NCBI RefSeq assembly: GCF_001541345.2
Contig: NZ_LMVL02000002.1
Location: forward strand, 248,001 to 312,000
Source of the DNA: Gillisella vitis
Lineage (GTDB): Bacteria; Pseudomonadota; Alphaproteobacteria; Rhizobiales; Rhizobiaceae
Direction of reading: 5' to 3'
Length of the DNA: 64,000 nucleotides
Below, piece after piece: positions 1 through 64,000 of this stretch. The position numbers and the translations under genes were made by a program. The notes beneath the pieces are model-generated. The model saw only the letters and a list, made by a program, of their open reading frames with translations. It was not told where the DNA came from and ran no database searches. Each line of letters begins with the position of its first letter. Within the stretch, counting starts at the first letter, position 1.

Positions 1-1
1 G

Positions 2-3000
2 GCTTATGAGAGGGTGGATTGGACGCCGCCTGAGGGCGCGCATCTAACCGACGCCATCTATGAAGAATACGGATTGCAGTCGATCCGCATTCCCGGCTCT
101 CAGGCCCACCCGACCAAGCTGGTCCTGTCCGCCGCGATGGCGAGCGTCGCGCCGCCGAAGCCGAGCTATCGGCCGATGCTGCCAGCCAACATCCTCGGCC
201 TCCTGTCCGACGCCCAGTTGGAAACCGTGGTCTATGCCGGTGAGGCCCACTCCGACTATCTCGCCGGATCGTGGACGGTCGATGACACCTTCGACGTCAT
301 TCAGGCCGCACCGGCCGACGCCGCGAAGGCGGTGCGTTTTCGCCGCGGCTTCATGCTCGGCGATGGGACCGGCGCGGGCAAGGGACGCCAGTCGGCCGGC
401 ATTATTCTGGACAATTGGTTGCGCGGTCGCCGCAAGGCCGTCTGGGTCTCGAAATCCGACAAGCTGATCGAGGACGCGCAACGTGACTGGTCGGCGCTCG
501 GCATGGAGCGCCTTTTGGTTACGCCGCTCTCGCGCTTTCCTCAAGGCGCAAGGATCACCCTGTCGGAAGGCATCCTATTTACAACCTATGCTACGCTACG
601 CTCCGACGACCGTGGAGAGAGGGTTTCCAGGGTCAGGCAGATCGTCGAATGGTTGGGCTCCGACTTCGATGGAGTGATCATTTTCGACGAGAGCCACGCA
701 ATGCAGAACGCCGGCGGAGGCAATGGAGAACGCGGCGATGTCGCCGCCTCACAGCAAGGACGCGCAGGGCTGCGGCTGCAGCACGCGCTTCCCGACGCGC
801 GTGTCGTCTATGTCTCCGCCACCGGCGCCACCACCGTCCACAATCTCGCCTATGCGCAACGGCTTGGCCTCTGGGGGGCTGAGGATTTCCCCTTCGCCAC
901 GCGCGCCGAGTTCGTGGAAGCGATCGAGGACGGCGGTGTCGCGGCCATGGAGGTTCTGGCCCGCGACCTCCGCTCGCTCGGCCTCTATACCGCGCGCGCG
1001 CTGTCCTATGACGGTGTGGAATACGAGCTGGTCGAACATCGGCTCACGGAAGAGCAGCGTCGTATCTATGACGACTATGCCGGGGCATTCTCGATCATCC
1101 ACCGCAATCTCGACGCGGCGATGGAGGCGGCCAACATCACCGGCAGCGACGGCACGCTGAACAGGCAGGCCAAGTCAGCCGCCCGCAGCGCCTTCGAATC
1201 GGCCAAGCAGCGGTTCTTCGGGCACCTCCTGACCAGCATGAAAACCCCAACGTTGCTCCGCTCGATCGAACGCGATCTCGAGGCGGGGCACGCCGCCGTT
1301 ATCCAGATCGTGTCGACTGGCGAAGCGCTGATGGAACGCCGGCTGGCCGAGATCCCGACCGAGGAATGGAACGACGTCCGCGTTGACATCACGCCGCGCG
1401 AGTACGTTCTCGATTACCTTGCCCATTCCTTTCCGGTCCAGCTCTATGAGCCGTTCATGGACTCGGATGGCAACCTGTCGTCGCGTCCCGTCTATCGCGA
1501 CGGTCAGCCCGTCGAGAGCCGCGAAGCCGTTGCTCGCCGTGACGAGCTGATCGAGCGGCTTGCTTCGCTCCCGCCCGTTCCCGGTGCGCTCGACCAGATC
1601 GTCCAGCGCTTCGGCACGGACATGGTGGCGGAGGTGACGGGCCGCTCCCGCCGCATTGTCCGCAAAGCGGGTGCCGCCTCCATGTCGGGCGCCGAGCCCA
1701 TGGGGGATCGCCTTGTCGTCGAGAACCGCGCGCCATCGGCCAATCTGGCGGAGACGGCCGCCTTCATGGACGATCTGAAGCGCGTGCTGATCTTCTCGGA
1801 CGCGGGTGGGACCGGGCGCAGCTACCATGCCGAGCTGTCGGCGCGGAACCGCCGCCTGCGCGTCCATTATTTGCTGGAGCCCGGCTGGAAAGCCGACGCG
1901 GCCATTCAGGGGCTCGGGCGCACCAACCGGACGAACCAGGCGCAGCCGCCCTTGTTCCGTCCGATCGCGACCGACGTGAAGGCGGAAAAGCGCTTTCTCA
2001 GCACCATCGCACGGCGTCTCGACACGCTCGGCGCGATCACGCGCGGCCAGCGCCAGACCGGCGGGCAGGGCTTGTTCAGGGCCGAAGACAATCTGGAGTC
2101 GCCCTACGCACGCGACGCGCTGCGCCAACTCTACCTGCTGCTCGTGCGGGGCAAGATCGAGGGATGCTCGCTCGACCGCTTCGAGGCAGCCACCGGCCTG
2201 AAGCTGATGGACAGCAATGGCATCAAGGATGAATTGCCGCCCATCACGACCTTCCTGAACCGGCTTCTGGCGCTCACCATTGAGCTTCAGGCCATCCTCT
2301 TCACCGCCTTCGAGCAATTGCTCGACGCCAAGGTTCAGGGAGCCATCGCCAGCGGCGTGTACGATGTCGGGCTGGAGACGCTGACGGCCGAGAGCTTCGT
2401 CGTCACAGACCGCAAGACGATCTACACCCACCCGGCGACGGGCGCCGAAACACGGCTGCTCGCCATCACCGAACGGCGGCGCAACCGGCCGATGACGCTG
2501 GACGATGCCTTCGGCTGGATCGCCGACGGCAACGGCAAGCTGCTGGTCAATGCCAAGTCAGGTCGTGCCGCCGTGCAGGTTCCGGCGCCTTCGCTGATGC
2601 TGGACGATGGCGAGATCGAACGGCGCGTGCGGCTGATCCGGCCGATGGAGCATCACCACGCTTCGCTGAAAATGATGGCCGAAAGCCATTGGGAGAGAAC
2701 CGACCGCAAAACCTTCGCCGCCGTCTGGAACCGGGAGGTCTCGGAAGTTCCGGCTTTCTCCGACAGCGCCATTCATGTGGTCGCCGGACTTCTACTGCCG
2801 GTGTGGAAACGCCTTCCGAATGAATCGACGCGCGTCTATCGGCTCCAGACCGATGACGGCGAGCGCATCATCGGTCGCCGCGTCTCTCCGGCCTGGGCCG
2901 CCAATGCGACCGCGGCCGGCAGGACCGCGCTTGCGGCGGACGACGCCTTCGCCGCGCTGATGGACGGCCGCACGATCCTGGATCTCGCCGAGGGCCTGCA

Positions 3001-3217
3001 GCTTCGCCGCGTCCGCGTCATGGGGGCGAACCGCATCGAGCTTTCCCGCTTCAGCGAAGCCATGCGCGAGAGGCTGCGCGCCTATGGTCTCTTCACGGAG
3101 ATCATCTCGTGGAAGCTCCGCTTCTTCGTGCCCGTCGATGCCACAGGTGTCACGGTGCTCGGCAAGCTGCTCGAAACCTATCCGGTCGAGCGCATCGTTG
3201 AACGGGAGGCAGCTTGA
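2..3217 (+). CDS. Strawberry-notch-like SF2 helicase, C-terminal part (cut by window edge)
   Basis: Probable DNA helicase/ATPase of the ICE. A Walker A-like segment GDGTGAGKGR lies near nt 358-387, a DEAH-type Walker B motif (DESHAMQN) near nt 685, and a motif-VI-like QGLGRTNRTNQ near nt 1906-1940. This is the strawberry notch layout: N-terminal AAA/SF2 half and C-terminal helicase half. The reading frame is open to the left edge (codons for A-Y-E-R precede a GTG at 14), and relatives on alphaproteobacterial ICEs are longer and often begin with a methyltransferase-like region. I therefore treat this as the C-terminal part of a larger gene. Its stop overlaps the start of the Toprim gene (TGATG), so the two are translationally coupled. 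The role in ICE replication or establishment is inferred. Confidence 0.8.
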   Translation, partial: AYERVDWTPPEGAHLTDAIYEEYGLQSIRIPGSQAHPTKLVLSAAMASVAPPKPSYRPMLPANILGLLSDAQLETVVYAGEAHSDYLAGSWTVDDTFDVIQAAPADAAKAVRFRRGFMLGDGTGAGKGRQSAGIILDNWLRGRRKAVWVSKSDKLIEDAQRDWSALGMERLLVTPLSRFPQGARITLSEGILFTTYATLRSDDRGERVSRVRQIVEWLGSDFDGVIIFDESHAMQNAGGGNGERGDVAASQQGRAGLRLQHALPDARVVYVSATGATTVHNLAYAQRLGLWGAEDFPFATRAEFVEAIEDGGVAAMEVLARDLRSLGLYTARALSYDGVEYELVEHRLTEEQRRIYDDYAGAFSIIHRNLDAAMEAANITGSDGTLNRQAKSAARSAFESAKQRFFGHLLTSMKTPTLLRSIERDLEAGHAAVIQIVSTGEALMERRLAEIPTEEWNDVRVDITPREYVLDYLAHSFPVQLYEPFMDSDGNLSSRPVYRDGQPVESREAVARRDELIERLASLPPVPGALDQIVQRFGTDMVAEVTGRSRRIVRKAGAASMSGAEPMGDRLVVENRAPSANLAETAAFMDDLKRVLIFSDAGGTGRSYHAELSARNRRLRVHYLLEPGWKADAAIQGLGRTNRTNQAQPPLFRPIATDVKAEKRFLSTIARRLDTLGAITRGQRQTGGQGLFRAEDNLESPYARDALRQLYLLLVRGKIEGCSLDRFEAATGLKLMDSNGIKDELPPITTFLNRLLALTIELQAILFTAFEQLLDAKVQGAIASGVYDVGLETLTAESFVVTDRKTIYTHPATGAETRLLAITERRRNRPMTLDDAFGWIADGNGKLLVNAKSGRAAVQVPAPSLMLDDGEIERRVRLIRPMEHHHASLKMMAESHWERTDRKTFAAVWNREVSEVPAFSDSAIHVVAGLLLPVWKRLPNESTRVYRLQTDDGERIIGRRVSPAWAANATAAGRTALAADDAFAALMDGRTILDLAEGLQLRRVRVMGANRIELSRFSEAMRERLRAYGLFTEIISWKLRFFVPVDATGVTVLGKLLETYPVERIVEREAA

Positions 3218-4260
3218 TGTCCCGTCACGATGCCTCGGATCTGGCAATCCGTCTCGGCCGCAACGCCGAGGCGGTCTGCCGCCACTATCTCTCGTCCGGC
3301 CATCGTGCCGGACGATACTGGCTCGTCGGCGATCCGCAGAACAATCCCGGCCGGTCGATGTTCGTGCGCCTGACCGGGCCGGAAACCGGCAAGGGAGCCG
3401 CAGGGAAATGGACGGACGGCGCAACACGCGAACATGGCGATCTTCTCGACGTCATCCGCGAGGCGCTTGGCCTGGTCGACTTCAGGGACGTGGCCGAGGA
3501 AGCACGCCGTTTTCTCTCGCTCCCGCATCCCGAACCGGAAAGGACGAGGACGCCGACCGGCAGGACATCGAGCGTGGCGGTCGGCTCGCCCGAAGCGTCA
3601 CGGCGGTTGTTCGCCATGTCGCAGCCGATCGGCGGCACGCTTGCGGAAATCTACCTCGACGGGCGAGCGATCAGGTCGCTCGAAGGCACCACCGCGCTGC
3701 GCTACCATCCGCGCTGCTACTACAGGCCCGACGAGCATTCGCCCACCGAGATCTGGCCGGCGATCATCGCTTCCGTCACCGACCTCGCCGGACGGCAGAC
3801 CGGCGCGCACCGCACCTGGCTCGCCCCGGACGGTTCGGGCAAGGCTCTTGTCGAAACACCGAGGCGGGCGATGGGCGACCTTCTCGGGTACGGCGTCCGC
3901 TTCGGGATTGCCGGTGAGGTGCTGGCGGCTGGCGAAGGGATCGAGACCGTACTGTCACCCCGCCAGGTCCTGCCCCACATGCCGATGCTGGCGGCGCTCT
4001 CGGCCGCGCACCTCGCTGCCATCCTGTTCCCGGCAACGCTGCGCCGGCTCTATGTCCTTCGCGATCGCGATCCGGCAGGCGACGGTGCAAGGGACAGCCT
4101 GATTGCCAGAGCAGAGAGCGTCGGGATCGAGGCGATTGCGCTGTCGCCGGTCGGCGAGGACTTCAACGACGATCTGCGCTGGCGCGGTGTCTACGCCCTG
4201 CGGGCGACCTTGATGGATCAGCTTCGTCCCGAAGACGTCAGCCGGTTCATGGAGGGGTGA
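3217..4260 (+). CDS. Toprim domain protein (primase-like, DUF7146 type)
   Basis: Protein of 347 residues with an N-terminal region like the DUF7146 proteins found with Toprim on mobile elements. The C-terminal Toprim domain shows the first acidic motif (AAGEGIETVLS, about residue 232), a DRDPAGDG motif (about residue 283) and a downstream EDFNDDL. These acidic residues normally bind Mg2+ in primases and topoisomerases. The ATG overlaps the TGA of the upstream helicase gene, and I chose it over an in-frame TTG one codon earlier. It probably acts with the helicase in ICE DNA processing, but the primer-synthesis activity itself is not shown by the sequence. Confidence 0.8.
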   Translation: MSRHDASDLAIRLGRNAEAVCRHYLSSGHRAGRYWLVGDPQNNPGRSMFVRLTGPETGKGAAGKWTDGATREHGDLLDVIREALGLVDFRDVAEEARRFLSLPHPEPERTRTPTGRTSSVAVGSPEASRRLFAMSQPIGGTLAEIYLDGRAIRSLEGTTALRYHPRCYYRPDEHSPTEIWPAIIASVTDLAGRQTGAHRTWLAPDGSGKALVETPRRAMGDLLGYGVRFGIAGEVLAAGEGIETVLSPRQVLPHMPMLAALSAAHLAAILFPATLRRLYVLRDRDPAGDGARDSLIARAESVGIEAIALSPVGEDFNDDLRWRGVYALRATLMDQLRPEDVSRFMEG

Positions 4261-4590
4261 GAAGATTGGTGGGGAACGAGGCGCGGCCCCAGGCACCTCC
4301 GCCTGCCGCCTCCGCCCATCCCCGGAAACATCCTCCCTGTCGGAGAGAGGCGCCCACGGCCTTCTGAGAGGGCGATCGGCCCACAAACGGCACGGCCGGG
4401 CAATGGCGGCGCTCCGGCTATTTTCCGCCGGCGGGGACGAGCCCCGCCTTTGCAGCGCGAAACAAAATAGCCGGGCTTGGCCATCAAGGCCCTCGCGGGA
4501 GCGCGAGTGCTGCCAGGCCGTGCCGCCCGTGGGCTTTCGACGCCTGCGAAGGCCGCGATGGGCGCGGTCTCCAGACAAAGGACGCTCCCG
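4261..4590. other. Gene-free leader between the Toprim and DUF2493 genes
   Basis: These 330 bp hold no convincing reading frame. The notable content is the nested inverted repeat listed separately. The ribosome-binding sequence for the next gene (aaagga, 4577-4582) closes the region. Confidence 0.5.
4414..4474. repeat. Nested inverted repeat
   Basis: The outer arms are a perfect 11-bp pair: CCGGCTATTTT at 4414-4424 and AAAATAGCCGG at 4464-4474. Between them GGCGGGG and CCCCGCC form a second hairpin with a 5-nt spacer. This could be an attenuator, a mRNA-stability element or a cruciform. There is no U-tract, so it is not a simple terminator. Confidence 0.6.
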
Positions 4591-5526
4591 ATGATGAACG
4601 AAGACGAGGATGCAGGCTTCGAGCCGGTCCACACCTCATCCCCCACCGATCACCTCCTCACCGAACTCCAGCTCTATGGCTGGCGCCCGTTTCAGGACGA
4701 ACCCGATCTGAGGCCGCTTCCGGAGGGCAATGCCGTCGCCGCCGCGGTCGCAGACATCTTCGACGCCCTCGTCTCGACGCTCGGGGAAACCCGCCTCGAA
4801 CCCGACCTCGACGACCTGCTCTGGGGGACCGTCAACCTCTTCCACCGAGCCAGCGGCCGGGTGGAACGCGAACTCGACGACAACGAGCAGGCGCAGCGCC
4901 GCCTTCAGAGGGAACAGGACGGCAGCGAGGTGAAGTCGGTCGAGCTGGAGCGCCTGACGGCAGAGGGGCAGACCCTGATCGAGCGGCGCAACAGCATGGA
5001 ACTCTTCCGCGATCTCTCGGCGGAAGCCTTCGAGCACCACACCGGCGCGCCCTGGCGGCCGCGCACCGGCTCGATCGTCAACCATCGCCATCTGACCTCG
5101 GCGATGATCGACAGCCGCGACTTCCTTGCAGCGAAGCGCCGGGCCGAGACCGAGGTGATGGTGCCTGCTGGACCCAAGGTTGCCGTGACCGGCGGCGCTG
5201 ACTTCAACGACCATCGCCTGATCTGGGCGAAACTCGATCAGGTCCATGCAAAGCACCCCGACATGGTGCTGCTGCATGGCGGCACGCCGAAGGGCGCCGA
5301 ATTGATCGCTTCCCGCTGGGCCGATCACCGTAAGGTCCAGCAGGTCAGCTTCAAGCCAGACTGGACGAAACACGGCAAGGCCGCGCCCTTCAAGCGAAAC
5401 GATGCCATGCTCAATGTCCTGCCGGTCGGCGTCCTCGTTTTCCCCGGCACCGGTATTCAGGAGAACCTCGCGGACAAGGCCCGCAAGCTCGGCATTCCCG
5501 TCATAAAGTTCGACGGTGGCGCGTAA
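4591..5526 (+). CDS. DUF2493 domain protein
   Basis: Protein of 311 residues whose last ~115 residues form a DUF2493 (SLOG-like, Rossmann) domain. It starts at the segment KVAVTGGADFND and includes a glycine-rich HGGTPKGAE turn and a conserved RNDAML segment. The N-terminal ~190 residues are charged and helical. I chose ATG 4591 because aaagga sits 8 nt upstream and acidic MMNEDEDAG starts are typical. DUF2493 genes are common on alphaproteobacterial ICEs and plasmids. The domain resembles nucleotide-sensing folds, but no activity has been assigned here. Confidence 0.75.
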   Translation: MMNEDEDAGFEPVHTSSPTDHLLTELQLYGWRPFQDEPDLRPLPEGNAVAAAVADIFDALVSTLGETRLEPDLDDLLWGTVNLFHRASGRVERELDDNEQAQRRLQREQDGSEVKSVELERLTAEGQTLIERRNSMELFRDLSAEAFEHHTGAPWRPRTGSIVNHRHLTSAMIDSRDFLAAKRRAETEVMVPAGPKVAVTGGADFNDHRLIWAKLDQVHAKHPDMVLLHGGTPKGAELIASRWADHRKVQQVSFKPDWTKHGKAAPFKRNDAMLNVLPVGVLVFPGTGIQENLADKARKLGIPVIKFDGGA

Positions 5527-5539
5527 AGCGCCGCCGCCC

Positions 5540-5558
5540 GGCGGCTGTTTCAGCCGCC
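5540..5558 (+). terminator. Terminator-like hairpin after the DUF2493 gene
   Basis: GGCGGCT and AGCCGCC (7 bp) enclose a GTTTC loop and are followed by only a short T run (ttt). It lies 14 nt after the stop codon. Moderate support because the U-tract is short. Confidence 0.5.
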
Positions 5559-5563
5559 TTTAC

Positions 5564-5592
5564 TTGACGGAAGTCCCGATTCTGGGTCAAAT
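5564..5592 (+). promoter_or_regulatory. Candidate sigma70 promoter for the small membrane-protein pair
   Basis: TTGACG (5564-5569) and TCAAAT (5587-5592) are separated by 17 bp. The site lies about 100 bp upstream of the 25-residue membrane peptide and just after a terminator-like hairpin, which suggests a new transcription unit. Confidence 0.4.
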
Positions 5593-5690
5593 AAAGCATC
5601 CTTGCAGCAACGGTGAAACAGCATAGTCGCAGGTGGAACGTATCAGCCGGCAGCCTGTCGTGATCCTCAACCGTTCATCTGGAGGTTTCC

Positions 5691-5768
5691 GTGACGCTGA
5701 TTCTGTTAGCCATTTCCTTGACGATCACGCTTTGCGTCATCGCCTATAACTTCGCGATCTATGCCTAG
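5691..5768 (+). CDS. 25-residue single-span membrane peptide
   Basis: A very short gene beginning with GTG at 5691, preceded by a strong ggagg (about 5681-5685). It encodes a peptide made almost entirely of one hydrophobic helix (begins MTLILLAISLTITL, ends FAIYA). The stop is only 6 bp before the next membrane-protein ATG, so the two are probably co-translated. I do not recognise a family. The good ribosome-binding site, hydrophobic composition and position in front of another membrane protein are the reasons to call it real. Confidence 0.5.
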   Translation: MTLILLAISLTITLCVIAYNFAIYA

Positions 5769-5774
5769 CCCTTC

Positions 5775-6107
5775 ATGGCCGGGCTGACCGCCTTCCAATA
5801 TGTCCACGGCCTGGAGGCAGGTTTCCTCATGTCAGGCCTTGCCGCCGTCGTTGCGGCTCTGCTTTCGGTGGCACTGGTAATCGCCGTTATCGGCTTTGCC
5901 AAAAATCCGGGTTTGCACCTGATAGCGCTCGCCGTCTTCGCTGTACCTGCCATGATCGCCGGCTATGCGCTCGTTCATGGCGTGACGAAGAATTTCGTCG
6001 ACTCCACGATCGCGTTGAACCTGCTCGGCGGTGTTGGCGGCCTGTTCATCGGCATCTCTGCGATGCTCAATCTCAACGCGCTCGGTACCTCCGTCGTCTC
6101 GCGTTGA
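5775..6107 (+). CDS. Small integral membrane protein, unknown function
   Basis: Protein of 110 residues with three or four hydrophobic segments (about residues 17-42, 46-68 and 80-102) and no recognised motif. It follows the 25-residue peptide by 6 bp. It lies among ICE maintenance genes and is not part of the trb apparatus. A role in surface exclusion or membrane anchoring is possible but is a guess. Confidence 0.55.
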   Translation: MAGLTAFQYVHGLEAGFLMSGLAAVVAALLSVALVIAVIGFAKNPGLHLIALAVFAVPAMIAGYALVHGVTKNFVDSTIALNLLGGVGGLFIGISAMLNLNALGTSVVSR

Positions 6108-6189
6108 TACGGCCGTCGCGATCTGCCGCTTCCTGAGAAAATCCCGGCGGCTTGCGGCTCGGTGCCTCCGGCTCCCCGATCAAAACGGG

Positions 6190-6600
6190 CCGTTGTGTCA
6201 GCGTCGTGTCCGCCACGATTTTCTATTTTGCCTCGCTCGGTTCGGAAAGCGGATCATCGAATCCCAACACCGCGGGCGCATGCAGTCGGCGCCCTGCCGG
6301 TCGGCCTGCTTGGCGCAGTGGGCAACCGCGAGCACCTTCATTTCCCCATGTCCCCCAATGTTCCTGGATCGAGCTTTCTGCCATTGGGACGCGGAGCGAT
6401 GCCATCTGCCTGAAGCTCGGTAGCCGTTATTGTCCCAGCCCGCCGGTCCGGCTGGAGACAAGGTTGCCGGTAAAGGGGGGGCTTGCTGCTGCCCCGATAA
6501 TGGGATTGCAGCGGCATCCTGTCAGAACGGTGCTGCCGGCGGGGACGAAGATCCTGCTGTGCGGCCCCGTTTGGGCTCTCAAAGAGACCATCCCTCCGAC
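6190..6600 (-). pseudogene. Decayed inverted copy of ssb with its leader
   Basis: Read on the minus strand, this stretch matches the functional ssb just to the right. Shared segments include gacaataacggctaccg (about 6440-6420), gatccaggaacattg (about 6370-6356) and atgaaggt (about 6338). One frame still encodes DNNGYR, WHR and GEMKVL, which match DNNGYR, WHR and GMKVL of the intact SSB. The leader motif GGGATGGTCTC is also recognisable at 6584-6597. Multiple indels break the frame. The copy faces away from the intact gene, so it arose by inverted duplication or by acquisition of a second ssb. It fills most of the 690-bp gap between 6108 and 6798. Confidence 0.7.
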
Positions 6601-6762
6601 TGACTGATCCCCTAAGTCCGTTCAGTTTCCGACCGCAACCCCCGCGGTTTCGGACCGAGTTGGCGCAAAGCGCCTGCCCACACCACTCCGACCTTGGGGG
6701 TCAAGCTGCCGCCGAGGCGTCAGTGCAGGCGTCTCCTGACGGCCTTGGCCGGGTCTCATCGA

Positions 6763-6775
6763 AGGGATGGTCCCT
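6763..6775 (+). promoter_or_regulatory. GGGATGGTCCC leader hairpin upstream of ssb
   Basis: AGGGA and TCCCT (13 nt with a TGG turn) lie about 25 nt before the ssb start codon. The same motif precedes the 54-residue gene at 7662, and a decayed form precedes the ssb pseudogene. A shared translational or transcriptional control element is inferred. Confidence 0.45.
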
Positions 6776-6798
6776 CCGAGGAGCAACGGAGACTCACA

Positions 6799-7200
6799 AT
6801 GCAGAACATCGTCATTCTCGCCGGCAACATCGGCCAGGATCCCGAAACCCGCAATACCCAGAGCGGCACTAGCATCACCCACTTTACCCTGGCGACCTCG
6901 CGCCCACGCTACTCGGAAGGCAAGGTGGTCCGGGACAATAACGGCTACCGGGTCCAGGACACCGAATGGCACCGCATCACCGCCTTCAACGGCCTCGGCA
7001 AGACGATCCAGGAACATTGCGAGAAAGGCATGAAGGTTCTGGTTCGCGGCCGTATCCACTACACCAAGTGGACCGACCAGCAAGGAAACGACCGCTACGG
7101 CTGCGAGATCATCGCCGAGACGGTCGATTTCCTGAACCGGGCGAAGCAGACCGATAACGAAGATGGTCAGTTCACTGACGACAGCGACATCCCGTTCTGA
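6799..7200 (+). CDS. ssb: Single-stranded DNA-binding protein
   Basis: Protein of 133 residues with an OB fold. It begins MQNIVILAGNIGQDPE, has the conserved TLATSR strand and the W-H-R-I-T-AFN segment (about residue 56), and ends in an acidic tail finishing D-S-D-I-P-F, the interaction tip typical of SSB. It is shorter than housekeeping SSBs because the linker is brief. I chose ATG 6799 because it gives the canonical N-terminus after an aacggag sequence. It would coat single strands during ICE transfer and replication. A strong terminator follows. Confidence 0.92.
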   Translation: MQNIVILAGNIGQDPETRNTQSGTSITHFTLATSRPRYSEGKVVRDNNGYRVQDTEWHRITAFNGLGKTIQEHCEKGMKVLVRGRIHYTKWTDQQGNDRYGCEIIAETVDFLNRAKQTDNEDGQFTDDSDIPF

Positions 7201-7215
7201 GCGGGATGCCAGGAG

Positions 7216-7241
7216 CCCGGCGGCGCAAGCCGCCGGGATTT
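7216..7241 (+). terminator. Rho-independent terminator of ssb
   Basis: CCCGGCGGC and GCCGCCGGG (9 bp) with a GCAA tetraloop, followed by ATTTT. It begins 15 nt after the ssb stop. Confidence 0.85.
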
Positions 7242-7661
7242 TCGTGTTCGCGTTGATCACGACCATCGGGTTCAGGCCAATCTCGTCCGGCGACGACTGA
7301 AGCCCTGTCCGGCTCAGGCGAACAAATCTCGCCCAGTCCCATCCGGTCATATCTGGAGGCGGGCATCACGTTCCATCTCTGGGGCACGCCAAGGATCGAG
7401 ACCAACAGGGTGGCGCATCGAACAGTTGCAACGATGGGTGCTGCAAGGTTTTCCGGTTCTTGCCTACGCTCACCATTCCCCGCTCTTTGAGACGCAACCT
7501 TGATTTCAATCCCGGCCTTTCAGGGTCAACCCTTGCAGGGTCCGCTACGCGAGCGTGCGGTCGCGTCGGCCTTGCCTCCGCGATGACCCCGGTCGGGACC
7601 AAAACACTTCGGGCGCCTGTCGAGCGGGGGATGGTCCCCGCCTCCAAACAGGAGCCGGAAA
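7242..7661. other. Non-coding leader region before the 54-residue gene
   Basis: This 420-bp stretch has no credible gene. Its right part resembles the ssb leader in layout: a cggccttg segment, a ccggtc/ccgggtc segment, then the GGGGATGGTCCCC hairpin and an aggag sequence. It may be a related leader. Confidence 0.4.
7627..7639 (+). promoter_or_regulatory. Second GGGATGGTCCC leader hairpin
   Basis: GGGGA and TCCCC around TGG, 22 nt before the start codon of the 54-residue gene. It matches the motif upstream of ssb. Confidence 0.45.
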
Positions 7662-7826
7662 ATGTCCCTTGCAGACGCTCATGCCTACGCCCTCAGCCTC
7701 GCCGCCACCCTGATGGTCTCGATCGTCATCTTCCGTGCCGGCGACGGAACCGTCAGCGTGATGCCCGCCACCGAGTATGACGGTGATGACGAGACCGTCA
7801 TCAGGGAGATCGATCCATTCGCCTGA
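7662..7826 (+). CDS. 54-residue protein with one hydrophobic segment
   Basis: A short gene with aggag about 9 nt before the ATG. The protein starts MSLADAHAYALSLAATLMV, continues through a hydrophobic stretch (about residues 8-24) and ends in an acidic tail rich in Asp and Glu, with DPFA at the C-terminus. The acidic end ahead of a hydrophobic residue loosely recalls SSB tails, but no family is recognised. Its leader carries the same hairpin motif as ssb, which suggests shared control. Confidence 0.6.
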   Translation: MSLADAHAYALSLAATLMVSIVIFRAGDGTVSVMPATEYDGDDETVIREIDPFA

Positions 7827-7860
7827 CGGTAGAGCTTCGGCTCCGCCGTCGGGCCTCGGC

Positions 7861-7882
7861 GTTGCAGCCGCCGGGCTGCAAC
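7861..7882 (+). terminator. Hairpin after the 54-residue gene
   Basis: GTTGCAGC and GCTGCAAC, a perfect 8-bp pair with a 6-nt loop, 34 nt after the stop. There is no U-tract, so it may be a stability hairpin rather than a terminator. Confidence 0.4.
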
Positions 7883-7896
7883 CGAATCAGATGAGG

Positions 7897-7945
7897 GCGA
7901 ATGCCATGGTTCACGTCTTTTCAGCACGTTCCCGCTGGCATTCGC
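7897..7945. promoter_or_regulatory. 10-bp inverted repeat upstream of the XRE-type gene
   Basis: GCGAATGCCA (7897-7906) and TGGCATTCGC (7936-7945) are perfect inverted arms 29 bp apart. They lie 67-116 bp upstream of an HTH regulator gene, a usual position for an operator or looping site. Confidence 0.5.
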
Positions 7946-8001
7946 AGCCAAGAACGACTAAAATAGCCGTAGTTTTGGAATGCGCGCAGGTCTATGTGGG
8001 A

Positions 8002-8021
8002 GGTGATCATGCATGATCACC
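8002..8021. promoter_or_regulatory. 20-bp perfect palindrome over the start codon of the XRE-type gene
   Basis: The palindrome has half-sites GGTGATCATG and CATGATCACC. It covers part of the ribosome-binding sequence (ggaggtg) and the ATG at 8013. It could be an autoregulatory operator, or an RNA hairpin that hides the start. Confidence 0.65.
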
Positions 8022-8249
8022 GCCCGACAATTTCGGGCCGCGCGTGCGTTACTGGCTTGGACACAGGAGACGCTCGCTGACAAGGCCCGGGTATCACTGA
8101 CCGCGCTCAAGCGCCTCGAATCCGAAAGCGGTCTCGAGGTGTATGAGAGCACGCGCGATCAGGTCCGACGGGCTTTTGAAGACAACGGGATCGTCTTCCT
8201 TAACTCCGGCCCTGATGTGGGAGTGATGCTTGTCAGCGAAAAGCGCTAA
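8013..8249 (+). CDS. XRE-family helix-turn-helix regulator
   Basis: Protein of 78 residues that is essentially one HTH_3/XRE DNA-binding domain. The segment RALLAWTQETLADKARVSLTALKRLE contains the two helices of the motif (about residues 10-37). Small single-domain XRE proteins of this kind often control ICE transfer or excision genes. A 20-bp palindrome over its own start codon suggests autoregulation. An alternative in-frame start is not evident. Confidence 0.8.
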   Translation: MITARQFRAARALLAWTQETLADKARVSLTALKRLESESGLEVYESTRDQVRRAFEDNGIVFLNSGPDVGVMLVSEKR

Positions 8250-8362
8250 TTCAGAACCGATCATTGGAAGTGCGCATATTCCCGAGCCCAAATTTTACTA
8301 TACCATTAAAATTCCGCTATCGATCGCCAGCAATTTGGGCAAAAGCGGAAGGGGAGGACTGC

Positions 8363-8626
8363 ATGACCAAGGTTAAACTCGCGGACTGTCCGCCGACCAA
8401 CGCCGAACTCACGGCCTACGACCGCGAACACCTCAAACTTTACCTGCGTCTTCTCGATGCGGAGGCGGAAGGCGCCGATTGGAGGGAGGTTGCCGAAGTC
8501 GTGCTTCGCCTCGATCCCAAGCGCGACGCCGAGCGCGCTCACCGGATCTATGCAGCTCACCTTGCGCGAGCGAAATGGATGGCCGAACACGGCTTTGCCG
8601 ACCTTATGCGCTCAAGTCTTCATTGA
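8363..8626 (+). CDS. DUF2285-like small protein
   Basis: Protein of 87 residues with the core T-x-Y-D-R-x-H-L-x-x-Y-L-R-L-L-D-A-E-x-x-G-A-D-W-R-E-V and a C-terminal HLARAKWM-x-E-x-G segment. This pattern is seen in DUF2285-type proteins of rhizobial ICEs. I chose ATG 8363 because a strong ggggagg lies 6-12 nt upstream. The function is unknown, and DUF2285 proteins are often linked to transfer control on these elements. The next gene carries another DUF2285-like region. Confidence 0.65.
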   Translation: MTKVKLADCPPTNAELTAYDREHLKLYLRLLDAEAEGADWREVAEVVLRLDPKRDAERAHRIYAAHLARAKWMAEHGFADLMRSSLH

Positions 8627-8753
8627 TCACTGTCGCGCATGATGCAAAACCTGCATCACGTTACGCGACCTTCGTTGTTCCCAAAAGCCGACCGAGTTGA
8701 GATTGTTCCCCCTCCGTAACCCACAGTCGTAACGTGCGTGGAGGTTTGGAGGA

Positions 8754-9516
8754 ATGCCGCAAGACCAAGACTGGCGATCGAATGCCAATTATGACTTTGT
8801 TGATCAATTGACGACGTCCGAACTTGCCTGGGAATTCCTTCGCCGGAACCAGGATTACCGCCAAGCCTACCGCGATCTTTCCGCTCGTGGACAGCTTCAT
8901 AGCGACCAGGCGCGCGAGGTCGCTGAAAAATGGGGATTGTGTTTTTGTTGCAGATCCTCAGCGCACAGCACTCGACCAGCCCGTCTTCTGGACCCCGATT
9001 GCCGACCCCGGAGCCATTCTGCTCCACAGGGTCTTATTCGCTTCAAGCGATACTGGGACTGCTGAAGAATTCATCCGAGCACACGCGATCGACAGCTCTG
9101 GCGACGGGTGCCTGCGGCTCAGCGTCAATGAAGAACATCTCGAGGTCACCCGGATCGATTCCGATTCCGGCGGCATTCTGGTCGCCATCATCATCCTCGA
9201 CGATGACACACCGGATCGGCTTCACGCGCTAATCCGCTTTTCGGCCATGCTGACCGGCCAGCGCGTCCCGACCGATAATCGCCTGACGCCGCAGCGTCGG
9301 CAGCGCACTCGCCAGATGCTGCGCGTCTTCGATGCCCGCTTGGCCGGCGCGACCTACCGTGACATCGCCATCGCGATCTACGGGCGCTCGCGCGTCGCCT
9401 CCGAGCCCTGGAAAACATCCTCCTTGCGAGACGCGGTCATTGGCCTCGTCGAGGGCGGCTTTACGATGGTCGATGGCGGCTATCTCCAGTTGCTACGTCG
9501 CCGCCGCCGATCCTAG
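8754..9516 (+). pseudogene. DUF6499/DUF2285 transcriptional-regulator-like gene with a frameshift
   Basis: The first ~63 codons from ATG 8754 encode a DUF6499-type domain (W-x-x-N-A-N-Y-D-F-V-D-Q-L, then WEFLRRNQDYRQAYRDL). The rest of the family protein continues in another frame, from VADPQRTALDQPVFW to a C-terminal DUF2285 domain ending at 9516 (RQMLRVFDARLAGATYRDIA, then SLRDAV-x-x-G). The switch occurs at the T-run near 8940-8946: removing one T restores a single frame. It may be an inactivating insertion, a sequencing error in a homopolymer, or slippage-dependent expression. Intact relatives on ICEs are thought to regulate transfer. Confidence 0.7.
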
Positions 9517-9533
9517 CAGTTTCCGTTCCAGCC

Positions 9534-9572
9534 ATGGGGTGGGGATTTTAGCCCCTTTAAATTCCCCATCCC
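9534..9572 (+). terminator. Imperfect hairpin after the DUF2285 gene
   Basis: GGGGTGGGGATTT pairs imperfectly with AAATTCCCCATCCCC, starting about 17 nt after the stop. It is terminator-like without a clear U-tract. Confidence 0.4.
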
Positions 9573-9656
9573 CCCTGACGACTCTTCTCCGCCACCGTGG
9601 TCGTCATCCACCGCTGAACCGCAGCGGCCACCAGCAACCCCACGGAGGCCCGATCC

Positions 9657-9938
9657 ATGCGACCCGATCTTGCCGTTTTGCCGCCGCGCTACCTGCGCAC
9701 CAAGGAAGCCGCGGAATTCCTGAGCCTCTCCGCCCGAACCCTTGAGAAGCACCGGACCTATGGGACCGGCCCGTCCTATCGCAAGCTCGGCGGCCGCGTC
9801 GTCTATGCCGTCGATGACCTCGAAGCCTGGGCCGAACGCGGCGCCGTCACTTCCACCTCCGATCCGCGTGGCCAGGTGCTGCCGGCGAAGCGCCAGACGC
9901 TCCCCGCCGTGCCGCAGCCCGGCCGCTACGCACGCTGA
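9657..9938 (+). CDS. HTH_17/AlpA-like DNA-binding protein
   Basis: Protein of 93 residues. Residues 11-60 form a winged-helix MerR/excisionase-type domain: YLRTKEAAEFLSLSARTLEKHR, then a G-P-x-Y-x-K-L-G-G-R-V-V-Y wing and D-D-L-E-A-W. The remainder is a basic, Pro-rich tail. A good acggagg lies upstream of the ATG. It sits immediately before repA, the usual position in alphaproteobacterial ICEs, and may control repA/parA or act as an excision factor. Which of these applies is not decided by sequence. Confidence 0.8.
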   Translation: MRPDLAVLPPRYLRTKEAAEFLSLSARTLEKHRTYGTGPSYRKLGGRVVYAVDDLEAWAERGAVTSTSDPRGQVLPAKRQTLPAVPQPGRYAR

Positions 9939-9956
9939 TCGCGGCCTGTTTCCCGA

Positions 9957-11105
9957 ATGGCGGCGCGGCATCGGTCCTCCTCGGAGCGTGGGCAGCTCGA
10001 TCTGTTCCGGGCGCTTCCAGGCGACTTCGCGCCAAGAGACGCGCAGGATCTCATGGCTTTCCCATTTTTCTCCCTCTCGAAAACCCATCGTGTCACGCCG
10101 ATCGACTTCATCGCCGGCAATGTGACGATCCGGGTCGAAGCCGTTCCCGATCACGGCATGGCCACGATCTGGGACGCCGACATCCTGATCTGGGCGGCAA
10201 GCCAGATCGTCGAGGCGCGCGACGCGGGGCTGCGCACCTCGCGTCTCATGGCCGCCACCCCCTACGAAATCCTGAAGTTCGTCGGTCGCGGCACCTCGCT
10301 TCGGGATTATCAGCGCCTGAAGGCGGCACTCGACCGGCTCCAGTCCACCACCGTCGCCACCACCATCCGCCAGCCCGCCGAGGGGCGCCGTCATCGCTTC
10401 TCGTGGATCAATGAGTGGAAGGAACGGACGGACCGGCACGGCAGGCCGGACGGCATCGAGATGATCCTTCCAGACTGGTTCTACCAGGCCGTCCTCGATG
10501 ACGCGCTCGTGCTCACCATCGATCGCGCCTATTTCGATCTGACGGGCGGGCTTGATCGCTGGCTTTACCGGATCGTCCGCAAGCACGGTGGCCGCCAACG
10601 CGATGGGTGGCGCTTTGACTTCCGGCACCTTCATCAGAAATCCGGCAGCCTGTCTCCCTTCCGGCGCTTTGTCTTCGAAATGCGCGACATCATCCGCCGC
10701 CAGCCGTTGCCCGGCTACACGCTGTTCATGGAAGTGGGGGTCGGTGGCCGGATGCTGCTTGCCTTCGCGCCCTGTGGACAACCTGTGGACGGCCTCGTGC
10801 TATCGGGAACGCCCAATATCGTGCCATCAGGAACGCCGGTATCGTGCTATCGGGAACGCAAACAGGGCTTAACCCACGGCAATAAAACCGGAAATCGCGC
10901 TCTTAACTTAGAATCTAACCCAGAATCTAACTTTGAAGAGCGCGCGCGCGATGTGCAAAAGCTCATCCGGGAGACCGCAAGCGGCCTTAGCGTAACCGCA
11001 AAAAAGAGCGGCTGCGGATTGGTTTCCCGTAAAGACGAAACGACGCAAGCCACGGCAGAGACGCCGGAACTTCCTCTCGACGACCGTTCGGGAGGCACGC
11101 GATGA
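9957..11105 (+). CDS. repA: RepA-type replication initiator
   Basis: Protein of 382 residues of the RPA/RepA initiator family (Pfam RPA). The conserved core spans about residues 35-275, with segments such as MAATPYEILKFVGRG, RLKAALDRLQSTTVATTIR, SWINEW and LDRWLYRIVRKHGG. The C-terminus is low-complexity and includes SGTPNIVPSGT, encoded by iteron-like DNA repeats. It overlaps parA by 4 bp (ATGA). It suggests that the excised ICE circle can replicate autonomously for a time. Whether the element is stably plasmid-like is unknown. Confidence 0.85.
   Translation: MAARHRSSSERGQLDLFRALPGDFAPRDAQDLMAFPFFSLSKTHRVTPIDFIAGNVTIRVEAVPDHGMATIWDADILIWAASQIVEARDAGLRTSRLMAATPYEILKFVGRGTSLRDYQRLKAALDRLQSTTVATTIRQPAEGRRHRFSWINEWKERTDRHGRPDGIEMILPDWFYQAVLDDALVLTIDRAYFDLTGGLDRWLYRIVRKHGGRQRDGWRFDFRHLHQKSGSLSPFRRFVFEMRDIIRRQPLPGYTLFMEVGVGGRMLLAFAPCGQPVDGLVLSGTPNIVPSGTPVSCYRERKQGLTHGNKTGNRALNLESNPESNFEERARDVQKLIRETASGLSVTAKKSGCGLVSRKDETTQATAETPELPLDDRSGGTR
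10796..10860 (+). repeat. Iteron-like direct repeats inside repA
   Basis: There are three 18-bp copies of the form CGTGCTATCGGGAACGCC. They begin at 10796, 10820 and 10843; the second differs at two bases and the third at the last base. The spacing of 24 and 23 bp puts them roughly on one helical face. Just upstream lies tgtggacaa, one mismatch from a DnaA-box-like TGTGGATAA. Candidate RepA-binding origin. Confidence 0.6.
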
Positions 11106-11755
11106 TCGTGGCCTTCCTCAATCAGAAGGGCGGTGCCGGCAAGACGACGCTGGCGCTCAATCTCGCCGGTGAATGGGCACGGCGGGGGCTCCGAGTCACC
11201 CTGGTCGATGCCGACCCGCAGGGCTCGGCGCTCGACTGGTCGCAGCAGCGCGAGCATGAAGGGCTTCCGCGCCTGTTCGGCGTCGTCGGCCTGGCGCGCG
11301 ACACGCTCCATCGCGAGGCGCCTGAGCTCGCACGGAACGGCGATCATGTCGTCATCGACGGCCCGCCTCGGGTCGCCGGGTTGATGCGCTCGGCGCTGCT
11401 CGCCGCCGATCTCGTGCTGATCCCGGTGCAGCCTTCGCCGCTCGACGGCTGGGCGTCGGCCGAGATGCTCGCGCTTCTGCGCGAAGCGCGCGTCTATCGA
11501 CCGGATCTCGCCGCGCGCTTCGTCCTGAACCGCTGCGGCGCGCGCACCGTACTGGCGCGTGAGACAGCCGAGACCCTGGCCGATCACGATCCGCCAGCGC
11601 TTTCCAGCACGATCGGCCAGCGCATCGCCTTCGCCGCGGCTGCGCAGTCTGGCCGCCTTGTCTGCGAACTTGATGATGACATGCCGGCTGCACGCGAGAT
11701 CGCGGCGCTGGCCGTCGAGATCGATCGTCTCGGAATCGGTAGGGGGGCATCGTGA
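11102..11755 (+). CDS. parA: ParA-family partition ATPase
   Basis: Protein of 217 residues with the deviant Walker A NQKGGAGKTT at residues 7-16, a Walker A' V-D-A-D-P-Q-G-S near residue 35, and VVIDGPPR (Walker B) near residue 82. It lacks an N-terminal HTH, so it is the short type of ParA found on plasmids and ICEs. It overlaps repA upstream and the RHH gene downstream (GTGA), forming a tight repA-parA-RHH operon. It would segregate or position the element after excision. Confidence 0.92.
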   Translation: MIVAFLNQKGGAGKTTLALNLAGEWARRGLRVTLVDADPQGSALDWSQQREHEGLPRLFGVVGLARDTLHREAPELARNGDHVVIDGPPRVAGLMRSALLAADLVLIPVQPSPLDGWASAEMLALLREARVYRPDLAARFVLNRCGARTVLARETAETLADHDPPALSSTIGQRIAFAAAAQSGRLVCELDDDMPAAREIAALAVEIDRLGIGRGAS

Positions 11756-12003
11756 CCGAGCGTCCGTCCCGCAAAGGTTTCGCCGCTCGGCCTGCCGACC
11801 CGGATCACTGGATCAAGGCCGCCGAGGCGCCGCCACGCAATGCTGACGCCGGCGGGTTCACCGCACGGCTCACCATCGACGTAACACCCGAGCTGCGCGG
11901 ACGGATCAAGATCGCCGCCTTCCGGCGCAGCGTCACCGTCGCCGACATGCTGCGCGAGATGCTCGCGCGCGAATTCCCCCCGACCGAAGGAGATCCCTCA
12001 TGA
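11752..12003 (+). CDS. Ribbon-helix-helix partner of ParA
   Basis: Protein of 83 residues starting with GTG that overlaps the parA stop. The C-terminal half, RLTIDVTPELRGRIKIAAFRRSVTVADMLREML, has the strand-helix-helix pattern of RHH/CopG DNA-binding proteins. By position it is likely the centromere-binding component that replaces ParB. This role is inferred from context. Confidence 0.7.
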   Translation: MTERPSRKGFAARPADPDHWIKAAEAPPRNADAGGFTARLTIDVTPELRGRIKIAAFRRSVTVADMLREMLAREFPPTEGDPS

Positions 12004-12521
12004 CCGGCAACGCGGCTCCCCGCTTGCGCGGCGGCCTGTTGCCGTCCGCACGCTCCACCGACGACATGACCCATGTCGAGCTGACATGGATCGAGAATAA
12101 GGTCGAATACTGGATCAGGTTCGGCGAGCAAGCGCACGAGCTGATCCTCGATCGCCGCCGGCGCGTCGTGTCGTTCCGGCCGAACAGCATCTTCGCGTTC
12201 GTCCGGTGGGCAGCCAACGATTTCGGCACGATCATATCGCGCATCGATATCGTGCGCGCCATCGAACCGGGCGAAGCTTATCAGACGCTGCCCTTCGTGC
12301 GCCCCGGCGGCGAAATCCTCCTGAAGATCGAGGGCTGGCCCAAGGTCGAGGACGTGCTGCGCCACATCGACGCCGTGGAGCGCGCCGGCATCGACGCCTG
12401 CGACGTCGCGCCCGATCACTGGCGCCATGTCGCCCACCGGATGCAGGCCGGTCACCTGCCGCGTCCCTACACTGTCGAACGCCATCAGGCATGGCTCAAG
12501 CGGCAGGGGATCGGACGGTGA
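12000..12521 (+). CDS. DUF2840 domain protein
   Basis: Protein of 173 residues matching the DUF2840 pattern: LTWIENKVEYWIRFG, then LDRRRRVVSF, FAFVRWAANDFGT, RPGGEILLKI and DHWRHV near the C-terminus. An internal ATG at 12066 gives the more usual family start, but the first ATG overlaps the preceding stop (ATGA) and is coupled to it. It is always found next to traF in trb-type ICEs. The function is unknown. Confidence 0.85.
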   Translation: MTGNAAPRLRGGLLPSARSTDDMTHVELTWIENKVEYWIRFGEQAHELILDRRRRVVSFRPNSIFAFVRWAANDFGTIISRIDIVRAIEPGEAYQTLPFVRPGGEILLKIEGWPKVEDVLRHIDAVERAGIDACDVAPDHWRHVAHRMQAGHLPRPYTVERHQAWLKRQGIGR

Positions 12522-13063
12522 CCCGCCTCGGCTATGTCATGGTGACGTATTTCGCGGCAATGGGCGCTGCCGTTGCTGCGTTCATTCCGACGCCGACCAG
12601 GCTCGTCTGGAACGCCACCGCCAGCGCGCCGCTCGGGCTCTACACCATCGCGCCGGCCGACCGGCTGGAGGTGCCCGAACTGGTCGCCATCATGCCGCCC
12701 GAGCCGCTCGCCAACTTCATGGTCGGGCGTGGCTATGTCGGTCACGGTGTGCCGCTCCTGAAGCGTGTGCTCGGCCTGCCGGGACAGCAGGTTTGCCGGA
12801 TCAGGCGCGACATCATGATCGATGGCATTGCCATCGGTTCCGCCCTCAGCCGAGACAAGATGGGCCGCGACCTGCTGGTCTGGCAGGGCTGCCGCACTGT
12901 CGCCGACGACGAGCTTTTCCTGATGAACTGGGAAGTCGCGGATAGTCTCGACGGCCGCTACTTCGGGCCGCTTCCAGCTTCCGCCGTGATTGGCCGGGCA
13001 ATCCCCCTCTACACCGATGAAGACGGCCACGGCCACTTCGTTTGGCGCGCGCCGACGCGGTGA
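12518..13063 (+). CDS. traF: TraF-type conjugal transfer signal peptidase (S26)
   Basis: Protein of 181 residues with an N-terminal membrane segment (about residues 5-25) followed by a signal peptidase I-like domain. The catalytic serine lies in S-A-P-L-G-L-Y (about residue 38) and the general-base lysine in PLLKRVLGLPG (about residue 83). TraF of IncP plasmids cyclises the TrbC pilin, and a trbC gene is present at 19846. GTG 12518 overlaps the DUF2840 stop and puts the hydrophobic segment at the N-terminus. Confidence 0.88.
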   Translation: MTRLGYVMVTYFAAMGAAVAAFIPTPTRLVWNATASAPLGLYTIAPADRLEVPELVAIMPPEPLANFMVGRGYVGHGVPLLKRVLGLPGQQVCRIRRDIMIDGIAIGSALSRDKMGRDLLVWQGCRTVADDELFLMNWEVADSLDGRYFGPLPASAVIGRAIPLYTDEDGHGHFVWRAPTR

Positions 13064-13108
13064 CGGCGTGCCCATGCCCATTCCCACCGCAGATCCAAGG
13101 AGGCAAGC

Positions 13109-13444
13109 ATGACCCAGATTGGTCAATTCACCCGGACGGAAACTGGCTTTGAAGGAGAGTTCAGAGCACTCGGCATCAAGGAAGACATCACACTTGTTCC
13201 CGCCGAGCACTCGGGCTCCGAGAACGCTCCGGACTATCGCGTCCTGCTCGCAGGTGACGAGGGTTCCGATATCGGCGCGGGCTGGAAGCATGTCGGTGAA
13301 CGCGCCGGCGAATATGTCTCCATCGAGATCGACAGCCCTCTCTTTGCCAAACCGCTACGCGCCAACCTGTTCCAGTCCGGCGGCGACAGCACGGTCTGGG
13401 GGCTGCACATGAACCGGCCCGCCAAATCACGCAAGGAGGATTGA
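13109..13444 (+). CDS. DUF736 domain protein
   Basis: Protein of 111 residues that is entirely a DUF736 domain. It begins MTQIGQFTRTETGFEGEF and has the conserved GWKH, Y-V-S-I-E-I-D-S-P-L-F and LHMNRP segments. A clear aaggagg precedes the start. DUF736 proteins are standard companions of rhizobial transfer regions. The function is not established. Confidence 0.88.
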   Translation: MTQIGQFTRTETGFEGEFRALGIKEDITLVPAEHSGSENAPDYRVLLAGDEGSDIGAGWKHVGERAGEYVSIEIDSPLFAKPLRANLFQSGGDSTVWGLHMNRPAKSRKED

Positions 13445-13447
13445 GCG

Positions 13448-14215
13448 GTGCCGGCTCCTTGCAGTAGCTCCTATGCCGGTCGGTCAGCCGTCCGGCATAG
13501 GGCTGTCCTTTTTCTCCTTTCCGGCCTGGCCTTCGCCGCGCCTGCCACGGTCTCGGTATGCGCGCAAACGCTGCCAGCGACACGCACGGCGACTGCCGAT
13601 CCTTATGCTGCGCACATCGCCGAGGCATCGCAGCGCTTCGGCATCCCGCAGACATGGATCGTCGCGGTGAAGCGTGCCGAAAGCCATGACGACGTGCGCG
13701 CCGTGTCGCCTGCCGGTGCGCTCGGCCTCATGCAGATCATGCCCGGCACATGGGCCGAACTGCGCACCCGTTACCGGCTTGGGCACGATCCTTTCGATCC
13801 GCGCGACAACATCATCGCCGGCACGGCCTATCTGCGCGAGATGCTCGATCGCTACCGCACGGTTCCGGCCATGCTCGCGGCTTACAATGCGGGACCGGCG
13901 CTCTACGACGAATACCTCGCAACCGGCCGTTCCCTGCCGGCCGAAACGCGTGCCTATGTCGCCTTGCTTGCACCCGCTCTGGGCAGCGCAGCCCCCTCGG
14001 ACAGGCCGCGAACCGCGCTCCAGCCACCGGCCGATTGGCGAGAGGCGCCGCTCTTCGTGGCGCGCGACGACAACCGCCGGCCTGCCGATGATCGAGCCGC
14101 CGGTCATCCGTCGAGCGGCCAGCAACCTTCCGTTCCGGCGCAGGACGATCGCGCCGCCCGATCACAGCCAGACACCATTTTCCTCACCCGGCGCGAGGGG
14201 GACGGTCCGCAATGA
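13448..14215 (+). CDS. Lytic transglycosylase (SLT domain), conjugation-associated
   Basis: Protein of 255 residues with a signal peptide (hydrophobic residues 17-40, ending CAQ-like). Its SLT domain has the catalytic glutamate in A-V-K-R-A-E-S-H (about residue 78), then GALGLMQIMPGTW and LAAYNAGP. It would open the peptidoglycan for the trb type IV secretion channel (a VirB1/TrbN-like role). It starts with GTG 4 bp after the DUF736 stop, and its C-terminal 70 residues are disordered and polar. Confidence 0.88.
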   Translation: MPAPCSSSYAGRSAVRHRAVLFLLSGLAFAAPATVSVCAQTLPATRTATADPYAAHIAEASQRFGIPQTWIVAVKRAESHDDVRAVSPAGALGLMQIMPGTWAELRTRYRLGHDPFDPRDNIIAGTAYLREMLDRYRTVPAMLAAYNAGPALYDEYLATGRSLPAETRAYVALLAPALGSAAPSDRPRTALQPPADWREAPLFVARDDNRRPADDRAAGHPSSGQQPSVPAQDDRAARSQPDTIFLTRREGDGPQ

Positions 14216-14458
14216 CCCTCAACCGGCTCTTTCGCATCCTGTCGGGCTCTGGCGCATCATGGAGGGTGCCGGGGGTGGAGGCAGGAGAAGCAACCGGAGG
14301 ATGGCAGGATAAAAGGACGCACATTGCGTGGCGGTCGAGTGGTTGTTTTTGCTGGGGTTTCTGCCCCGTTGCGCACATTTCCCGGCTCTGCCGCAATGTT
14401 CGCCAACGACCCAACACCCTGTCTCTACGAGATTTTCTGAACATTGCGGGGCTACGCC
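14216..14458. other. Probable oriT/relaxase control region
   Basis: This is the gap between the lytic transglycosylase and the relaxase, the usual place for oriT. A perfect 11-bp inverted repeat pairs CCGCAATGTTC (14391-14401) with GAACATTGCGG (14439-14449). A further copy of the half-site, acattgcg, lies near 14326 within acgcacattgcgt. A second short hairpin, GGGG-ttctg-type-CCCC, lies near 14354-14366. A reading frame of 85 codons crosses the region but looks non-coding. The nick site cannot be named from sequence alone. Confidence 0.5.
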
Positions 14459-16198
14459 ATGGCCGATGAGCGCGAGTTCCGCGTCCGTCCGGGGCGCATC
14501 CGGTCCAGCCGGGGGCAATCGGCGCGGCCCTTTATCGCGCAGGCGCTCGCCGCGGCGAAGAGGGCCGGCGGCGGCGTATCGCGCTCCGGCCGCGTTGTTC
14601 CCGGTAATCGCTCACGTTTCGGACATGGTCAGCGCGCCAGCATCCAGGCCAATCGCCTGATCTCGTCGCGCTCGCGCGGCGCTGTCGTCAAGGCGCGCGT
14701 CGTGCGGCATTCGGGACGGACAGCGCCACTCGGCACCCACCTCAACTATCTGCGCCGCGAGGGCGTGACCCGTGACGGGGAAAAGGCCCGCCTGTTCGGG
14801 CCGGACACCGAGAATGCTGACGCCCGCGCCTTCGCCGAGCGGAGCCAGGATGACCGGCATCATTTCCGGTTCATCGTCTCCCCAGACGACGCGCTGGAAA
14901 TGTCCGATCTCAAGTCCTTCACCCGTGATCTCGTCGGACAGATGGAGAAGGACCTCGGCACCCGGCTCGACTGGGTGGCCGTCGATCACTGGAACACCGA
15001 GCATCCCCATGTCCATCTGATCGTGCGCGGCGTCCGTGACGACGGCCAGGATCTCGTCATCTCGCGCGACTACATCAAGGAGGGGATGCGTGACCGGGCG
15101 CGCGATCTCATCACCCAGGAGCTGGGGCCGCGCACCGACCTCGACATCCGCCGCACGCTGGAGCGCCAGATTGAATCGGAACGATGGACCCAGCTCGACC
15201 GTCAGCTTGTCCGGGATGGTAAGGAAACCGGTATCATCGATCTTGCGCCGCAATCGGATCGCCAGCCAGACGAGTTTCATGCCCTGAAGGTCGGACGCCT
15301 GCGCAAGCTGGAAGTCCTTGGCCTGGCCGGACAGGTCGGCCACTCGCAATGGTTCGTCAAGCCGGAAGCCGAGGCGGTACTGCGCGAACTCGGCGAGCGT
15401 GGCGACATCATCAAACGCATGCACAAGGCGCTGACGGACCGCGGTATCGAACGCGGCTCGGCCAACTACGTGCTGGCCGGTGAGAGCCTCGATGAGCCGA
15501 TCATCGGCCGCCTGGTCGATCGCGGTCTCGACGACGAGCTGAAAGGCACGGCCTACGCCGTGGTCGACGGCGTCGATGGCCGCACCCATCATATCAAGCT
15601 GCCCGATCTCGATGCGGCCGGTGACAGCGCTCCCGGCTCGATTGTCGAGCTGCGCAAGTTTGATGACGCGCGCGGTGAGCGCCGTGTTGCGCTCGCCGTT
15701 CGCTCCGATCTCGACATCGAGCGACAGGTCACGGCATCGGGCGCGACCTGGCTCGACCGGCAGGCGGTGGCAAGAGAGCCGATGTCACTGTCCGATGGCG
15801 GCTTCGGCACCGAGGTGCAGCAGGCCATGGACCGGCGTGCTGACCATCTTGTCGAGCAGGGTCTGGCCGAGTGTCAGGGACGTAGCGTGGTGTTCGCCCG
15901 CAGACTGGTCGACACCTTGCGCCGCCGCGAACTCGATGCGCTTGGTGAGAAACTCGCTACCGAGACCGGTCAGCCATTCAACGTGGCCGCAGGCGGCGAA
16001 TATGTCGCCGGCACCTATCGCCAACGCTTCGCGCTCGCCTCCGGCCGCTACGCGATGATCGACGACGGACTTGGCTTCCGGCTCGTACCGTGGTCGCCAT
16101 CCCTGGAAAAACAGCTCGGCCGCCACGTCTCCGGCGTCGCCCGCAACGACGGCGGCATCGACTGGAGTTTTGGCCGCAAGCGGGGGCTCGGCCTTTAA
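14459..16198 (+). CDS. Relaxase, DUF3363/VirD2-like (RlxS type)
   Basis: Protein of 579 residues that would nick oriT and pilot the transferred strand. The N-terminal ~65 residues are very basic. The relaxase core has a catalytic tyrosine candidate in HLNYLRREG (about residue 98), and the HPHVHLIVRG metal-binding motif is near residue 180. The C-terminal half is a DUF3363 domain (from about residue 230 to the end). I chose ATG 14459 over an upstream TTG that lies inside the inverted repeat. A short gap separates it from the TraG gene. Confidence 0.9.
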   Translation: MADEREFRVRPGRIRSSRGQSARPFIAQALAAAKRAGGGVSRSGRVVPGNRSRFGHGQRASIQANRLISSRSRGAVVKARVVRHSGRTAPLGTHLNYLRREGVTRDGEKARLFGPDTENADARAFAERSQDDRHHFRFIVSPDDALEMSDLKSFTRDLVGQMEKDLGTRLDWVAVDHWNTEHPHVHLIVRGVRDDGQDLVISRDYIKEGMRDRARDLITQELGPRTDLDIRRTLERQIESERWTQLDRQLVRDGKETGIIDLAPQSDRQPDEFHALKVGRLRKLEVLGLAGQVGHSQWFVKPEAEAVLRELGERGDIIKRMHKALTDRGIERGSANYVLAGESLDEPIIGRLVDRGLDDELKGTAYAVVDGVDGRTHHIKLPDLDAAGDSAPGSIVELRKFDDARGERRVALAVRSDLDIERQVTASGATWLDRQAVAREPMSLSDGGFGTEVQQAMDRRADHLVEQGLAECQGRSVVFARRLVDTLRRRELDALGEKLATETGQPFNVAAGGEYVAGTYRQRFALASGRYAMIDDGLGFRLVPWSPSLEKQLGRHVSGVARNDGGIDWSFGRKRGLGL

Positions 16199-16225
16199 AC
16201 CTCAATACATGAAAGGACCAACGCC

Positions 16226-18211
16226 ATGTCCGCGACGAAAATTCTCTGGGGCCAGATCCTCACCGTCTTCCTGATCGTGCTGATGACGACCTGGGGCGCG
16301 ACACAGTGGACGGCGTGGCGCCTCGGCTTCCAGCCTCAGCTCGGCCAGCCCTGGTTCGAGCTGGCCGGCTGGCCGATCTATTATCCTCCGGCCTTCTTCT
16401 GGTGGTGGTATTTCTACGATGCCTATGCGCCACCGATCTTCGTCGAAGGCGGTATGATCGCGGCGTCTGGCGGCTTCATCGCCATCGCGGTTGCGATCGG
16501 CATGTCGGTCTGGCGGGCACGCGAGGCAAAGAATGTTGCGACCTACGGATCGGCGCGCTGGGCCGAGCCGGAAGAAGTGAAGGCCGCCGGTCTGCTCGAC
16601 CAGGACGGTGTTGTTCTCGGCAGGCTTGATCGGGCCTATCTGCGGCATGATGGCCCGGAGCACGTCTTATGTTTTGCGCCCACGAGATCGGGCAAGGGCG
16701 TCGGCCTGGTCGTGCCCTCGCTGCTCACCTGGCCAGGTTCGGCCATCGTCCACGACATCAAGGGGGAGAACTGGACACTTACCGCCGGCTTCCGATCCCG
16801 GCACGGCCGAGTGCTGCTGTTTGACCCGACCGATGCACGATCGGCAGCCTACAATCCGCTACTCGAGGTGCGGCGGGGTGAATGGGAAGTCCGCGACGTC
16901 CAGAACATAGCCGACATCCTGGTCGATCCGGAAGGGTCGCTGGACAAAAGGAACCATTGGGAGAAGACCAGCCACGCGCTGCTGGTCGGAGCGATCCTGC
17001 ACGTCCTTTATGCCGAGAAGGACAAAACGCTGGCCGGCGTCGCGGCATTTCTGTCCGATCCGAAGCGGCCGATTGAATCGACGCTCGCCGCCATGATGAA
17101 GACCGCGCATCTCGGTGACGCAGGTCCGCACCCGGTTATCGCGTCGGCCGCGCGTGAGCTGCTGAACAAATCCGACAACGAGCGATCAGGCGTACTTTCG
17201 ACGGCCATGTCGTTTCTGGGCCTGTACCGCGATCCTGTCGTTGCCGAAGTGACGCGGCGCTGCGACTGGCGCATTACCGACATCGTCGGCAGCAAGCGCC
17301 TGACGACGCTTTACCTCGTCGTTCCGCCGTCCGACATCAACCGCACCAAGCCGCTGATCCGCCTCATCCTCAACCAGATTGGCCGCCGTTTGACCGAGGA
17401 TTTGCAGGCGAGGGGCGGGCGTCACCGGCTACTGCTGATGCTGGACGAGTTTCCGGCATTGGGCAGGCTGGATTTTTTCGAGAGCGCCTTGGCCTTCATG
17501 GCGGGCTACGGCCTCAAATCATTCCTGATCGCCCAATCGCTGAACCAGATCGAGAAAGCCTATGGGCCGAACAATTCGATCCTCGACAACTGCCATGTGA
17601 GGGTGTCGTTCGCCACGAATGACGAGAGGACCGCGAAGAGGGTGAGCGACGCGCTCGGCACCGCCACCGAGATGAAGGCGATGAAAAACTATGCCGGGCA
17701 TCGGCTGTCGCCCTGGCTCGGGCATTTGATGGTCTCGCGCTCGGAAACCGCGCGGCCGCTGCTCACCCCTGGCGAGATCATGCAGCTTCCGCCGGCCGAC
17801 GAAATCGTCATGGTCGCAGGAACGCCGCCGATCCGGGCGAAGAAGGCGCGATACTTCGACGATGCAAGGTTTCAGGAGCGGATACTGCCGCCGCCGAAGC
17901 TGGTCCGTACCGGCGAACCGCATCCGGACGACTGGAGCCGCCTGCCGATCCCAGCTCGTCTCCCGTTCAACGAAGCTGCGGCGGGCGCCGCCGAGGAGGA
18001 TGAGGATCCGACCGAATCCGAGCGCCGGCGTCAACCCGAACTGAGCCGCGTGAAACCTGTCGAGAAGAAGGAGCCCATCGAAAACGAATTCGAGATCGAT
18101 CTTCCCGATGAGATGGAGGAGGAAGCCACCCGGAACCGCCGAATGGCCCGCCTCATGCAAGGTGTGGCGCGACAGGTCTCGCTTGATCCGAATGACGGGA
18201 TGGAGCTGTGA
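16226..18211 (+). CDS. traG: TraG/VirD4 type IV coupling protein
   Basis: Protein of 661 residues with two N-terminal membrane segments (about 8-30 and 70-95). The Walker A motif APTRSGKGVGLV is near residue 150, followed by V-H-D-I-K-G-E-N-W, and Walker B LLMLDEFPALGRL is near residue 408. It links the relaxase complex to the Trb channel. The C-terminal 70 residues are acidic and probably bind substrate. gaaagga precedes the ATG. The stop overlaps the start of the CopG gene. Confidence 0.95.
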   Translation: MSATKILWGQILTVFLIVLMTTWGATQWTAWRLGFQPQLGQPWFELAGWPIYYPPAFFWWWYFYDAYAPPIFVEGGMIAASGGFIAIAVAIGMSVWRAREAKNVATYGSARWAEPEEVKAAGLLDQDGVVLGRLDRAYLRHDGPEHVLCFAPTRSGKGVGLVVPSLLTWPGSAIVHDIKGENWTLTAGFRSRHGRVLLFDPTDARSAAYNPLLEVRRGEWEVRDVQNIADILVDPEGSLDKRNHWEKTSHALLVGAILHVLYAEKDKTLAGVAAFLSDPKRPIESTLAAMMKTAHLGDAGPHPVIASAARELLNKSDNERSGVLSTAMSFLGLYRDPVVAEVTRRCDWRITDIVGSKRLTTLYLVVPPSDINRTKPLIRLILNQIGRRLTEDLQARGGRHRLLLMLDEFPALGRLDFFESALAFMAGYGLKSFLIAQSLNQIEKAYGPNNSILDNCHVRVSFATNDERTAKRVSDALGTATEMKAMKNYAGHRLSPWLGHLMVSRSETARPLLTPGEIMQLPPADEIVMVAGTPPIRAKKARYFDDARFQERILPPPKLVRTGEPHPDDWSRLPIPARLPFNEAAAGAAEEDEDPTESERRRQPELSRVKPVEKKEPIENEFEIDLPDEMEEEATRNRRMARLMQGVARQVSLDPNDGMEL

Positions 18212-18648
18212 CCCCAATGACTGGCAGAAAAAAGAAAGCGCAGATCTCCGTCTATCTCGAACCTGACGTCATGACGATGCTCTCGGATTATGCAGCGCGC
18301 CGGGAGCAGCCGATGTCTTTGATTGCGGAGGCGGCCGTCGCTTCCTTCCTGTCGCCGGACGACGCCGAACGGCGGGAGGCATTGATCGCCAAGCGCCTCG
18401 ATCAGATCGACCGCCGCATGACGCGGCTGGAGCGCGATGTCGGTATCTCGGTCGAAACGCTAGCCGTCTTCGTCCGCTTCTGGCTCGCCACCACGCCAGC
18501 CTTGCCTGAACCGGCCGCACAGGCGGCGCGGGCCAAGGCCGGCGAACGATACGAGGCGTTCGTCACGGCACTCGGCCGACGTCTGGCACAGGGGCCGAAA
18601 CTCAGGCAGGAAATCTCCGAGGACATCACCGACTCATCCGAGGGATAG
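18208..18648 (+). CDS. CopG/ribbon-helix-helix protein
   Basis: Protein of 146 residues with an N-terminal RHH motif (QISVYLEPDVMTMLSDYAARRE, about residues 11-32) followed by a long helical region, annotated elsewhere as a CopG family protein linked to traG and trbB. GTG 18208 overlaps the traG stop, and ATG 18217 is an alternative. It likely represses the trb operon that begins 200 bp downstream, although no direct evidence shows this. Confidence 0.8.
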   Translation: MTPMTGRKKKAQISVYLEPDVMTMLSDYAARREQPMSLIAEAAVASFLSPDDAERREALIAKRLDQIDRRMTRLERDVGISVETLAVFVRFWLATTPALPEPAAQAARAKAGERYEAFVTALGRRLAQGPKLRQEISEDITDSSEG

Positions 18649-18740
18649 GTCTCTCCACACGCGGGTACGTACCGCGAATAGTCGTCGCCTCGGTTGGTTC
18701 AAGAAGACAGCTCCATCGCCGTTTTCCTGTATTTGCACGC

Positions 18741-18746
18741 TATACT
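18741..18746 (+). promoter_or_regulatory. Possible -10 element of the trb operon
   Basis: TATACT in the 199-bp gap between the CopG gene and trbB, the only sizeable gap before the ten-gene trb run. No convincing -35 is visible at 16-18 bp, so support is modest. Confidence 0.3.
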
Positions 18747-18847
18747 ACTACGACGCCATTTCCTTGTTGAATCGCATGAACTTCCGGCTCTTTTAATAAT
18801 CCCCGTCCGGGGACAGTCTGATTTCCCCGGCGAGAAACGGGGATCGG

Positions 18848-19843
18848 ATGGCAGTCTCGCATCGAAATTCGGAGGGCTTTGCGCGTGGCGCTCGGATGTT
18901 GCGCACCGCGCTGGGTGCTGCCATCGCCCGCTTTCTGGAAGATCCCGGCGTTGTCGAAGTGATGCTCAATCCCGATGGGCGCTTGTGGATCGACCGGCTC
19001 TCTGAGGGCATGTCCGACACCGGCGAGCGCATCTTGCCCCCGGATGGCGAACGCATCATCCGACTGGTTGCTCACCATGTCGGCGCGGAGGTTCATGCCG
19101 GCGCTCCGCGTGTTTCGGCCGAATTGCCCGACAGCGGCGAACGCTTCGAAGGTCTCCTGCCTCCGATCGTCACAGGTCCGGCCTTCGCCATCCGCAAGCC
19201 GGCGATCTCGGTGTTCACCCTCGACGACTATGTTTCGGCAGGAACGATGACCGCCGATCAGGCGGCGTTGCTGCGCGAGGCCGTCGCCTCGCACGCCAAC
19301 GTGCTGGTCGCAGGCGGCACCGGCACCGGCAAGACGACGCTTACCAATGCACTGCTGGCCGAAGTCGCGAAGGCGCAGGACCGGCTTCTCATCATCGAGG
19401 ACACGCGCGAGCTTCAAAGCCAGTCCGAGAACAAGGTGCCGATGCGCACCAAGGATTTCATCGCCAGTCTGACCGATCTGGCGCGCTCGGCCATGCGCTT
19501 CCGGCCCGATCGCATCATCGTCGGCGAGGTGCGAGGCCCTGAAGCACTTGATCTCCTGAAACTTTGGGGAACGGGGCATCCCGGCGGCATCGGCACCATC
19601 CACGCCGGCACCAGCATCGGCGCGCTTCGCCGGCTCGAACAGCTCATTCAGGAAGCCGTCGTGACTGTCCCCAAGGCACTGATCGCCGAGACCATCGACA
19701 TCGTGGCGGTGCTTTCCGGCCGCGGCTCCGCGCGCCGCCTCTCTGAACTTGCCCGTGTCGAAGGACTCGGCCCGGACGGCGACTACCGCGTCGCCCCCGC
19801 ACGCTTTTCCCCCGACCGCCAACCGCTCCCGAAAGGAGAATAG
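18848..19843 (+). CDS. trbB: TrbB secretion ATPase (VirB11 family)
   Basis: Protein of 331 residues and a cytoplasmic hexameric traffic ATPase of the type IV secretion system. Walker A ([17 protein letters not shown]) is near residue 153, then [11 protein letters not shown], and Walker [12 protein letters not shown] near residue 218. [12 protein letters not shown] is the conserved His-box. It begins the gene run trbB-C-D-E-J-K-L-F-G-I. Confidence 0.95.
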
Positions 19844-19845
19844 TC

Positions 19846-20262
19846 ATGCCCCTCCGGTTCCCGCCTGTTCTGCCGAAGCTCTTCAGCCCGCGCATCACCC
19901 TGTCCATGGTGCCGGTTCAGGCGAGTTCGCGCACGCCGTCTCTGCGCGGCTTGCGTCGCCACCTCATGAGCCCGACGACCGTCGCCACGATCATGGTAAT
20001 GGCGGCTGCGCCGGCTCATGCTTCCGGGTCTTCCATGCCGTGGGAGGCGCCGCTTCAGTCGATCCTCGAATCCATCGAGGGGCCAGTCGCAAAGATCGTC
20101 GCCGTCATCATCATCATTGCAACCGGCCTGGCACTGGCTTTCGGCGATACGAGCGGCGGCTTCAGGAGGCTGATCCAGATCGTCTTCGGCCTGTCGATCG
20201 CCTTCGCGGCCAGTTCCTTCTTCCTCAGCTTCTTCAGCTTCGGCGGCGGGGCGCTCGTCTGA
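19846..20262 (+). CDS. trbC: TrbC pilin
   Basis: Protein of 138 residues with a long leader that ends after a hydrophobic stretch (near A-H-A-S-G, residue 65). Two membrane segments follow (about 85-103 and 112-132), the normal VirB2/TrbC layout. It is the subunit of the conjugative pilus, probably matured by signal peptidase and cyclised by the TraF encoded at 12518. Its stop overlaps the start of trbD. Confidence 0.9.
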   Translation: MPLRFPPVLPKLFSPRITLSMVPVQASSRTPSLRGLRRHLMSPTTVATIMVMAAAPAHASGSSMPWEAPLQSILESIEGPVAKIVAVIIIIATGLALAFGDTSGGFRRLIQIVFGLSIAFAASSFFLSFFSFGGGALV

Positions 20263-20543
20263 TGGCGGGTGTTCTGGAACACACCAACGACCTGCCGGGC
20301 TTCACCGTCACCGTACATCGGGCGCTGACCGAGCACATCCTGCTCGGCGGCGCTCCGAGAAGCATCGCCATAATGAACGGGACGCTCGCCGGAGCCGTCG
20401 GCCTCGGCCTCCGTCTCTGGCTGGTCGGCCTCGCCATATGGGCGGTCGGGCATTTCGCGGCGGTCTGGGCGGCGAAACGCGATCCGCTTTTCGTGGAAGT
20501 TGGCCGTCGTCACCTTCGTATCCCCGGACATCTGTCGGTGTGA
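20262..20543 (+). CDS. trbD: TrbD (VirB3-like)
   Basis: Protein of 93 residues with a single hydrophobic stretch (about 42-68) and the conserved P-G-F-T-V-T-V-H-R-A-L-T-E motif near the N-terminus. Inner-membrane component of the Trb channel. ATG 20262 overlaps the trbC stop (TGATG). Confidence 0.9.
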   Translation: MAGVLEHTNDLPGFTVTVHRALTEHILLGGAPRSIAIMNGTLAGAVGLGLRLWLVGLAIWAVGHFAAVWAAKRDPLFVEVGRRHLRIPGHLSV

Positions 20544-20553
20544 GGGCGCGGCC

Positions 20554-23010
20554 ATGATGAACCTTGCCGAATACCGCCGCACCGCCAGCCGCCTCGCGGA
20601 TTTCCTGCCCTGGGCCGCGCTTGTCGGCGAAGGTGTCGTTCTGAACAAGGACGGATCGCTGCAAAGGACCGCGCAATTTCGCGGTCCGGATCTGGAATCT
20701 TCTGTTGCTGCCGAACTGGTCGCCGTCGCCGCCCGGCTGAACAATGCCTTCAGGCGTCTCGGTTCCGGCTGGGCAATTTTCGTGGAGGCGCAGCGCCAGG
20801 GAGCCGCGACCTATCCCGACGATCGCTTTCCCGATCCGGCCTCGGCCCTGCTTGACGCCGAGCGCAAGGCCGATTTCGAGGAGCAGGGGAGCCATTATAT
20901 TTCCGGCTACTTCCTCACCTTCACCTATCTCTCGCCTGCCGAAGATGCGGCGCGCGCGGAGACGTGGCTCTATGAGGGGCGCGAACGATCCGGTGTCGAT
21001 CCGAACGAGATCCTGCGCGGCTTCGTCGATCGTACCGATCGTGTGCTGGCGTTGCTCGACGGCTTTATGCCCGAATGCCACTGGCTCGATGACACCGAGA
21101 CGCTGACCTACCTGCACTCGACCGTCTCGACCAAACCGCACCGTGTCCGCGTTCCCGAAACGCCAATGTACCTGGACGCGCTGCTGGCCGATCAATCTCT
21201 GACCGGCGGGCTGGAGCCGCGCCTTGGCGACGCTCATCTGCGCATCCTCACCATCGTCGGTTTCCCGACCGCGACCACGCCCGGAATTCTCGACGAACTG
21301 AACAGGCTCGCCTTTCCCTATCGCTGGTCGACACGCGCGATCCTGCTGGACAAGACAGACGCCATCAGGCTGCTCACCCGAATCCGCCGCCAGTGGTTTG
21401 CGAAACGCAAGTCGATCGCCGCCATTTTGAAAGAAGTGATGACCAACGAGGCTTCGGTCCTGGTCGATACCGATGCCGCGAACAAAGCGACCGATGCGGA
21501 CATCGCGCTTCAGGAACTCGGCGCCGACTATGCCGGCACGGCCTATGTCACGGCGACCATCGCCGTATGGGACGCCGATCCCCGCCTTGCCGACGAAAAG
21601 CTCCGGCTTGTCGAAAAGGTTGTCCAGGGCCGCGACTTCACGGCGATGCCGGAATCCATCAATGCCGTCGATGCCTGGCTCGGCTCGCTGCCGGGGCATG
21701 CTTACGCCAACGTGCGCCAGCCTCCGGTCTCGACGCTCAATCTCGCCCACATGATTCCCCTCAGCGCCGTGTGGGCGGGGCCGGAACGGGATGACCACCT
21801 GGGTAGCGCCCCCTTGCTGTTCGGCAAGACCGAGGGAAGCACCCCGTTCCGGCTATCCATTCACGTCGGCGATGTCGGGCATACGCTCGTCGTCGGGCCG
21901 ACCGGCTCGGGCAAGAGCGTGTTGCTCGCCTGTATGGCGCTCCAGTTCCGCCGCTACGCCCAAGCTCAGGTCTTCGCCTTCGATTTCGGGGGCTCGATCC
22001 GGGCCGCAGCCCTCGCCATGGGTGGCGACTGGCATGATCTGGGCGGTGATCTGACCGAAGGGGATGCGTTTTCCGTCTCACTCCAGCCACTTGCGCGCAT
22101 CCATGATGTGCCCGAACGCGCCTGGGCGGCCGACTGGATCGTTGCCATCCTGACGCGCGAGAGCATCGCGATCACGCCTGATGTCAAGGAGCATATCTGG
22201 ACGGCGCTGACCTCTCTCGCTTCGGCGCCGGTCGAGGAACGCACCATCACCGGCCTGACGGTGCTGCTGCAATCGAACGACCTGAAGCAGGCGCTCAGGC
22301 CGTATTGCGTCGGCGGTCCTTATGGCCGGCTGCTCGATGCCGAAACCGAGCACCTCGGCAGCGCGTCGGTGCAGGCCTTCGAGATCGAGGGGCTGGTCGG
22401 CACCGGCGCCGCTCCGGCCGTCCTGTCCTATCTATTCCACCGCATCGGTGACCGGCTAGATGGCTCGCCCACCTTGCTCATCATCGATGAGGGCTGGCTG
22501 GCGCTCGATGATGAAGCCTTTTCCGGGCAGTTGCGGGAATGGTTGAAAACCCTGCGCAAGAAGAACGCCAGCGTGATCTTCGCCACGCAGTCGCTGTCCG
22601 ACATCGACAATTCAGCGATCGCCCCCGCGATCATCGAAAGTTGCCCGACGCGCCTGCTTCTTCCGAATGAGCGCGCCGTCGAACCGCAGATCACCGCGAT
22701 CTATCAGCGATTTGGGTTGAACGCGCGCCAGATCGAGATCCTCGCGCGGGCTACGCCGAAAAAGGACTACTACTGCCAAAGCCGCAGGGGGAACCGCCTG
22801 TTCGATCTGGGCCTGTCCGAAGTGGGACTGGCGCTGACGGCCGCCTCCTCGAAATCCGACCAGTCCGCCATCGCCCGCGTCTTCGCCGAGCACGGCCGGG
22901 ACGGCTTCCTTGCCGCCTGGCTGCGCCTGCGCGGCGTCGATTGGGCTGCGGACTTCATTCCCGACCTCGCCAATCTCATCCCCCAGCCCGACAAGGAGGC
23001 TCAATCATGA
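20554..23010 (+). CDS. trbE: TrbE ATPase (VirB4 family)
   Basis: Protein of 818 residues. It has an N-terminal CagE/TrbE region (NLAEYRR, LADFLPWAALV) and a C-terminal ATPase with Walker A GPTGSGKSVLL (about residue 449) and Walker B LLIIDEGWLALDD (about residue 642). It energises assembly of the Trb channel. I chose ATG 20554, which gives the family start MMNLAEY. The 3' end overlaps trbJ. Confidence 0.95.
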   Translation: MMNLAEYRRTASRLADFLPWAALVGEGVVLNKDGSLQRTAQFRGPDLESSVAAELVAVAARLNNAFRRLGSGWAIFVEAQRQGAATYPDDRFPDPASALLDAERKADFEEQGSHYISGYFLTFTYLSPAEDAARAETWLYEGRERSGVDPNEILRGFVDRTDRVLALLDGFMPECHWLDDTETLTYLHSTVSTKPHRVRVPETPMYLDALLADQSLTGGLEPRLGDAHLRILTIVGFPTATTPGILDELNRLAFPYRWSTRAILLDKTDAIRLLTRIRRQWFAKRKSIAAILKEVMTNEASVLVDTDAANKATDADIALQELGADYAGTAYVTATIAVWDADPRLADEKLRLVEKVVQGRDFTAMPESINAVDAWLGSLPGHAYANVRQPPVSTLNLAHMIPLSAVWAGPERDDHLGSAPLLFGKTEGSTPFRLSIHVGDVGHTLVVGPTGSGKSVLLACMALQFRRYAQAQVFAFDFGGSIRAAALAMGGDWHDLGGDLTEGDAFSVSLQPLARIHDVPERAWAADWIVAILTRESIAITPDVKEHIWTALTSLASAPVEERTITGLTVLLQSNDLKQALRPYCVGGPYGRLLDAETEHLGSASVQAFEIEGLVGTGAAPAVLSYLFHRIGDRLDGSPTLLIIDEGWLALDDEAFSGQLREWLKTLRKKNASVIFATQSLSDIDNSAIAPAIIESCPTRLLLPNERAVEPQITAIYQRFGLNARQIEILARATPKKDYYCQSRRGNRLFDLGLSEVGLALTAASSKSDQSAIARVFAEHGRDGFLAAWLRLRGVDWAADFIPDLANLIPQPDKEAQS

Positions 23011-23759
23011 AGACCTACCGTTTCCGCGCGGCACTGCTTGCCGCATCCATTCTTACCGTTTCAGGCCCGGCATCGATCGTTCTGGCGCCGCCGGCGTCCG
23101 CCGCCTGGATCGTCTACGACCCGACGAATTATTCCCAGAATCTTCTGTCCGCCGCACGCGCGCTGGAGCAGATCAACAACCAGATCACCAGCCTGCAAAA
23201 CGAAGCGCAGATGCTGATCAACCAGGCACGTAATCTCGCCAGCCTGCCGTACTCGTCGCTTCAGCAGATTCAGCAATCGGTGAGCCGCACGCAGCAGCTT
23301 CTGTCCCAGGCGCAGAACATCGCGTTCGACGTCGGCCAGATCGACCAGGCGTTTCAGTCGAAATACGCCAATGTCTCGCTTTCGGCCACCGATGCGCAGC
23401 TCGTTGCCGATGCAAAGGAGCGTTGGAAGAACAGCGTCGGCGGCCTTCAGGACGCCATGCGCGTGCAGGCCACCGTCGTCGGCAATATCGACACCAACCG
23501 CACCGAGATGTCGCAACTGGTCGGTCAGAGCCAGAGCGCGACCGGCGCGCTTCAGGCCGCGCAGGCGGGCAACCAGCTCCTCGCCCTTCAGTCTCAGCAG
23601 CTTTCCGACCTCACAGCACTGCTTGCCGCCAATGGCCGATCTACTGCACTCACCGAGGCCGAACGCGCGGCTGCGGCTGAACAGGGACGCGTGCAGCGCC
23701 AGCGCTTCCTGACGCCAGGCTCCGACTATCAGGCCGGCAGCGCCAAGATGTTCAACTGA
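23007..23759 (+). CDS. trbJ: TrbJ (VirB5-like minor pilus component)
   Basis: Protein of 250 residues with a signal peptide (hydrophobic residues 9-33, ending S-A-A). The mature part is helical, Gln-rich and coiled-coil-like (INNQITSLQNEAQ, about residue 56). A strong aaggagg precedes ATG 23007, which overlaps the trbE stop. Periplasmic or pilus-tip component. Confidence 0.9.
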   Translation: MKTYRFRAALLAASILTVSGPASIVLAPPASAAWIVYDPTNYSQNLLSAARALEQINNQITSLQNEAQMLINQARNLASLPYSSLQQIQQSVSRTQQLLSQAQNIAFDVGQIDQAFQSKYANVSLSATDAQLVADAKERWKNSVGGLQDAMRVQATVVGNIDTNRTEMSQLVGQSQSATGALQAAQAGNQLLALQSQQLSDLTALLAANGRSTALTEAERAAAAEQGRVQRQRFLTPGSDYQAGSAKMFN

Positions 23760-23770
23760 GGGCGCTGGCC

Positions 23771-24064
23771 ATGGACGGCAGGATGCTGGCCCGTCTGGGC
23801 GCCGTCGTCTTTGTCGCGGTCGCGATCACCGCGACGGCGACCGAGATGATCAGAAAGAGAGAGGCCCCCGCGCCATGGACACGATCCACAGCCGACGCCG
23901 ATCCGCCGGCAGATCCCCTCCGGCTCGGCCAGCGCCGGTGCCAGCAGCTTGGGCAAGCTGCCACGAGCGATCCCGAATGCCTGCGCGTCTGGTCGGAAAC
24001 GCGAGACCGCTTCCTCGGCAGAACATCTGGGCCGGCCGCCCCACAGACCATCGAAGGACAGTGA
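23771..24064 (+). CDS. TrbK-alt entry exclusion-like protein
   Basis: Protein of 97 residues with an N-terminal hydrophobic segment (about 6-24) and a C-terminal C-Q-Q-L-G...C-L-x-V-W motif that matches the putative TrbK-alt family. In this position, between trbJ and trbL, it is expected to block entry of a second copy of the element, as TrbK does in IncP plasmids. Function is by family and context. Confidence 0.8.
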   Translation: MDGRMLARLGAVVFVAVAITATATEMIRKREAPAPWTRSTADADPPADPLRLGQRRCQQLGQAATSDPECLRVWSETRDRFLGRTSGPAAPQTIEGQ

Positions 24065-24067
24065 TTC

Positions 24068-25441
24068 ATGGGCGGCAGCGGCGTCATCGACAATTTCCTT
24101 GGGGTCTTCACCTCCTATATCGACAGCGGGTTCGGTCTTCTCGGCGGCGAGGTCGCCTTCATCGCCACCACCTTGATCGTCATCGACGTGACGCTCGCTG
24201 CCCTGTTCTGGAGCTGGGGCGCCGACGATGACATCATCGCCCGCCTGGTGAAGAAGACCCTGTTCGTGGGCGTCTTCGCCTACCTGATCTCGAACTGGAA
24301 CAATCTCGCCCGCATCATCTTCGAGAGCTTTGCCGGCCTCGGTCTCAAAGGGTCGGGCACCGGCTTTTCGACGGCGGACCTCCTTCGCCCCGGACGGGTG
24401 GCGCAAGTCGGTCTCGATGCGGCCCGCCCGCTGCTGGAATCCATTTCCGACCTCATGGGCTGGGTCGCATTCTTCGAGAATTTCATTCAGATCGCGTGCC
24501 TGCTGTTTGCCTGGGCACTCGTCCTGCTGGCGTTCTTCATTCTGGCCATCCAGCTGTTCGTCACGCTGATCGAATTCAAGCTGACGACCTTGGCGGGGTT
24601 CGTCCTCATCCCGTTCGGACTGTTCGGAAAGACGGCCTTCATGGCCGAAAGGGTTCTTGGCAATGTCGTCTCTTCCGGCATCAAGGTCCTGGTGCTCGCC
24701 GTCATCATCGGCATCGGCTCCACCCTGTTCAGCCAGTTCACTGCCGGTTTCGGCGGCGCCACACCGACGATCGACGATGCCATGGCCGTTGTGCTGGCCG
24801 CGCTTTCATTGCTGGGCCTCGGGATATTCGGTCCCGGCATCGCCAACGGTCTCGTTTCCGGCGGCCCGCAGCTCGGCGCGGGTGCTGCCGTCGGCACCGG
24901 CCTTGCTGTAGGTGGTGCAGCGCTTGCCGCAGGCGGCGCTGCCGGCCTGGCCTTGCGGGGTGGCGCCGCGGCAGTGTCTGGTGGCGCGGCGGCTGTTCGG
25001 GGTGGAGCGGCGGCGGCGGGTGCCGCATCGACCGGGTATAATCTTGGATCGATGGGGCAGACTGGCGCCGGAGGCGTTGCGTCCGGTCTCGGCGGTGTCG
25101 CCCGCGGCGCAAGCTCCGCCGCCCTCTCGCCGCTCAAGCGCGCAGCCGGACGAGCGGCCGAAAGCGTCAAATCGAATTTCTCCGAAGGTGTGAAGGGCGG
25201 CTTCAGCGCGACCGGCGGCTCTTCCACGCTCGGCACCGTTGGCGGTGCCGATGCCGCCAATGATGATTCCTTTGCCGCCAACCCGGCGGCCCCGCGCGAC
25301 GGTGCCCCCCCTTGGGCCAGGCGCATGAAGCGCAGCCAGCACTTCAGCCACGGCGTTTCCGCCGCCGCCCATGCAGTTCGATCCGGCGACAGCCATGGCA
25401 GCGGCTCTTCCGTCAATCTCTCCGAAAGTGACCGCTCATGA
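24068..25441 (+). CDS. trbL: TrbL (VirB6-like polytopic channel protein)
   Basis: Protein of 457 residues with about six membrane segments in the first 270 residues, then a long Ala/Gly/Ser-rich low-complexity tail (about residues 270-430). Inner-membrane channel component. Its 3' end overlaps trbF by 4 bp. Confidence 0.93.
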   Translation: MGGSGVIDNFLGVFTSYIDSGFGLLGGEVAFIATTLIVIDVTLAALFWSWGADDDIIARLVKKTLFVGVFAYLISNWNNLARIIFESFAGLGLKGSGTGFSTADLLRPGRVAQVGLDAARPLLESISDLMGWVAFFENFIQIACLLFAWALVLLAFFILAIQLFVTLIEFKLTTLAGFVLIPFGLFGKTAFMAERVLGNVVSSGIKVLVLAVIIGIGSTLFSQFTAGFGGATPTIDDAMAVVLAALSLLGLGIFGPGIANGLVSGGPQLGAGAAVGTGLAVGGAALAAGGAAGLALRGGAAAVSGGAAAVRGGAAAAGAASTGYNLGSMGQTGAGGVASGLGGVARGASSAALSPLKRAAGRAAESVKSNFSEGVKGGFSATGGSSTLGTVGGADAANDDSFAANPAAPRDGAPPWARRMKRSQHFSHGVSAAAHAVRSGDSHGSGSSVNLSESDRS

Positions 25442-26127
25442 GCTTGTTCAAACGACCGGCAGCCCATTACGGCAAGACGCCGCAACCCGAAACACCCTAT
25501 CAGAAGGCCGCACAGGTTTGGGACGAGCGTATTGGCTCGGCCCGCGTGCAGGCGAAAAACTGGAGGTTCATGGCGTTCGGAAGCCTGATCCTGTCAGCAG
25601 GCTTTGCCACAGCACTCGTCTGGCAGTCCACGCGTGGCACCGTCGTGCCGTGGGTCGTACAGGTCGACAAGCTCGGCCAGGCGCAGACCGTCGCCGCCGC
25701 CACGGCCGACTATCGTCCCACCGATCCGCAGGTGGCATGGCATCTGGCGCGATTCATCGAGCAGGTCAGGAGCATTCCCGCCGATCCCATCATCGTCAGA
25801 CAGAACTGGCTCCGCGCCTATGACTGGACGACGGATCGCGGCGCGACAGCGCTGAACGACTATGCGCGCAGCAACGACCCATTCACCAAGGTCGGCAAGC
25901 AGCAGGTTGCCGTCGAGGTGTCGAGCGTTATTCGTGCGTCTCCCGACAGCTTCCGTGTCGCCTGGATCGAGCGACGCTACGAGAACGGCCAGCTTTCCAC
26001 TACCGAACGATGGACCGCGATCCTGACCATCGTGATCCAGCCGCCCCGCGATGCCGAACGGCTCAAGTCCAATCCCCTCGGCATCTACGTCAACGCGATT
26101 TCATGGTCGAGGGAGATGGGCGAATGA
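25438..26127 (+). CDS. trbF: TrbF (VirB8-like)
   Basis: Protein of 229 residues with a cytoplasmic N-terminus containing the conserved P-x-x-P-Y-x-x-A-x-Q-x-W-D-E motif, one membrane span (about 42-62) and a periplasmic NTF2-like domain. Assembly factor of the Trb channel. It overlaps trbL and trbG by 4 bp each. Confidence 0.93.
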   Translation: MSLFKRPAAHYGKTPQPETPYQKAAQVWDERIGSARVQAKNWRFMAFGSLILSAGFATALVWQSTRGTVVPWVVQVDKLGQAQTVAAATADYRPTDPQVAWHLARFIEQVRSIPADPIIVRQNWLRAYDWTTDRGATALNDYARSNDPFTKVGKQQVAVEVSSVIRASPDSFRVAWIERRYENGQLSTTERWTAILTIVIQPPRDAERLKSNPLGIYVNAISWSREMGE

Positions 26128-27143
26128 ATAAGCCGCCAATCCGCAAAGCCGGAAATCCGTCTTTCCGTAAACCCGCATTCGCTGCCGTGCTTTTGTCCGC
26201 CGCCTCCCTTGCAGGCTGCGCCACGCCGCAGAAGCCGCCACAGATCCGCTATGACGCCGATGTACCGGCACTGCCGGCCGTTCCTGCCGCGCTGACCGAT
26301 GATCGTCCGAAGCCGCTGCATATTCCGCCTGGCTGGACGCCGGCGCGCGGAGGAGCCACGGCAACCACCCCGACCGGGCGAATTCAGAATGCCAATGACG
26401 CGGCCCGTGTCGAGCCGCGCCGGGAAGGCTACTACAACGCCATCCAGATCTATCCCTGGAGCGAAGGTGCCCTCTATCAGATCTATGCCGCACCCGGCCA
26501 GATCACAGACATCGCGCTCGAACCCGGCGAAAGCCTGACCGGAGCCGGGCCGATCGCCGCGGGCGACACCACGCGCTGGATTATCGGCGATACCGAGAGC
26601 GGCAGCGGCACGACCCGGCGCGTGCATGTGCTGGTGAAACCCTCACGTCCCGACATCACCACCAATCTGGTGATTTCCACCGATCGCCGCACCTACCTGA
26701 TCGAAGTACGCTCCGGTGAGAAACCCTATATGCCATCGGTTTCATGGTCTTACCCGCAGGTGCCGGGCTCGCGGCAGTCCATTCCTGACACGCCGGCTAT
26801 TCCGGCCATAGCGGCGCGAAACTACCGCTACGGCCTCACCGGCGATACGCCACCCTGGCGGCCAGTCTCCGTCTATGACGATGGTCGCAAGGTCTATGTC
26901 GAATTTCCGCGCGGCATCGTACAGGGGGAATTTCCGCCGCTCTTCGTCATCGGGCCGGAAGGCGAGGCGCAGATCGCCAATACCCGTATCTATCGAAACA
27001 TCCTGATCGTGGATCGCCTCTTCGGTGCGGCGGAATTGCGCCTAGGCAGCGGCAAGCATCAGCAGACTGTGAGGATCGTCCGAACAAGCGGAGTCGTGCA
27101 GGCGCCGACAGTCCAAACCAGGGAAGGAGGGCGGTCGTCATGA
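26124..27143 (+). CDS. trbG: TrbG (VirB9-like lipoprotein)
   Basis: Protein of 339 residues with a lipoprotein signal (A-S-L-A-G-C lipobox near residue 31), a Pro-rich linker, and the VirB9/CagX domain (YNAIQIYPWSEGALYQIY, later YRYGLTGD and FPRGIVQGEFPPLFVI). Outer-membrane core component. ATG 26124 overlaps the trbF stop. Confidence 0.93.
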   Translation: MNKPPIRKAGNPSFRKPAFAAVLLSAASLAGCATPQKPPQIRYDADVPALPAVPAALTDDRPKPLHIPPGWTPARGGATATTPTGRIQNANDAARVEPRREGYYNAIQIYPWSEGALYQIYAAPGQITDIALEPGESLTGAGPIAAGDTTRWIIGDTESGSGTTRRVHVLVKPSRPDITTNLVISTDRRTYLIEVRSGEKPYMPSVSWSYPQVPGSRQSIPDTPAIPAIAARNYRYGLTGDTPPWRPVSVYDDGRKVYVEFPRGIVQGEFPPLFVIGPEGEAQIANTRIYRNILIVDRLFGAAELRLGSGKHQQTVRIVRTSGVVQAPTVQTREGGRSS

Positions 27144-28309
27144 GCGAGGCCAACAACCGCGAAGATGCAACCCACGCCCGCGGTCTTGTTCCACCGATGC
27201 GCTTGCGCGCAGAACCGCCGCGCGTCACCCGGCTATCGCGCAAGGTGCTCGCCGGCCTTGGCCTGGTCGCGTCGCTCGGTATCGGCGGCGCATTGATCTA
27301 TGCGCTTCAGACTCGAGATCGCGGCAATGGTGGGGAAGAGCTCTACTCGACCGAGAACCGGACCACTGCCGACGGCCTGGCAGGTTTGCCGCGAGACTAT
27401 ACCGGTCCCATCCTGGGGCCGGCTTTGCCGGGTGATCTCGGCCGTCCAATCCTCAGTGCACGGGATCGTGGTCAGCCTGTCGTCGTGCCGACGATGGCGA
27501 CTCCGAATGTCGATCCGGCCGAGCAACGACGCCTCGCCGAAGCGGAAGCTGCCCGAACCAGCCGCGTGTTCTTCCAGACAGAAACACGGACGACGGCAAA
27601 CGCGATAACGCCCAACGCGAATACGACGCCGAATCTTGCCGGTCTCGATCAGGCCGGCGCTCCCACGGCACAGGACCGGCAGGCCGCCTTCCTCAACGCT
27701 GCCGTCGACCGCCGCACCGTTGCAGCCGATCGCGTGATGCCGCCGGCGTCGCCCTATGTGCTGCAGGCCGGTTCGGTGATATCCGGAGCACTTATCACCG
27801 GCATTCGCTCCGATCTCCCCGGCCAGATTACCGCCCAGGTCACCGAGAACATGTACGACAGCCCGACCGGCCGCATTCTGCTTGTGCCGCAGGGCACCCG
27901 CATTATTGGCCAATATGACAACAATGTCGGCTTCGGCCAGAGGCGTGTCCTCCTGGTCTGGAACCGGCTGATATTCCCGAATGGACGATCCATCGTTCTT
28001 GAACGACAGCTTGGCGCCGATACGCAGGGCTACGCCGGTCTCGAGGATGGGGTCGACTACCACTGGTGGGATCTGGCGAAGGCAGCCGGTCTCTCGACGC
28101 TGCTCTCGGTTGGTGCAGAACTCGCCATGGACGACGAGGACCGGCTGATCCAGGCCATCCGCAACGGTGGCCAGGATACGATCAATGATGCCGGACAACA
28201 GATCATCCGCCGCCAGCTCAATGTCGCGCCGACGCTGACCATCCGGCCGGGTTTCCCGGTCAGGATCGTTGTCACGCGCGACCTTGTGATGGAGCCCTAC
28301 AGAGGTTGA
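27140..28309 (+). CDS. trbI: TrbI (VirB10-like)
   Basis: Protein of 389 residues with a cytoplasmic N-terminus, one membrane span (about 36-55), a Pro/Thr-rich linker, and a C-terminal VirB10 beta-barrel domain (VLQAGSVISGALITGIRSDLPG, LLVPQGTRIIGQYDN). It bridges the inner and outer membranes in the Trb core complex. Last gene of the intact trb run. Confidence 0.95.
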   Translation: MSEANNREDATHARGLVPPMRLRAEPPRVTRLSRKVLAGLGLVASLGIGGALIYALQTRDRGNGGEELYSTENRTTADGLAGLPRDYTGPILGPALPGDLGRPILSARDRGQPVVVPTMATPNVDPAEQRRLAEAEAARTSRVFFQTETRTTANAITPNANTTPNLAGLDQAGAPTAQDRQAAFLNAAVDRRTVAADRVMPPASPYVLQAGSVISGALITGIRSDLPGQITAQVTENMYDSPTGRILLVPQGTRIIGQYDNNVGFGQRRVLLVWNRLIFPNGRSIVLERQLGADTQGYAGLEDGVDYHWWDLAKAAGLSTLLSVGAELAMDDEDRLIQAIRNGGQDTINDAGQQIIRRQLNVAPTLTIRPGFPVRIVVTRDLVMEPYRG

Positions 28310-28313
28310 CCCA

Positions 28314-28475
28314 ATGGCCAAATTAAAGCTCGGACCGCTTATCGAAGACAAGGCCGTCAAGATCAGCATTGAACATCCCGGACCACTGTATCGAGATACT
28401 ACTGCGTACGCCGATTATCTGAACAGTCGACATGTCTTTGTCTCACTTACAGGAGATGATACATGCCGCAATTAA
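28314..28475 (+). pseudogene. DUF2274 gene, N-terminal fragment
   Basis: It encodes 53 residues starting MAKLKLGPLIEDKAVKISIE, which is the DUF2274 N-terminus. It runs to A-Y-A-D-Y-L-N-S-R, then about 14 unrelated residues and a stop. The missing C-terminal half, starting A-E-L-L-N-R-Q-Q, is found at 29578. The start is 5 bp after trbI, the normal position of DUF2274 in trb-type ICEs. The 3' end overlaps the next, complete DUF2274 gene. I infer that one ancestral gene was split by a later insertion. Confidence 0.65.
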
Positions 28476-28744
28476 GACTTGGGCCTCTGCCAAAGGTCGG
28501 TGTTTTTCGGCTGGAGATCACGTTGCCGGAATCCCTCAAGGAAGAGCTCGACCTATATTCGGCCGAGCATGGTCGCCTCTACGAGCCGATAGAAACGGCT
28601 GCGTTGATCCCGCATATGCTGGAAGCGTTCATCCGCTCCGATCGCGGCTGGCGCAGCCGCAGGGCCAAGGCCGGCGGCGCGCGGCAGCGCGGTTTGTCTC
28701 CGCCGGCGAGCAGTACGACCCGTGGCGACGAGACATTGCCCTAG
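28463..28744 (+). CDS. DUF2274 domain protein
   Basis: Protein of 93 residues with the complete family pattern: L-R-L-G-P-L, then EITLPESLKEELDLYSAEHG, and LIPHMLEAFIRSDRGW. aggag lies 8 nt before ATG 28463. DUF2274 genes follow trbI in this ICE class and their role is unknown. It is a different paralogue from the split copy that surrounds it. Confidence 0.75.
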   Translation: MPQLRLGPLPKVGVFRLEITLPESLKEELDLYSAEHGRLYEPIETAALIPHMLEAFIRSDRGWRSRRAKAGGARQRGLSPPASSTTRGDETLP

Positions 28745-28784
28745 ATTCACGGCAACCCCGCCGCAGGGTGCGACTGACCCGATC

Positions 28785-29093
28785 TTAGCGGTTCGCGACG
28801 TATCGCAGATGGTTTGCGTGAATTACAGCGCGATGTGCGTCGGCCCATTCTGCCGTTTGTCGCACCTGCTCTGCAACCGAGTAGCCAAGTTTCGACAATG
28901 CATGGTCCACTCGTGGTGGCGTGGTCGCCCGAACGGTCTATTCGACCATGCCGTCCTGCTTGAGCATTTTGAGAGTTTGGGTGAGCATCTGCTGTGAGAT
29001 GCCGCTATAGCCAACCTGCCGCTTGATATCGTTGAACCGCCGGGGACGATCATGCAGCGCGACCACCACCTCCATCGTCCACTTGTCTGTGGA
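28785..29093 (-). pseudogene. HxlR-family regulator remnant
   Basis: The minus strand encodes the HxlR winged-helix core: STDKWTMEVVVALHDRPRRF, then NDIKRQVGYSGISQQMLTQT and LKMLKQDGMVE. A TAG at 28938-28940 interrupts it just before T-V-R-A-T-T-P-R-V, and the rest continues in frame to a TAA at 28785. The N-terminus is lost where the sequence joins the hydrolase remnant near 29094. An HxlR regulator facing a hydrolase gene is a common arrangement, so this was probably a former regulator-enzyme pair. Confidence 0.7.
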
Positions 29094-29094
29094 T

Positions 29095-29583
29095 ACAGGT
29101 CTCGGCACCCGTTATCGGCCGGGACCAGCCGATCATTGTCTTCTCGCATGGTCATGGTTCCTCCATAGACAGCTACGCCCCCTTAACCGATTTTTGGGCA
29201 GCGCAAGGATCCCTCGTGATCCAGCCGACCCACTGGATTCGAAGCGGCTTGGCCTTTGCACCGACGACCCTCGGCGCCCCTTGATCTGGCGACTTCGCCC
29301 GAAGGACATGAAGCGTATTCTCGACAATCTCGATCTGGTGTTGGGAGTCCGTCCCGTCTTGCCGGTCAGCTTGACCGCGGCCGGATAGCGGCTGCCGGGC
29401 ATTCCTTCGGAGCTCTCACGACCACTCCGCTGTTCGGCGCAAGAATGGTCAGCCCGGACGGTGATGCGAGGGAGGATATGTTCGACCCGGCCGGCGTGCT
29501 ACTCGCCGACGTCGGCCGGGGCGGGGATGACGTGAGTGCATTCGCCGCCGAGCATTTGCCTTTACTGAATTCACGCTTTGACG
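29095..29583 (+). pseudogene. Alpha/beta hydrolase remnant
   Basis: Pieces of an alpha/beta hydrolase appear in three frames. The order is IIVFSHGHGSSIDSYAPL (oxyanion region), DFWAAQG, then RLRPKDMKRILDNLDLVL, then the nucleophile elbow G-H-S-F-G and EHLPLLN. At least two frameshifts are needed, and the C-terminal catalytic part is missing. It is non-functional and ends where the DUF2274 C-terminal fragment begins. Confidence 0.7.
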
Positions 29584-29772
29584 AGAGAGTCTGGGAATGC
29601 CGAGCTGCTAAACCGTCAACAGGCTCAATCGTCGGCAGATCCCGCCAAGCTGATTGTACCGATGCTCGAGCGGTTCATCGCGACAGATCGCGGCTTTGTA
29701 AAAAAAAGCCTACTACGCAAGGCGTTACCAACCTACAACCTCGAATGCCCAAGGTCGACGAATAGCATGTAG
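29578..29772 (+). pseudogene. DUF2274 gene, C-terminal fragment
   Basis: The frame encodes A-E-L-L-N-R-Q-Q-A-Q, then DPAKLIVPMLERFIATDRGF, the C-terminal signature of DUF2274, followed by unrelated residues. Together with the N-terminal fragment at 28314 it rebuilds one family-length protein. About 1.1 kb of other sequence now separates the halves. Confidence 0.6.
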
Positions 29773-29916
29773 GTTTGCTGCAGATAATCCCAGCAACGGT
29801 CTCCGCTACATGCAGCAAGCTTTACAATGACGCAAAAATATTTCTGTATCGGATGTAGTCTGGTTTCGATTGCCAGCGAGGGCGCGAACCAGGAACAACT
29901 ACCGGCACCAGTAGGT

Positions 29917-30831
29917 CTAATTGACGTCCATATTTCGGTGTGATTTTTCGGTCGCCAATTCGAGAAATTGCTTTAGGGCCGGGTTCTGGTTTCGTAGCGA
30001 CCAAACAGCACTGAAATAGATGATCTTCGGACCATCAGAGATAGGCACGAACACTACTTCTCTGTGTGCGCTGCCGGACGTTGATGATAAGGCCAGCGAG
30101 ACACCGAATCCTTTGCCCACCATGTTCAACAGGTTATCTCGGCCAACGCCTTGTAGAGACATTCTCGGCTGAAAATTGGAATCGGAAAGTTGTCTTAGCA
30201 GATGATGATCGAGTTCCGCGCCAGCGATACCCGCCGGGATTAGAAATGTCTCATTGCGTACATTTTCCCAAACGACGCTATCAGCCGATGCAAGAAAATG
30301 TCGTCTTGGCAATGCAAGGAAAAGTTGTTCGTTCCAGAGTTGAACTGACTGGCATCTCGGCAGTTGCGGCTTTCCTGGCAGAAAGGCAACATCTATGCGG
30401 CCGCTAAGAACGCCAGCCGTGGCTTCTTCGAAGGTCGCTTCCGCTATCTTCACATCGACTTTGCGAAAGCGAGAATGATATTCCCCTACAAGATTGGGGA
30501 GGAATCCACTTGCCAAGGATGTCATCAAACCTATCCGTATCTTACCGGAGCCTTCACGATGGGTTGCCTTCATGTCCTTTACAGCTTCATGGATGTAAGA
30601 CGCACCCAAGGCGGCTTCTTCCAGGAATCTAGCCCCTGCTTCGGTCAACTTCGCTCCGCTAAGGCTGCGAACAAAAAGAGGCCCTCCGAGTCGCCGCTCA
30701 AGCAGTTGAATCCGGCGGCTGACAGTAGATTGGGACATGTCAATGGCCTCCGCAGCACGACGAAAACTGCCGTGTTCGGCGACGAGCAACGCATACCGTA
30801 AGTATCGCAGGTCAAGCGCAAGATCCGGCAC
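29917..30831 (-). CDS. LysR-family transcriptional regulator
   Basis: Protein of 304 residues with an N-terminal winged HTH (LRYLRYALLVAEHGSFRRAAEAI, then SQSTVSRRIQLLERRLG) and a C-terminal periplasmic-binding-like effector domain. It is convergent to the trb run. A LysR-type gene after trbI/DUF2274 is common in Tn4371-like elements, where it is called traR, so I read it as backbone rather than cargo. No inducer can be deduced. The gaps on either side (29773-29916 and 30832-31004) show nothing recognisable. Confidence 0.85.
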   Translation of the reverse strand: MPDLALDLRYLRYALLVAEHGSFRRAAEAIDMSQSTVSRRIQLLERRLGGPLFVRSLSGAKLTEAGARFLEEAALGASYIHEAVKDMKATHREGSGKIRIGLMTSLASGFLPNLVGEYHSRFRKVDVKIAEATFEEATAGVLSGRIDVAFLPGKPQLPRCQSVQLWNEQLFLALPRRHFLASADSVVWENVRNETFLIPAGIAGAELDHHLLRQLSDSNFQPRMSLQGVGRDNLLNMVGKGFGVSLALSSTSGSAHREVVFVPISDGPKIIYFSAVWSLRNQNPALKQFLELATEKSHRNMDVN

Positions 30832-31004
30832 GAAACATCCTTTTAACTGAAAGAGTGAGCCTAACTATTCTGACCGGCAGGGCCTCGGATTATTTAAGTC
30901 GGATCCGCTAAAAATCCGACGGCCAAGTGATGGTAGCGAATGGCGGTCAGATCGCTCTAGTACCCCCATCAGCAAGCAATGGGATTGCTAAAAAATTAAG
31001 GAAA

Positions 31005-31523
31005 TCAATTGAGTGACGTATCTAAGCGCCGAAACGTGCTGCGATGGAACACCAGGGGTTCGACATGCGGATTGATGCTGAAGAGGTGTAGGCGTAGAAG
31101 TATGATCTGATGATCACCGGCTTCAATCGTTTCGTGGATCGAGCATTCTATGACCATTGCTGCGTCGGAAACGAAAATTGCGCCCGCACGACTTGTTTCC
31201 CAGCTTATGTCCCGGAACCGATCAATTCCTTTGGCGGCGAGGCTGCTGCAAATGCCATGCTGTTCTGAGCCGAGTACGCTCAATCCGAGCCGTTCAGCGG
31301 TTTTCAGCACTGGCCAGGTTGAAGAGTTGTTCTGGATGCAGACCGAAACCAGGGGCGGGTCGAGAGAAACGGTGGTGAAGGATGCTACGGCCATGCCGGC
31401 CGGTTTGCCCTCTATTAATGCACATAACGCGGTTACGCCGCTCGGGAAGTACCCAAAGGCATTGCGCAAAGTGAGGGGGTCAAGTTGAGTCTGCTCTTGG
31501 TCTTTCATGATGATTTCTTTCAT
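31005..31523 (-). CDS. Flavin reductase (two-component monooxygenase partner)
   Basis: Protein of 172 residues of the flavin reductase-like (HpaC/NtaB) family. Key segments are LRNAFGYFPSGVTALCA, VASFTTVSLDPPLVSVCI and N-N-S-S-T-W-P-V-L. It would supply reduced FMN to the LLM monooxygenase in the same operon. Starts at 31523 and 31508 are both possible. It is the last gene of the minus-strand operon that begins at 34182. Confidence 0.85.
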   Translation of the reverse strand: MKEIIMKDQEQTQLDPLTLRNAFGYFPSGVTALCALIEGKPAGMAVASFTTVSLDPPLVSVCIQNNSSTWPVLKTAERLGLSVLGSEQHGICSSLAAKGIDRFRDISWETSRAGAIFVSDAAMVIECSIHETIEAGDHQIILLRLHLFSINPHVEPLVFHRSTFRRLDTSLN

Positions 31524-31555
31524 TTTCTTGCTGGTCGAACCCCTATCTCGGGTTT

Positions 31556-31897
31556 TTATTGGACGCTGGGAAGAAACGTCGCGGCTACCATCGGCATGCA
31601 GGCGACCGGGGAAAGGCAGACCGGAATGTCAACGGCGGCTGCAACCGCTCGCTGATGGCGGAACAAGCTGCCACCTGTTCCGCCAATCGCGCGGACACCG
31701 CAAGCGAAAAGCTCTCGCGCCAACCCGATGACCAGATCCTCCTCCGCTACATCCCCTGGATGCAGCGACCGGTAAAGGACCGGATAGGAATAGCTCGAAG
31801 GATTGCCGACGTCGCCAGGCTCGCCGCCATCAATGGCGAGAATTCCGATCGCGTAACCGTAGGATTCTGCGGCTGGTCGCGTAACGTATTTCGGCAT
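31556..31897 (-). pseudogene. Asp/Glu/hydantoin racemase-like gene, truncated
   Basis: It encodes 113 residues with ggagg before ATG 31897. The N-terminal half looks like racemase-family proteins: YGYAIGILAIDG, a P-S-S-Y-S-Y-P-V segment, then FACGVRAIGGTGGSLFRHQ and C-L-S-P. It stops at TAA 31556 just where relatives continue with a second domain. After the stop the same frame still reads K-P-E-I-G-V, the expected continuation. I infer a nonsense mutation followed by loss of the C-terminal half. Family assignment is tentative. Confidence 0.5.
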
Positions 31898-31925
31898 TGA
31901 ATTCGAAACCTCCGTCCCTTCTCGT

Positions 31926-32861
31926 TCAGCCTTTTCGCCGCCTGGATGTCCCCGCTTCCGGCGGTCCTGTCTTGATGGCGGCCGCATAGGCATCGAGGAC
32001 TTGTTCCAGGGTGGCATCCTTCCGGCCGACGAAAGCTTCGCGCAGCCCGAGTCTTGCCGAGGCCCAGAGCCTGCGGCCTGCGGCCTCAGTCATGATAGGA
32101 TCGAGCTCCATGGCGCGGATGTCTGTGGCGATCTCATCCATCTCAACGGCACGGCGTTCCGAATGAAGGACGTCGGTCAGGATGCACATGCCGACGAAAT
32201 CGCTGAACTTGGTCTTGTCCATCGAGCCGAAGAGCCCGGTCATCACCTCGCCGCGCACGCCCTGCAGCGTCGCGATGGTGAATGCCTCAACCACCAGCGC
32301 CTCTATTCCCTTGGTCACCACGCTGCGCAGCATCTTGACCATGGCGGCGTCGCCGGCTCGGTCATTCGCCACATCTATCGTCATCCCGCGCGGTATGAAC
32401 AGCTCGGCAAAGCGGCTAACCCCGGAACCGGAGCAGTAGAGTGTCACCGGCGCGCCGTAGATCGCCACGGATCCCATTAGGTTGGCGTCGACATAGAGGC
32501 CGCCCCCAGCCTCGATTGCTGCTGCGATCTGCCTCTTCTTCGACGGTGTCGAGGCGGAGATGTCCACATAGAGAGTGCCGGGCTTCAGAAAGGAGGTGGC
32601 CTCGCGCGCGACCTCAAGCGCATTGGCGACCAGGACGGCGGAAAAGATCACGTCACTTGCGCCGCAAAGCTCCGCCAGCGTATCCATGGTCGTCGCACCA
32701 GCCTCTCCGGCGAAGCGAAGAAATGCATCCGAATAGGGCGGTCGGTTGGTGCGGCCGTTGCAGAATACCAGCAGCCGCATTGAGGGCTGCTCCTTCAGAT
32801 GCTTTGAGAAGCAGGAGGCCGCCTCGCCGAAGCCGATGAATCCGACAGTAAGATCCGACAT
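31926..32861 (-). CDS. NAD(P)-dependent dehydrogenase, 6PGDH-like with DUF1932
   Basis: Protein of 311 residues. A Rossmann start, V-G-F-I-G-F-G-E-A-A, lies at residues 6-15. A middle region with YVDISASTPSKKRQIA and YVDANLMGS is typical of beta-hydroxyacid dehydrogenases, and a C-terminal DUF1932 helical domain follows. A lysine in V-K-M-L-R matches the usual catalytic position. It probably oxidises a hydroxyacid intermediate. It lies 7 bp downstream of the monooxygenase gene in one operon. Confidence 0.82.
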   Translation of the reverse strand: MSDLTVGFIGFGEAASCFSKHLKEQPSMRLLVFCNGRTNRPPYSDAFLRFAGEAGATTMDTLAELCGASDVIFSAVLVANALEVAREATSFLKPGTLYVDISASTPSKKRQIAAAIEAGGGLYVDANLMGSVAIYGAPVTLYCSGSGVSRFAELFIPRGMTIDVANDRAGDAAMVKMLRSVVTKGIEALVVEAFTIATLQGVRGEVMTGLFGSMDKTKFSDFVGMCILTDVLHSERRAVEMDEIATDIRAMELDPIMTEAAGRRLWASARLGLREAFVGRKDATLEQVLDAYAAAIKTGPPEAGTSRRRKG

Positions 32862-32868
32862 GATGCTA

Positions 32869-34182
32869 TCACCTCAAGTTCTGACGTAGCGTGGGGCCCT
32901 CGTAGGAAGTCCGCATCAGCCCGCGTTTTTGCAGGATTGGCACCACCGAGCGAGCGAACTGCTCCCAAGTCCCGGGAGACACTGTGGGCGTCAGGATGAA
33001 ACCGTCGCAGCCGCCAGCGGTGAACATCATCTCCAACTGATCGGCCACCTGCTCGGGCGTACCAACGACCTGAGGAGCAAGCTCGCTGGTCGCGAAGCGC
33101 TTGGCCGCTTCCCCGATAGTAAGGCCCTCGGCCTTGGTGCCCTGGAGGATAACGTCGAGCGAGCCGCGTGAACCTTCCTCCAGTTGCAAGTCCAGAAGAG
33201 ACTGGTCGGGCGTGTATTTCGAAAGATCGCTGCCAACATGCGAGGACATCAACGACATGCCGAGTTCCGGATCGACTAGGCTGTTGACATAGGCCTGCTT
33301 CTCCCGCGCAATCGATTCCGTCTCGCCGATGATCGGGTCGACGGACGGCAAGACGGCGCAATCGTCCGGATTGCGCCCGGCAGCGGCAAGGGCTTCACGC
33401 ATCTCGGCGCGGAAGGCGACCATTTCGCGGGTGCTATGCTGCAGCGTGAAGATCATTTCAGCCCAGCGGGCGGCAAAAGCGCGGCCAGGTCCGGAAGAGC
33501 CAGCCTGCATGATAACAGGATGCCCTTGCGGCGAGCGTGGAACGGTGAGCGGTCCGCGTGTTTTCACCCACTTGCCTTTGTAGTCGACGTAGCGGACCTT
33601 GGAAGGATCGGCGAAGACACCGTTTTCCTTGTCCATCACCAACGCGCCGTCTTGCCAGCTGTCCCAGAGATGCATGCATGCATCCACCACCTCGTGGGCT
33701 TTTTCGTATCGCTCACTGCGGCCGGGCATCGCCTCAAGCCCGAAATTGCGCGCTTCGGTGCTGCTGGCGGAAGTCACGACATTCCATGCCATACGGCCGC
33801 CACTCAATACGTCGAGCGTGCCGAGGACGCGGGCGATCTGGTAGGGATTGACAAACGTCGTCGAAAGCGTCGCGCCGAGACCGATATGCTTTGTGACCCG
33901 CGACATCATCGCCAGGATGGGAATGGGATCGAGCAGACTGAGCGCCCCACCCTTGGACACGAAAGTGTTGAAGTTGCCGTTATAATAGTCGTACAGGCCC
34001 ATCACGTCGGCGAAGAACAGGCAATCGAAGAAGCCCCTTTCGAGCGTTTGGGCAAGTTGCTCATACCAAGCCGGGTCGAGAAAGCCGTTGTCGGTTTCTG
34101 GATGGCGCCACATGCCGTGATGATGACTGGTAGGCCCTGCCTTCAGAAATGCCACGAGGCGCATCTTTCGTTTATCTGCCAT
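32869..34182 (-). CDS. LLM-class FMN-dependent monooxygenase (NtaA/SnaA/DszA type)
   Basis: Protein of 437 residues of the bacterial luciferase-like fold. Diagnostic segments are MWRHPETDN near residue 25, FFADVMGLYD, P-I-P-I-L-A-M-M-S-R-V-T-K-H-I-G-L-G-A-T, R-M-A-W-N-V-V-T-S and PVIMQAGSSGPGR. This subfamily uses FMNH2 from a separate reductase to cleave C-S, C-N or similar bonds. A reductase gene ends the same operon. aaggga precedes the ATG, and a LacI-type operator lies 71 bp upstream. The substrate is unknown. Confidence 0.88.
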   Translation of the reverse strand: MADKRKMRLVAFLKAGPTSHHHGMWRHPETDNGFLDPAWYEQLAQTLERGFFDCLFFADVMGLYDYYNGNFNTFVSKGGALSLLDPIPILAMMSRVTKHIGLGATLSTTFVNPYQIARVLGTLDVLSGGRMAWNVVTSASSTEARNFGLEAMPGRSERYEKAHEVVDACMHLWDSWQDGALVMDKENGVFADPSKVRYVDYKGKWVKTRGPLTVPRSPQGHPVIMQAGSSGPGRAFAARWAEMIFTLQHSTREMVAFRAEMREALAAAGRNPDDCAVLPSVDPIIGETESIAREKQAYVNSLVDPELGMSLMSSHVGSDLSKYTPDQSLLDLQLEEGSRGSLDVILQGTKAEGLTIGEAAKRFATSELAPQVVGTPEQVADQLEMMFTAGGCDGFILTPTVSPGTWEQFARSVVPILQKRGLMRTSYEGPTLRQNLR

Positions 34183-34252
34183 GCTGTTCCCTTTTTGTCA
34201 CTGCGAAACCGGCATCTGTTCGACTCTTAACACCGATCCAGAATCACTTCAA

Positions 34253-34264
34253 TGAACCGGTTCA
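34253..34264. promoter_or_regulatory. LacI-type operator O1 (monooxygenase operon)
   Basis: Perfect palindrome TGAACCGGTTCA, 71 bp upstream of the monooxygenase start. On the minus strand TTGAAG directly follows it as a candidate -35. One of four identical sites in the cargo cluster. Confidence 0.8.
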
Positions 34265-34272
34265 TCAATCGG

Positions 34273-35499
34273 TCATTTTTTTAGTTCGTTCGTCGTGAGT
34301 ATACGCTCCATGCGCATAACGAGCCCAAAAGAGAGCCAGCACAGAAGAATGCTGATAAGGGCGAGAACCGGCATGCCCGTCACTTGCCCGTCGAGGCGCT
34401 CACGCAGCAAGGCGGCCGAACTCGCTGCGCCCGCAGCCGAAGCGATGCTCGTTATTGCCGATACGAGGCACTGATACGCGATCCGGTCTTCCGGTTCCGC
34501 GATGCGGCTTGCTGTTGTCTGGGCCACCGTGCTGCGGGCAAGCTGGGCCGCCAGCAGCATTCCAAGCACAAAAGCCATGGCCGGCATCGGTTGATGCAGA
34601 AAGAAGGCATAAGAAAGCAATGCAGTGAGAACGAGGCCCGCCGCCAATGAGGCCGCCACCGTGCCGATCCGGTCGATGACCCAACCGGTACCGCCGGTGG
34701 CAACAAAGGAAAGCACACCTCCTACAAGATAGATGTAACCCAGTTCCGCTGTCGAGAAGCTGAGGTTCGTGAGAGCATAGGCGCTGATATGCGGCGAAAT
34801 CAGGAAAGTCGCGTAAGAAGCGCCGGCCGTCAGCATGAGGCCAGTTTTTCCGCCGGGCTTGGCGACAGCATTGAAGACATTGTCGACGGTCAGACGAACA
34901 CCGGCCAACCCAGCCTGCGTCGACCCGAACACGCCGAACAAGACAGGCAGAGACAACACGACATAAAGGCACGCGAGTAAGCCAAATGCAGATTGCCAGG
35001 AACCCGAAAGAGTCTGAACGGTCAACGAGATCGGCGCACCGAGCAGGAGCGCGAAGCCGTAAGCTCCGATGATCGCGCTCACGGCCCGACCTCGGGCCGC
35101 GTCGCTCGTCAGGTCAGACGCTGTGGCGATTACCAAGGCAAGCAAGGGACCGGAACAAAAGCCTGCCGCTACCCGGGCCGTCAACACCGTGGTAAAGCTC
35201 GCATGCGGAAACACGCCGATTACGCCGGTGGCCACAGCTATGGCCAGAAGCGCAAGCATAAGGGATCGGCGTCGATCGACTGTACCCAGGAAGAAGGCGC
35301 CCACTATGCCGCCGAGCCCTGCCGCGCCGTTGAAACAGACGCTGGTTAGCGCCACGCGGTGAACAGGAATTCCGAGATCGGCAGCCATGAAAGGGCCGAG
35401 CGGAAACACGATGACCGATCCGAGCGCATTTGTGAATGCGATCAGTCCAAGCAGTGCTACGAGAATAATATTGTGCTTTTTTCGCCTTGATCTAGTCAT
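34273..35499 (-). CDS. MFS transporter
   Basis: Protein of 408 residues with about 12 membrane segments and the MFS loop motif D-R-R-R-S-L near residue 75. The N-terminus is short and basic. It is divergent from the lacI-type gene and shares its operator region, so it probably moves the substrate or a product of this cluster. Import or export cannot be decided. Confidence 0.85.
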   Translation of the reverse strand: MTRSRRKKHNIILVALLGLIAFTNALGSVIVFPLGPFMAADLGIPVHRVALTSVCFNGAAGLGGIVGAFFLGTVDRRRSLMLALLAIAVATGVIGVFPHASFTTVLTARVAAGFCSGPLLALVIATASDLTSDAARGRAVSAIIGAYGFALLLGAPISLTVQTLSGSWQSAFGLLACLYVVLSLPVLFGVFGSTQAGLAGVRLTVDNVFNAVAKPGGKTGLMLTAGASYATFLISPHISAYALTNLSFSTAELGYIYLVGGVLSFVATGGTGWVIDRIGTVAASLAAGLVLTALLSYAFFLHQPMPAMAFVLGMLLAAQLARSTVAQTTASRIAEPEDRIAYQCLVSAITSIASAAGAASSAALLRERLDGQVTGMPVLALISILLCWLSFGLVMRMERILTTNELKK

Positions 35500-35541
35500 C
35501 GCAATCTTCGATGCTATTGTAAAATTTCTTCAATTTGCATG

Positions 35542-35553
35542 TGAACCGGTTCA
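35542..35553. promoter_or_regulatory. LacI-type operator O2 (MFS/lacI divergent promoter)
   Basis: Perfect TGAACCGGTTCA between the divergent MFS and lacI-type genes. On the minus strand it overlaps TTCACA, which is followed 18 bp later by TACAAT, a plausible MFS promoter. This would give autoregulation of the regulator as well. Confidence 0.8.
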
Positions 35554-35578
35554 TCATATGGGCTGTCCAGGGGGGATT

Positions 35579-36619
35579 ATGCGCAAGAACGAGAAGCGGC
35601 AGACCGTGCGACTGCGGGATGTTGCGCAAACTGCCGGTGTATCGGTTGGCACCGTGTCGCGGGTCCTGAACAATAATCCGACAGTTTCGGAAGAGGTTCG
35701 CCGGAAAGTCGAAGCGGTTATGAAGGCGCTCGGATACGAGGCGAATATCGTCGCTCAGAGCCTGCGCGGCAGCACCACAAAACTGATCGCTTGCGCCATT
35801 CGGGATTTCGACATTCCCCAGTTCGCCCAGTACATTAAGGAAGCGGAGCAGGTCTTCCGCGAGCGCGGCTATACATTCATCCTCTCGGCCACCACCAACA
35901 AGCCGGAAGTAGAGGTGTCGCTTCTGAAAGCCTTCGAGCGACGAAAAGTGGATGGTATCATGATGACCGTCAGCGATGAGGCAAATGCCAGCGTCAATGA
36001 GGCGTTGATGCGCGCGCCATGTCCGGTTCTGCTCATCGATCGCGACCATATCAAGACCCTGGACCGGGTCACTGTGGATCACCTCAATGGTACCCGCACA
36101 GCGATATCGCATTTGATCGAGCGCGGGCACCGGCACATCGCACTGCTGGTTGGGGATACCCGCGCCTTTCCCTCTTACAGCCGTGTCGCCGGCTTCCGGG
36201 AGGCATACCAGATCCACGGCGTCGATCCGGCAATGGGAACCATCCGCGACCGAGTTATCGAACAGGAGGACGCGTTCCGCGAAACCATGGCGCTGTTTAG
36301 CTCGTCGGTGCCGCCAACCGCCATCGTCGCCGCATCGATGGGAGCCCTGCCTGGTTGCCTGAAGGCGCTCAGGGCGCTGCGGCGCGAGGTCGGCAAAGAG
36401 GTATCGGTCGTGGCAGGCAACGATTCGGACCTTGCGGAACTCTATACGCCTCCGATCACCGCCCTGAAGTCCGATCTCGCGGAACTCGCCCGGCATGCTT
36501 CCGCCATGCTGCTTGACCGAATTGAAGGCAAAGCGTCGGGTATCGGCCGAGTGGTGACGCTTCCGACGACTCTCGTGATACGGCAATCCTGCTGGCCCGT
36601 GCAGGACGCTGAAGACTGA
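35579..36619 (+). CDS. LacI-family transcriptional regulator
   Basis: Protein of 346 residues with the LacI HTH (RLRDVAQTAGVSVGTVSRVL, about residues 11-30) and hinge helix, then a periplasmic-binding-like sensor domain (LIDRDHIKTLDRVTVDH, I-E-R-G-H-R-H-I-A-L-L-V-G). I chose ATG 35579 because ggggg precedes it and the HTH falls at the normal distance. The frame is open further upstream but across the operator. It is the evident regulator of the four local TGAACCGGTTCA operators. The ligand is unknown. Confidence 0.9.
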   Translation: MRKNEKRQTVRLRDVAQTAGVSVGTVSRVLNNNPTVSEEVRRKVEAVMKALGYEANIVAQSLRGSTTKLIACAIRDFDIPQFAQYIKEAEQVFRERGYTFILSATTNKPEVEVSLLKAFERRKVDGIMMTVSDEANASVNEALMRAPCPVLLIDRDHIKTLDRVTVDHLNGTRTAISHLIERGHRHIALLVGDTRAFPSYSRVAGFREAYQIHGVDPAMGTIRDRVIEQEDAFRETMALFSSSVPPTAIVAASMGALPGCLKALRALRREVGKEVSVVAGNDSDLAELYTPPITALKSDLAELARHASAMLLDRIEGKASGIGRVVTLPTTLVIRQSCWPVQDAED

Positions 36620-36627
36620 AGGCTCCT

Positions 36628-37977
36628 TCAAAACCGATGCTCCTCGGACATGCGTATCGCTGCCATCGCTAGTGATGCGGCGAAAGACGATCCCGGCCAC
36701 CACTTCCGCGCCGACGTTTGCCCGCGTCCGGGAAAGGGGATATTTGCCCAGGGTGCACCGAGAGCGCGGCATGCGAGATGCTTGCCGAGCGTGGTGCCAA
36801 GCCCAAGACCGCGGCCGCTGAGCCCAAAGCCGACCAAAAAACCCGGCTGCGGTTCCTCGATACGAGGATATTGGTCACGGGTGAGATCGACCCACCCGCT
36901 CCATCGTTCGAAAACCGGCGCAGAGGAAAGCTGCGGGAAAACCTCAGTCAGCCGCCGTGCCGCCGCGTCCGGATCGGCGCCACGCTCTCCCGCTGCCGGA
37001 CCGGAAAGTGTGACGACGATTTGCCCCCCGCTGGTGCGGCGGATTCCCGACGGGAGCTTGCGGGTCTCGGTGACTGCGGTGGCGGAGGGCAGGATGCCCT
37101 CAATCTGTTCCACAGAAAGAGGTTCGGTCGCGGCTTCGTGCACGCGCACCGGCAGGAGCGTTCGACGATAGGCTGGCAGTAGCCGCCGGAGTCCGAGGCC
37201 GGCAGTGACGACGACGGTCCGGCAGCGGATCGCGCCGCGCCCGGCAGTCACGAAGAAGCCATTACCGGATTGCACAATACCGCTAACGGGGCTTTGCTCG
37301 AAGACGAGGCCCCCGAGGCTTGCACAACTGCGGGCAAGCCCGCGGGCATAGGCAAGGGGATTTAGCGTACCGCCGCGTGGCTCGACAAGGACGCAAGGGT
37401 AGAATCCGCCACCGATCGCAGTTGCCGCCTCTTCCCTGTCGAGCAGAGGAAGATCGACGCCGCGGGCAGCCCACCAATCTCGCCGGCTCCGCAAAGACAC
37501 CTCGCCGGCAGGCGCATGAGCGGCGAAAAGCAGGCCGTTGCGCACTGCGTCGCAATCGATGCCGTAGTGTGCGATGAGATCGAAAACCAGGTCGGGCGAG
37601 CGGGCGGCCACGTTGATTAGCCTTGTGCCGGCCTCCTTGCCTAGGTTTGCAAGTGCCACGTCCGGCTCGGTGCGGAGGTAGGGAACGACTTGGCCGAAGC
37701 TGCGACCGCTTCCACCGGAGCCAATCGTCTCGGCCTCGACAAGGCAGACTGAAGCGCCGCCTGCCGCCAGATGGAGAGCCGCCGAGGCGCCCATGATACC
37801 GCCGCCGATAACGACGATATCAGTCTCCATTTCCCTATCGAGAGAGGAGGCGGAAAGCGGCGGCTCACCGGCATCGGTATAAGTGCGTGGCAGAGTGCGA
37901 GCAAGTAAATCCCTCTCAGGTAAATTTATCATGGCAGCCCATAGCGTTTGATCAGGTTGAGAAGAATTCGGCGACAT
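36628..37977 (-). CDS. FAD-dependent oxidoreductase (DAO family)
   Basis: Protein of 449 residues with the dinucleotide fold D-I-V-V-I-G-G-G-I-M-G-A-S-A-A near residue 54 and a DAO domain ending F-G-L-S-G-R-G-L-G-L-G, the FAD-binding C-terminal signature. DAO enzymes oxidise amino acids or other secondary amines. A second start at 37932 (M-I-N-L) is possible. It is convergent with the lacI gene and divergent from the ABC operon, with operator O3 39 bp upstream. Confidence 0.85.
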   Translation of the reverse strand: MSPNSSQPDQTLWAAMINLPERDLLARTLPRTYTDAGEPPLSASSLDREMETDIVVIGGGIMGASAALHLAAGGASVCLVEAETIGSGGSGRSFGQVVPYLRTEPDVALANLGKEAGTRLINVAARSPDLVFDLIAHYGIDCDAVRNGLLFAAHAPAGEVSLRSRRDWWAARGVDLPLLDREEAATAIGGGFYPCVLVEPRGGTLNPLAYARGLARSCASLGGLVFEQSPVSGIVQSGNGFFVTAGRGAIRCRTVVVTAGLGLRRLLPAYRRTLLPVRVHEAATEPLSVEQIEGILPSATAVTETRKLPSGIRRTSGGQIVVTLSGPAAGERGADPDAAARRLTEVFPQLSSAPVFERWSGWVDLTRDQYPRIEEPQPGFLVGFGLSGRGLGLGTTLGKHLACRALGAPWANIPFPGRGQTSARKWWPGSSFAASLAMAAIRMSEEHRF

Positions 37978-38015
37978 TATCAGTTACGCCTAACATCCAA
38001 TCAGAGTTAGGTCAA

Positions 38016-38027
38016 TGAACCGGTTCA
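38016..38027. promoter_or_regulatory. LacI-type operator O3 (FAD oxidase)
   Basis: Perfect TGAACCGGTTCA 39 bp upstream of the FAD oxidase start. Confidence 0.8.
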
Positions 38028-38200
38028 CCATGCTGCTGCCTTGGTGCTCATGGCAGATGTGAAAGCTTCCATAGCTTGTGAGTTCGCTAAGAGCAGGCGG
38101 TCTCCGCATAAAAATGGCCAAAAGGCCCTTGATCTTCCCACTAAGCAGGCGAACTCGCCATAAAGAGGAGCAATTGATTATTTTTTAAGCACATAAATTA

Positions 38201-38212
38201 TGAACCGGTTCA
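38201..38212. promoter_or_regulatory. LacI-type operator O4 (ABC operon)
   Basis: Perfect TGAACCGGTTCA 76 bp upstream of the substrate-binding protein gene. Confidence 0.8.
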
Positions 38213-38287
38213 TTGCATAATGTTTAGACGTGTGTTTAACTTGCTGCATTGCAAAAGTTCGTCTCCCTCTACTGAAAGGGCCTTCTC

Positions 38288-39277
38288 GTGACCGTTCGCA
38301 ATCTTATTCATGCATTCGCCGTCATCACCGCCTGTTTCGCCATGCCGCTTGCCGGCTATGCGCAAGACAGGCCACGTCTCGATTTCGCCGGTTCGGTAAC
38401 CTGGATTGGCCAAGTACCGATCCTAGTCGCAATCAAGAAGGGCTTTTTCAAAGAGCAGGGCATCGATGTCGACGTGCAGGTAATCGTCAACTCTTCCGAT
38501 CGCATCAGAGCGCTAACCGCAGGCGATGCGGCGTTCAGCAATCTCGGCCGCGTCGCGGTTATCAGCGAAATGGCGCGCGGAAACGAGAGTTTTTCCTTCT
38601 TTGCCAATGTTGACGATTCCCCTGGTCAGGAAGGTTGCTGGGCTCGTCCCGGCATTACCTCAGTGGCTGACCTGAAGGGCAAGGCGGTTGCCGCCAATTC
38701 CTCTGCCGAGATCACACTCGCCGGTCTTTTAGCCGATGCCGGACTGAAACTCGGCGATCTTGACTATCGCAACCTCCCGGCAACCGAGATGGCCGCGGCA
38801 CTCAGCCATGGCGATATCGAGGCAGCCTGCGTCTGGCAGCCTCTCCTAACGCGGCTGAAGGAGGCCGTTCCCCAAGGTAAGCTGCTCGGCACCGATCGCG
38901 AAACCGAAATGTTCCGCCGTTTCGGCACCATGGCCGCAGGTGATATTGTCATCGTCTCCCGCGAAGTGGTCGAAAAATATCCCAATCAGGCCCGAGCCAT
39001 TGCCGCTGGTGTGCTCAAAGGCGCCGATCTCACTATCGAGAACCCTCAGGAGGCTGCCGCAATGGTCGCCGAATATTTCAAGCAGTCCCCAGAGGAGATG
39101 CTGAAGGCCATCCAAAGTTTCCAGTATTTCGGGAGTAAGGATTGGGAGAACCATCTCAAAAAACATACAGAGCAGATGCAGTATCTCGCCGACATGCTGC
39201 ATGAGGCTGGCAAGATTCCGGAGCGCCCTGACACAGCCAAGTGGCTCGACACAAGTTTCGTACCCAAGGGAAACTAA
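38288..39277 (+). CDS. ABC transporter substrate-binding protein (NMT1/SsuA/TauA-like)
   Basis: Protein of 329 residues with a signal peptide (hydrophobic 9-25, cleavage after Y-A-Q). The mature protein has the NMT1-like folds: GFFKEQGIDVDV, then SVADLKGKAVAANSSAE. It starts with GTG 38288 after gaaaggg. The family binds sulfonates, nitrate, taurine, pyrimidine precursors and similar small anions or heterocycles, and the ligand here is open. It is the first gene of an SBP-permease-ATPase-dehydrogenase operon. Confidence 0.88.
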   Translation: MTVRNLIHAFAVITACFAMPLAGYAQDRPRLDFAGSVTWIGQVPILVAIKKGFFKEQGIDVDVQVIVNSSDRIRALTAGDAAFSNLGRVAVISEMARGNESFSFFANVDDSPGQEGCWARPGITSVADLKGKAVAANSSAEITLAGLLADAGLKLGDLDYRNLPATEMAAALSHGDIEAACVWQPLLTRLKEAVPQGKLLGTDRETEMFRRFGTMAAGDIVIVSREVVEKYPNQARAIAAGVLKGADLTIENPQEAAAMVAEYFKQSPEEMLKAIQSFQYFGSKDWENHLKKHTEQMQYLADMLHEAGKIPERPDTAKWLDTSFVPKGN

Positions 39278-40101
39278 TGATGGCTGAGTTTTCTCAACAG
39301 ACACTGTCTCCTTCCCGAACTGCAAGCTATATCTCAATGGTCAAACCAAGCCGTACGACGATGATCAGCTTGGCATCGGTTCTAGCGTTCCTTCTTCTTT
39401 GGGCGGTGGTGACCGGAACGGGCCTAGTATCAAAGCTCTTCCTTCCCTCTCCAGGCGAGGTGGCTCAGGCTGCGATGAAGCTAGTCGCCTCGGGAGGCCT
39501 CTGGGTGGCGATCCTGTCCTCTTCAGTCCGGGTCTTCTTGGGCTTCCTACTCGCTATAGTCATTGCCGTGCCGCTCGGCGTTGCCATGGCCGTCAACGAA
39601 ACAATTAGGGCAGTGTTCGCGCCTTTCATCTCACTGTTGCGTCCTTTGCCTTCGATCACCTGGATTCCGCTAACAATCTTGTGGCTTGGCATCGGCGAGG
39701 GACAGAAAGTGCTGATCGTCTTCTTGGGCTCGTGGATCTACGTTCTCCTTTCTACATACGAGGCAACGCGTCGCGTCGATCCAATCCTGATCCGGGCGGC
39801 GCGTAATCTTGGTGCCTCCGACTTTACGGTGATGCGGGAAGTCATTTTCCCGGGGGCGCTCCCGGGTATCCTTGGTGGGCTGAAGGTCACCTTAGCGATC
39901 GCTTGGTCCTGCGTTCTGTCGGCTGAGATGGTCGCCGCCCGCAACGGCCTGGGCGCGATCATTTGGGAAGCCAAGGAATGGGGCGACATGACCATGGTGC
40001 TAGTCGGCATGGTGTGCATTTCGCTGACGGTTTTGGTGGCCGATTTGGTAGCCAATAAGGTCGAACGGTTGCTGCTGCCATGGGAACGCCATAGGCGATA
40101 A
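39277..40101 (+). CDS. ABC transporter permease (SsuC/TauC-like)
   Basis: Protein of 274 residues with six membrane segments and the EAA loop E-A-T-R-R-V-D-P-I-L-I-R-A-A-R-N-L-G-A (about residue 164). ATG 39277 overlaps the upstream stop. Inner-membrane part of the importer. Confidence 0.9.
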   Translation: MMAEFSQQTLSPSRTASYISMVKPSRTTMISLASVLAFLLLWAVVTGTGLVSKLFLPSPGEVAQAAMKLVASGGLWVAILSSSVRVFLGFLLAIVIAVPLGVAMAVNETIRAVFAPFISLLRPLPSITWIPLTILWLGIGEGQKVLIVFLGSWIYVLLSTYEATRRVDPILIRAARNLGASDFTVMREVIFPGALPGILGGLKVTLAIAWSCVLSAEMVAARNGLGAIIWEAKEWGDMTMVLVGMVCISLTVLVADLVANKVERLLLPWERHRR

Positions 40102-40120
40102 AAAGAAGGAGAATTGTGTC

Positions 40121-40915
40121 ATGACTGCCATTCTCACGGCTGAACACATCACCAAATCCTACCGGCTAAAGGACAGCGAACTCGTTGCCGTCCAGAACCT
40201 CTCGCTGGAGGTGCAATCCAATGAGCTGCTATGCATCCTCGGTGCCTCAGGCTGCGGGAAGTCTACCCTGCTCAGCCTTTTTGCGGGATTTTCCGCGCCG
40301 ACAAGCGGAAAGATCCTGCTGCGTGGCGAGCCCATTACCGGCATCGATCCGCGCTGCGGCATGGTGTTCCAATCCTATGCCCTGTTTCCGTGGAAGACGG
40401 TTCGGCAAAACGTGGAGTTTCCGTTGCGCATGCGCGGAGCGCGGCGCAGGGAAAGGCGGGAGCTCGCCGAGCAACTCATCGACATGGTGCAACTCACCGG
40501 CTTTGCGGATCACTACCCTGCCGAGCTTTCGGGGGGCATGCAGCAGCGCGTCACAATCGCCAGAAGTCTCGCGGCTGATCCCGAGGTGCTGCTGATGGAC
40601 GAGCCCTTCGCGGCACTCGATGCCATGACGCGGCAGGTCATGCAGACCGAACTCCTGAGGATCCAGGAAGCGAGCGGCAAGACTATCGTCTTCATCACCC
40701 ACAATCTCGACGAGGCGCTGATCCTTGGTCACCGTATCGTCGTCATGTCAGCCCGGCCGGGGCGCATCAAGACGATCTTTGACAACGAGCTGCCGCGTCC
40801 GCGCGGCGTGGCAGTCCAGACTTCCGTCCCCTATGCAGCGCTCAAGACGCGCATCTGGGAACATGTCGAGGAGGAGGTGATGCAGCATATCGCCGCTTCC
40901 CGGCTCGCCGGATGA
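40121..40915 (+). CDS. ABC transporter ATPase (SsuB/TauB-like)
   Basis: Protein of 264 residues with Walker A G-A-S-G-C-G-K-S-T-L (about residue 42), Q-loop VFQSYALFPW, signature L-S-G-G-M-Q-Q-R (about residue 138), Walker B V-L-L-M-D-E-P-F and switch His in I-T-H-N. An aagaaggag precedes the start. It powers the importer. Confidence 0.93.
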   Translation: MTAILTAEHITKSYRLKDSELVAVQNLSLEVQSNELLCILGASGCGKSTLLSLFAGFSAPTSGKILLRGEPITGIDPRCGMVFQSYALFPWKTVRQNVEFPLRMRGARRRERRELAEQLIDMVQLTGFADHYPAELSGGMQQRVTIARSLAADPEVLLMDEPFAALDAMTRQVMQTELLRIQEASGKTIVFITHNLDEALILGHRIVVMSARPGRIKTIFDNELPRPRGVAVQTSVPYAALKTRIWEHVEEEVMQHIAASRLAG

Positions 40916-41925
40916 TGCCCTTGGAGACGGAACGCAGGATCGCTATTGCCGACCTCCATCGACGAGTTCTGGCCATTCTCATTGAGGCGGGGGTAGACGG
41001 GAACCATGCCGATATCCTCGCCGGTGTCATCACCGCCGCAGAAAGGGACGGCGCGAGAGGCCACGGCTTGCTGCGGCTGCCTGGCTATCTCGCGAGCGTC
41101 CGAACCGGCTGGATTGACGGTCGGGCTGTGCCAAAGATCACTGAGGTGGGGCCGGCCTTTCTCTCGATTGATGCCGGCAATGGCTTTGCGACCGCGGCGC
41201 TGGCCGCGGCGCGTCCGCTGCTCATCTCCAACGCAAGGGAGTACGGTATCGCGCTTCTGGCGATCCGCAATTCTCATCATCTCGGCGCGCTTTGGCCGGA
41301 TGTCGAGCCGCTGGCCGAGGCCGGCCTCGTCGCGCTGTCCACGGTGAACGCCCGCAGCCGGATACTCGTCTGGGGCGCTGGAAGGAAAGTGCTCGGTACA
41401 AATCCAATGTGCTTCGCCTTCCCTCGCCGCGACGGCCCGCCTATCGTCTGGGACCAAGCGTCCAGCGCTGCCAGCCAGGGCGAGGTGCTTCTCGCGGCGC
41501 GGCGGAACGAAAAACTCGCCCCGGGTATCGGCAACGATTCCGCTGGCCGTCCGGCCACTGACCCCGCGAAGGTCCTCGACGGCGGGACGCTCAACCCATT
41601 CGGCGGCCACAAGGGCGCGTCGATCGCACTCATGGTTGAGGTGCTGGCGGCGGGGCTGACGGGCGGACGATTCGGCTTCGAAGACAGGTCAGCACGCTAT
41701 CCCGGCGTGATTTCCGGCAATGCCGGCCAATGCGTGATAGCTATTGACGCGACCCGCAGCAACGAGGCCTTCGGCTCACGTATCGAAATACTGCTTAGCG
41801 AACTTCGCGCCTCGGGCGTTTCCCGGTTTCCCGGTGAACAACGATACCGGCAGCGCGCGCATTCCGAGGCTATGGGCATCGCGCTCGGGCCGGAGGAATG
41901 GACGATAATAGAACGAACGTCCTGA
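40912..41925 (+). CDS. Ldh2/malate dehydrogenase-type NAD(P) oxidoreductase
   Basis: Protein of 337 residues of the Ldh_2 (YlbC/AllD/ComC) family. It has an R-G-H-G motif near residue 44, NSHHLGALW, and G-T-N-P-M-C-F-A-F-P near residue 162. The family reduces or oxidises 2-oxoacids and hydroxyacids such as ureidoglycolate, sulfolactate and malate. It overlaps the ATPase gene (ATGATG), so transport and oxidation are coupled in expression. Its TGA at 41923 is directly followed by the antiporter remnant. Confidence 0.88.
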   Translation: MMPLETERRIAIADLHRRVLAILIEAGVDGNHADILAGVITAAERDGARGHGLLRLPGYLASVRTGWIDGRAVPKITEVGPAFLSIDAGNGFATAALAAARPLLISNAREYGIALLAIRNSHHLGALWPDVEPLAEAGLVALSTVNARSRILVWGAGRKVLGTNPMCFAFPRRDGPPIVWDQASSAASQGEVLLAARRNEKLAPGIGNDSAGRPATDPAKVLDGGTLNPFGGHKGASIALMVEVLAAGLTGGRFGFEDRSARYPGVISGNAGQCVIAIDATRSNEAFGSRIEILLSELRASGVSRFPGEQRYRQRAHSEAMGIALGPEEWTIIERTS

Positions 41926-42342
41926 AACGCAGAGGGATTTGGTCTTCCCTTCCTGCTCAAGGGTCTGATGCTGCCGCCCGAGCCTTCCCGCCGAAAGGAA
42001 GAGGATCTTGCGCGGATCGCTGCGGCGCAAGCCGCGATCAAGGCCATCGAGCGCGTGCTGGGCGATCTCTGCCAGGGTCGTGACGACGCCGGGATCTATG
42101 CCGAAGCCGCCGCTCACGTCGTCGGGCTCTATTGTCAACGTATCGACGGCGGCGCGAAGACCGAGAACGAAGCCGAAATGTTGCGGAAAATGGATCGGTC
42201 GAGTGACCTCCGCCTCGCCGGCATCGGGGCAGAACTCGAAACGTTCTATCGGCTCAGCCGCTCGCACCACATCTCCCATGCCATGAGCCGAAAGCTGGTG
42301 CGCGAACTCGATCTGCTCGAAGCCCGGTTTACACCGACGTGA
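41926..42342 (+). pseudogene. C-terminal remnant of a CPA1-type Na+/H+ antiporter
   Basis: The open frame runs straight on from the dehydrogenase stop. It begins with a short hydrophobic end (L-P-F-L-L-K-G-L-M-L-P-P) like the last membrane helix of CPA1 antiporters. A cytoplasmic helical domain follows, ending H-I-S-H-A-M-S-R-K-L-V-R-E-L-D-L-L-E-A-R, a pattern typical of their C-termini. All other membrane helices are absent. The junction at about 41926 marks the right edge of the cargo cluster. A separate function as a soluble protein from ATG 41968 is possible but unlikely. Confidence 0.55.
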
Positions 42343-42556
42343 AACAATCTAATTTATATGCGATAAAGCATATTTTTTGTGAGGAATAGGAGTGAAGAAT
42401 GAGCCCATCTCGCCCGAGGCGCTGTGGTCCTGCGCCAAAAGCACAGTAGGACATCCAAAGATGGTATCATGCTTACACGCAACAGCCTAGGTGGTTGTGT
42501 AAGCAGAAAGCGCTCTTAAATGCGCTTTGCAAGAGGTTGATTTCCTTGATTAAAAT
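42343..42556. other. Gene-free region with two hairpins
   Basis: No supported gene lies here. GCTTACAC (42471-42478) pairs with GTGTAAGC (42497-42504), extended by CAAC/GTTG. AAAGCGC (42507-42513) pairs with GCGCTTT (42522-42528). They lie just downstream, on the minus strand, of the tRNA-like sequences and may be processing or termination structures. A 16-codon frame at about 42399 has an upstream aggag but is too short to support. Confidence 0.4.
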
Positions 42557-42607
42557 AGGAGCCGGCGAAGGGATTCTAACCCTCGACCCCAACCTTAGCA
42601 AGGAATA
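42557..42607 (-). pseudogene. tRNA-like 3' half (second in tandem)
   Basis: On the minus strand, GCTAAGG-like anticodon-arm residues are followed by a TPsiC-like arm GAGGG-TTAGAAT-CCCTTC and an acceptor-like GCCGGCT-CCT. The loop has TTAGAAT instead of TTCGAAT, and the 5' half is missing. Identity (GCT-type, serine) is weak. Confidence 0.35.
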
Positions 42608-42609
42608 GA

Positions 42610-42695
42610 TGGTGCGGGCGGTCGGACTCGAACCGACACGTATTGCTTCGGCGGATTTTGAAGGGAGGCGCGTTACTGAATGCATCCCCCTAAGG
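42610..42695 (-). pseudogene. tRNA-like sequence, Leu(CAA)-like 3' half
   Basis: On the minus strand, TTCAAAA (a CAA anticodon loop) is followed by a variable region, a perfect T arm GTCGG-TTCGAGT-CCGAC (42621-42637 on the plus strand), and CGCCCGC-A-CCA at 42610-42612. The 5' part to about 42695 does not form the expected acceptor or anticodon stems, so the gene looks degenerate. Two such halves in tandem suggest the remains of an ICE-borne tRNA array. Confidence 0.45.
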
Positions 42696-42750
42696 CCCCC
42701 CACGCCGTTCAAGCTTGTCCATCACCACCTGTTCGCCCCTAATGCTGCAC

Positions 42751-43829
42751 CTAGTGGACTGATTCCAACGCTTGGTGCCCCCGTTTGACGGCGGCGATGA
42801 TCTCATCCGGGTCTGCTTTCCAGATGAATGGTTTCGGTTCCTGATTGTGCTCTTTGACGAAGCGGTTGATGGCCGCCTGCAGGTCGACGACGGAATGAAA
42901 GACGCCATGCTTCAGCCGTCTTCGTGTCAGTTTGGCGAAGAAGCCCTCGACGGCGTTCAACCATGAGCAGGATGTTGGAACGAAGTGGAATGTCCATCGC
43001 GGATGCCTTGAAAGCCAGGCGCGAACCTTTGGTTGCTTGTGGGTCGCGTAATTGTCGAGGATGACGTGAACGGCCTTATCCTTCGGCAGGTCTGCCTCTA
43101 TGGCGTTGAGGAAGCGGATGAACTCCTGATGCCGGTGGCGCTGCATGTTGCGACCGATGACCGATCCGTCGAGAATGTTGAGAGCGGCAAACAATGTCGT
43201 CGTGCCGTGGCGTTTGTAGTCATGCGTCATCGTGCCGCCGCGCCCCTTCTTCAGGGGCAGACCCGGCTGTGTCCGGTCGAGCGCCTGGATCTGGCTCTTT
43301 TCATCGACGGACAAGACAATGGCATGGGCCGGTGGTGAGACGTAGAGACCCACCACATCATGGAGTTTCTCGGCAAAAGCTTTGTCGTTGGAGAGCTTGA
43401 AGCTGCGCCATCGATGCGGTACCAAGCCATGTTCATGCCAGATCTTGACGACGGAAGAGGCCGCGATCCCAACCGCTTTTGCCATGGCACGCACGGTCCA
43501 GTGCGTCGCCTCCTGTCGAGGCGGTTCCAGCGTCAGCGCAACAACCTGCTCTACCAGTTCGCCATCAAGAGGCGCGATGCCGGGCGGCCGGCTCTTGTCG
43601 CGCAACAGGCCATCGACACCCTCGGACATGAACCGCTCTTGCCAGCGCCAGACGCAAGGCTTGGATTTGCCGGTCGCCTCCATGATTGCAACGGTTCCAG
43701 GCCATCGCCGCTCATCAGGATGATCATCGCCCGCCACACATGCTTCTGCGGCGAACTGCGGGTCGCAACGATTGTCTCAAGCCGAACCCGGTCGGCAGCG
43801 GTAACGTCGAAAGTAATCCCTGTGCGCAT
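42751..43829 (-). pseudogene. IS630-family transposase with a frameshift
   Basis: The N-terminus (MRTGITFDVTAADRVRLE, to I-L-M-S-G-D-G-L) is in one frame and the rest (G-T-V-A-I-M-E-A-T-G-K-S-K to the end) in another. One G appears to be missing near 43697-43703 (ggcctggaacc instead of ggcctgggaacc). The catalytic DDE residues are visible: D in VLSVDEKSQIQALDR, D in V-H-V-I-L-D-N-Y-A-T-H and E in W-L-N-A-V-E-G-F-F. The break falls before the catalytic core, so either the copy is dead or it needs slippage. Confidence 0.8.
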
Positions 43830-43901
43830 ACGAAATCGTCGCACATTCCACCACCGTTGGGAATCTCAAGAAGGAATCTTTTGTCTCGATCAATCCACTA
43901 G
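42751..43901 (-). mobile_element. IS630-family insertion sequence (about 1.15 kb)
   Basis: The ends are inverted: CTAGTGGACTGAT at 42751-42763 and ATCAATCCACTAG at 43889-43901 (12 of 13 bases match). Both ends carry TA, the target duplicated by IS630/Tc1 elements. The element contains one transposase gene, whose stop codon lies inside the left inverted repeat. Confidence 0.8.
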
Positions 43902-44023
43902 CAGTCAGGAAGAACCCGCCGATGTGTACGCTAGAGCCCGAAATTTCCGCATGGAATTTCGAAGGGGCTTCCAATATCAGCATCTATCAGTCTCAATCGC
44001 CTCAGCAACGCGGGAGATTGAGT

Positions 44024-44308
44024 ATGGCAAAGATCGAAACTACGCAAATTCGGAGAACAATCCGGCGACAGCAGTTGCGGGAGATGGTGCCGATGGCCGA
44101 CAGTACTATTTATGAAATGGAGCAGCGTGGCGAGTTTCCCCGCCGGTTCGCGCTCTCGCCACGTTGTATCGTTTGGGACCTGGCCGAGGTCGAGGCTTGG
44201 CTGATGGCACGGCGGGCTGCGCCGATCCGGCGTGCCCAACACCCTGATGTCACCAAGCGTAAAGCCCGCCCCGTCAAAGGGCAGGATCAAGCTCCATCAA
44301 GGGCATAG
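44024..44308 (+). CDS. AlpA-like DNA-binding protein (possible excisionase)
   Basis: Protein of 94 residues with the AlpA/HTH pattern LREMVPMADSTIYEMEQRGEFP, then F-x-L-S-P-R-C-I-V-W and D-L-A-E-V-E-A-W-L near residue 60, and a basic tail. ATG 44024 follows gggag. It is convergent with the integrase gene and overlaps its 3' end by 35 bp. AlpA proteins paired with P4-type integrases act as excision factors or int activators, and this role is inferred here. Confidence 0.75.
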   Translation: MAKIETTQIRRTIRRQQLREMVPMADSTIYEMEQRGEFPRRFALSPRCIVWDLAEVEAWLMARRAAPIRRAQHPDVTKRKARPVKGQDQAPSRA

Positions 44309-45530
44309 CTTGCGGCAAAAGCGCGGGGGCATACTTCCGGCCGTCGACCCAGGCATCAACGGTATCCGCCCACTGCTGCATCATATGCCGGCGCTGCACT
44401 TCATACTCGGCCTTGTTGTAGACGCCGCGCGATGAGCGCCCGTCCTCGTGCGCCAGGCACTTTTCGATCCAGTCGCTATTAAAGCCCAGCTCGTTTAACA
44501 GCGTCGAGCCCGTTCGCCGCAAATCATGGACGGTGAAAGGCTCCAGCGGCAGCCCCTCCTTCTTCGCCTGTTCGACGACGGCATAGGTGATCCGATTGAA
44601 GGTCGCGCGGGACATGGGCGCGTCCGCGTCGTACCGAGACGGCAGCAAGTATCGGGAGTTGCCGGCGCAGGTCTTGAGCGCGATCATGATGTCCAACGTC
44701 TGTCGGCACAGGTAGACGTTGTGTGGCTTCGACCGCTTCATGCGCTCCTTCGGGATGGTCCAGACGGCGTTGTCGAAATCGATCTCGTCCCACACCGCAT
44801 CCTGCAGCTCGCTCTTCCGAACCATGGTGAGGAGGTAGAGCTTCATGCCGAGGCGGATCGTCGGCAATGTCGCGACATGCTCGAGTTGCCTGAACATGAT
44901 ACGGATCTCGGTGGGCGAAAGCGCGCGGTCCTTCGGCGTAAAGGTAGCGATCGAGGCTGGACCGACGCCATCGGCCGGATTGGCGACCTTCTCGCCGTGC
45001 AGAATGGCATAGCCGTAGATCTGCTTCAGGATATCCCGCACATGGATAGCAGTTGCAGGCGCACCCCGTTCGACGATCTTGCCGCAGTGAGCGCGTAGAT
45101 CATCCGGTGTGATTTCCGTCAGGAGACGATTTCGCCAGACGGGCATGAGTTCGCGTTCGAAGATGGAGCGGCGCATAGCACGCGTGCTGTCGGCCATGGC
45201 CGCGTGGGTCAGCCATTTCTCGCCGAACTGGCCGAAACTCCTTGCTTCCTTGATTTGGCGCTTCTCCCGCTGCTTCTCGATGGCGGGGGACCGCCCCTCG
45301 GCGATCGCACGCCGCGCGTCGATGCATAGCTCGCGAGCCCTCGCGAGCGATATTCCGTCACGAGCATACCTACCGAGATAGACGGTCTCCCGTCTGCCAT
45401 TCAGCCGATAGTCGAGCCTGAATGAAATGGCGCCCGACGGCGCGACGCGCACATACATGCCGTCACGATCGGAAACCTTGTACATTTTGGCTTTTGGTTT
45501 CAAACACTTGAGTGCTGCATCGGTCAACAT
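44274..45530 (-). CDS. P4-type tyrosine integrase (guaA-targeting)
   Basis: Protein of 418 residues. It has an N-terminal DUF4102 arm-binding domain (LTDAALKCLKPKAKMYKVSD, then YLGRYARDGISLARAR), a SAM-like core-binding domain, and a catalytic domain. The active-site residues visible are R in T-M-V-R-K-S-E-L-Q (about 238), H-D-L-R-R-T-G-S (about 341-348), the H of C-L-A-H-E and Y in R-G-V-Y-N-K-A-E-Y. It lies directly downstream of guaA on the same strand, the standard layout for islands that integrate in the guaA 3' end. It inserts and excises the ICE. Confidence 0.93.
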   Translation of the reverse strand: MLTDAALKCLKPKAKMYKVSDRDGMYVRVAPSGAISFRLDYRLNGRRETVYLGRYARDGISLARARELCIDARRAIAEGRSPAIEKQREKRQIKEARSFGQFGEKWLTHAAMADSTRAMRRSIFERELMPVWRNRLLTEITPDDLRAHCGKIVERGAPATAIHVRDILKQIYGYAILHGEKVANPADGVGPASIATFTPKDRALSPTEIRIMFRQLEHVATLPTIRLGMKLYLLTMVRKSELQDAVWDEIDFDNAVWTIPKERMKRSKPHNVYLCRQTLDIMIALKTCAGNSRYLLPSRYDADAPMSRATFNRITYAVVEQAKKEGLPLEPFTVHDLRRTGSTLLNELGFNSDWIEKCLAHEDGRSSRGVYNKAEYEVQRRHMMQQWADTVDAWVDGRKYAPALLPQAMPLMELDPAL

Positions 45531-45547
45531 TTCGGGCCTCCTTGCGG

Positions 45548-45660
45548 AAAAGTACCGTCACGTGGTTTTTGGAGGCCGATGGCGCAGAAAATGCTTGTAT
45601 TTCAGCGCATTAGTTCGAAAAAAGTACCGTCATTGGCCTCGGTTGACCTGACGGTACCTT
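45548..45660. repeat. Repeated arm-type sites beside the integrase
   Basis: AAAAGTACCGTCA occurs at 45548-45560 and 45620-45632, and the inverted form TGACGGTACCTT at 45649-45660. They lie between the integrase start and the attachment site and are candidate arm-binding sites for the integrase or its excision factor. The rest of the 294-bp gap holds nothing else recognised. Confidence 0.65.
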
Positions 45661-45824
45661 CGTTTTTCCGGTTGATCAATAGGGCCGAGGCCCGTCGGCG
45701 AGGCCGCCAAACGCCATCTATGCCCACCGATAGATGTCGATAGGAATAGGAGGAATTTATTTTTGTTTTCAGTGTGTTAAACTGTGTCGCAGCGTAGATT
45801 CGGCGGCGTTCGGATGGGCCTGAA

Positions 45825-45842
45825 TCATTCCCACTCAATCGT
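45825..45842 (-). other. ICE attachment site at the guaA 3' end
   Basis: The last guaA codons (G-T-I-E-W-E-stop) read ACGATTGAGTGGGAATGA on the minus strand and are followed at once by ICE sequence. The guaA 3' end is a known integration target for genomic islands. The partner att copy must lie left of this window. The exact crossover bases cannot be fixed without it. Confidence 0.65.
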
Positions 45843-47387
45843 GCCGGGCGGCTTGGATGTCACGTCATAGACCACCCGGTTGATGCCACGCACTTCGTTG
45901 ATAATGCGGGTGGCGGCGCGACCGAGGAATTCCATGTCATAGTGGTAGAAGTCGGCGGTCATGCCATCGACGGAGGTGACGGCGCGCAGTGCACAGACGA
46001 ATTCGTAGGTGCGGCCATCGCCCATCACGCCGACGGTCTGGACCGGCAGCAGCACGGCGAAGGCCTGCCAGATGGCGTCATAAAGGCCAGCCTTGCGGAT
46101 TTCGTCCAGATAGATGGCGTCGGCTTCGCGCAGGATGTCGAGCTTTTCGCGGGTCACGCCGCCGGGGCAGCGAATGGCAAGGCCGGGGCCGGGGAAGGGG
46201 TGACGGCCAATGAAAGAGTCGGGCAGACCAAGCTCCTTGCCCAGAACGCGCACTTCGTCCTTGAACAATTCACGCAGCGGTTCCACCAGCTTCATGTTCA
46301 TCCGGTCTGGCAGGCCACCGACATTGTGGTGGCTCTTGATGGTGACAGACGGGCCGCCGGAGAAGGAAACGCTTTCGATGACGTCTGGATAGAGCGTGCC
46401 CTGGCCGAGGAAGTCTGCGCCGCCGAGCTTCTTGGCTTCTTCCTCGAAGGTCTCGATGAACAGGCGGCCAATGATCTTGCGCTTGGTTTCCGGGTCGGAC
46501 ACGCCTTCCAGCTCGCCAACGAAGCGGTCGATGGCATCGACATGGATCAGGTGGAGATTGTAATGTTCCTTGAACATGGCAACGACATCCGCCGCCTCGT
46601 TCTTGCGCATCAACCCATGGTCAACCAGGATGCAGGTCAGCTGGTCGCCGACCGCCTCATGGATCAGCAGGGCTGCGACCGAACTGTCGACGCCGCCGGA
46701 CAAGGCGCAGATCACCCGCTTGTCACCGACCTGGGCACGGATCTGCTCGACGGCCTTGGCGCGGTAGGCCGACATGCTCCAGTCGCCGGTAATGCCAGCG
46801 ATATTGTGGACGAAATTCTGGATCAGCTTGGCGCCGTCAGGCGTATGCACCACTTCCGGGTGGAACTGCACGGCGTAATATTTGCGGGCCTCATCGGCAA
46901 TGAACGCGAAGGGCGCATTGGACGAGGTGGCCAGAACCCGAAAGCCTGGCGGGATCGCGGTGACGCGGTCGCCATGCGACATCCAGACCTGATGACGTGA
47001 GCCAACCGACCAGAGACCTTCGAACAGCTTGCAATCCTGCTCGATTTCGAGGAAAGCGCGGCCGAATTCACGGTGATGACCGGCTTCCACCTTGCCGCCC
47101 AGCTGGGCGCAGATGGTTTGCTGGCCATAGCAGATACCGAAGATCGGCAAGCCGCTATCGAAAATCACCTGGGGAACGCGGGGGCTGCCTTCATCGAGTG
47201 CCGAGGCCGGGCTTCCAGACAGGATAACCGCTTTCGGCTTCAACCGCGCGAAGCCCTCTTCGGATGACTGGAAAGGGACGATTTCGCAGTACACGCCGGT
47301 TTCACGAACGCGCCGCGCAATCAGCTGCGTTACCTGGCTGCCGAAATCGATGATGAGAACGCTGTCGGGATGTGCTGTCTGGGTCAT
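45825..47387 (-). CDS. guaA: GMP synthase (glutamine-hydrolysing)
   Basis: Protein of 520 residues that converts XMP to GMP. The N-terminal class I glutamine amidotransferase domain has the catalytic Cys in F-G-I-C-Y-G-Q-Q (about residue 85) and a His-x-Glu late in the domain (Q-F-H-P-E). The ATP pyrophosphatase P-loop is L-S-G-G-V-D-S-S (about residue 232), and the C-terminal dimerisation domain ends T-I-E-W-E. Full length despite the ICE insertion at its 3' end. Confidence 0.98.
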
Positions 47388-47471
47388 GTCGAGCCTTTAA
47401 TGAAAAGCAGTGTCCGTGGCAATCCGGGAAATGCCGGCATGGCAAAAAATCTCGTGTTCGGCTGGGCCGGA

Positions 47472-48110
47472 TCAGAACCAGAAGGTGCCGTCTTCCACCG
47501 CCTTGACCAGCGCGTCCACCGCCTGGGCCAGGTTGCGGTCAACGACATGCAGATATTCCGTCCAGTCGCCGACATGTTTCAGCTCCGCCTTGCCATCGGA
47601 AATGCCGCGAAGGCCGATCAGCGGCAGGTTGAAGGCCTGACAGGCGCGCAGCACCGCATAGGTTTCCATATCGACCATGTCAGCGGCGATGCTGTCATAC
47701 AGCGGGCCTGAGACGATATTGCCGCCGGTCGACAAGCTGGCCGTGGCGATGCCGGGAATGCGCAGCGGCAGGTCCACCGTAGCAGGCAGATCCAGGAACG
47801 GCGTACAGCCTTTCTCGAAACCAAGCGGCGAGGCGTCCATATCCCGGTAGGCGACTGAGGAGACCTGGTAGACCGCAGTCTGTTCCAGCCGTGCCGAGCC
47901 TGCCGAACCCAGCGAGACGACGAGATCGGGAAGCGTGCCTGCCGCCTGAAGGTCTCTTAGGGCATTGGTGGTGGCGATGGCGCTTTCCACCGGGCCGACC
48001 CCGGTCATCAGCGGTTGGATGCGCAGGCGTAGGAGCGGGCCATATTCGGCATCGACTGCCATGATGAATAGAATAGACTTGCTGCAAACCGATTTCAGTT
48101 CAAATGTCAT
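47472..48110 (-). CDS. 5'-methylthioadenosine/S-adenosylhomocysteine nucleosidase
   Basis: Protein of 212 residues of the PNP/UDP phosphorylase fold, MtnN-like. It shows G-V-G-P-V-E-S-A (about residue 37), VVSLGSAGSA, the substrate-binding A-D-M-V-D-M-E-T-Y-A-V near residue 146, and the catalytic Asp in LRGISDG. It cleaves MTA/SAH to adenine and a thioribose. The start overlaps the stop of the thioesterase gene, and a second Met at 48062 would shorten it by 16 residues. Confidence 0.85.
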   Translation of the reverse strand: MTFELKSVCSKSILFIMAVDAEYGPLLRLRIQPLMTGVGPVESAIATTNALRDLQAAGTLPDLVVSLGSAGSARLEQTAVYQVSSVAYRDMDASPLGFEKGCTPFLDLPATVDLPLRIPGIATASLSTGGNIVSGPLYDSIAADMVDMETYAVLRACQAFNLPLIGLRGISDGKAELKHVGDWTEYLHVVDRNLAQAVDALVKAVEDGTFWF

Positions 48111-48544
48111 TCTCTGATATCCTCACGGCCTCGCATCACCATCAGTGTGCTGGTCATCGAGGCAATCAATTTGGCTGGGCCGTCGGAGATGGCATAGCCA
48201 CGACCATCGGCGACGATAATGGTGGAGCCGGGCTTGGTGATTTCGCCCCGGAATAGAAAACGGTCGCCGCGCCCCGGCGACATCATGTTGACCTTGAATT
48301 CAATGGTCAGCAGCGAGGTTTCCGGCGCGATCACCGTATAGGCGGCGTAGCTGCAAGCTGCGTCGAGGGCGGCGGAAATCACGCCTGCATGCAGGAAACC
48401 ATGCTGCTGGGTGAGCTTGTCGTGAAACGCCAGTTCGATTTCCACCATTTTATGGCTGATGCGGGTCAGTTCCGCGCCGATGGTCTGCATGGCACCCTGC
48501 CGCGCAAAGCTTGCCGTGATCCGCTGCTGGATGTCCGCGTCCAT
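48107..48544 (-). CDS. PaaI-family hotdog thioesterase
   Basis: Protein of 145 residues with the hotdog pattern H-G-F-L-H-A-G-V-I-S-A-A-L-D-A-A-C (about residue 47). The LTIEFKVNMMSPG strand is near residue 78. It probably hydrolyses an acyl-CoA thioester. I chose ATG 48544, although the frame is open to 48607. Coupled to the downstream nucleosidase gene (ATGA). Confidence 0.82.
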   Translation of the reverse strand: MDADIQQRITASFARQGAMQTIGAELTRISHKMVEIELAFHDKLTQQHGFLHAGVISAALDAACSYAAYTVIAPETSLLTIEFKVNMMSPGRGDRFLFRGEITKPGSTIIVADGRGYAISDGPAKLIASMTSTLMVMRGREDIRE

Positions 48545-48608
48545 GTGGCTGCCGCCTCTTTCCCTCTCGTCTGCCTGCCATTTGGCATGACAGAACCGGT
48601 TCGGCAAG

Positions 48609-48644
48609 CCTGTTGATGGGCTTTGGCCTGTTGATGGGCTTTGG
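48609..48644. repeat. 18-bp perfect tandem duplication
   Basis: Two adjacent copies of an 18-bp unit beginning cctgttgatggg, between the thioesterase and tspO genes. It looks like a recent slippage event in a spacer. Confidence 0.8.
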
Positions 48645-48667
48645 GCGCGACGGTTTTGCTGCGGTGG

Positions 48668-49132
48668 TTAATTCAGCAGGAAAAGCGCCGCGTTCAGCAC
48701 TGTGGCGAAAGCAACCCAGGCGGCATAGGGGATGAAACACAGCATCGCCACCCGGTCCAAACGCCGGACCTGCCAGACGAAGGCGAGGATCAGCGCCAGC
48801 ATTGGCAGAATGACGATCAGGGCGAGACCGGTGCTCTGTGCGCCGAAGAACGCCGGAGACCACAGGAAATTCAGCAACATCTGGCCAAACCACAGTGCCA
48901 TGGCGCGCGATGCGCCTCGCGATTGCCGCGTCCGCTGCCAGATCCGAGCACCCGCAAGGCCAATCAGCACGTAAAGCACGGTCCAGACCGGTCCGAAGAT
49001 CCAGCTCGGCGGATTGAAGAATGGCTTTTCCAACCCGTCATACCAGTCGCCCGGCAGATTGGTCAGCCCGATCATTGTGCCGATACCGGTGACGGCGGCC
49101 ATGAAGATGAGATTGTTGAGAGCGTTACGCAT
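48668..49132 (-). CDS. tspO: TspO/MBR family protein
   Basis: Protein of 154 residues with five hydrophobic helices and the Trp-rich loop W-Y-D-G-L-E-K-P-F-F-N-P-P-S-W-I-F-G-P-V-W (shown with single-residue breaks), the family hallmark. A-x-x-L-W-F-G-Q-M-L-L-N-F-L-W-S-P-x-F-F follows. Membrane protein linked to porphyrin handling and stress sensing in related bacteria. Confidence 0.93.
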   Translation of the reverse strand: MRNALNNLIFMAAVTGIGTMIGLTNLPGDWYDGLEKPFFNPPSWIFGPVWTVLYVLIGLAGARIWQRTRQSRGASRAMALWFGQMLLNFLWSPAFFGAQSTGLALIVILPMLALILAFVWQVRRLDRVAMLCFIPYAAWVAFATVLNAALFLLN

Positions 49133-49180
49133 GACCTAATTATCTATAGCATCAAGCCCTGGATGGAAGGGGATAAGCCA

Positions 49181-50263
49181 TCATCCGATGCGAATGATGT
49201 GCTGGTCCCAGTTTACAGACTCGGACCTGTCCAGGAACCGGCCATCATAGGAAGACGTGGCAAAGCCGTGGGCGGCAGGCGCAATGCCGGCTGCCTCGCT
49301 CAGGCTGGCGGTGTTCAGCACCTTGCCGCTGTCGGCATCCAGCGTTACCGAGAGACCGCCATTCGGTGAGGTGATGCCGATCAATCCCTCGCGACGGTTA
49401 ACCGCAATCGCCCCGACATAATTTGCAAGCCCACGGGTGATATCGGGAGGCAGGTCGAGCCAGTGTAGCGCTTCGCCGCGCCTGAAATGGCCGACCAGTG
49501 GCGGCAGGTCGCGGCGTGGGCCTTCATACTGGCAGGCAAACCAGATCCGGCCACGCGCATCGAGATCAATATGCCGGGTCGAAAGCTGGCGCAGGGCTTC
49601 GGGCAGCGCGTGTTTTTCAATCAATGCGCCGGTCCGGGCATCGGCCAGCACCAGAGATGGCTGCATATGGTCGAGATTGAGCTTGGTGCGGCCGAAATCG
49701 GGATTGGTCTCAATGCCGCCATTGGCGATGATCAGCAGGTTGCCGTCATCGCTGACACTCATGTCATGGGTGCCGATGCCATGGGCGGAAAATTCGCCAA
49801 TCCGGCGAAATCCGTCTGTTGCATCGTAAAGCCCGATCATGCCGCGATTGTTGTCAAAATCGTTCTCGCTGGCATAGAGCAGCTTGCCATCGGGCGAAAA
49901 ATGCCCGTGGCCGTAGAAATGGCGACCCGCCGGGGCGTTGACGACCACAGGTGCCACCTGCTGTTGCCGATCAAAGATGAAGATGAATGTGCCGGGACGC
50001 CTCGCAAAGGCGGCCACCTTATTGGCGCTGGCCGCAAGCCCATGGGCGCGGCCTGGCAGGGCTACACGCGCAACGATCCGACCGTCTTCGCTGAGCAGGG
50101 CGGCGCCAAATGCTCCATCTTCGGCGCGAAAGGCGGAGGCATAGACGGCATCGGTTGCCGTCAGCGTTTCCGCCTGCGCCGCTGTCAGCCCGGCCAGATA
50201 AACGGCGCCTGCGGCTTTCAGAAAGTGTCGCCGGTCCATCAACGCGCCGCGCATAGGGATCAA
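49181..50263 (-). CDS. DUF1513 protein, Tat-exported
   Basis: Protein of 360 residues with a twin-arginine signal (M-D-R-R-H-F-L-K-A-A-G) and a beta-propeller-like DUF1513 domain, with a G-H-G-H-F-S-P-D-G motif near residue 117 and GTHDMSV. ATG 50263 overlaps the upstream stop, while ATG 50239 (MDRRHF) gives a more typical Tat start. It is the last gene of an imelysin/di-haem operon. DUF1513 proteins accompany imelysins in many proteobacteria, probably in periplasmic iron or haem handling. Confidence 0.82.
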   Translation of the reverse strand: MIPMRGALMDRRHFLKAAGAVYLAGLTAAQAETLTATDAVYASAFRAEDGAFGAALLSEDGRIVARVALPGRAHGLAASANKVAAFARRPGTFIFIFDRQQQVAPVVVNAPAGRHFYGHGHFSPDGKLLYASENDFDNNRGMIGLYDATDGFRRIGEFSAHGIGTHDMSVSDDGNLLIIANGGIETNPDFGRTKLNLDHMQPSLVLADARTGALIEKHALPEALRQLSTRHIDLDARGRIWFACQYEGPRRDLPPLVGHFRRGEALHWLDLPPDITRGLANYVGAIAVNRREGLIGITSPNGGLSVTLDADSGKVLNTASLSEAAGIAPAAHGFATSSYDGRFLDRSESVNWDQHIIRIG

Positions 50264-51384
50264 TCCCCGTCCGCGAAGGAAAAACCGGCGCTGAGGCCGA
50301 CGCCGCCGCCCAGCCCGTCGCTGAGATCGGTGATCATGCTGCGGCTGTCATCCAGCAGGCTGACCAGCTTCTTGCGGTTGTCGGGTTGGCCGACTGCCGC
50401 CTCGATATCCGGTGTGATGGATTGGGTGGTCTGGATCAGCCGGTCGGCCAGCGTATTGATGGTGACGATCACGCCCCGCTTGCCCTCCGGCAACAAGTTT
50501 GCAGCCCCTGTGTCGTTGAGAAGCTGTTTCAGGCCGGTCAGGTTTTCCTGCATGCTGACAAAGGTCAGGCCGGAGCGCCAGAAAATCGCCTGCTTGGGAG
50601 CGATCCGCCCGCCTGCACCCTTGAAAAATGTCTCGATCCGCTCGTCGCGCACGGTCTCGGTTCCATGGACGAGAATGCCGAGCAGGCCGGTGACGGCCTC
50701 CGACGGGGTGCGGAAGACATCATTGTCCGGGCCGGGCTGCTTCCAGGCGGCCTGGATGCCGCCGGGCGCTTCCCAAAGGCTGGAAAGTTCGCCTGCCATG
50801 TTTTCGATATTGCCAGCAATTGCCGCGCCATAGCGGCAGCGGAACGCACCATCTGCCTGGTTCAAAGTCTCGGAGCCGGTGCCGTAGAGGACATATTCCA
50901 GTGCGCCAAGGCCCTGGATCGCCACGCTTTTCTCATGCAGGGCTTCGGGCTTGGTGAAACTGTCGTCATTGGAGGCGATGGCGCCCTGGATCTGCTTCAG
51001 CGCCAGCCCCTTGCGGTCCGGGTAAAACAGGATGTGCTCAAAGCGGTTTTCCTCGATCACCGGCCCGACCCGGACAATCTCGATCCGCGCCCAGGCGCGC
51101 ACGGCCTGCTCAAAGCCATCCTTCGCCGCTTTGACGGAGGTGTCGGACGGGGTGGTGCAAAGGGTGTTCATCCCGGCATGTAGGGCCTTGGCCTTGTCAA
51201 GAAAGGTGCGATAGCCGGGGCGGATGAAACCATCCACGGTCTTTTCCATCACGCCCGCAACCGCTTCGGTTTGCAGGGCGCTGGCATGGGGTGCGGCATC
51301 CTGCGCCCGCAAGGCAAGCGGCTGGATGGCCGAGAGGCAGAGCGTGAGGGTGAGAAGAAAGCCCGAGCGGTTTGCAAGCGACAT
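50260..51384 (-). CDS. Imelysin-family periplasmic protein (second copy)
   Basis: Protein of 374 residues with a signal peptide (hydrophobic 8-26, ending L-R-A-Q). The imelysin helical repeat domain includes IQGLGALEYVLYG near residue 153. It lacks the full G-x-H-x-x-E motif of the other copy, so its metal site may differ. It overlaps its neighbours on both sides, so the operon is tight. Confidence 0.82.
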   Translation of the reverse strand: MSLANRSGFLLTLTLCLSAIQPLALRAQDAAPHASALQTEAVAGVMEKTVDGFIRPGYRTFLDKAKALHAGMNTLCTTPSDTSVKAAKDGFEQAVRAWARIEIVRVGPVIEENRFEHILFYPDRKGLALKQIQGAIASNDDSFTKPEALHEKSVAIQGLGALEYVLYGTGSETLNQADGAFRCRYGAAIAGNIENMAGELSSLWEAPGGIQAAWKQPGPDNDVFRTPSEAVTGLLGILVHGTETVRDERIETFFKGAGGRIAPKQAIFWRSGLTFVSMQENLTGLKQLLNDTGAANLLPEGKRGVIVTINTLADRLIQTTQSITPDIEAAVGQPDNRKKLVSLLDDSRSMITDLSDGLGGGVGLSAGFSFADGD

Positions 51385-52970
51385 CAGAGTGACTCCAGAA
51401 ATGTAATCAACGCCTTGCGGTCGCCCGGCGTCATGGAAGCAAAGGCGTTGCGAGCTTTTTCCGCCTCGCCGTCGTGCCAGAGAATAGCTTCTGGCAGGGA
51501 GGTGGCGCGCCCGTCATGCAGATAGGCCTGGCGACCGCCCACTTTGGCTGTGAGACCGAGGCCCCAGAGCGGCGGCGTGCGCCATTGCTGGCCGCTGGCC
51601 AATCCCACCTGTTGCCCATCGGCCAGATCGGGACCCATATCATGCAGCAGGAAATCGGAATAGGGCCAGATCAGCTGGAAGGAAAGGGCCGGGTAGGCGG
51701 CATTGCGCCGCGTTACATATTTCGGCTGGTGGCAGCTGGCGCAACCGGATGCATAAAACAGCGCCTTGCCGGCCAAAACTTCGGGTTTGGTCACGTCGCG
51801 GCGCTTGGGAGGGGCCAGCGTTTCGCTATAGAAGGTCATCAGATCCAGCACCGGCGGCGGTGCCTCGACCGGGCCAAGCCTTGCCTGCACGCCGTTCGGC
51901 ATTGTCAGGCATTGCGGCTGGTTTACCGTGCAATCGCCTGCATGGCGCGGATCGTCGGGAGAGGAAATGCCGATGTCACCGGCCAAGGCGCTGGCTGCCT
52001 GATCGCGGACCGTGGCATTTTCCGCCTTCCAGCCGAAGCGTCCGATCTTGATGTCGCCGCTCAGGTGATCGCGCACCCTGGCAACAGTGCCCGAAATGCC
52101 GTTGCCCTCTTGGGTCTGTCGCTCGGCATTGGCCAGAATATCCTCGTCGGCAATCGCCTCGATCAGGCCCATGCCGATCATCGGATTGGCGATGCGGGGC
52201 GATAGCGTGGTGTCTGCTCCCATCGGACCATACCCGAGCGCGTCGATAGTGTAGGTGGGAACCCGCAGCGTTACCGTTTCACCACCGGCAAGCGTCACGG
52301 TCTTCGGTTGATAGGTCACGGCCAGCCGCCCTTCGGCGGCAAGACCGGGTACGGCGCGGTCCTGCAATTGCCGGCCATAGGTGTCATCGCCAAAATTCAG
52401 CGCCTTCAAAGTGGCAATCGCGGCCTTTTCCTCGCCGGTATGCGCGGGTCGAGCCAACCTTAGAAACATCGAGGTGGCATCGCCATCCGGTCCGGGTGGA
52501 TGGCCACGCCCGCCGCGCTGATGGCAGCTTTCGCAGGAGCGAGCGTTGAACAGCGGCCCCAACCCGTCCGAGGCCTGGGTGGAGGAGGGGGAGGAGACCC
52601 AGAATTTCTGAAAAAGCGCTTCGCCGAGGGAAAATTGCTGCTGCTGCTCGAAACTCAGGGTGGCGAGAGGGTGGGTAAAGGCCTTGGCATCGGCGGGACC
52701 GGTAAAGGTGGCAGCGCCTGCCGTCATCGCCTCGAAGGCTTCGGCTTTCGAAAAGTCGTTGGTGGGGACTGTAACGGCATTGACCTTGGTACGATCGGCC
52801 GGTGTGAGATCCGGGCGCAGCTCCGCTGCAAAGGCGCCTGCTATCAGGCTGCTTTCGAGCAGGCTTCCCATCAGCAGGGTGCCGCCAAGCAGGATTATCG
52901 TCGCTGTCTTCAGCCGCACATTCGGCATCCCCGTGATAATGGCCGCCGCCAGTGTGTGGGCAGCGGCCAT
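51384..52970 (-). CDS. Di-haem oxidoreductase (DUF1111/DHOR type)
   Basis: Protein of 528 residues with a signal peptide and two c-type haem sites: C-E-S-C-H (about residue 148) and C-A-S-C-H (about residue 412). The family is called thiol oxidoreductase or putative di-haem peroxidase. In imelysin operons it probably acts as a periplasmic redox partner for iron. A start at 52928 (M-P-N-V-R-L-K) gives a neater signal peptide. Confidence 0.87.
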   Translation of the reverse strand: MAAAHTLAAAIITGMPNVRLKTATIILLGGTLLMGSLLESSLIAGAFAAELRPDLTPADRTKVNAVTVPTNDFSKAEAFEAMTAGAATFTGPADAKAFTHPLATLSFEQQQQFSLGEALFQKFWVSSPSSTQASDGLGPLFNARSCESCHQRGGRGHPPGPDGDATSMFLRLARPAHTGEEKAAIATLKALNFGDDTYGRQLQDRAVPGLAAEGRLAVTYQPKTVTLAGGETVTLRVPTYTIDALGYGPMGADTTLSPRIANPMIGMGLIEAIADEDILANAERQTQEGNGISGTVARVRDHLSGDIKIGRFGWKAENATVRDQAASALAGDIGISSPDDPRHAGDCTVNQPQCLTMPNGVQARLGPVEAPPPVLDLMTFYSETLAPPKRRDVTKPEVLAGKALFYASGCASCHQPKYVTRRNAAYPALSFQLIWPYSDFLLHDMGPDLADGQQVGLASGQQWRTPPLWGLGLTAKVGGRQAYLHDGRATSLPEAILWHDGEAEKARNAFASMTPGDRKALITFLESL

Positions 52971-52988
52971 CTGATTTTCAATCCGTTC

Positions 52989-54266
52989 TTACTTGAAGAC
53001 GGCGCTGGGGTTGTCGAGGCTGTCGGAGCCTTCCAGCTTGACTTCGCCGAGATCGAGGGCAGCCACGACGCGCTGGATCGACTTGGTCTGGTCGATCAGG
53101 CCGTCGATGCCAGCCTGAACGGTGGCATTGCCTTCTTTGTTGTTCTCGGCAATCATCTGGTCGTAATGCTCGACGGATTTGGCACGCTTCACGAGAGCGG
53201 TCATCGCCTTCATGGTGGTGTTCAGCTTGGACTTCATTTCCTTGTCCAGCGCCTTGTCCTTGGCAGCAACCAGGTCCGACAGGGACGGGCCGGTCATCTT
53301 GGTGCCGTCGACGCGGGTATATTTGCCAGTATAGGCCGAGCGGATGCCGAGTGCGTCGTAATAATGCGAGTTATGGGTGTTGTCAGAGAAGCAGTCATGC
53401 TCTTCTTCCGGATCGTGCAGCAGCAGCCCGAGCTTCATCCGCTCGCCAGCCAGTTCGCCGTAGGACAGCGAACCCATGCCGGTCAAAATAGCTTTGAGGC
53501 CGGAGGTCGGATCGGCCAGCAAGGTCTTGGTTGCTTCGCCTTCCGGCTTCCAGGCATCGACCATTTCCTGAAGATCGGAAACCAGCAGGGTCGAGGCCGA
53601 CTTCAGATATTGGGCGCGCCGGTCGCAATGACCGCCGGTGCAATTCTTCAGGTCGTAATCGGTAAACGGACGGTTGCCGGCACCTGGGCCAGTGCCGTTC
53701 AGGTCCTGGCCCCAGAGCAGGAATTCGATGGCATGATAACCGGTTGCCACATTGGCTTCGACGCCACCGGCTTCCTGGAGCTTGTTGGCCAGGAAATCCG
53801 GTGTCAGATTGGTGGCATCCACCTCTTCGCCATTGATCTTGATTTTGGTATTGGCAATCACATTGGCGGTGTACAGCGCATTGGTATCGCTTTCAGTGCC
53901 GTAGGATTTATCGACATAATCGATCAGGCCTTCGTCCAGCGGCCAGGCATTGACCTTGCCTTCCCAGTCATCGACGATCTTGTTGCCGAAGCGATAGACT
54001 TCCGACTGCTGGTAGGGCACACGCGCCTTGATCCAGGCGGAGCGGGCCTTGTTGAGCGTCGATTTGCTGGGCTTGGCAAGCAGCGCGTCAACGGCGGCAT
54101 CCAGCGTCTTGGCTGTGGTGAGCGAATCCTGGTATTTCGCCTCCGCCAGCTCTGCATAATGCTTCAGCACCGCATCTGCTTCCGGCGCTTTCGCTGCCGG
54201 GGCTGCAAAGCTGGTCGAAGCGATGAAAAGCGCCAGTCCGGCGCCGATCATGAATGGTCGAGACAT
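52989..54266 (-). CDS. Imelysin-family protein (first copy)
   Basis: Protein of 425 residues with a clear signal peptide (MSRPFMIGAGLALFIA, cleaved after S-F-A-A). The imelysin domain carries the G-Y-H-A-I-E metal-binding motif and a L-L-W-G-Q-D-L segment. I chose ATG 54266 because gaggag lies just upstream. It is the first gene of the imelysin - di-haem - imelysin - DUF1513 operon. A TTGACA lies on the minus strand about 70 bp upstream, but no clear iron-box was recognised. Confidence 0.88.
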   Translation of the reverse strand: MSRPFMIGAGLALFIASTSFAAPAAKAPEADAVLKHYAELAEAKYQDSLTTAKTLDAAVDALLAKPSKSTLNKARSAWIKARVPYQQSEVYRFGNKIVDDWEGKVNAWPLDEGLIDYVDKSYGTESDTNALYTANVIANTKIKINGEEVDATNLTPDFLANKLQEAGGVEANVATGYHAIEFLLWGQDLNGTGPGAGNRPFTDYDLKNCTGGHCDRRAQYLKSASTLLVSDLQEMVDAWKPEGEATKTLLADPTSGLKAILTGMGSLSYGELAGERMKLGLLLHDPEEEHDCFSDNTHNSHYYDALGIRSAYTGKYTRVDGTKMTGPSLSDLVAAKDKALDKEMKSKLNTTMKAMTALVKRAKSVEHYDQMIAENNKEGNATVQAGIDGLIDQTKSIQRVVAALDLGEVKLEGSDSLDNPSAVFK

Positions 54267-54383
54267 GCCCTCTCCTCTGGCGCCTTTAGCGCCGCTTGTG
54301 GTCTGTGGGCATGTCATGGAACAAAATTAAACTAGTGTCAAACAATCAGGAATAGCCCTCAATATTTAGGGTGCATCCTGATT

Positions 54384-55670
54384 TCAAGCCTTCACCATCC
54401 GGCAGAAGTAAAACCCGTCCGTGTCGGTTGCGGCAGGGCTCAAGGTCAGGCTTTTGCCATTGGCGGAGATGGGCTTTGCGACCGAAGCGCCAAACAGCGC
54501 CGTCCAGCGCTCCAGCATCGGCATTGGTGAAAATTGCGGATGGGCGGCGGTAAAGGCTTCGATCTGCCGGTCGTTTTCCTCCGGCAGTACCGAGCAGGTG
54601 ACGTAGATCAACTCACCGCCGGACCGGACATAGGTGGCCGCTTCGGCAAGGGCTTGGCTCTGCTGTTCGATCCGCTCCTGCAAATTGCGGTCGGTCAGCC
54701 GCCATTTGGTGTCGGGCCGGCGGCGCCAAGTGCCGGTGCCGGTGCAGGGAGCATCGACCAGCACCTTGTCGAACCGCCCGATTAAAGATTGCAGGGCGGC
54801 AACCCGGTCATGGACCTGGATATTATGGGTGCCTGCCCGTTTCAGCCGCTCGATGATCGGCGCCAGCCGTTTGCGGTCGCTATCATAGGCATGCACCTGG
54901 CCCTTGTTGCCCATGGCGGCTGCCATGGCCAGCGTCTTGCCACCGCCGCCTGCACAGAAATCCAGCACCTGATGACCCTCTGACGGTTCGACCAGCGCCG
55001 AGACGATCTGCGAACCTTCGTCCTGAACCTCGAACCAGCCCTTCTGGAAGCCAAGCTCGGCGGTAACATTCGGCAGGCGCGACGGGCCTTCGCCCGGCTC
55101 GATGCGGATGCCGATGGGGGAAATGGTGGCAGGTCTTGCCTGCGTATGGGATAGCGCCTTGAGGACCTTGTCGCGATTGGCCTTCAGCGTGTTGGCGCGC
55201 AGGTCAAGGCTGGGGCGCACGGCGAGCGCCTGTGCCTCGCGCAGCCAGTTTTCACCGAACACGGCTTCGAAGCTAGGCACCACCCATTCTGGAATATCGC
55301 CCTGGACGAATTGCGGTGCGTCCTCCAGCGTGCGGCTGGAAAAGGCCGCCGTCTGTGCCTGCGTCAAGGGAACCGGGGCAAAACTGTCGCCATCAAGGTC
55401 CGCAGCAAGGCTTTCGGGGGCCATTCCCCATTGCCGCAACAATACGGCATAGCCGAGGGCGGCGGGGCTGTCGTCATCCATGATATAAGCGTGGGAAAGC
55501 TTCATGCGCAGCGCGTCGTAGACGATATTGCCGATGGCGGCGCGGTCACCGGATCCGGCGAAGCGATGTGCCAGGCCCCAATCCTTCAGGGCGTCGGCCA
55601 CTGGCCTGCGGCGTGTCTCGATATCGCTCAGAACTTCTATTGCCCCGGCTAGCCGTCCGCCCAAACGCAT
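54384..55670 (-). CDS. RsmB-like rRNA cytosine-C5 methyltransferase
   Basis: Protein of 428 residues of the NOL1/NOP2/Sun family. An N-terminal NusB-like helical part is followed by the SAM domain C-A-G-G-G-G-K-T-L-A-M (about residue 243). The motif IV V-D-A-P-C-T-G-T-G-T-W is near residue 310 and the catalytic V-T-C-S-V is near residue 360. It likely methylates 16S rRNA. Whether it is strictly RsmB is not settled by sequence. Confidence 0.88.
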   Translation of the reverse strand: MRLGGRLAGAIEVLSDIETRRRPVADALKDWGLAHRFAGSGDRAAIGNIVYDALRMKLSHAYIMDDDSPAALGYAVLLRQWGMAPESLAADLDGDSFAPVPLTQAQTAAFSSRTLEDAPQFVQGDIPEWVVPSFEAVFGENWLREAQALAVRPSLDLRANTLKANRDKVLKALSHTQARPATISPIGIRIEPGEGPSRLPNVTAELGFQKGWFEVQDEGSQIVSALVEPSEGHQVLDFCAGGGGKTLAMAAAMGNKGQVHAYDSDRKRLAPIIERLKRAGTHNIQVHDRVAALQSLIGRFDKVLVDAPCTGTGTWRRRPDTKWRLTDRNLQERIEQQSQALAEAATYVRSGGELIYVTCSVLPEENDRQIEAFTAAHPQFSPMPMLERWTALFGASVAKPISANGKSLTLSPAATDTDGFYFCRMVKA

Positions 55671-55838
55671 GGTCTTCTCCTTGGTGATCCATCAGACCTT
55701 GCGTGGTAGCGATGAAATGCCGTTGGAGCAAGCTGCGTTACTGAAGACTACCAAAAAGCGGGGGTAGAATTTCGATAGAAGCAATACGCATCAGGATAAC
55801 AGAACGCCTTTGCGTGGCTTAATTCATCTTACGTGCTT

Positions 55839-55981
55839 AGGGTTTGTTGAGATTTAGGTCTGGGTGTGGCGAAAACGGTGATTTTCGAGAACCGGAGCGC
55901 AGTGTACTTGAGTACATGAGCACCGGAAGCGCAGAAAATTGCCGTTTGCAGCTCAACCAGGCCTGAATATCGACAAACCCT
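55839..55981. repeat. Long imperfect palindrome (143 bp)
   Basis: The element starts AGGGTTTGTTGAGATTTAGG, and its right end matches the reverse complement at 17 of 20 bases. The inner parts also pair, and the centre is near gtacttgagtac. It ends at the stop codon of the RlpA-like gene. The shape is that of a dispersed intergenic palindromic element of rhizobia, which may also act as a terminator. It accounts for half of the 309-bp gap; the remainder (55671-55838) shows nothing. Confidence 0.65.
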
Positions 55982-56414
55982 AGCCGATCAACTCGTAGCA
56001 GACCTTGGCGGTGCCGCTGCCGACCATGCCGATATCGGCGGCTGCGGCCTTCGAGAGATCCAGCACCCGGCCCTTGATGAATGGACCACGATCATTGATC
56101 CGCACCACGACCGTCTTGCCATTGTTGCGGTTGGTAACCTTGACCTTGGAGCCGAAGGGCAGAGACTTGTGAGCGGCGGTCAATGTGGTGGGGTTCATGC
56201 GTTCGCCGGAAGCAGTGCGCGAGTATAGGGCATACCAGGAAGCGCCACCGCAGCCATTTGCTGCAAAGGCCTGGATAGGGCTGAAAGCAACAAAAGAGGT
56301 AATAGCTGCTGCGATGAGGACTGACCGACTTAAAGGCGCCAAGTTTTCGTTTCCCGTTGCTATTTCTGAGATGAAATTTGCGTAGGGAGGCTTAAAGGTA
56401 GGCAAAAATGGCAA
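55980..56414 (-). CDS. RlpA-like double-psi beta-barrel protein
   Basis: Protein of 144 residues with a hydrophobic signal segment (about 31-50) and the RlpA/DPBB domain. It contains G-x-A-S-W-Y-A, [22 protein letters not shown] and G-R-V-L-D-L-S. Family members cleave denuded peptidoglycan or bind it. It lacks a SPOR domain and is shorter than E. coli RlpA. Confidence 0.88.
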
Positions 56415-56688
56415 AAAAGTGCCTTAGGTGATCACGGAATATTACGTTAAGATATATTTGTGATCATGGGGTCAAATTAACGTTTTGGAAGGAATTTAGA
56501 AAAACTGTTTAAAAACAGCCTAAAAACGCAAAAATATTGCGCGCTATGGAAATCTCAATCGATCACGAAATATTTTTCCGTTGTACCGAAAAAATACGCT
56601 CTAAATGCTGGGGCGGTTGGTGGAATATGGCGAAATTGGCGCAATTTTTGAGCGAAATAGCGGGTCATTCAGAAATGAATGTGCTGAT

Positions 56689-57561
56689 CTATCCTCGCCA
56701 GCTGCCGGAAGACCAGAGTTGGCTGAGAGAAACCCGGTAATCGGGATGGGCAAAGGCAAAGCCCAGCGCCCTGATTTTGGCGTTCATCACCCGCTTGTTC
56801 TCACCGTAAAAGGACCGCGCCATGGGCGACAGTTCTGCTGTTTCGAAGGCCTGTTCCGGCGGCGGCTCGACCCCCATCAGCCGGGCAGCCTCTGCCACCA
56901 CATCCTGTGGCGGGGCGGGTTCGTGGTCGGTGATATTGAAGATCCCCTGCTCGTTTCGCCCGGCCAGAAACCAGGTCGCGGCTGCAATATCTTCGACCCG
57001 GATCCGGTTGAACACCTGATCCTTTTTTACCAGACGCCGGGCAGTGCCTTCGGCCATATTGACAAGACCATTGCGACCCGGCCCGTAAATGCCTGACAGC
57101 CGCAGCGTCGAGAGCGGCACGCTTGCTGTAAGCGCGGCGCTCTCCCAGGCCTGTTCGGCTTCCACTCTCTCCACGGAGCGTACCGAGACTGGTTTGCAGG
57201 CCGTGTCTTCATCCACCCAGGCGCCCTGATGGTCGCCATAGACGCCGACGGTCGACAGATAGGCCAGCCATTGCAATTGCGGCATCCATGTCTTCAGCTG
57301 GCCTTCCGTCAGCCGCAGCAGCGGGTCGCCGTCGCTGCCCGGAGCAATCGACTGGACGACATGGGTGGCGCAGGCCATGGCCTGGATGATCTCGCCTGAA
57401 AGATGCTGGCCATCAAAAACCAGTGGTTCGATGCCGAGATCGCTCAAAGCCGTGGCCTTGGCCGGTGAGCGCGTCGTGCCACTGACGGGAATGCCCTGCT
57501 GGATAAAATGCTGGCCAATCGCCTTGCCGGAATATCCGGCACCAAAAATCATCAGTCTCAT
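56689..57561 (-). CDS. YeeZ-like NAD(P)-binding SDR protein
   Basis: Protein of 290 residues with an extended-SDR Rossmann start [12 protein letters not shown] (about residue 4) and [10 protein letters not shown] near residue 105. A[12 protein letters not shown] follows later. ATG 57561 overlaps the queG stop. Substrate unknown. Confidence 0.85.
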
Positions 57562-58730
57562 GGGGTCACTCCGGCTGCTATCCATTCCGCCCTGACATCG
57601 CTATCGGGCTCATTCTCTCTATAATGTGCGAGAGCGCCAAAGGCCTGTGGCTCCATCAGGCGCGACAGCGCCCAGACCGCCATGCCACGCACATCCGGTG
57701 AGGCATCGGCGAGCAGGTTCACGCAGGGCGTGATCAGCGTTGACAGTCCCGAATTGCCTGCCGCGATCAGCACATTGCGCACAAACCTGTCACGTCCGAT
57801 CCGCTTGACCGGCGAGCCACTGAAATGGCTGCGGAAGCCAGGATCGTCAAGGGTCAGGAAGAAGGCGATGTCCGGTGCCGTCAGGTCTTCGCGGGCCTGA
57901 AGCTTGATCTCCCGCGTCTGCGCCGCAAATTTATTCCAGGGACAGGCAGCCAGGCAATCGTCACAGCCATAGATCCGGTTGCCGAATGCTGGGCGCAGAT
58001 TACGGTCGATCACGCCCTTATGCTCGATGGTCAGATAAGAGATGCAGCGGCGGGCATCGATCTGGTAGGGGGCCGGAAAGGCCGCTGTCGGGCAGGCGTC
58101 GAGACAGGCGCGGCAGGAGCCGCAATGGTCGCGCTCCGCTGCGTCCAGTTCCAGTTCGGCTGTGGTGAACAGGCTGCCGAGAAACAGCCAGGAACCGTAA
58201 TCGCGGCTGACCAGATTGGTATGCTTGCCCTGCCAGCCAAGCCCGGCGGCGGCCGCCAGCGGCTTTTCCATGACAGGGGCGGTATCGACGAAGACTTTTA
58301 CATCCTCACCGGCCCGGGCGGCAAAGCGCGTGGCGATGTCCTTCAGCTTGCCCTTGATGATGTCGTGATAATCACGATTGCGGGCATAGACGGAAATCGC
58401 CGCCTTGTCCGGTTGCGCCTGTAGAGCGCGCGGATCGGTCTCAGGGCCGTAATTCAGGCCGAACATCACGATGGAGCGGACCTGCGGCCACAGCACTTTC
58501 GGATCGCCGCGCCGCTCGCGCGTCTCCTCCATCCAGGCCATGGTGCCGTGATAGCCAGCGTCGACGAACTCCAGCAACCGGGCAGGGGCCTGAGGAACGC
58601 TCTCCGGCCCGGTGATCCGACAGAGATCGAAGCCCTTGTCCGCCGCTTCCTGGCGGATGAAGGCGGAAAGCTTTACGGCCCGCGCCATGGCCTTTTCCGC
58701 CGTCCGCTCGGGGCTGCCTTCCTTGATCAT
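57558..58730 (-). CDS. queG: Epoxyqueuosine reductase
   Basis: Protein of 390 residues that performs the last step of queuosine synthesis. Two 4Fe-4S cluster motifs are present: [12 protein letters not shown] and C-D-D-C-L-A-A-C-P. The N-terminal cobalamin-binding domain includes S-I-V-M-F-G-L-N-Y and a D-T-A-P-V-M-E-K loop. A C-terminal HEAT-like repeat follows. ATG 58730 gives the family start; the frame is open further upstream only by overlap with the next gene. Confidence 0.95.
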
Positions 58731-58741
58731 GGTTTTTTCCG

Positions 58742-59434
58742 TCAGAAATCCAGATCCGCATAGTGGGAAACCGGGGTGAGGCCGCGCACCCGCTCGGCCA
58801 GCAGCGGTCGGAACGAAGGGCGTGATTTCAGCCGCTGATACCAATCCTTGGCAATCGGTGATTCCGCCCAATCGATCTCGCCGAGGTAATCGAGCACCGA
58901 TATCGCCGCACCAGCAGCCAGATCGCCATAGCTGAGCCGGTCGCCCGCCAGCCAGGTCCGCGAGCCAGCCAGCCAACTCAGATATTTCATGTGCTGGCGA
59001 ATATTGCCACGGGCGGTGCGCAGCACCTTGGAGTCGGGTGCGCCGCCGCCAAGACCGTTGGGGATCTGCAATTTGAATACCCGCTCGCGGGCCAGTGGCC
59101 GGGTGACGTCCTGTTCCATCTTTTGCAGGAACCAGTCCACCAGCCGGCGGATTTCGGCGCGCTGGAAGGGGTCTTCGGCCAAAAGCCGCCGATCCCGCTT
59201 CAACACGCCGTGGGTTTCGTCCAGGAATTCCGATATGACCGTACAGCCACACAGCGTGCGCATATTGTCATCGACATAGACGGGCAGGGTGCCAGCGGGA
59301 TTGAGGGTGAGAAATTCCCGACGCTTTTCCCAGGTCTGTTCTTCGACCAGATCTGCCTGAAAACCGTATTCCGACAGGATCAATCGGACAAAGCGGGACG
59401 TGGTTGACATCGGATGGTGATACAAAGTGGGCAT
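58742..59434 (-). CDS. Glutathione S-transferase family protein
   Basis: Protein of 230 residues with an N-terminal thioredoxin fold (L-Y-H-H-P-M-S, then N-P-A-G-T-L-P-V, the cis-Pro) and a C-terminal helical domain ([15 protein letters not shown]). I chose ATG 59434, the normal GST start. It lies 11 bp upstream of queG on the same strand. Confidence 0.88.
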
Positions 59435-59607
59435 TGATGGGGCACTGTTCCGGTTGGGGGCGATGATCGGGGCTGTCTGGTTTCTCTTGGCTGGCCATTC
59501 CATCTGGCCATAACATCTGGCCAGGGGGCCAACCTTGCGTCTATAGGAATTTCATTCCGTCATACAAGCGAATCGCTTTCCTTGTCACGCCTATCAAAGG
59601 ACAATCC

Positions 59608-60414
59608 ATGGAAGATCAATCGATCGTCAGCGCCCTTCTTCTCGGTCTTATCGAGGGCCTAACGGAATTCATCCCGGTGTCTTCGACGGCGCATGTGCTG
59701 TTGGCCGGTCATTTTCTCGGCTTCAAATCGCCCGGAAACACCTTTGCAGTGCTGATTCAGCTCGGTGCCATTCTTGCTATTTTGGCTGTCTATATCCAGA
59801 AATTGCTGGGGATTGCGCTGTCTTTACCCAGCAATCCCAAAAGTCGCCATTTCGTCCTGGCCGTGCTGGTGGCTTTCCTGCCTGCCGCCATTATCGGCGC
59901 GCTGGCCCACGACTTCATCAAGGCAGTGCTGTTCGAAACCCCGATGCTGATCTGCGTGATGCTGATCCTGGGCGGGGTAATTCTTCTGTGGGTTGACCGG
60001 ATGACGTTCAAGCCCCGCTACACCGACGTGATGGATTATCCGCTGTCACTGGCGCTGAAGATCGGCCTGTTCCAGTGCCTGGCGATGATTCCCGGCACAT
60101 CACGTTCGGGCGCAACCATTGTCGGCTCGCTGCTGATGGGGACAGACAAGCGTTCGGCCGCCGAGTTTTCGTTTTTCCTGGCGATGCCGACCATGTTGGG
60201 GGCCTTCGTGCTGGATCTCTACAAGAACCGCAATGCGCTCAGCATGGATGACGGCCTGCTGATCGGCGTCGGCTTCCTTGCGGCATTCATTTCGGCCTTG
60301 GTCGTGGTGCGTGGACTGCTCGATTTCGTTTCCCGCCGCGGCTATGCGCCTTTTGCCTGGTGGCGGATTGCCGTCGGCGTTGCGGGCCTGACAGGCCTTC
60401 TGGTCTGGGGATAA
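59608..60414 (+). CDS. uppP: Undecaprenyl-diphosphatase
   Basis: Protein of 268 residues with about eight membrane helices. The conserved motifs are [18 protein letters not shown] (residues 12-29) and [10 protein letters not shown] near residue 164. It recycles the lipid carrier for peptidoglycan synthesis and gives bacitracin tolerance. Divergent from the GST gene. Confidence 0.96.
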
Positions 60415-60456
60415 GGCAGCCGAAGGGCCTTGGCTGAGGACCTGAAAATCCTGTTT

Positions 60457-60482
60457 CACGCCGCCAAAGAATTGGCGGCGTG
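60457..60482 (+). terminator. Hairpin downstream of uppP
   Basis: CACGCCGCCAA and TTGGCGGCGTG, a perfect 11-bp stem with a 4-nt loop, 43 nt after the stop. No U-tract follows, so it is a likely but atypical terminator. The rest of the 265-bp gap to 60679 shows only a GGAACCG/CGGTTCC hairpin at 60617-60638. Confidence 0.6.
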
Positions 60483-60679
60483 AAGCACATGAATTCCTAA
60501 AGCGCCGCGCGTTTTATGAACGCACGGCGCTGTAGAGTTTTTCAGAGAAAAATGGAAACGCGCTTCCGGAAACGTAAACGAGAGAAACTATCTCTTGGTT
60601 TTACGCATACCTGATGGGAACCGCTTTTTTACGGTTCCTGGAAAGGTTCTGTGACGGGGAACAGGATGACCCGCAGGTC

Positions 60680-60832
60680 TCAGCGGGAAATCGAGCCCGT
60701 GCTGCAAGGGTCAACACCGTAGGCGGGTGCGCAATTGCCCTTACGAGCTGCGACCGTCGAGGGAGCGACGAAAGAACCTGCGATGACAACCAATGCCGCA
60801 CACGCAAAAAACAGTGCGATAGATTTGCCCAT
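60680..60832 (-). CDS. Small secreted protein, 50 residues, two cysteines
   Basis: A short gene starting at ATG 60832 after a gagg sequence. It has a clear signal peptide (M-G-K-S-I-A-L-F-F-A-C-A-A-L-V-V-I-A-G) and a mature end rich in Gly with two cysteines (G-N-C-A-P, D-P-C-S-T). A GGAACCG/CGGTTCC hairpin lies downstream. No family is recognised. Coding nature is supported by the start, signal peptide and complete frame. Confidence 0.6.
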   Translation of the reverse strand: MGKSIALFFACAALVVIAGSFVAPSTVAARKGNCAPAYGVDPCSTGSISR

Positions 60833-61141
60833 GAAATCAGAACCTCAGAAGAATGTGAAATGGCGGGTGCGAAGAACGCTGGCCCCATGCGTTGATCCGT
60901 CTTTACGCATGGCCCACCTCAACATCAATAGCGGAATGTGCTGAATTGGCAGTTAATGAAACTAATTAATTTCTGCGTCTTTTGTGCAACGCCGACACAA
61001 AGCCAAAGCCGTTCTGGAGACAGAGTTTGTCGTCCCTTGAAAGCTGGATTCAGCTTCCCCCTGACCAACCCCAACCCGCCGTTCATGCGCCGGATGGAGC
61101 GCATGAACAATTCCTAAGGGTGATTCTCAATCCGATGCCGA
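60833..61141. other. Gene-free region upstream of the small secreted protein
   Basis: This 309-bp stretch must hold the promoter of the minus-strand small gene and the 3' flank of the NDUFA9-like gene. Reading frames here are short and without family features, and no other signal was recognised. Confidence 0.4.
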
Positions 61142-62119
61142 TCAGGCTGCCTTGCCGGAGCGGCTATATTGTCCATGCGGGCGGAAATGGATGAGATAGG
61201 AGGGCAGAACGGCGGCAACAGCTGTCGGCGTAATGCCAAGGGCTGCGAGCGTCCGGCCTTCCTTCTTGGCGACTTCGGAGACCACGTTATCACTTTTCAG
61301 CAGCGTCAGCTGATCGTTGGTCAGCGGCGGTGTGATCAGCGGAATAGCCGAGGCGACGGAGGCAAGCAGCGAAGCGATACCGAAGGGCAGCGACACCAGC
61401 GGATTAGTGCGGTCGATAACCCGCAGCATTTCCTCAAGACATTGCCGGAAGGTCAGAACTTCCGGTCCGCCGAGTTCATAGACACCGGCAGATGCCTTGC
61501 CATCGACCGCTTTGGCCACGGCTTCGGCCACGTCTTCAACGAAGACCGGCTGGAATTTCGTCTTGCCGCCGCCGATCAAGGGCAGGACGGGCGAAAGACG
61601 GGCCATTGCAGCAAACTTGTTGAAGAAGCTGTCCTCAGGGCCGAAAACGATGGATGGCCGAAGGATGACCGCGCCCGGCGCGACTTGGCGGATGGCATCT
61701 TCGCCCCGGCCCTTGCTGGCTGCGTAGCTGGAGGCGGATTTCGCATCGGCGCCGATGGCCGAGACATGCACCAGCCTGGCACCGGCAGCGGTTGCTGCTT
61801 CGGCCACGGCACGGGCACCGAAATCCTGCACGGCGTCGAACTTGTTGCGGCCTGATTCCAGCAGGATGCCGACGCAATTGACGACAACCGAGGCGCCTTC
61901 AACGGCTTTTGCGACGCTGTCGCGGTAGCGCAGATTGGCCTGACAGAGCGAAATCTGTCCGACATTGCCGAACGGCAGCACGAAACCTGCGAGATCGGGG
62001 CGGCGCACGGCGACGCGCACCCGGTAACCGCGTTGGGCCAGCACCCGCACCACATGCCTGCCCACGAATCCGGAGCCTCCGAAAACGGTAACGAGCGGCG
62101 GAAGATTTGCGAACGTCAT
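61142..62119 (-). CDS. Complex I NDUFA9-like NAD(P)-binding protein
   Basis: Protein of 325 residues, an atypical SDR: V-T-V-F-G-G-S-G-F-V-G-R-H-V (about residue 10), then N-C-V-G-I-L, a R-L-V-H-V-S-A-I-G-A-D segment, I-L-R-P-S-I-V-F-G-P-E-D and P-V-F-V-E-D-V-A. This matches the bacterial homologues of the NDUFA9 accessory subunit. A role near respiratory complex I is by homology only. Confidence 0.88.
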   Translation of the reverse strand: MTFANLPPLVTVFGGSGFVGRHVVRVLAQRGYRVRVAVRRPDLAGFVLPFGNVGQISLCQANLRYRDSVAKAVEGASVVVNCVGILLESGRNKFDAVQDFGARAVAEAATAAGARLVHVSAIGADAKSASSYAASKGRGEDAIRQVAPGAVILRPSIVFGPEDSFFNKFAAMARLSPVLPLIGGGKTKFQPVFVEDVAEAVAKAVDGKASAGVYELGGPEVLTFRQCLEEMLRVIDRTNPLVSLPFGIASLLASVASAIPLITPPLTNDQLTLLKSDNVVSEVAKKEGRTLAALGITPTAVAAVLPSYLIHFRPHGQYSRSGKAA

Positions 62120-62253
62120 AGAGAGCTCCTGCGGATCGGAATATCAGACCAATTCATCTGCTGTCTCATATCGCTAATGCGCTGCGAGGTGAAGCAGAAT
62201 CATGCTGTTCGATGTCTGGGACCAGAGTTAATAGAACCGCTTTGAAACCGGAA

Positions 62254-62544
62254 TCAAAGGTTGCCTTCGACCAGAACAATCTCGCCATCGGCGACTTCCT
62301 GGCGGATCTTGACGGCGGCCTGATATTCCGGTGAGTGATAGCAATCGTAAGCGGCCTGGAAGGAGGGAAACTCGATGACCACGTTGCGGGCCCGACTTTG
62401 GCCTTCCACGGCATCCGTCTTGCCGCCACGGGCCAGAAAGACAGCGCCGAAACGCTCAAAAGCTGGCTTTGCCGTCGAGACGTAATCCTTGTAGCGTTCC
62501 GCATCCCGTACATCGACGCGCGCGATCCAATATCCTTTTGCCAT
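62254..62544 (-). CDS. DUF1330 protein
   Basis: Protein of 96 residues, a ferredoxin-like dimeric alpha-beta barrel: M-A-K-G-Y-W-I-A-R-V-D-V, then F-L-A-R-G-G, VVIEFPSFQAAYDCYHSPEY. I chose ATG 62544, though the frame is open far upstream, because it gives the family length and N-terminus. Function unknown. Confidence 0.9.
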   Translation of the reverse strand: MAKGYWIARVDVRDAERYKDYVSTAKPAFERFGAVFLARGGKTDAVEGQSRARNVVIEFPSFQAAYDCYHSPEYQAAVKIRQEVADGEIVLVEGNL

Positions 62545-62784
62545 CAAATCACCTCTTTCGGTTTCTCTTTGGTGATCGGTGAATTTTGCCGCAAGGTCAA
62601 GGCCAGGATGGGCGGCCAGTTTGGGCTGGCAGGATGGAAAGGGTGCTTGTGCGATGTTTTGAGGCCTTGGCTTTGGCCGCAAGAGTGAGGCATTGTCAAA
62701 TCCAGCGCGACGGCCAGCCCGTCTGGGTCGCCAATCGGAGACGGGGTCAAGGTGGGCAATATCCGCAACCTGATAAGCTATGAG

Positions 62785-63924
62785 ATGAACAGGCTTCCAA
62801 AGCGCACGCTGGTCCTGTTGTTTTTTCTGTTGTCCGTCCCTTTGCTGCCGGTCCCCTTTGCCAATGTCTCGCTGACGGGAGGCAGTGCGGTAGCGGCACC
62901 AGCGCCTGCTGCCAGCCATGGCGTGGTTGCCAAGCCCTGCGCTCCCTCGGTCTATGACGCGCTGCGCGACACACCACTTGAGGCCGAGAGCGTCTTGCGG
63001 TTGGCCTGCAAGGTTGACCTGACCCGTGACGATCTGGTGATGCAAAACCTGGAATTGCTGGGGGCCGATGCCAGCGGTGTCAGCATCGATTGCCATGGCG
63101 GCGTTATCGGCCTTCCGGGAAGTGTGCCGAAGGGCGCGCCTCCGACCATCCGCATTGCCTCGCTGCGCAAGGATGATGGGAGCTGGAGCGTTCCGCACGA
63201 CATCGTTATACGCAATTGCAAGATTTATGGTGCCATTCACATCATGGGTCTTGGTGCCAATGGCGAGGCCGAGCTGGTGCGGCAATCCTCGCTCAATCGC
63301 AATCATACCGAATATGCCCAGTCGGTCGCACCGTCCGGCATCGTGCTGGATAATCTGTCGATTGTCGCCGATGGCCCGATCCCGCTCTATGTTGCACCCG
63401 GCGTCACTCATGTGACCCTGTCGCACTCGACGCTCCAGGGGCAGACCAAGGGATCGGCGATCTATCTCGACGCGGAGACCGCGCATAACACCATTTCAGG
63501 CAATAGTTTCGACCTGGCGACGCGCAGCCGGGAAATGATCGCGGTGGACGGGTCGGCGCATAATGTCATTGAAGCCAATAGTTTTGCCAACGCGCAGCAT
63601 GGCGGTATTTTTCTCTATCGCAATTGCGGCGAGGGCGGCACGATCCGTCACCAGACCCCGCAGCATAACCGGATTGCCGATAATAAATTTACCTACCAAG
63701 ACGCTTTTCGCCCGCGCCCGGCCATCTGGCTGAATGCCCGCGAGGCCTGGCGCAATCTCTATTGCTACCAAGACCCGCCAGCCCCCTTCGGCAGCGGTGC
63801 CGACAACCACAGCTTTGCCGATTTCAACACCGTCAGCGGCAACCAGATCATCGGTGGAGATGCCGACCTGATCCGCGACAATGGCCAAAACAATGTGTTG
63901 AGCGACAATAGCACCAAGCACTGA
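62785..63924 (+). CDS. Secreted right-handed beta-helix protein
   Basis: Protein of 379 residues with a signal peptide (basic then hydrophobic, about residues 8-27; cleavage near A-V-A-A). Repeated parallel beta-helix turns follow, rich in N-x-I-x-x-N-x-F patterns (for example N-T-I-S-G-N-S-F, N-V-I-E-A-N-S-F, N-R-I-A-D-N-K-F). This resembles pectate-lyase-like or NosD-like proteins, but no catalytic motif is evident. ATG 62785 was chosen for the signal peptide; a GTG at 62752 is possible. Nothing is recognised in the last 76 bases of the window. Confidence 0.78.
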   Translation: MNRLPKRTLVLLFFLLSVPLLPVPFANVSLTGGSAVAAPAPAASHGVVAKPCAPSVYDALRDTPLEAESVLRLACKVDLTRDDLVMQNLELLGADASGVSIDCHGGVIGLPGSVPKGAPPTIRIASLRKDDGSWSVPHDIVIRNCKIYGAIHIMGLGANGEAELVRQSSLNRNHTEYAQSVAPSGIVLDNLSIVADGPIPLYVAPGVTHVTLSHSTLQGQTKGSAIYLDAETAHNTISGNSFDLATRSREMIAVDGSAHNVIEANSFANAQHGGIFLYRNCGEGGTIRHQTPQHNRIADNKFTYQDAFRPRPAIWLNAREAWRNLYCYQDPPAPFGSGADNHSFADFNTVSGNQIIGGDADLIRDNGQNNVLSDNSTKH

Positions 63925-64000
63925 GGGAACCGGTCAAACCACCTTGTCTGAACCGGTCCTCATTGGACATCAGGTGAAAGCGGCCTGCATTTCGGCGAGA

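Follow-up and report, generated by a model that had tools for sequence, protein, structure and literature searches.

Closest described systems

LacI-type regulators form a textbook sugar-sensing family. In the PMC4052901 survey, of the 182 LacI groups for which a pathway was assigned, 176 control carbohydrate metabolism, and local regulons of the family are marked by clustering of the targets, a site at the regulator's own promoter, a perfect CG-centred palindrome and sites 30-140 bp upstream. The locus described here, at positions 31005-41925 of a 64,000-nucleotide stretch of Gillisella vitis DNA (the window), shares these features but consists of LLM/DAO oxidation genes, and none of the families found in it belongs to a sugar pathway. 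Because LacI-type switches mostly govern sugar use, the cluster is unusual.

Other described systems resemble it in their enzymes. According to PMC7312458, the EDTA/NTA operon of Chelativorans BNC1 (EmoA, EmoB, IdaA, ABC importer) likewise combines an FMNH2-dependent monooxygenase, a flavin reductase, an oxidase and an importer; in our cluster, however, the LLM protein is nearer to BdsA than to EmoA, the regulator is of the LacI type, and extra DpkA-like and DUF1932 reductases are present. The dibenzothiophene sulfone monooxygenase BdsA/DszA is similar in sequence to the LLM protein, whereas no DszB- or DszC-type gene occurs among the cluster's gene families and the neighbours differ. AmaA and DpkA, from cyclic imino-acid metabolism, are the nearest named families of the DAO-type oxidase and the Ldh2 protein, although the DAO score lies well under the AmaA cut-off. 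Literature searches for gene combinations, covering open-access full texts, gave no matching pathway among the papers listed.

Gene content of the cluster

The cluster comprises the following genes (relatives are described below):

31005..31523, minus strand: flavin reductase (PF01613, 118 bits)
31556..31897, minus strand: truncated Asp/Glu-racemase-like gene, 113 aa (the longer frame matches PRK07475 positions 5-119 of 246, then a stop)
31926..32861, minus strand: 6PGDH-like/DUF1932 dehydrogenase (NAD_binding_2/DUF1932; PF03446 and PF09130; 55-61% to the four type-B relatives)
32869..34182, minus strand: LLM FMN-dependent monooxygenase, NtaA/DmoA family (Bac_luciferase; TIGR03860, 512 bits, cut-off 279.7)
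34273..35499, minus strand: MFS transporter (PF07690; in 9/9 relatives at 33-56%)
35579..36619, plus strand: LacI-family regulator (PF00356, 69.5 bits; 48-64% identity to four orthologues)
36628..37977, likelier start 37932, minus strand: DAO-type FAD oxidase (PF01266, 202 bits; 44-55% to four relatives)
38288..39277, plus strand: ABC importer binding protein, NMT1 family (PF09084; 58-69% to five orthologues)
39241..40101, plus strand: ABC importer permease (PF00528)
40121..40915, plus strand: ABC importer ATPase (PF00005)
40912..41925, plus strand: Ldh2-family (Ldh_2) reductase, DpkA-like (delta1-piperideine-2-carboxylate reductase, 318 bits; next 125)

All families named in the initial annotation were recovered, and the racemase-like gene at 31556-31897, which it had left out, was added. 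The best NCBIfam match of the DAO-type oxidase was AmaA (L-pipecolate oxidase, NF050086), at 254.6 bits and below the cut-off of 600; that of the binding protein was the SsuA aliphatic-sulfonate family TIGR01728, also below cut-off (127.1 against 163.5 bits). DpkA was the nearest solved relative of the Ldh2 protein by a wide margin. An AlphaFold model of the binding protein, built from four sequences, had a mean pLDDT of 34, too low for its ligand to be read from it.

A rare palindrome at each promoter region

It had been proposed from the letters that four identical perfect palindromes occupy every promoter region of the cluster, with the only LacI-type gene in the middle. Each promoter region of 31005-41925 indeed contained one exact copy of TGAACCGGTTCA:

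34253..34264: operator before the LLM operon (exact palindrome; TTGAAG directly after it on the LLM strand)
35542..35553: operator in the divergent MFS/LacI promoter (exact; same place in four relatives)
38016..38027: operator before DAO (exact; TTGACC directly after it on the DAO strand)
38201..38212: operator before the importer operon (exact; same place in four relatives)

TGAACCGGTTCA is an even palindrome with a central CG, found at target promoters as well as at the regulator's own. All four sites are intergenic, provided that LacI starts at 35579, a start backed by orthologue alignment. The distance between operator centre and the start codon used is 31.5-81.5 bp; with the likelier DAO start at 37932 it becomes 89.5 bp. 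TTG stood immediately 3' of the operator on the operon strand at 12/12 operon-facing sites in the window and its relatives (TTGAC in 6), and at 0/5 LacI/MFS divergent sites. On the minus strand, a promoter-like site at 35545-35516 (10/12) has a -35-like TTCACA that the operator at 35542 overlaps. This operator would fall within the LacI gene if the longest frame, from 35387, were used.

That the palindrome might prove frequent elsewhere in the genome had been named as a refuting outcome; with five exact copies in 5.75 Mb, four of them in the cluster, it is not. A first-order Markov estimate built on 224 kb of host sequence predicted 0.0006 copies in 10.9 kb and 0.31 in the whole genome, against 4 and 5 observed, and the reversed control pattern had 0 exact copies in the genome. 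With one mismatch allowed, 27 genome places matched (22 of them one-mismatch sites) versus 8 for the control. The fifth exact copy, at C18:250817 (L042 position 10018), falls within frame 9366-10190 of that locus, a TIGR00282-family gene of the metallophosphoesterase family. Over the host genome and the four type-B genomes, 12/14 exact copies sit in the cluster; when ten genomes were pooled and strays counted, 12/17 fell within clusters. One exact copy each occurs away from the LacI locus in G1120, G142 and G170, and G1108 has a third copy; the strays of G142 and G1120 fall within a predicted gene or at its end. The relaxed pattern KGAACCGGTTCM was not specific (14 places versus 11 for its reversed control, six genomes).

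Only one of the 14 LacI-domain matches in the genome is in the window, and it is centrally placed, as claimed. The protein has a LacI DNA-binding domain and a sensor domain, and LacI-type matches span its full length. Regulator and operator were found together in 9/9 relatives, with 0, 1 or 2 mismatches. Because the pair co-occurs in nine other genomes, we read the cluster as a regulon, and the sequence comparison supports a single LacI-type regulator and a single operator type for the whole cluster. It is extremely improbable that the palindrome is a chance or unrelated element and that the genes are not co-regulated. Such a reading could cite the stray exact copies in 4/10 genomes, besides the one in the host genome, but the four copies found in the cluster far exceed the expected number and the position of the palindrome is conserved in other genera.

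Relatives of the cluster and possible exchange of modules

We searched for LacI orthologues in class, family and phylum samples, which overlap and were screened at different E thresholds. Apart from the host itself, no orthologue was found among 385 class genomes at E 1e-90, among 297 family genomes (three of them from the host's genus) at E 1e-80, or among 398 phylum genomes at E 1e-110. In the order sample, 23/397 genomes passed E 1e-75; five, the host included, scored at least 523 bits, and the other matches at most 334. In 4 of the 18 lower-scoring genomes (L161-L164, of which L162 spans only 5.2 kb), no cluster gene beyond LacI and one weak LysR match was detected. A neighbourhood count over 68 loci located the cluster in 3 and not in 65, an absence that is weak because several loci end at contig ends. 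Among the best 40 of 1,176 plasmid records for LLM, the best places were 61-62% identical, lay in unrelated surroundings and were set aside. The best plasmid places of DAO, LacI, the binding protein and DUF1932 were all below 60%, and the neighbourhoods of four such places (one record unannotated) did not contain the cluster. A locus presumably of the stachydrine type, in which a binding-protein relative of 30% identity occurs with an FAD oxidase, was too weak a lead to use.

The suggested gene-neighbourhood search in other genomes yielded nine relatives with the same regulator, importer and MFS transporter, four of LLM type (type B) and five of DAO/aminotransferase type (type A); neighbouring relatives are not independent samples. 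The type-B loci L043, L044 and L130 (Bosea genus; two genomes named Bosea, one more from the Bosea genus sample) and L045 (an Enterovirga MAG) have the arrangement LacI-MFS-importer-LLM-DUF1932. In all four, the LacI/MFS promoter and the importer promoter each contain the palindrome without mismatch, and the LLM proteins are 78-80% identical to that of the window. Unlike the window's cluster, they show neither DAO nor Ldh2 nor a racemase remnant in the stretch read, and their flavin reductase is only 23-32% identical.

The type-A loci (L131 and L157-L160) are arranged as LacI-aminotransferase-MFS-DAO-dehydrogenase-importer, with DAO lost in one of five. Their LacI proteins are 48-51% identical to the window's, and the LacI/aminotransferase promoter has a near-identical operator, with one mismatch in 4/5 and two in 1/5. 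By contrast with the window, an aspartate-transaminase-like gene and a 2-hydroxyacid dehydrogenase gene, both in the operon of 5/5 loci, take the place of LLM, DUF1932 and Ldh2. The aminotransferase scored 581-584 bits, below the cut-off of 617; the dehydrogenase was nearest to GhrA (glyoxylate/hydroxypyruvate reductase), at 181-190 bits and below the cut-off of 403.

The window is the only one of the ten loci in which the LLM and DAO modules occur together. No Ldh2 gene was seen in the stretches read around the nine relatives, and no LLM gene in those read at the five type-A relatives. The earlier proposal of one fixed uptake-to-oxidation route therefore holds in part: an importer, oxidative enzymes and one regulator with its operator are in place, but the LLM and DAO modules occur separately in relatives. 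Because they are separable, the two modules may act on different compounds. Identities of 58-69% between binding proteins across the variants suggest similar ligands.

Proposed mechanism and substrate

We consider it somewhat likelier than even that a LacI repressor acting on the four sites controls a route by which a small amino-acid-type compound is imported and cleaved oxidatively. The LacI protein (35579-36619) would most likely be a local repressor that, without inducer, occupies TGAACCGGTTCA at all four sites; in the promoters of MFS/LacI, LLM, DAO and the importer, these sites overlap or directly abut a -35-like hexamer. Binding of the imported compound or a metabolite to the sensor domain would open the transcription units. 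The ABC importer (38288-40915) may bring in the compound, which the DAO flavoenzyme and the FMNH2-dependent LLM enzyme, supplied by the flavin reductase, would cut oxidatively at C-N and/or C-S. The DpkA-like Ldh2 and DUF1932 dehydrogenases could then reduce the imino or oxo acids formed, and the MFS protein might move the compound or an intermediate.

As substrate, an amino-acid-type compound appears best supported, ahead of the amine, sulfonate or heterocycle first considered, because the DAO-type oxidase is nearest to AmaA and the Ldh2 protein to DpkA, and because type-A operons contain aspartate-transaminase-like and 2-hydroxyacid dehydrogenase genes. Against this, the DAO-type oxidase, the binding protein and the type-A dehydrogenase and aminotransferase all fall below their best-family cut-offs, and the nearest solved relative of the LLM protein has a sulfone rather than an amine as its substrate.

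That relative is BdsA/DszA (438 bits for BdsA, next 287), with 48.5% identity to BdsA (211/435 aligned). Compared with the residues given in PMC5819316, five of seven docked sulfone contacts were the same in the LLM protein, one was changed and one was not alignable; the proposed nucleophile Ser139 is kept as S138. H315 is common to both proteins and absent from the four further chains in the alignment, which represent three proteins. The LLM protein may be a BdsA/DszA-type C-S monooxygenase and the importer one for organosulfur compounds; the substrate would be a sulfur-containing amino acid or a sulfonate/sulfone serving as S or C source, with DAO and Ldh2 acting on its amino-acid part. The aliphatic-sulfonate match of the binding protein points the same way, as do the second importer and flavin-reductase gene adjoining the cluster in L043 and L044, with an alkanesulfonate monooxygenase over cut-off in that region of L043. 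We nevertheless regard this route as rather unlikely: five relatives share the LacI and the importer but show no LLM gene in the stretch read, the cluster families include no desulfinase or sulfite/cysteine gene, and two of the six BdsA FMN contacts in that source are changed (four are the same).

The likeness in layout to the importer, EmoA/EmoB and IdaA set (PMC7312458) raises an aminopolycarboxylate substrate, EDTA/NTA-like, from which LLM would take a carboxymethyl-type group off a tertiary amine and DAO one off a secondary amine, each oxo acid then being reduced or transaminated. The GhrA-nearest dehydrogenase and the aminotransferase of type-A relatives would suit such products, but the LLM protein scored only 185 bits with the EDTA monooxygenase EmoA, far under its BdsA score. 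The EDTA importer is moreover of another kind, and we judge this substrate clearly unlikely.

A bolder reading is a long shot: the LacI branch would have passed from sugar control to modular oxidation of a cyclic or S/N-substituted amino acid (e.g. thiomorpholine- or pipecolate-like). A DszA-type monooxygenase would open the ring at S or N, the AmaA-like oxidase and DpkA-like imine reductase would take the amino-acid side, and the mobile element would have put two alternative oxidation modules under one operator. A conserved LacI branch over an amine- or organosulfur-type oxidation cluster would, if true, broaden the range of signals ascribed to the family. The operator, importer and regulator are sufficiently defined for the substrate to be sought by direct ligand screening.

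The carrying element

The initial annotation placed the cluster on an integrative and conjugative element (ICE), and the surrounding features agree:

14444..28309, plus strand: relaxase, coupling protein and Trb transfer genes
44274..45530, minus strand: tyrosine integrase (PF00589, PF13356; beside guaA)
45822..45845: attachment site at the guaA 3' end (its 13-bp core is found again near window coordinate -27530)
45825-47387: guaA (802 bits, cut-off 400)

RepA/ParA-type genes are also on the element, and the att repeats are imperfect and about 73 kb apart. These features support an ICE of about 73 kb, seated in guaA, as carrier of the cluster. The cluster suggests how such an element may build a catabolic route: sensor and importer would stay fixed while the modules around them are exchanged. 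Its place as ICE cargo, and the best NCBIfam match of the MFS protein to an exporter model (110 bits, far below the cut-off of 525), are also consistent with detoxification, in which LLM, flavin reductase and MFS would alter and expel a toxic compound and the importer would be incidental. This is very unlikely, however, as importer and LacI are constant in 9/9 relatives, each with an operator.

A rare palindrome and the genes it adjoins

All four identical copies of TGAACCGGTTCA reported by the initial annotation were found, exact at every position. They are intergenic if LacI starts at 35579, a start supported by orthologue alignment. Genome-wide there are five exact copies:

34253, before the gene for LLM, an FMNH2-dependent monooxygenase
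35542, between the divergent MFS transporter and LacI genes
38016 and 38201, between the divergent genes for DAO, an FAD oxidase, and the importer
10018 of L042, a locus on another host contig, within a TIGR00282-family gene (frame 9366-10190)

A first-order estimate predicts 0.0006 exact copies for the 10.9-kb cluster and 0.31 for the genome as a whole, where the control with the pattern reversed had no exact copy. With one mismatch allowed, 27 places were found (22 of them inexact), versus 8 for the control.

Pfam and NCBIfam bore out the gene families named earlier, and only one of the genome's 14 LacI-domain matches falls within the window, in agreement with a sole LacI-type gene. For DAO, 37932 is the likelier start, because the relative in L131, a related locus, starts there. 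The LLM operon also contains:

31556-31897, truncated Asp/Glu-racemase-like gene (113 residues), likely a deletion remnant

A DDE transposase gene (42751-43737) adjoins the cluster.

Constant parts with two oxidation modules

Using LLM as a query over GTDB contigs, we obtained 68 loci, three of which had the cluster layout: Bosea sp. OK403 (L043), Bosea psychrotolerans (L044) and an Enterovirga MAG (L045). In each, LacI is divergent from MFS-binding protein-permease-ATPase-LLM-DUF1932 genes, and two exact palindromes occupy the LacI/MFS and importer promoters. The flavin reductase gene comes after DUF1932 in L043 and L044; in L045 it is next to LacI. LacI matches occurred in 4 of 67 genomes of a genus sample around OK403: OK403, B. 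psychrotolerans and the genomes of L130, which has the same layout (type B), and L131. The four type-B genomes hold 2, 2, 2 and 3 exact palindromes, two per cluster, with the third copy of G1108 outside; adding the host, 12 of 14 copies lie inside the cluster. No DAO or Ldh2 gene was detected in the stretches read of the four type-B loci.

A LacI profile built from five orthologues was then searched in 397 genomes of the order, yielding four more close relatives (523-576 bits; next match, 334). With L131, these form five type-A loci (L131, L157-L160), in which LacI is divergent from aminotransferase, MFS, DAO, 2-hydroxyacid dehydrogenase and importer genes. LLM was not detected in these five loci. 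Their DAO is 44-55% identical to that of the window and is absent from the L160 cluster; by eye, a short gap after MFS there opens with sequence resembling a DAO start, as if deleted. The aminotransferase and dehydrogenase are present in all five loci (72-89% and 70-88% identity to the L131 genes), and neither gene came up in the window's cluster region or in any type-B locus. Both fell below the cut-offs of their best families, an aspartate transaminase (581-584 of 617) and GhrA (181-190 of 403).

In four of the five type-A loci, the LacI/aminotransferase promoter carries GGAACCGGTTCA or the complementary sequence, with one mismatch; in L159 it carries GGAAACGGTTCA, with two mismatches. Relaxed KGAACCGGTTCM was chance-like genome-wide (across six genomes it had 14 places and the reversed control 11; in G252 it had none), so the type-A case rests on place and orthology, not rarity. 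In L158, L159 and L160, a second inverted repeat of about 23 bp with TGAAC...GTTCA half-sites adjoins the LacI start codon.

These searches recovered regulator, operator, MFS and importer in nine relatives. Being common to ten loci, these are the constant parts, to which two different oxidation modules are attached. One regulator and one operator type for the whole cluster are supported, but a single fixed uptake-to-oxidation route as proposed earlier is not: the LLM and DAO modules separate in relatives, and among the ten loci only the ICE copy has both. The ten genomes together have 17 exact palindromes, 12 of them inside clusters. G1120, G142 and G170 each have one stray away from the LacI locus, and two of these three fall within a predicted gene or at its end. 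The stray of G170, in L174, lies about 11 kb from that genome's LacI gene and could be a further target.

Promoter geometry

On the operon strand, TTG directly follows the operator at all 12 operon-facing sites (window 34253, 38016 and 38201, four type-B importer sites and five type-A sites), extended to TTGAC in six, and at none of the five LacI/MFS divergent sites. The 35542 operator and the first hexamer of a promoter-like site (10 of 12, MFS strand) overlap, which is weak on its own because 6 such sites were found versus 3.9 expected. The geometry has the pattern of a repressor blocking the -35 region, and we infer repression, in which a LacI-family protein occupying the predicted operators would block that region.

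In form, the cluster resembles the LacI-family regulons of a survey (PMC4052901), in which sites are mostly even palindromes with central CG and in which 72% autoregulate. Its content departs from them: of the 182 groups given a pathway there, 176 govern carbohydrate metabolism, and the exceptions are mainly nucleosides.

Substrate and chemistry

An amino-acid-type compound is suggested on three grounds: DAO is AmaA-like, Ldh2 is DpkA-like, and the DAO operon of relatives includes an aminotransferase and a dehydrogenase. Ldh2 is nearest to delta1-piperideine-2-carboxylate reductase (DpkA; 318 bits, next 125). DAO fell far under the cut-off of its best family, L-pipecolate oxidase AmaA (255 of 600 bits), and its best solved relative, an L-amino acid deaminase, scored only 55 bits. 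The binding protein was under the cut-off of SsuA, its best family (127 of 163.5 bits), with a taurine-binding protein as best solved relative (54 bits). We adopt the reading that a small amino-acid-type compound would be imported and oxidatively cleaved, at C-N by DAO and at C-N or C-S by LLM.

What speaks against this reading is the resemblance of LLM to a C-S enzyme, and the first alternative is a sulfur route. LLM exceeds the NtaA/DmoA cut-off (512 versus 280 bits), and its closest solved relative is the C-S enzyme BdsA (438 bits, next 287), with 211 of 435 aligned residues equal. LLM matches five of the seven dibenzothiophene sulfone contacts reported for BdsA (PMC5819316), one is changed (V248 to L247) and one is not alignable; four of six FMN contacts agree, including the proposed nucleophile serine, and two differ. 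Histidine 315 is common to LLM and BdsA and absent in the other four aligned chains. Beside the LacI cluster of L043, a second importer cluster includes a gene for alkanesulfonate monooxygenase (625 bits, cut-off 518). In gene layout, EDTA/NTA breakdown (PMC7312458) comes closest, but the LLM of the window is more similar to BdsA. Searches of open-access papers turned up no account of the gene set.

LLM relatives (54-62%) also lie near ectB genes on Mesorhizobium and Rhizobium plasmids (L006, L008, L011), with ectoine-synthase genes nearby in L006 and L008; this branch is perhaps in biosynthetic use.

The mobile element

ICE carriage was corroborated by integrase, relaxase, coupling protein, Trb and RepA/ParA-type genes. 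The integrase adjoins guaA, and a core of 13 bp from the 3' end of guaA is repeated, with an imperfect extension, near window coordinate -27530, so that the ICE would span about 73 kb with the cluster close to the right end. Allowing up to one mismatch, the genome has a single copy of the guaA 15-mer, the left repeat having diverged from it; the boundary is probable. GC content is 59.4% in the cluster, similar to the chromosome flank (59.6%), and 64.2% in the transfer genes. The left part of the ICE carries a SIR2-HerA pair (L114:13394-16976, host contig C13; PADLOC 860 and 1275 bits), a candidate anti-phage system, and a Type IIG restriction-methylation gene lies on the same ICE (L115:952-3759; PADLOC 916 bits).
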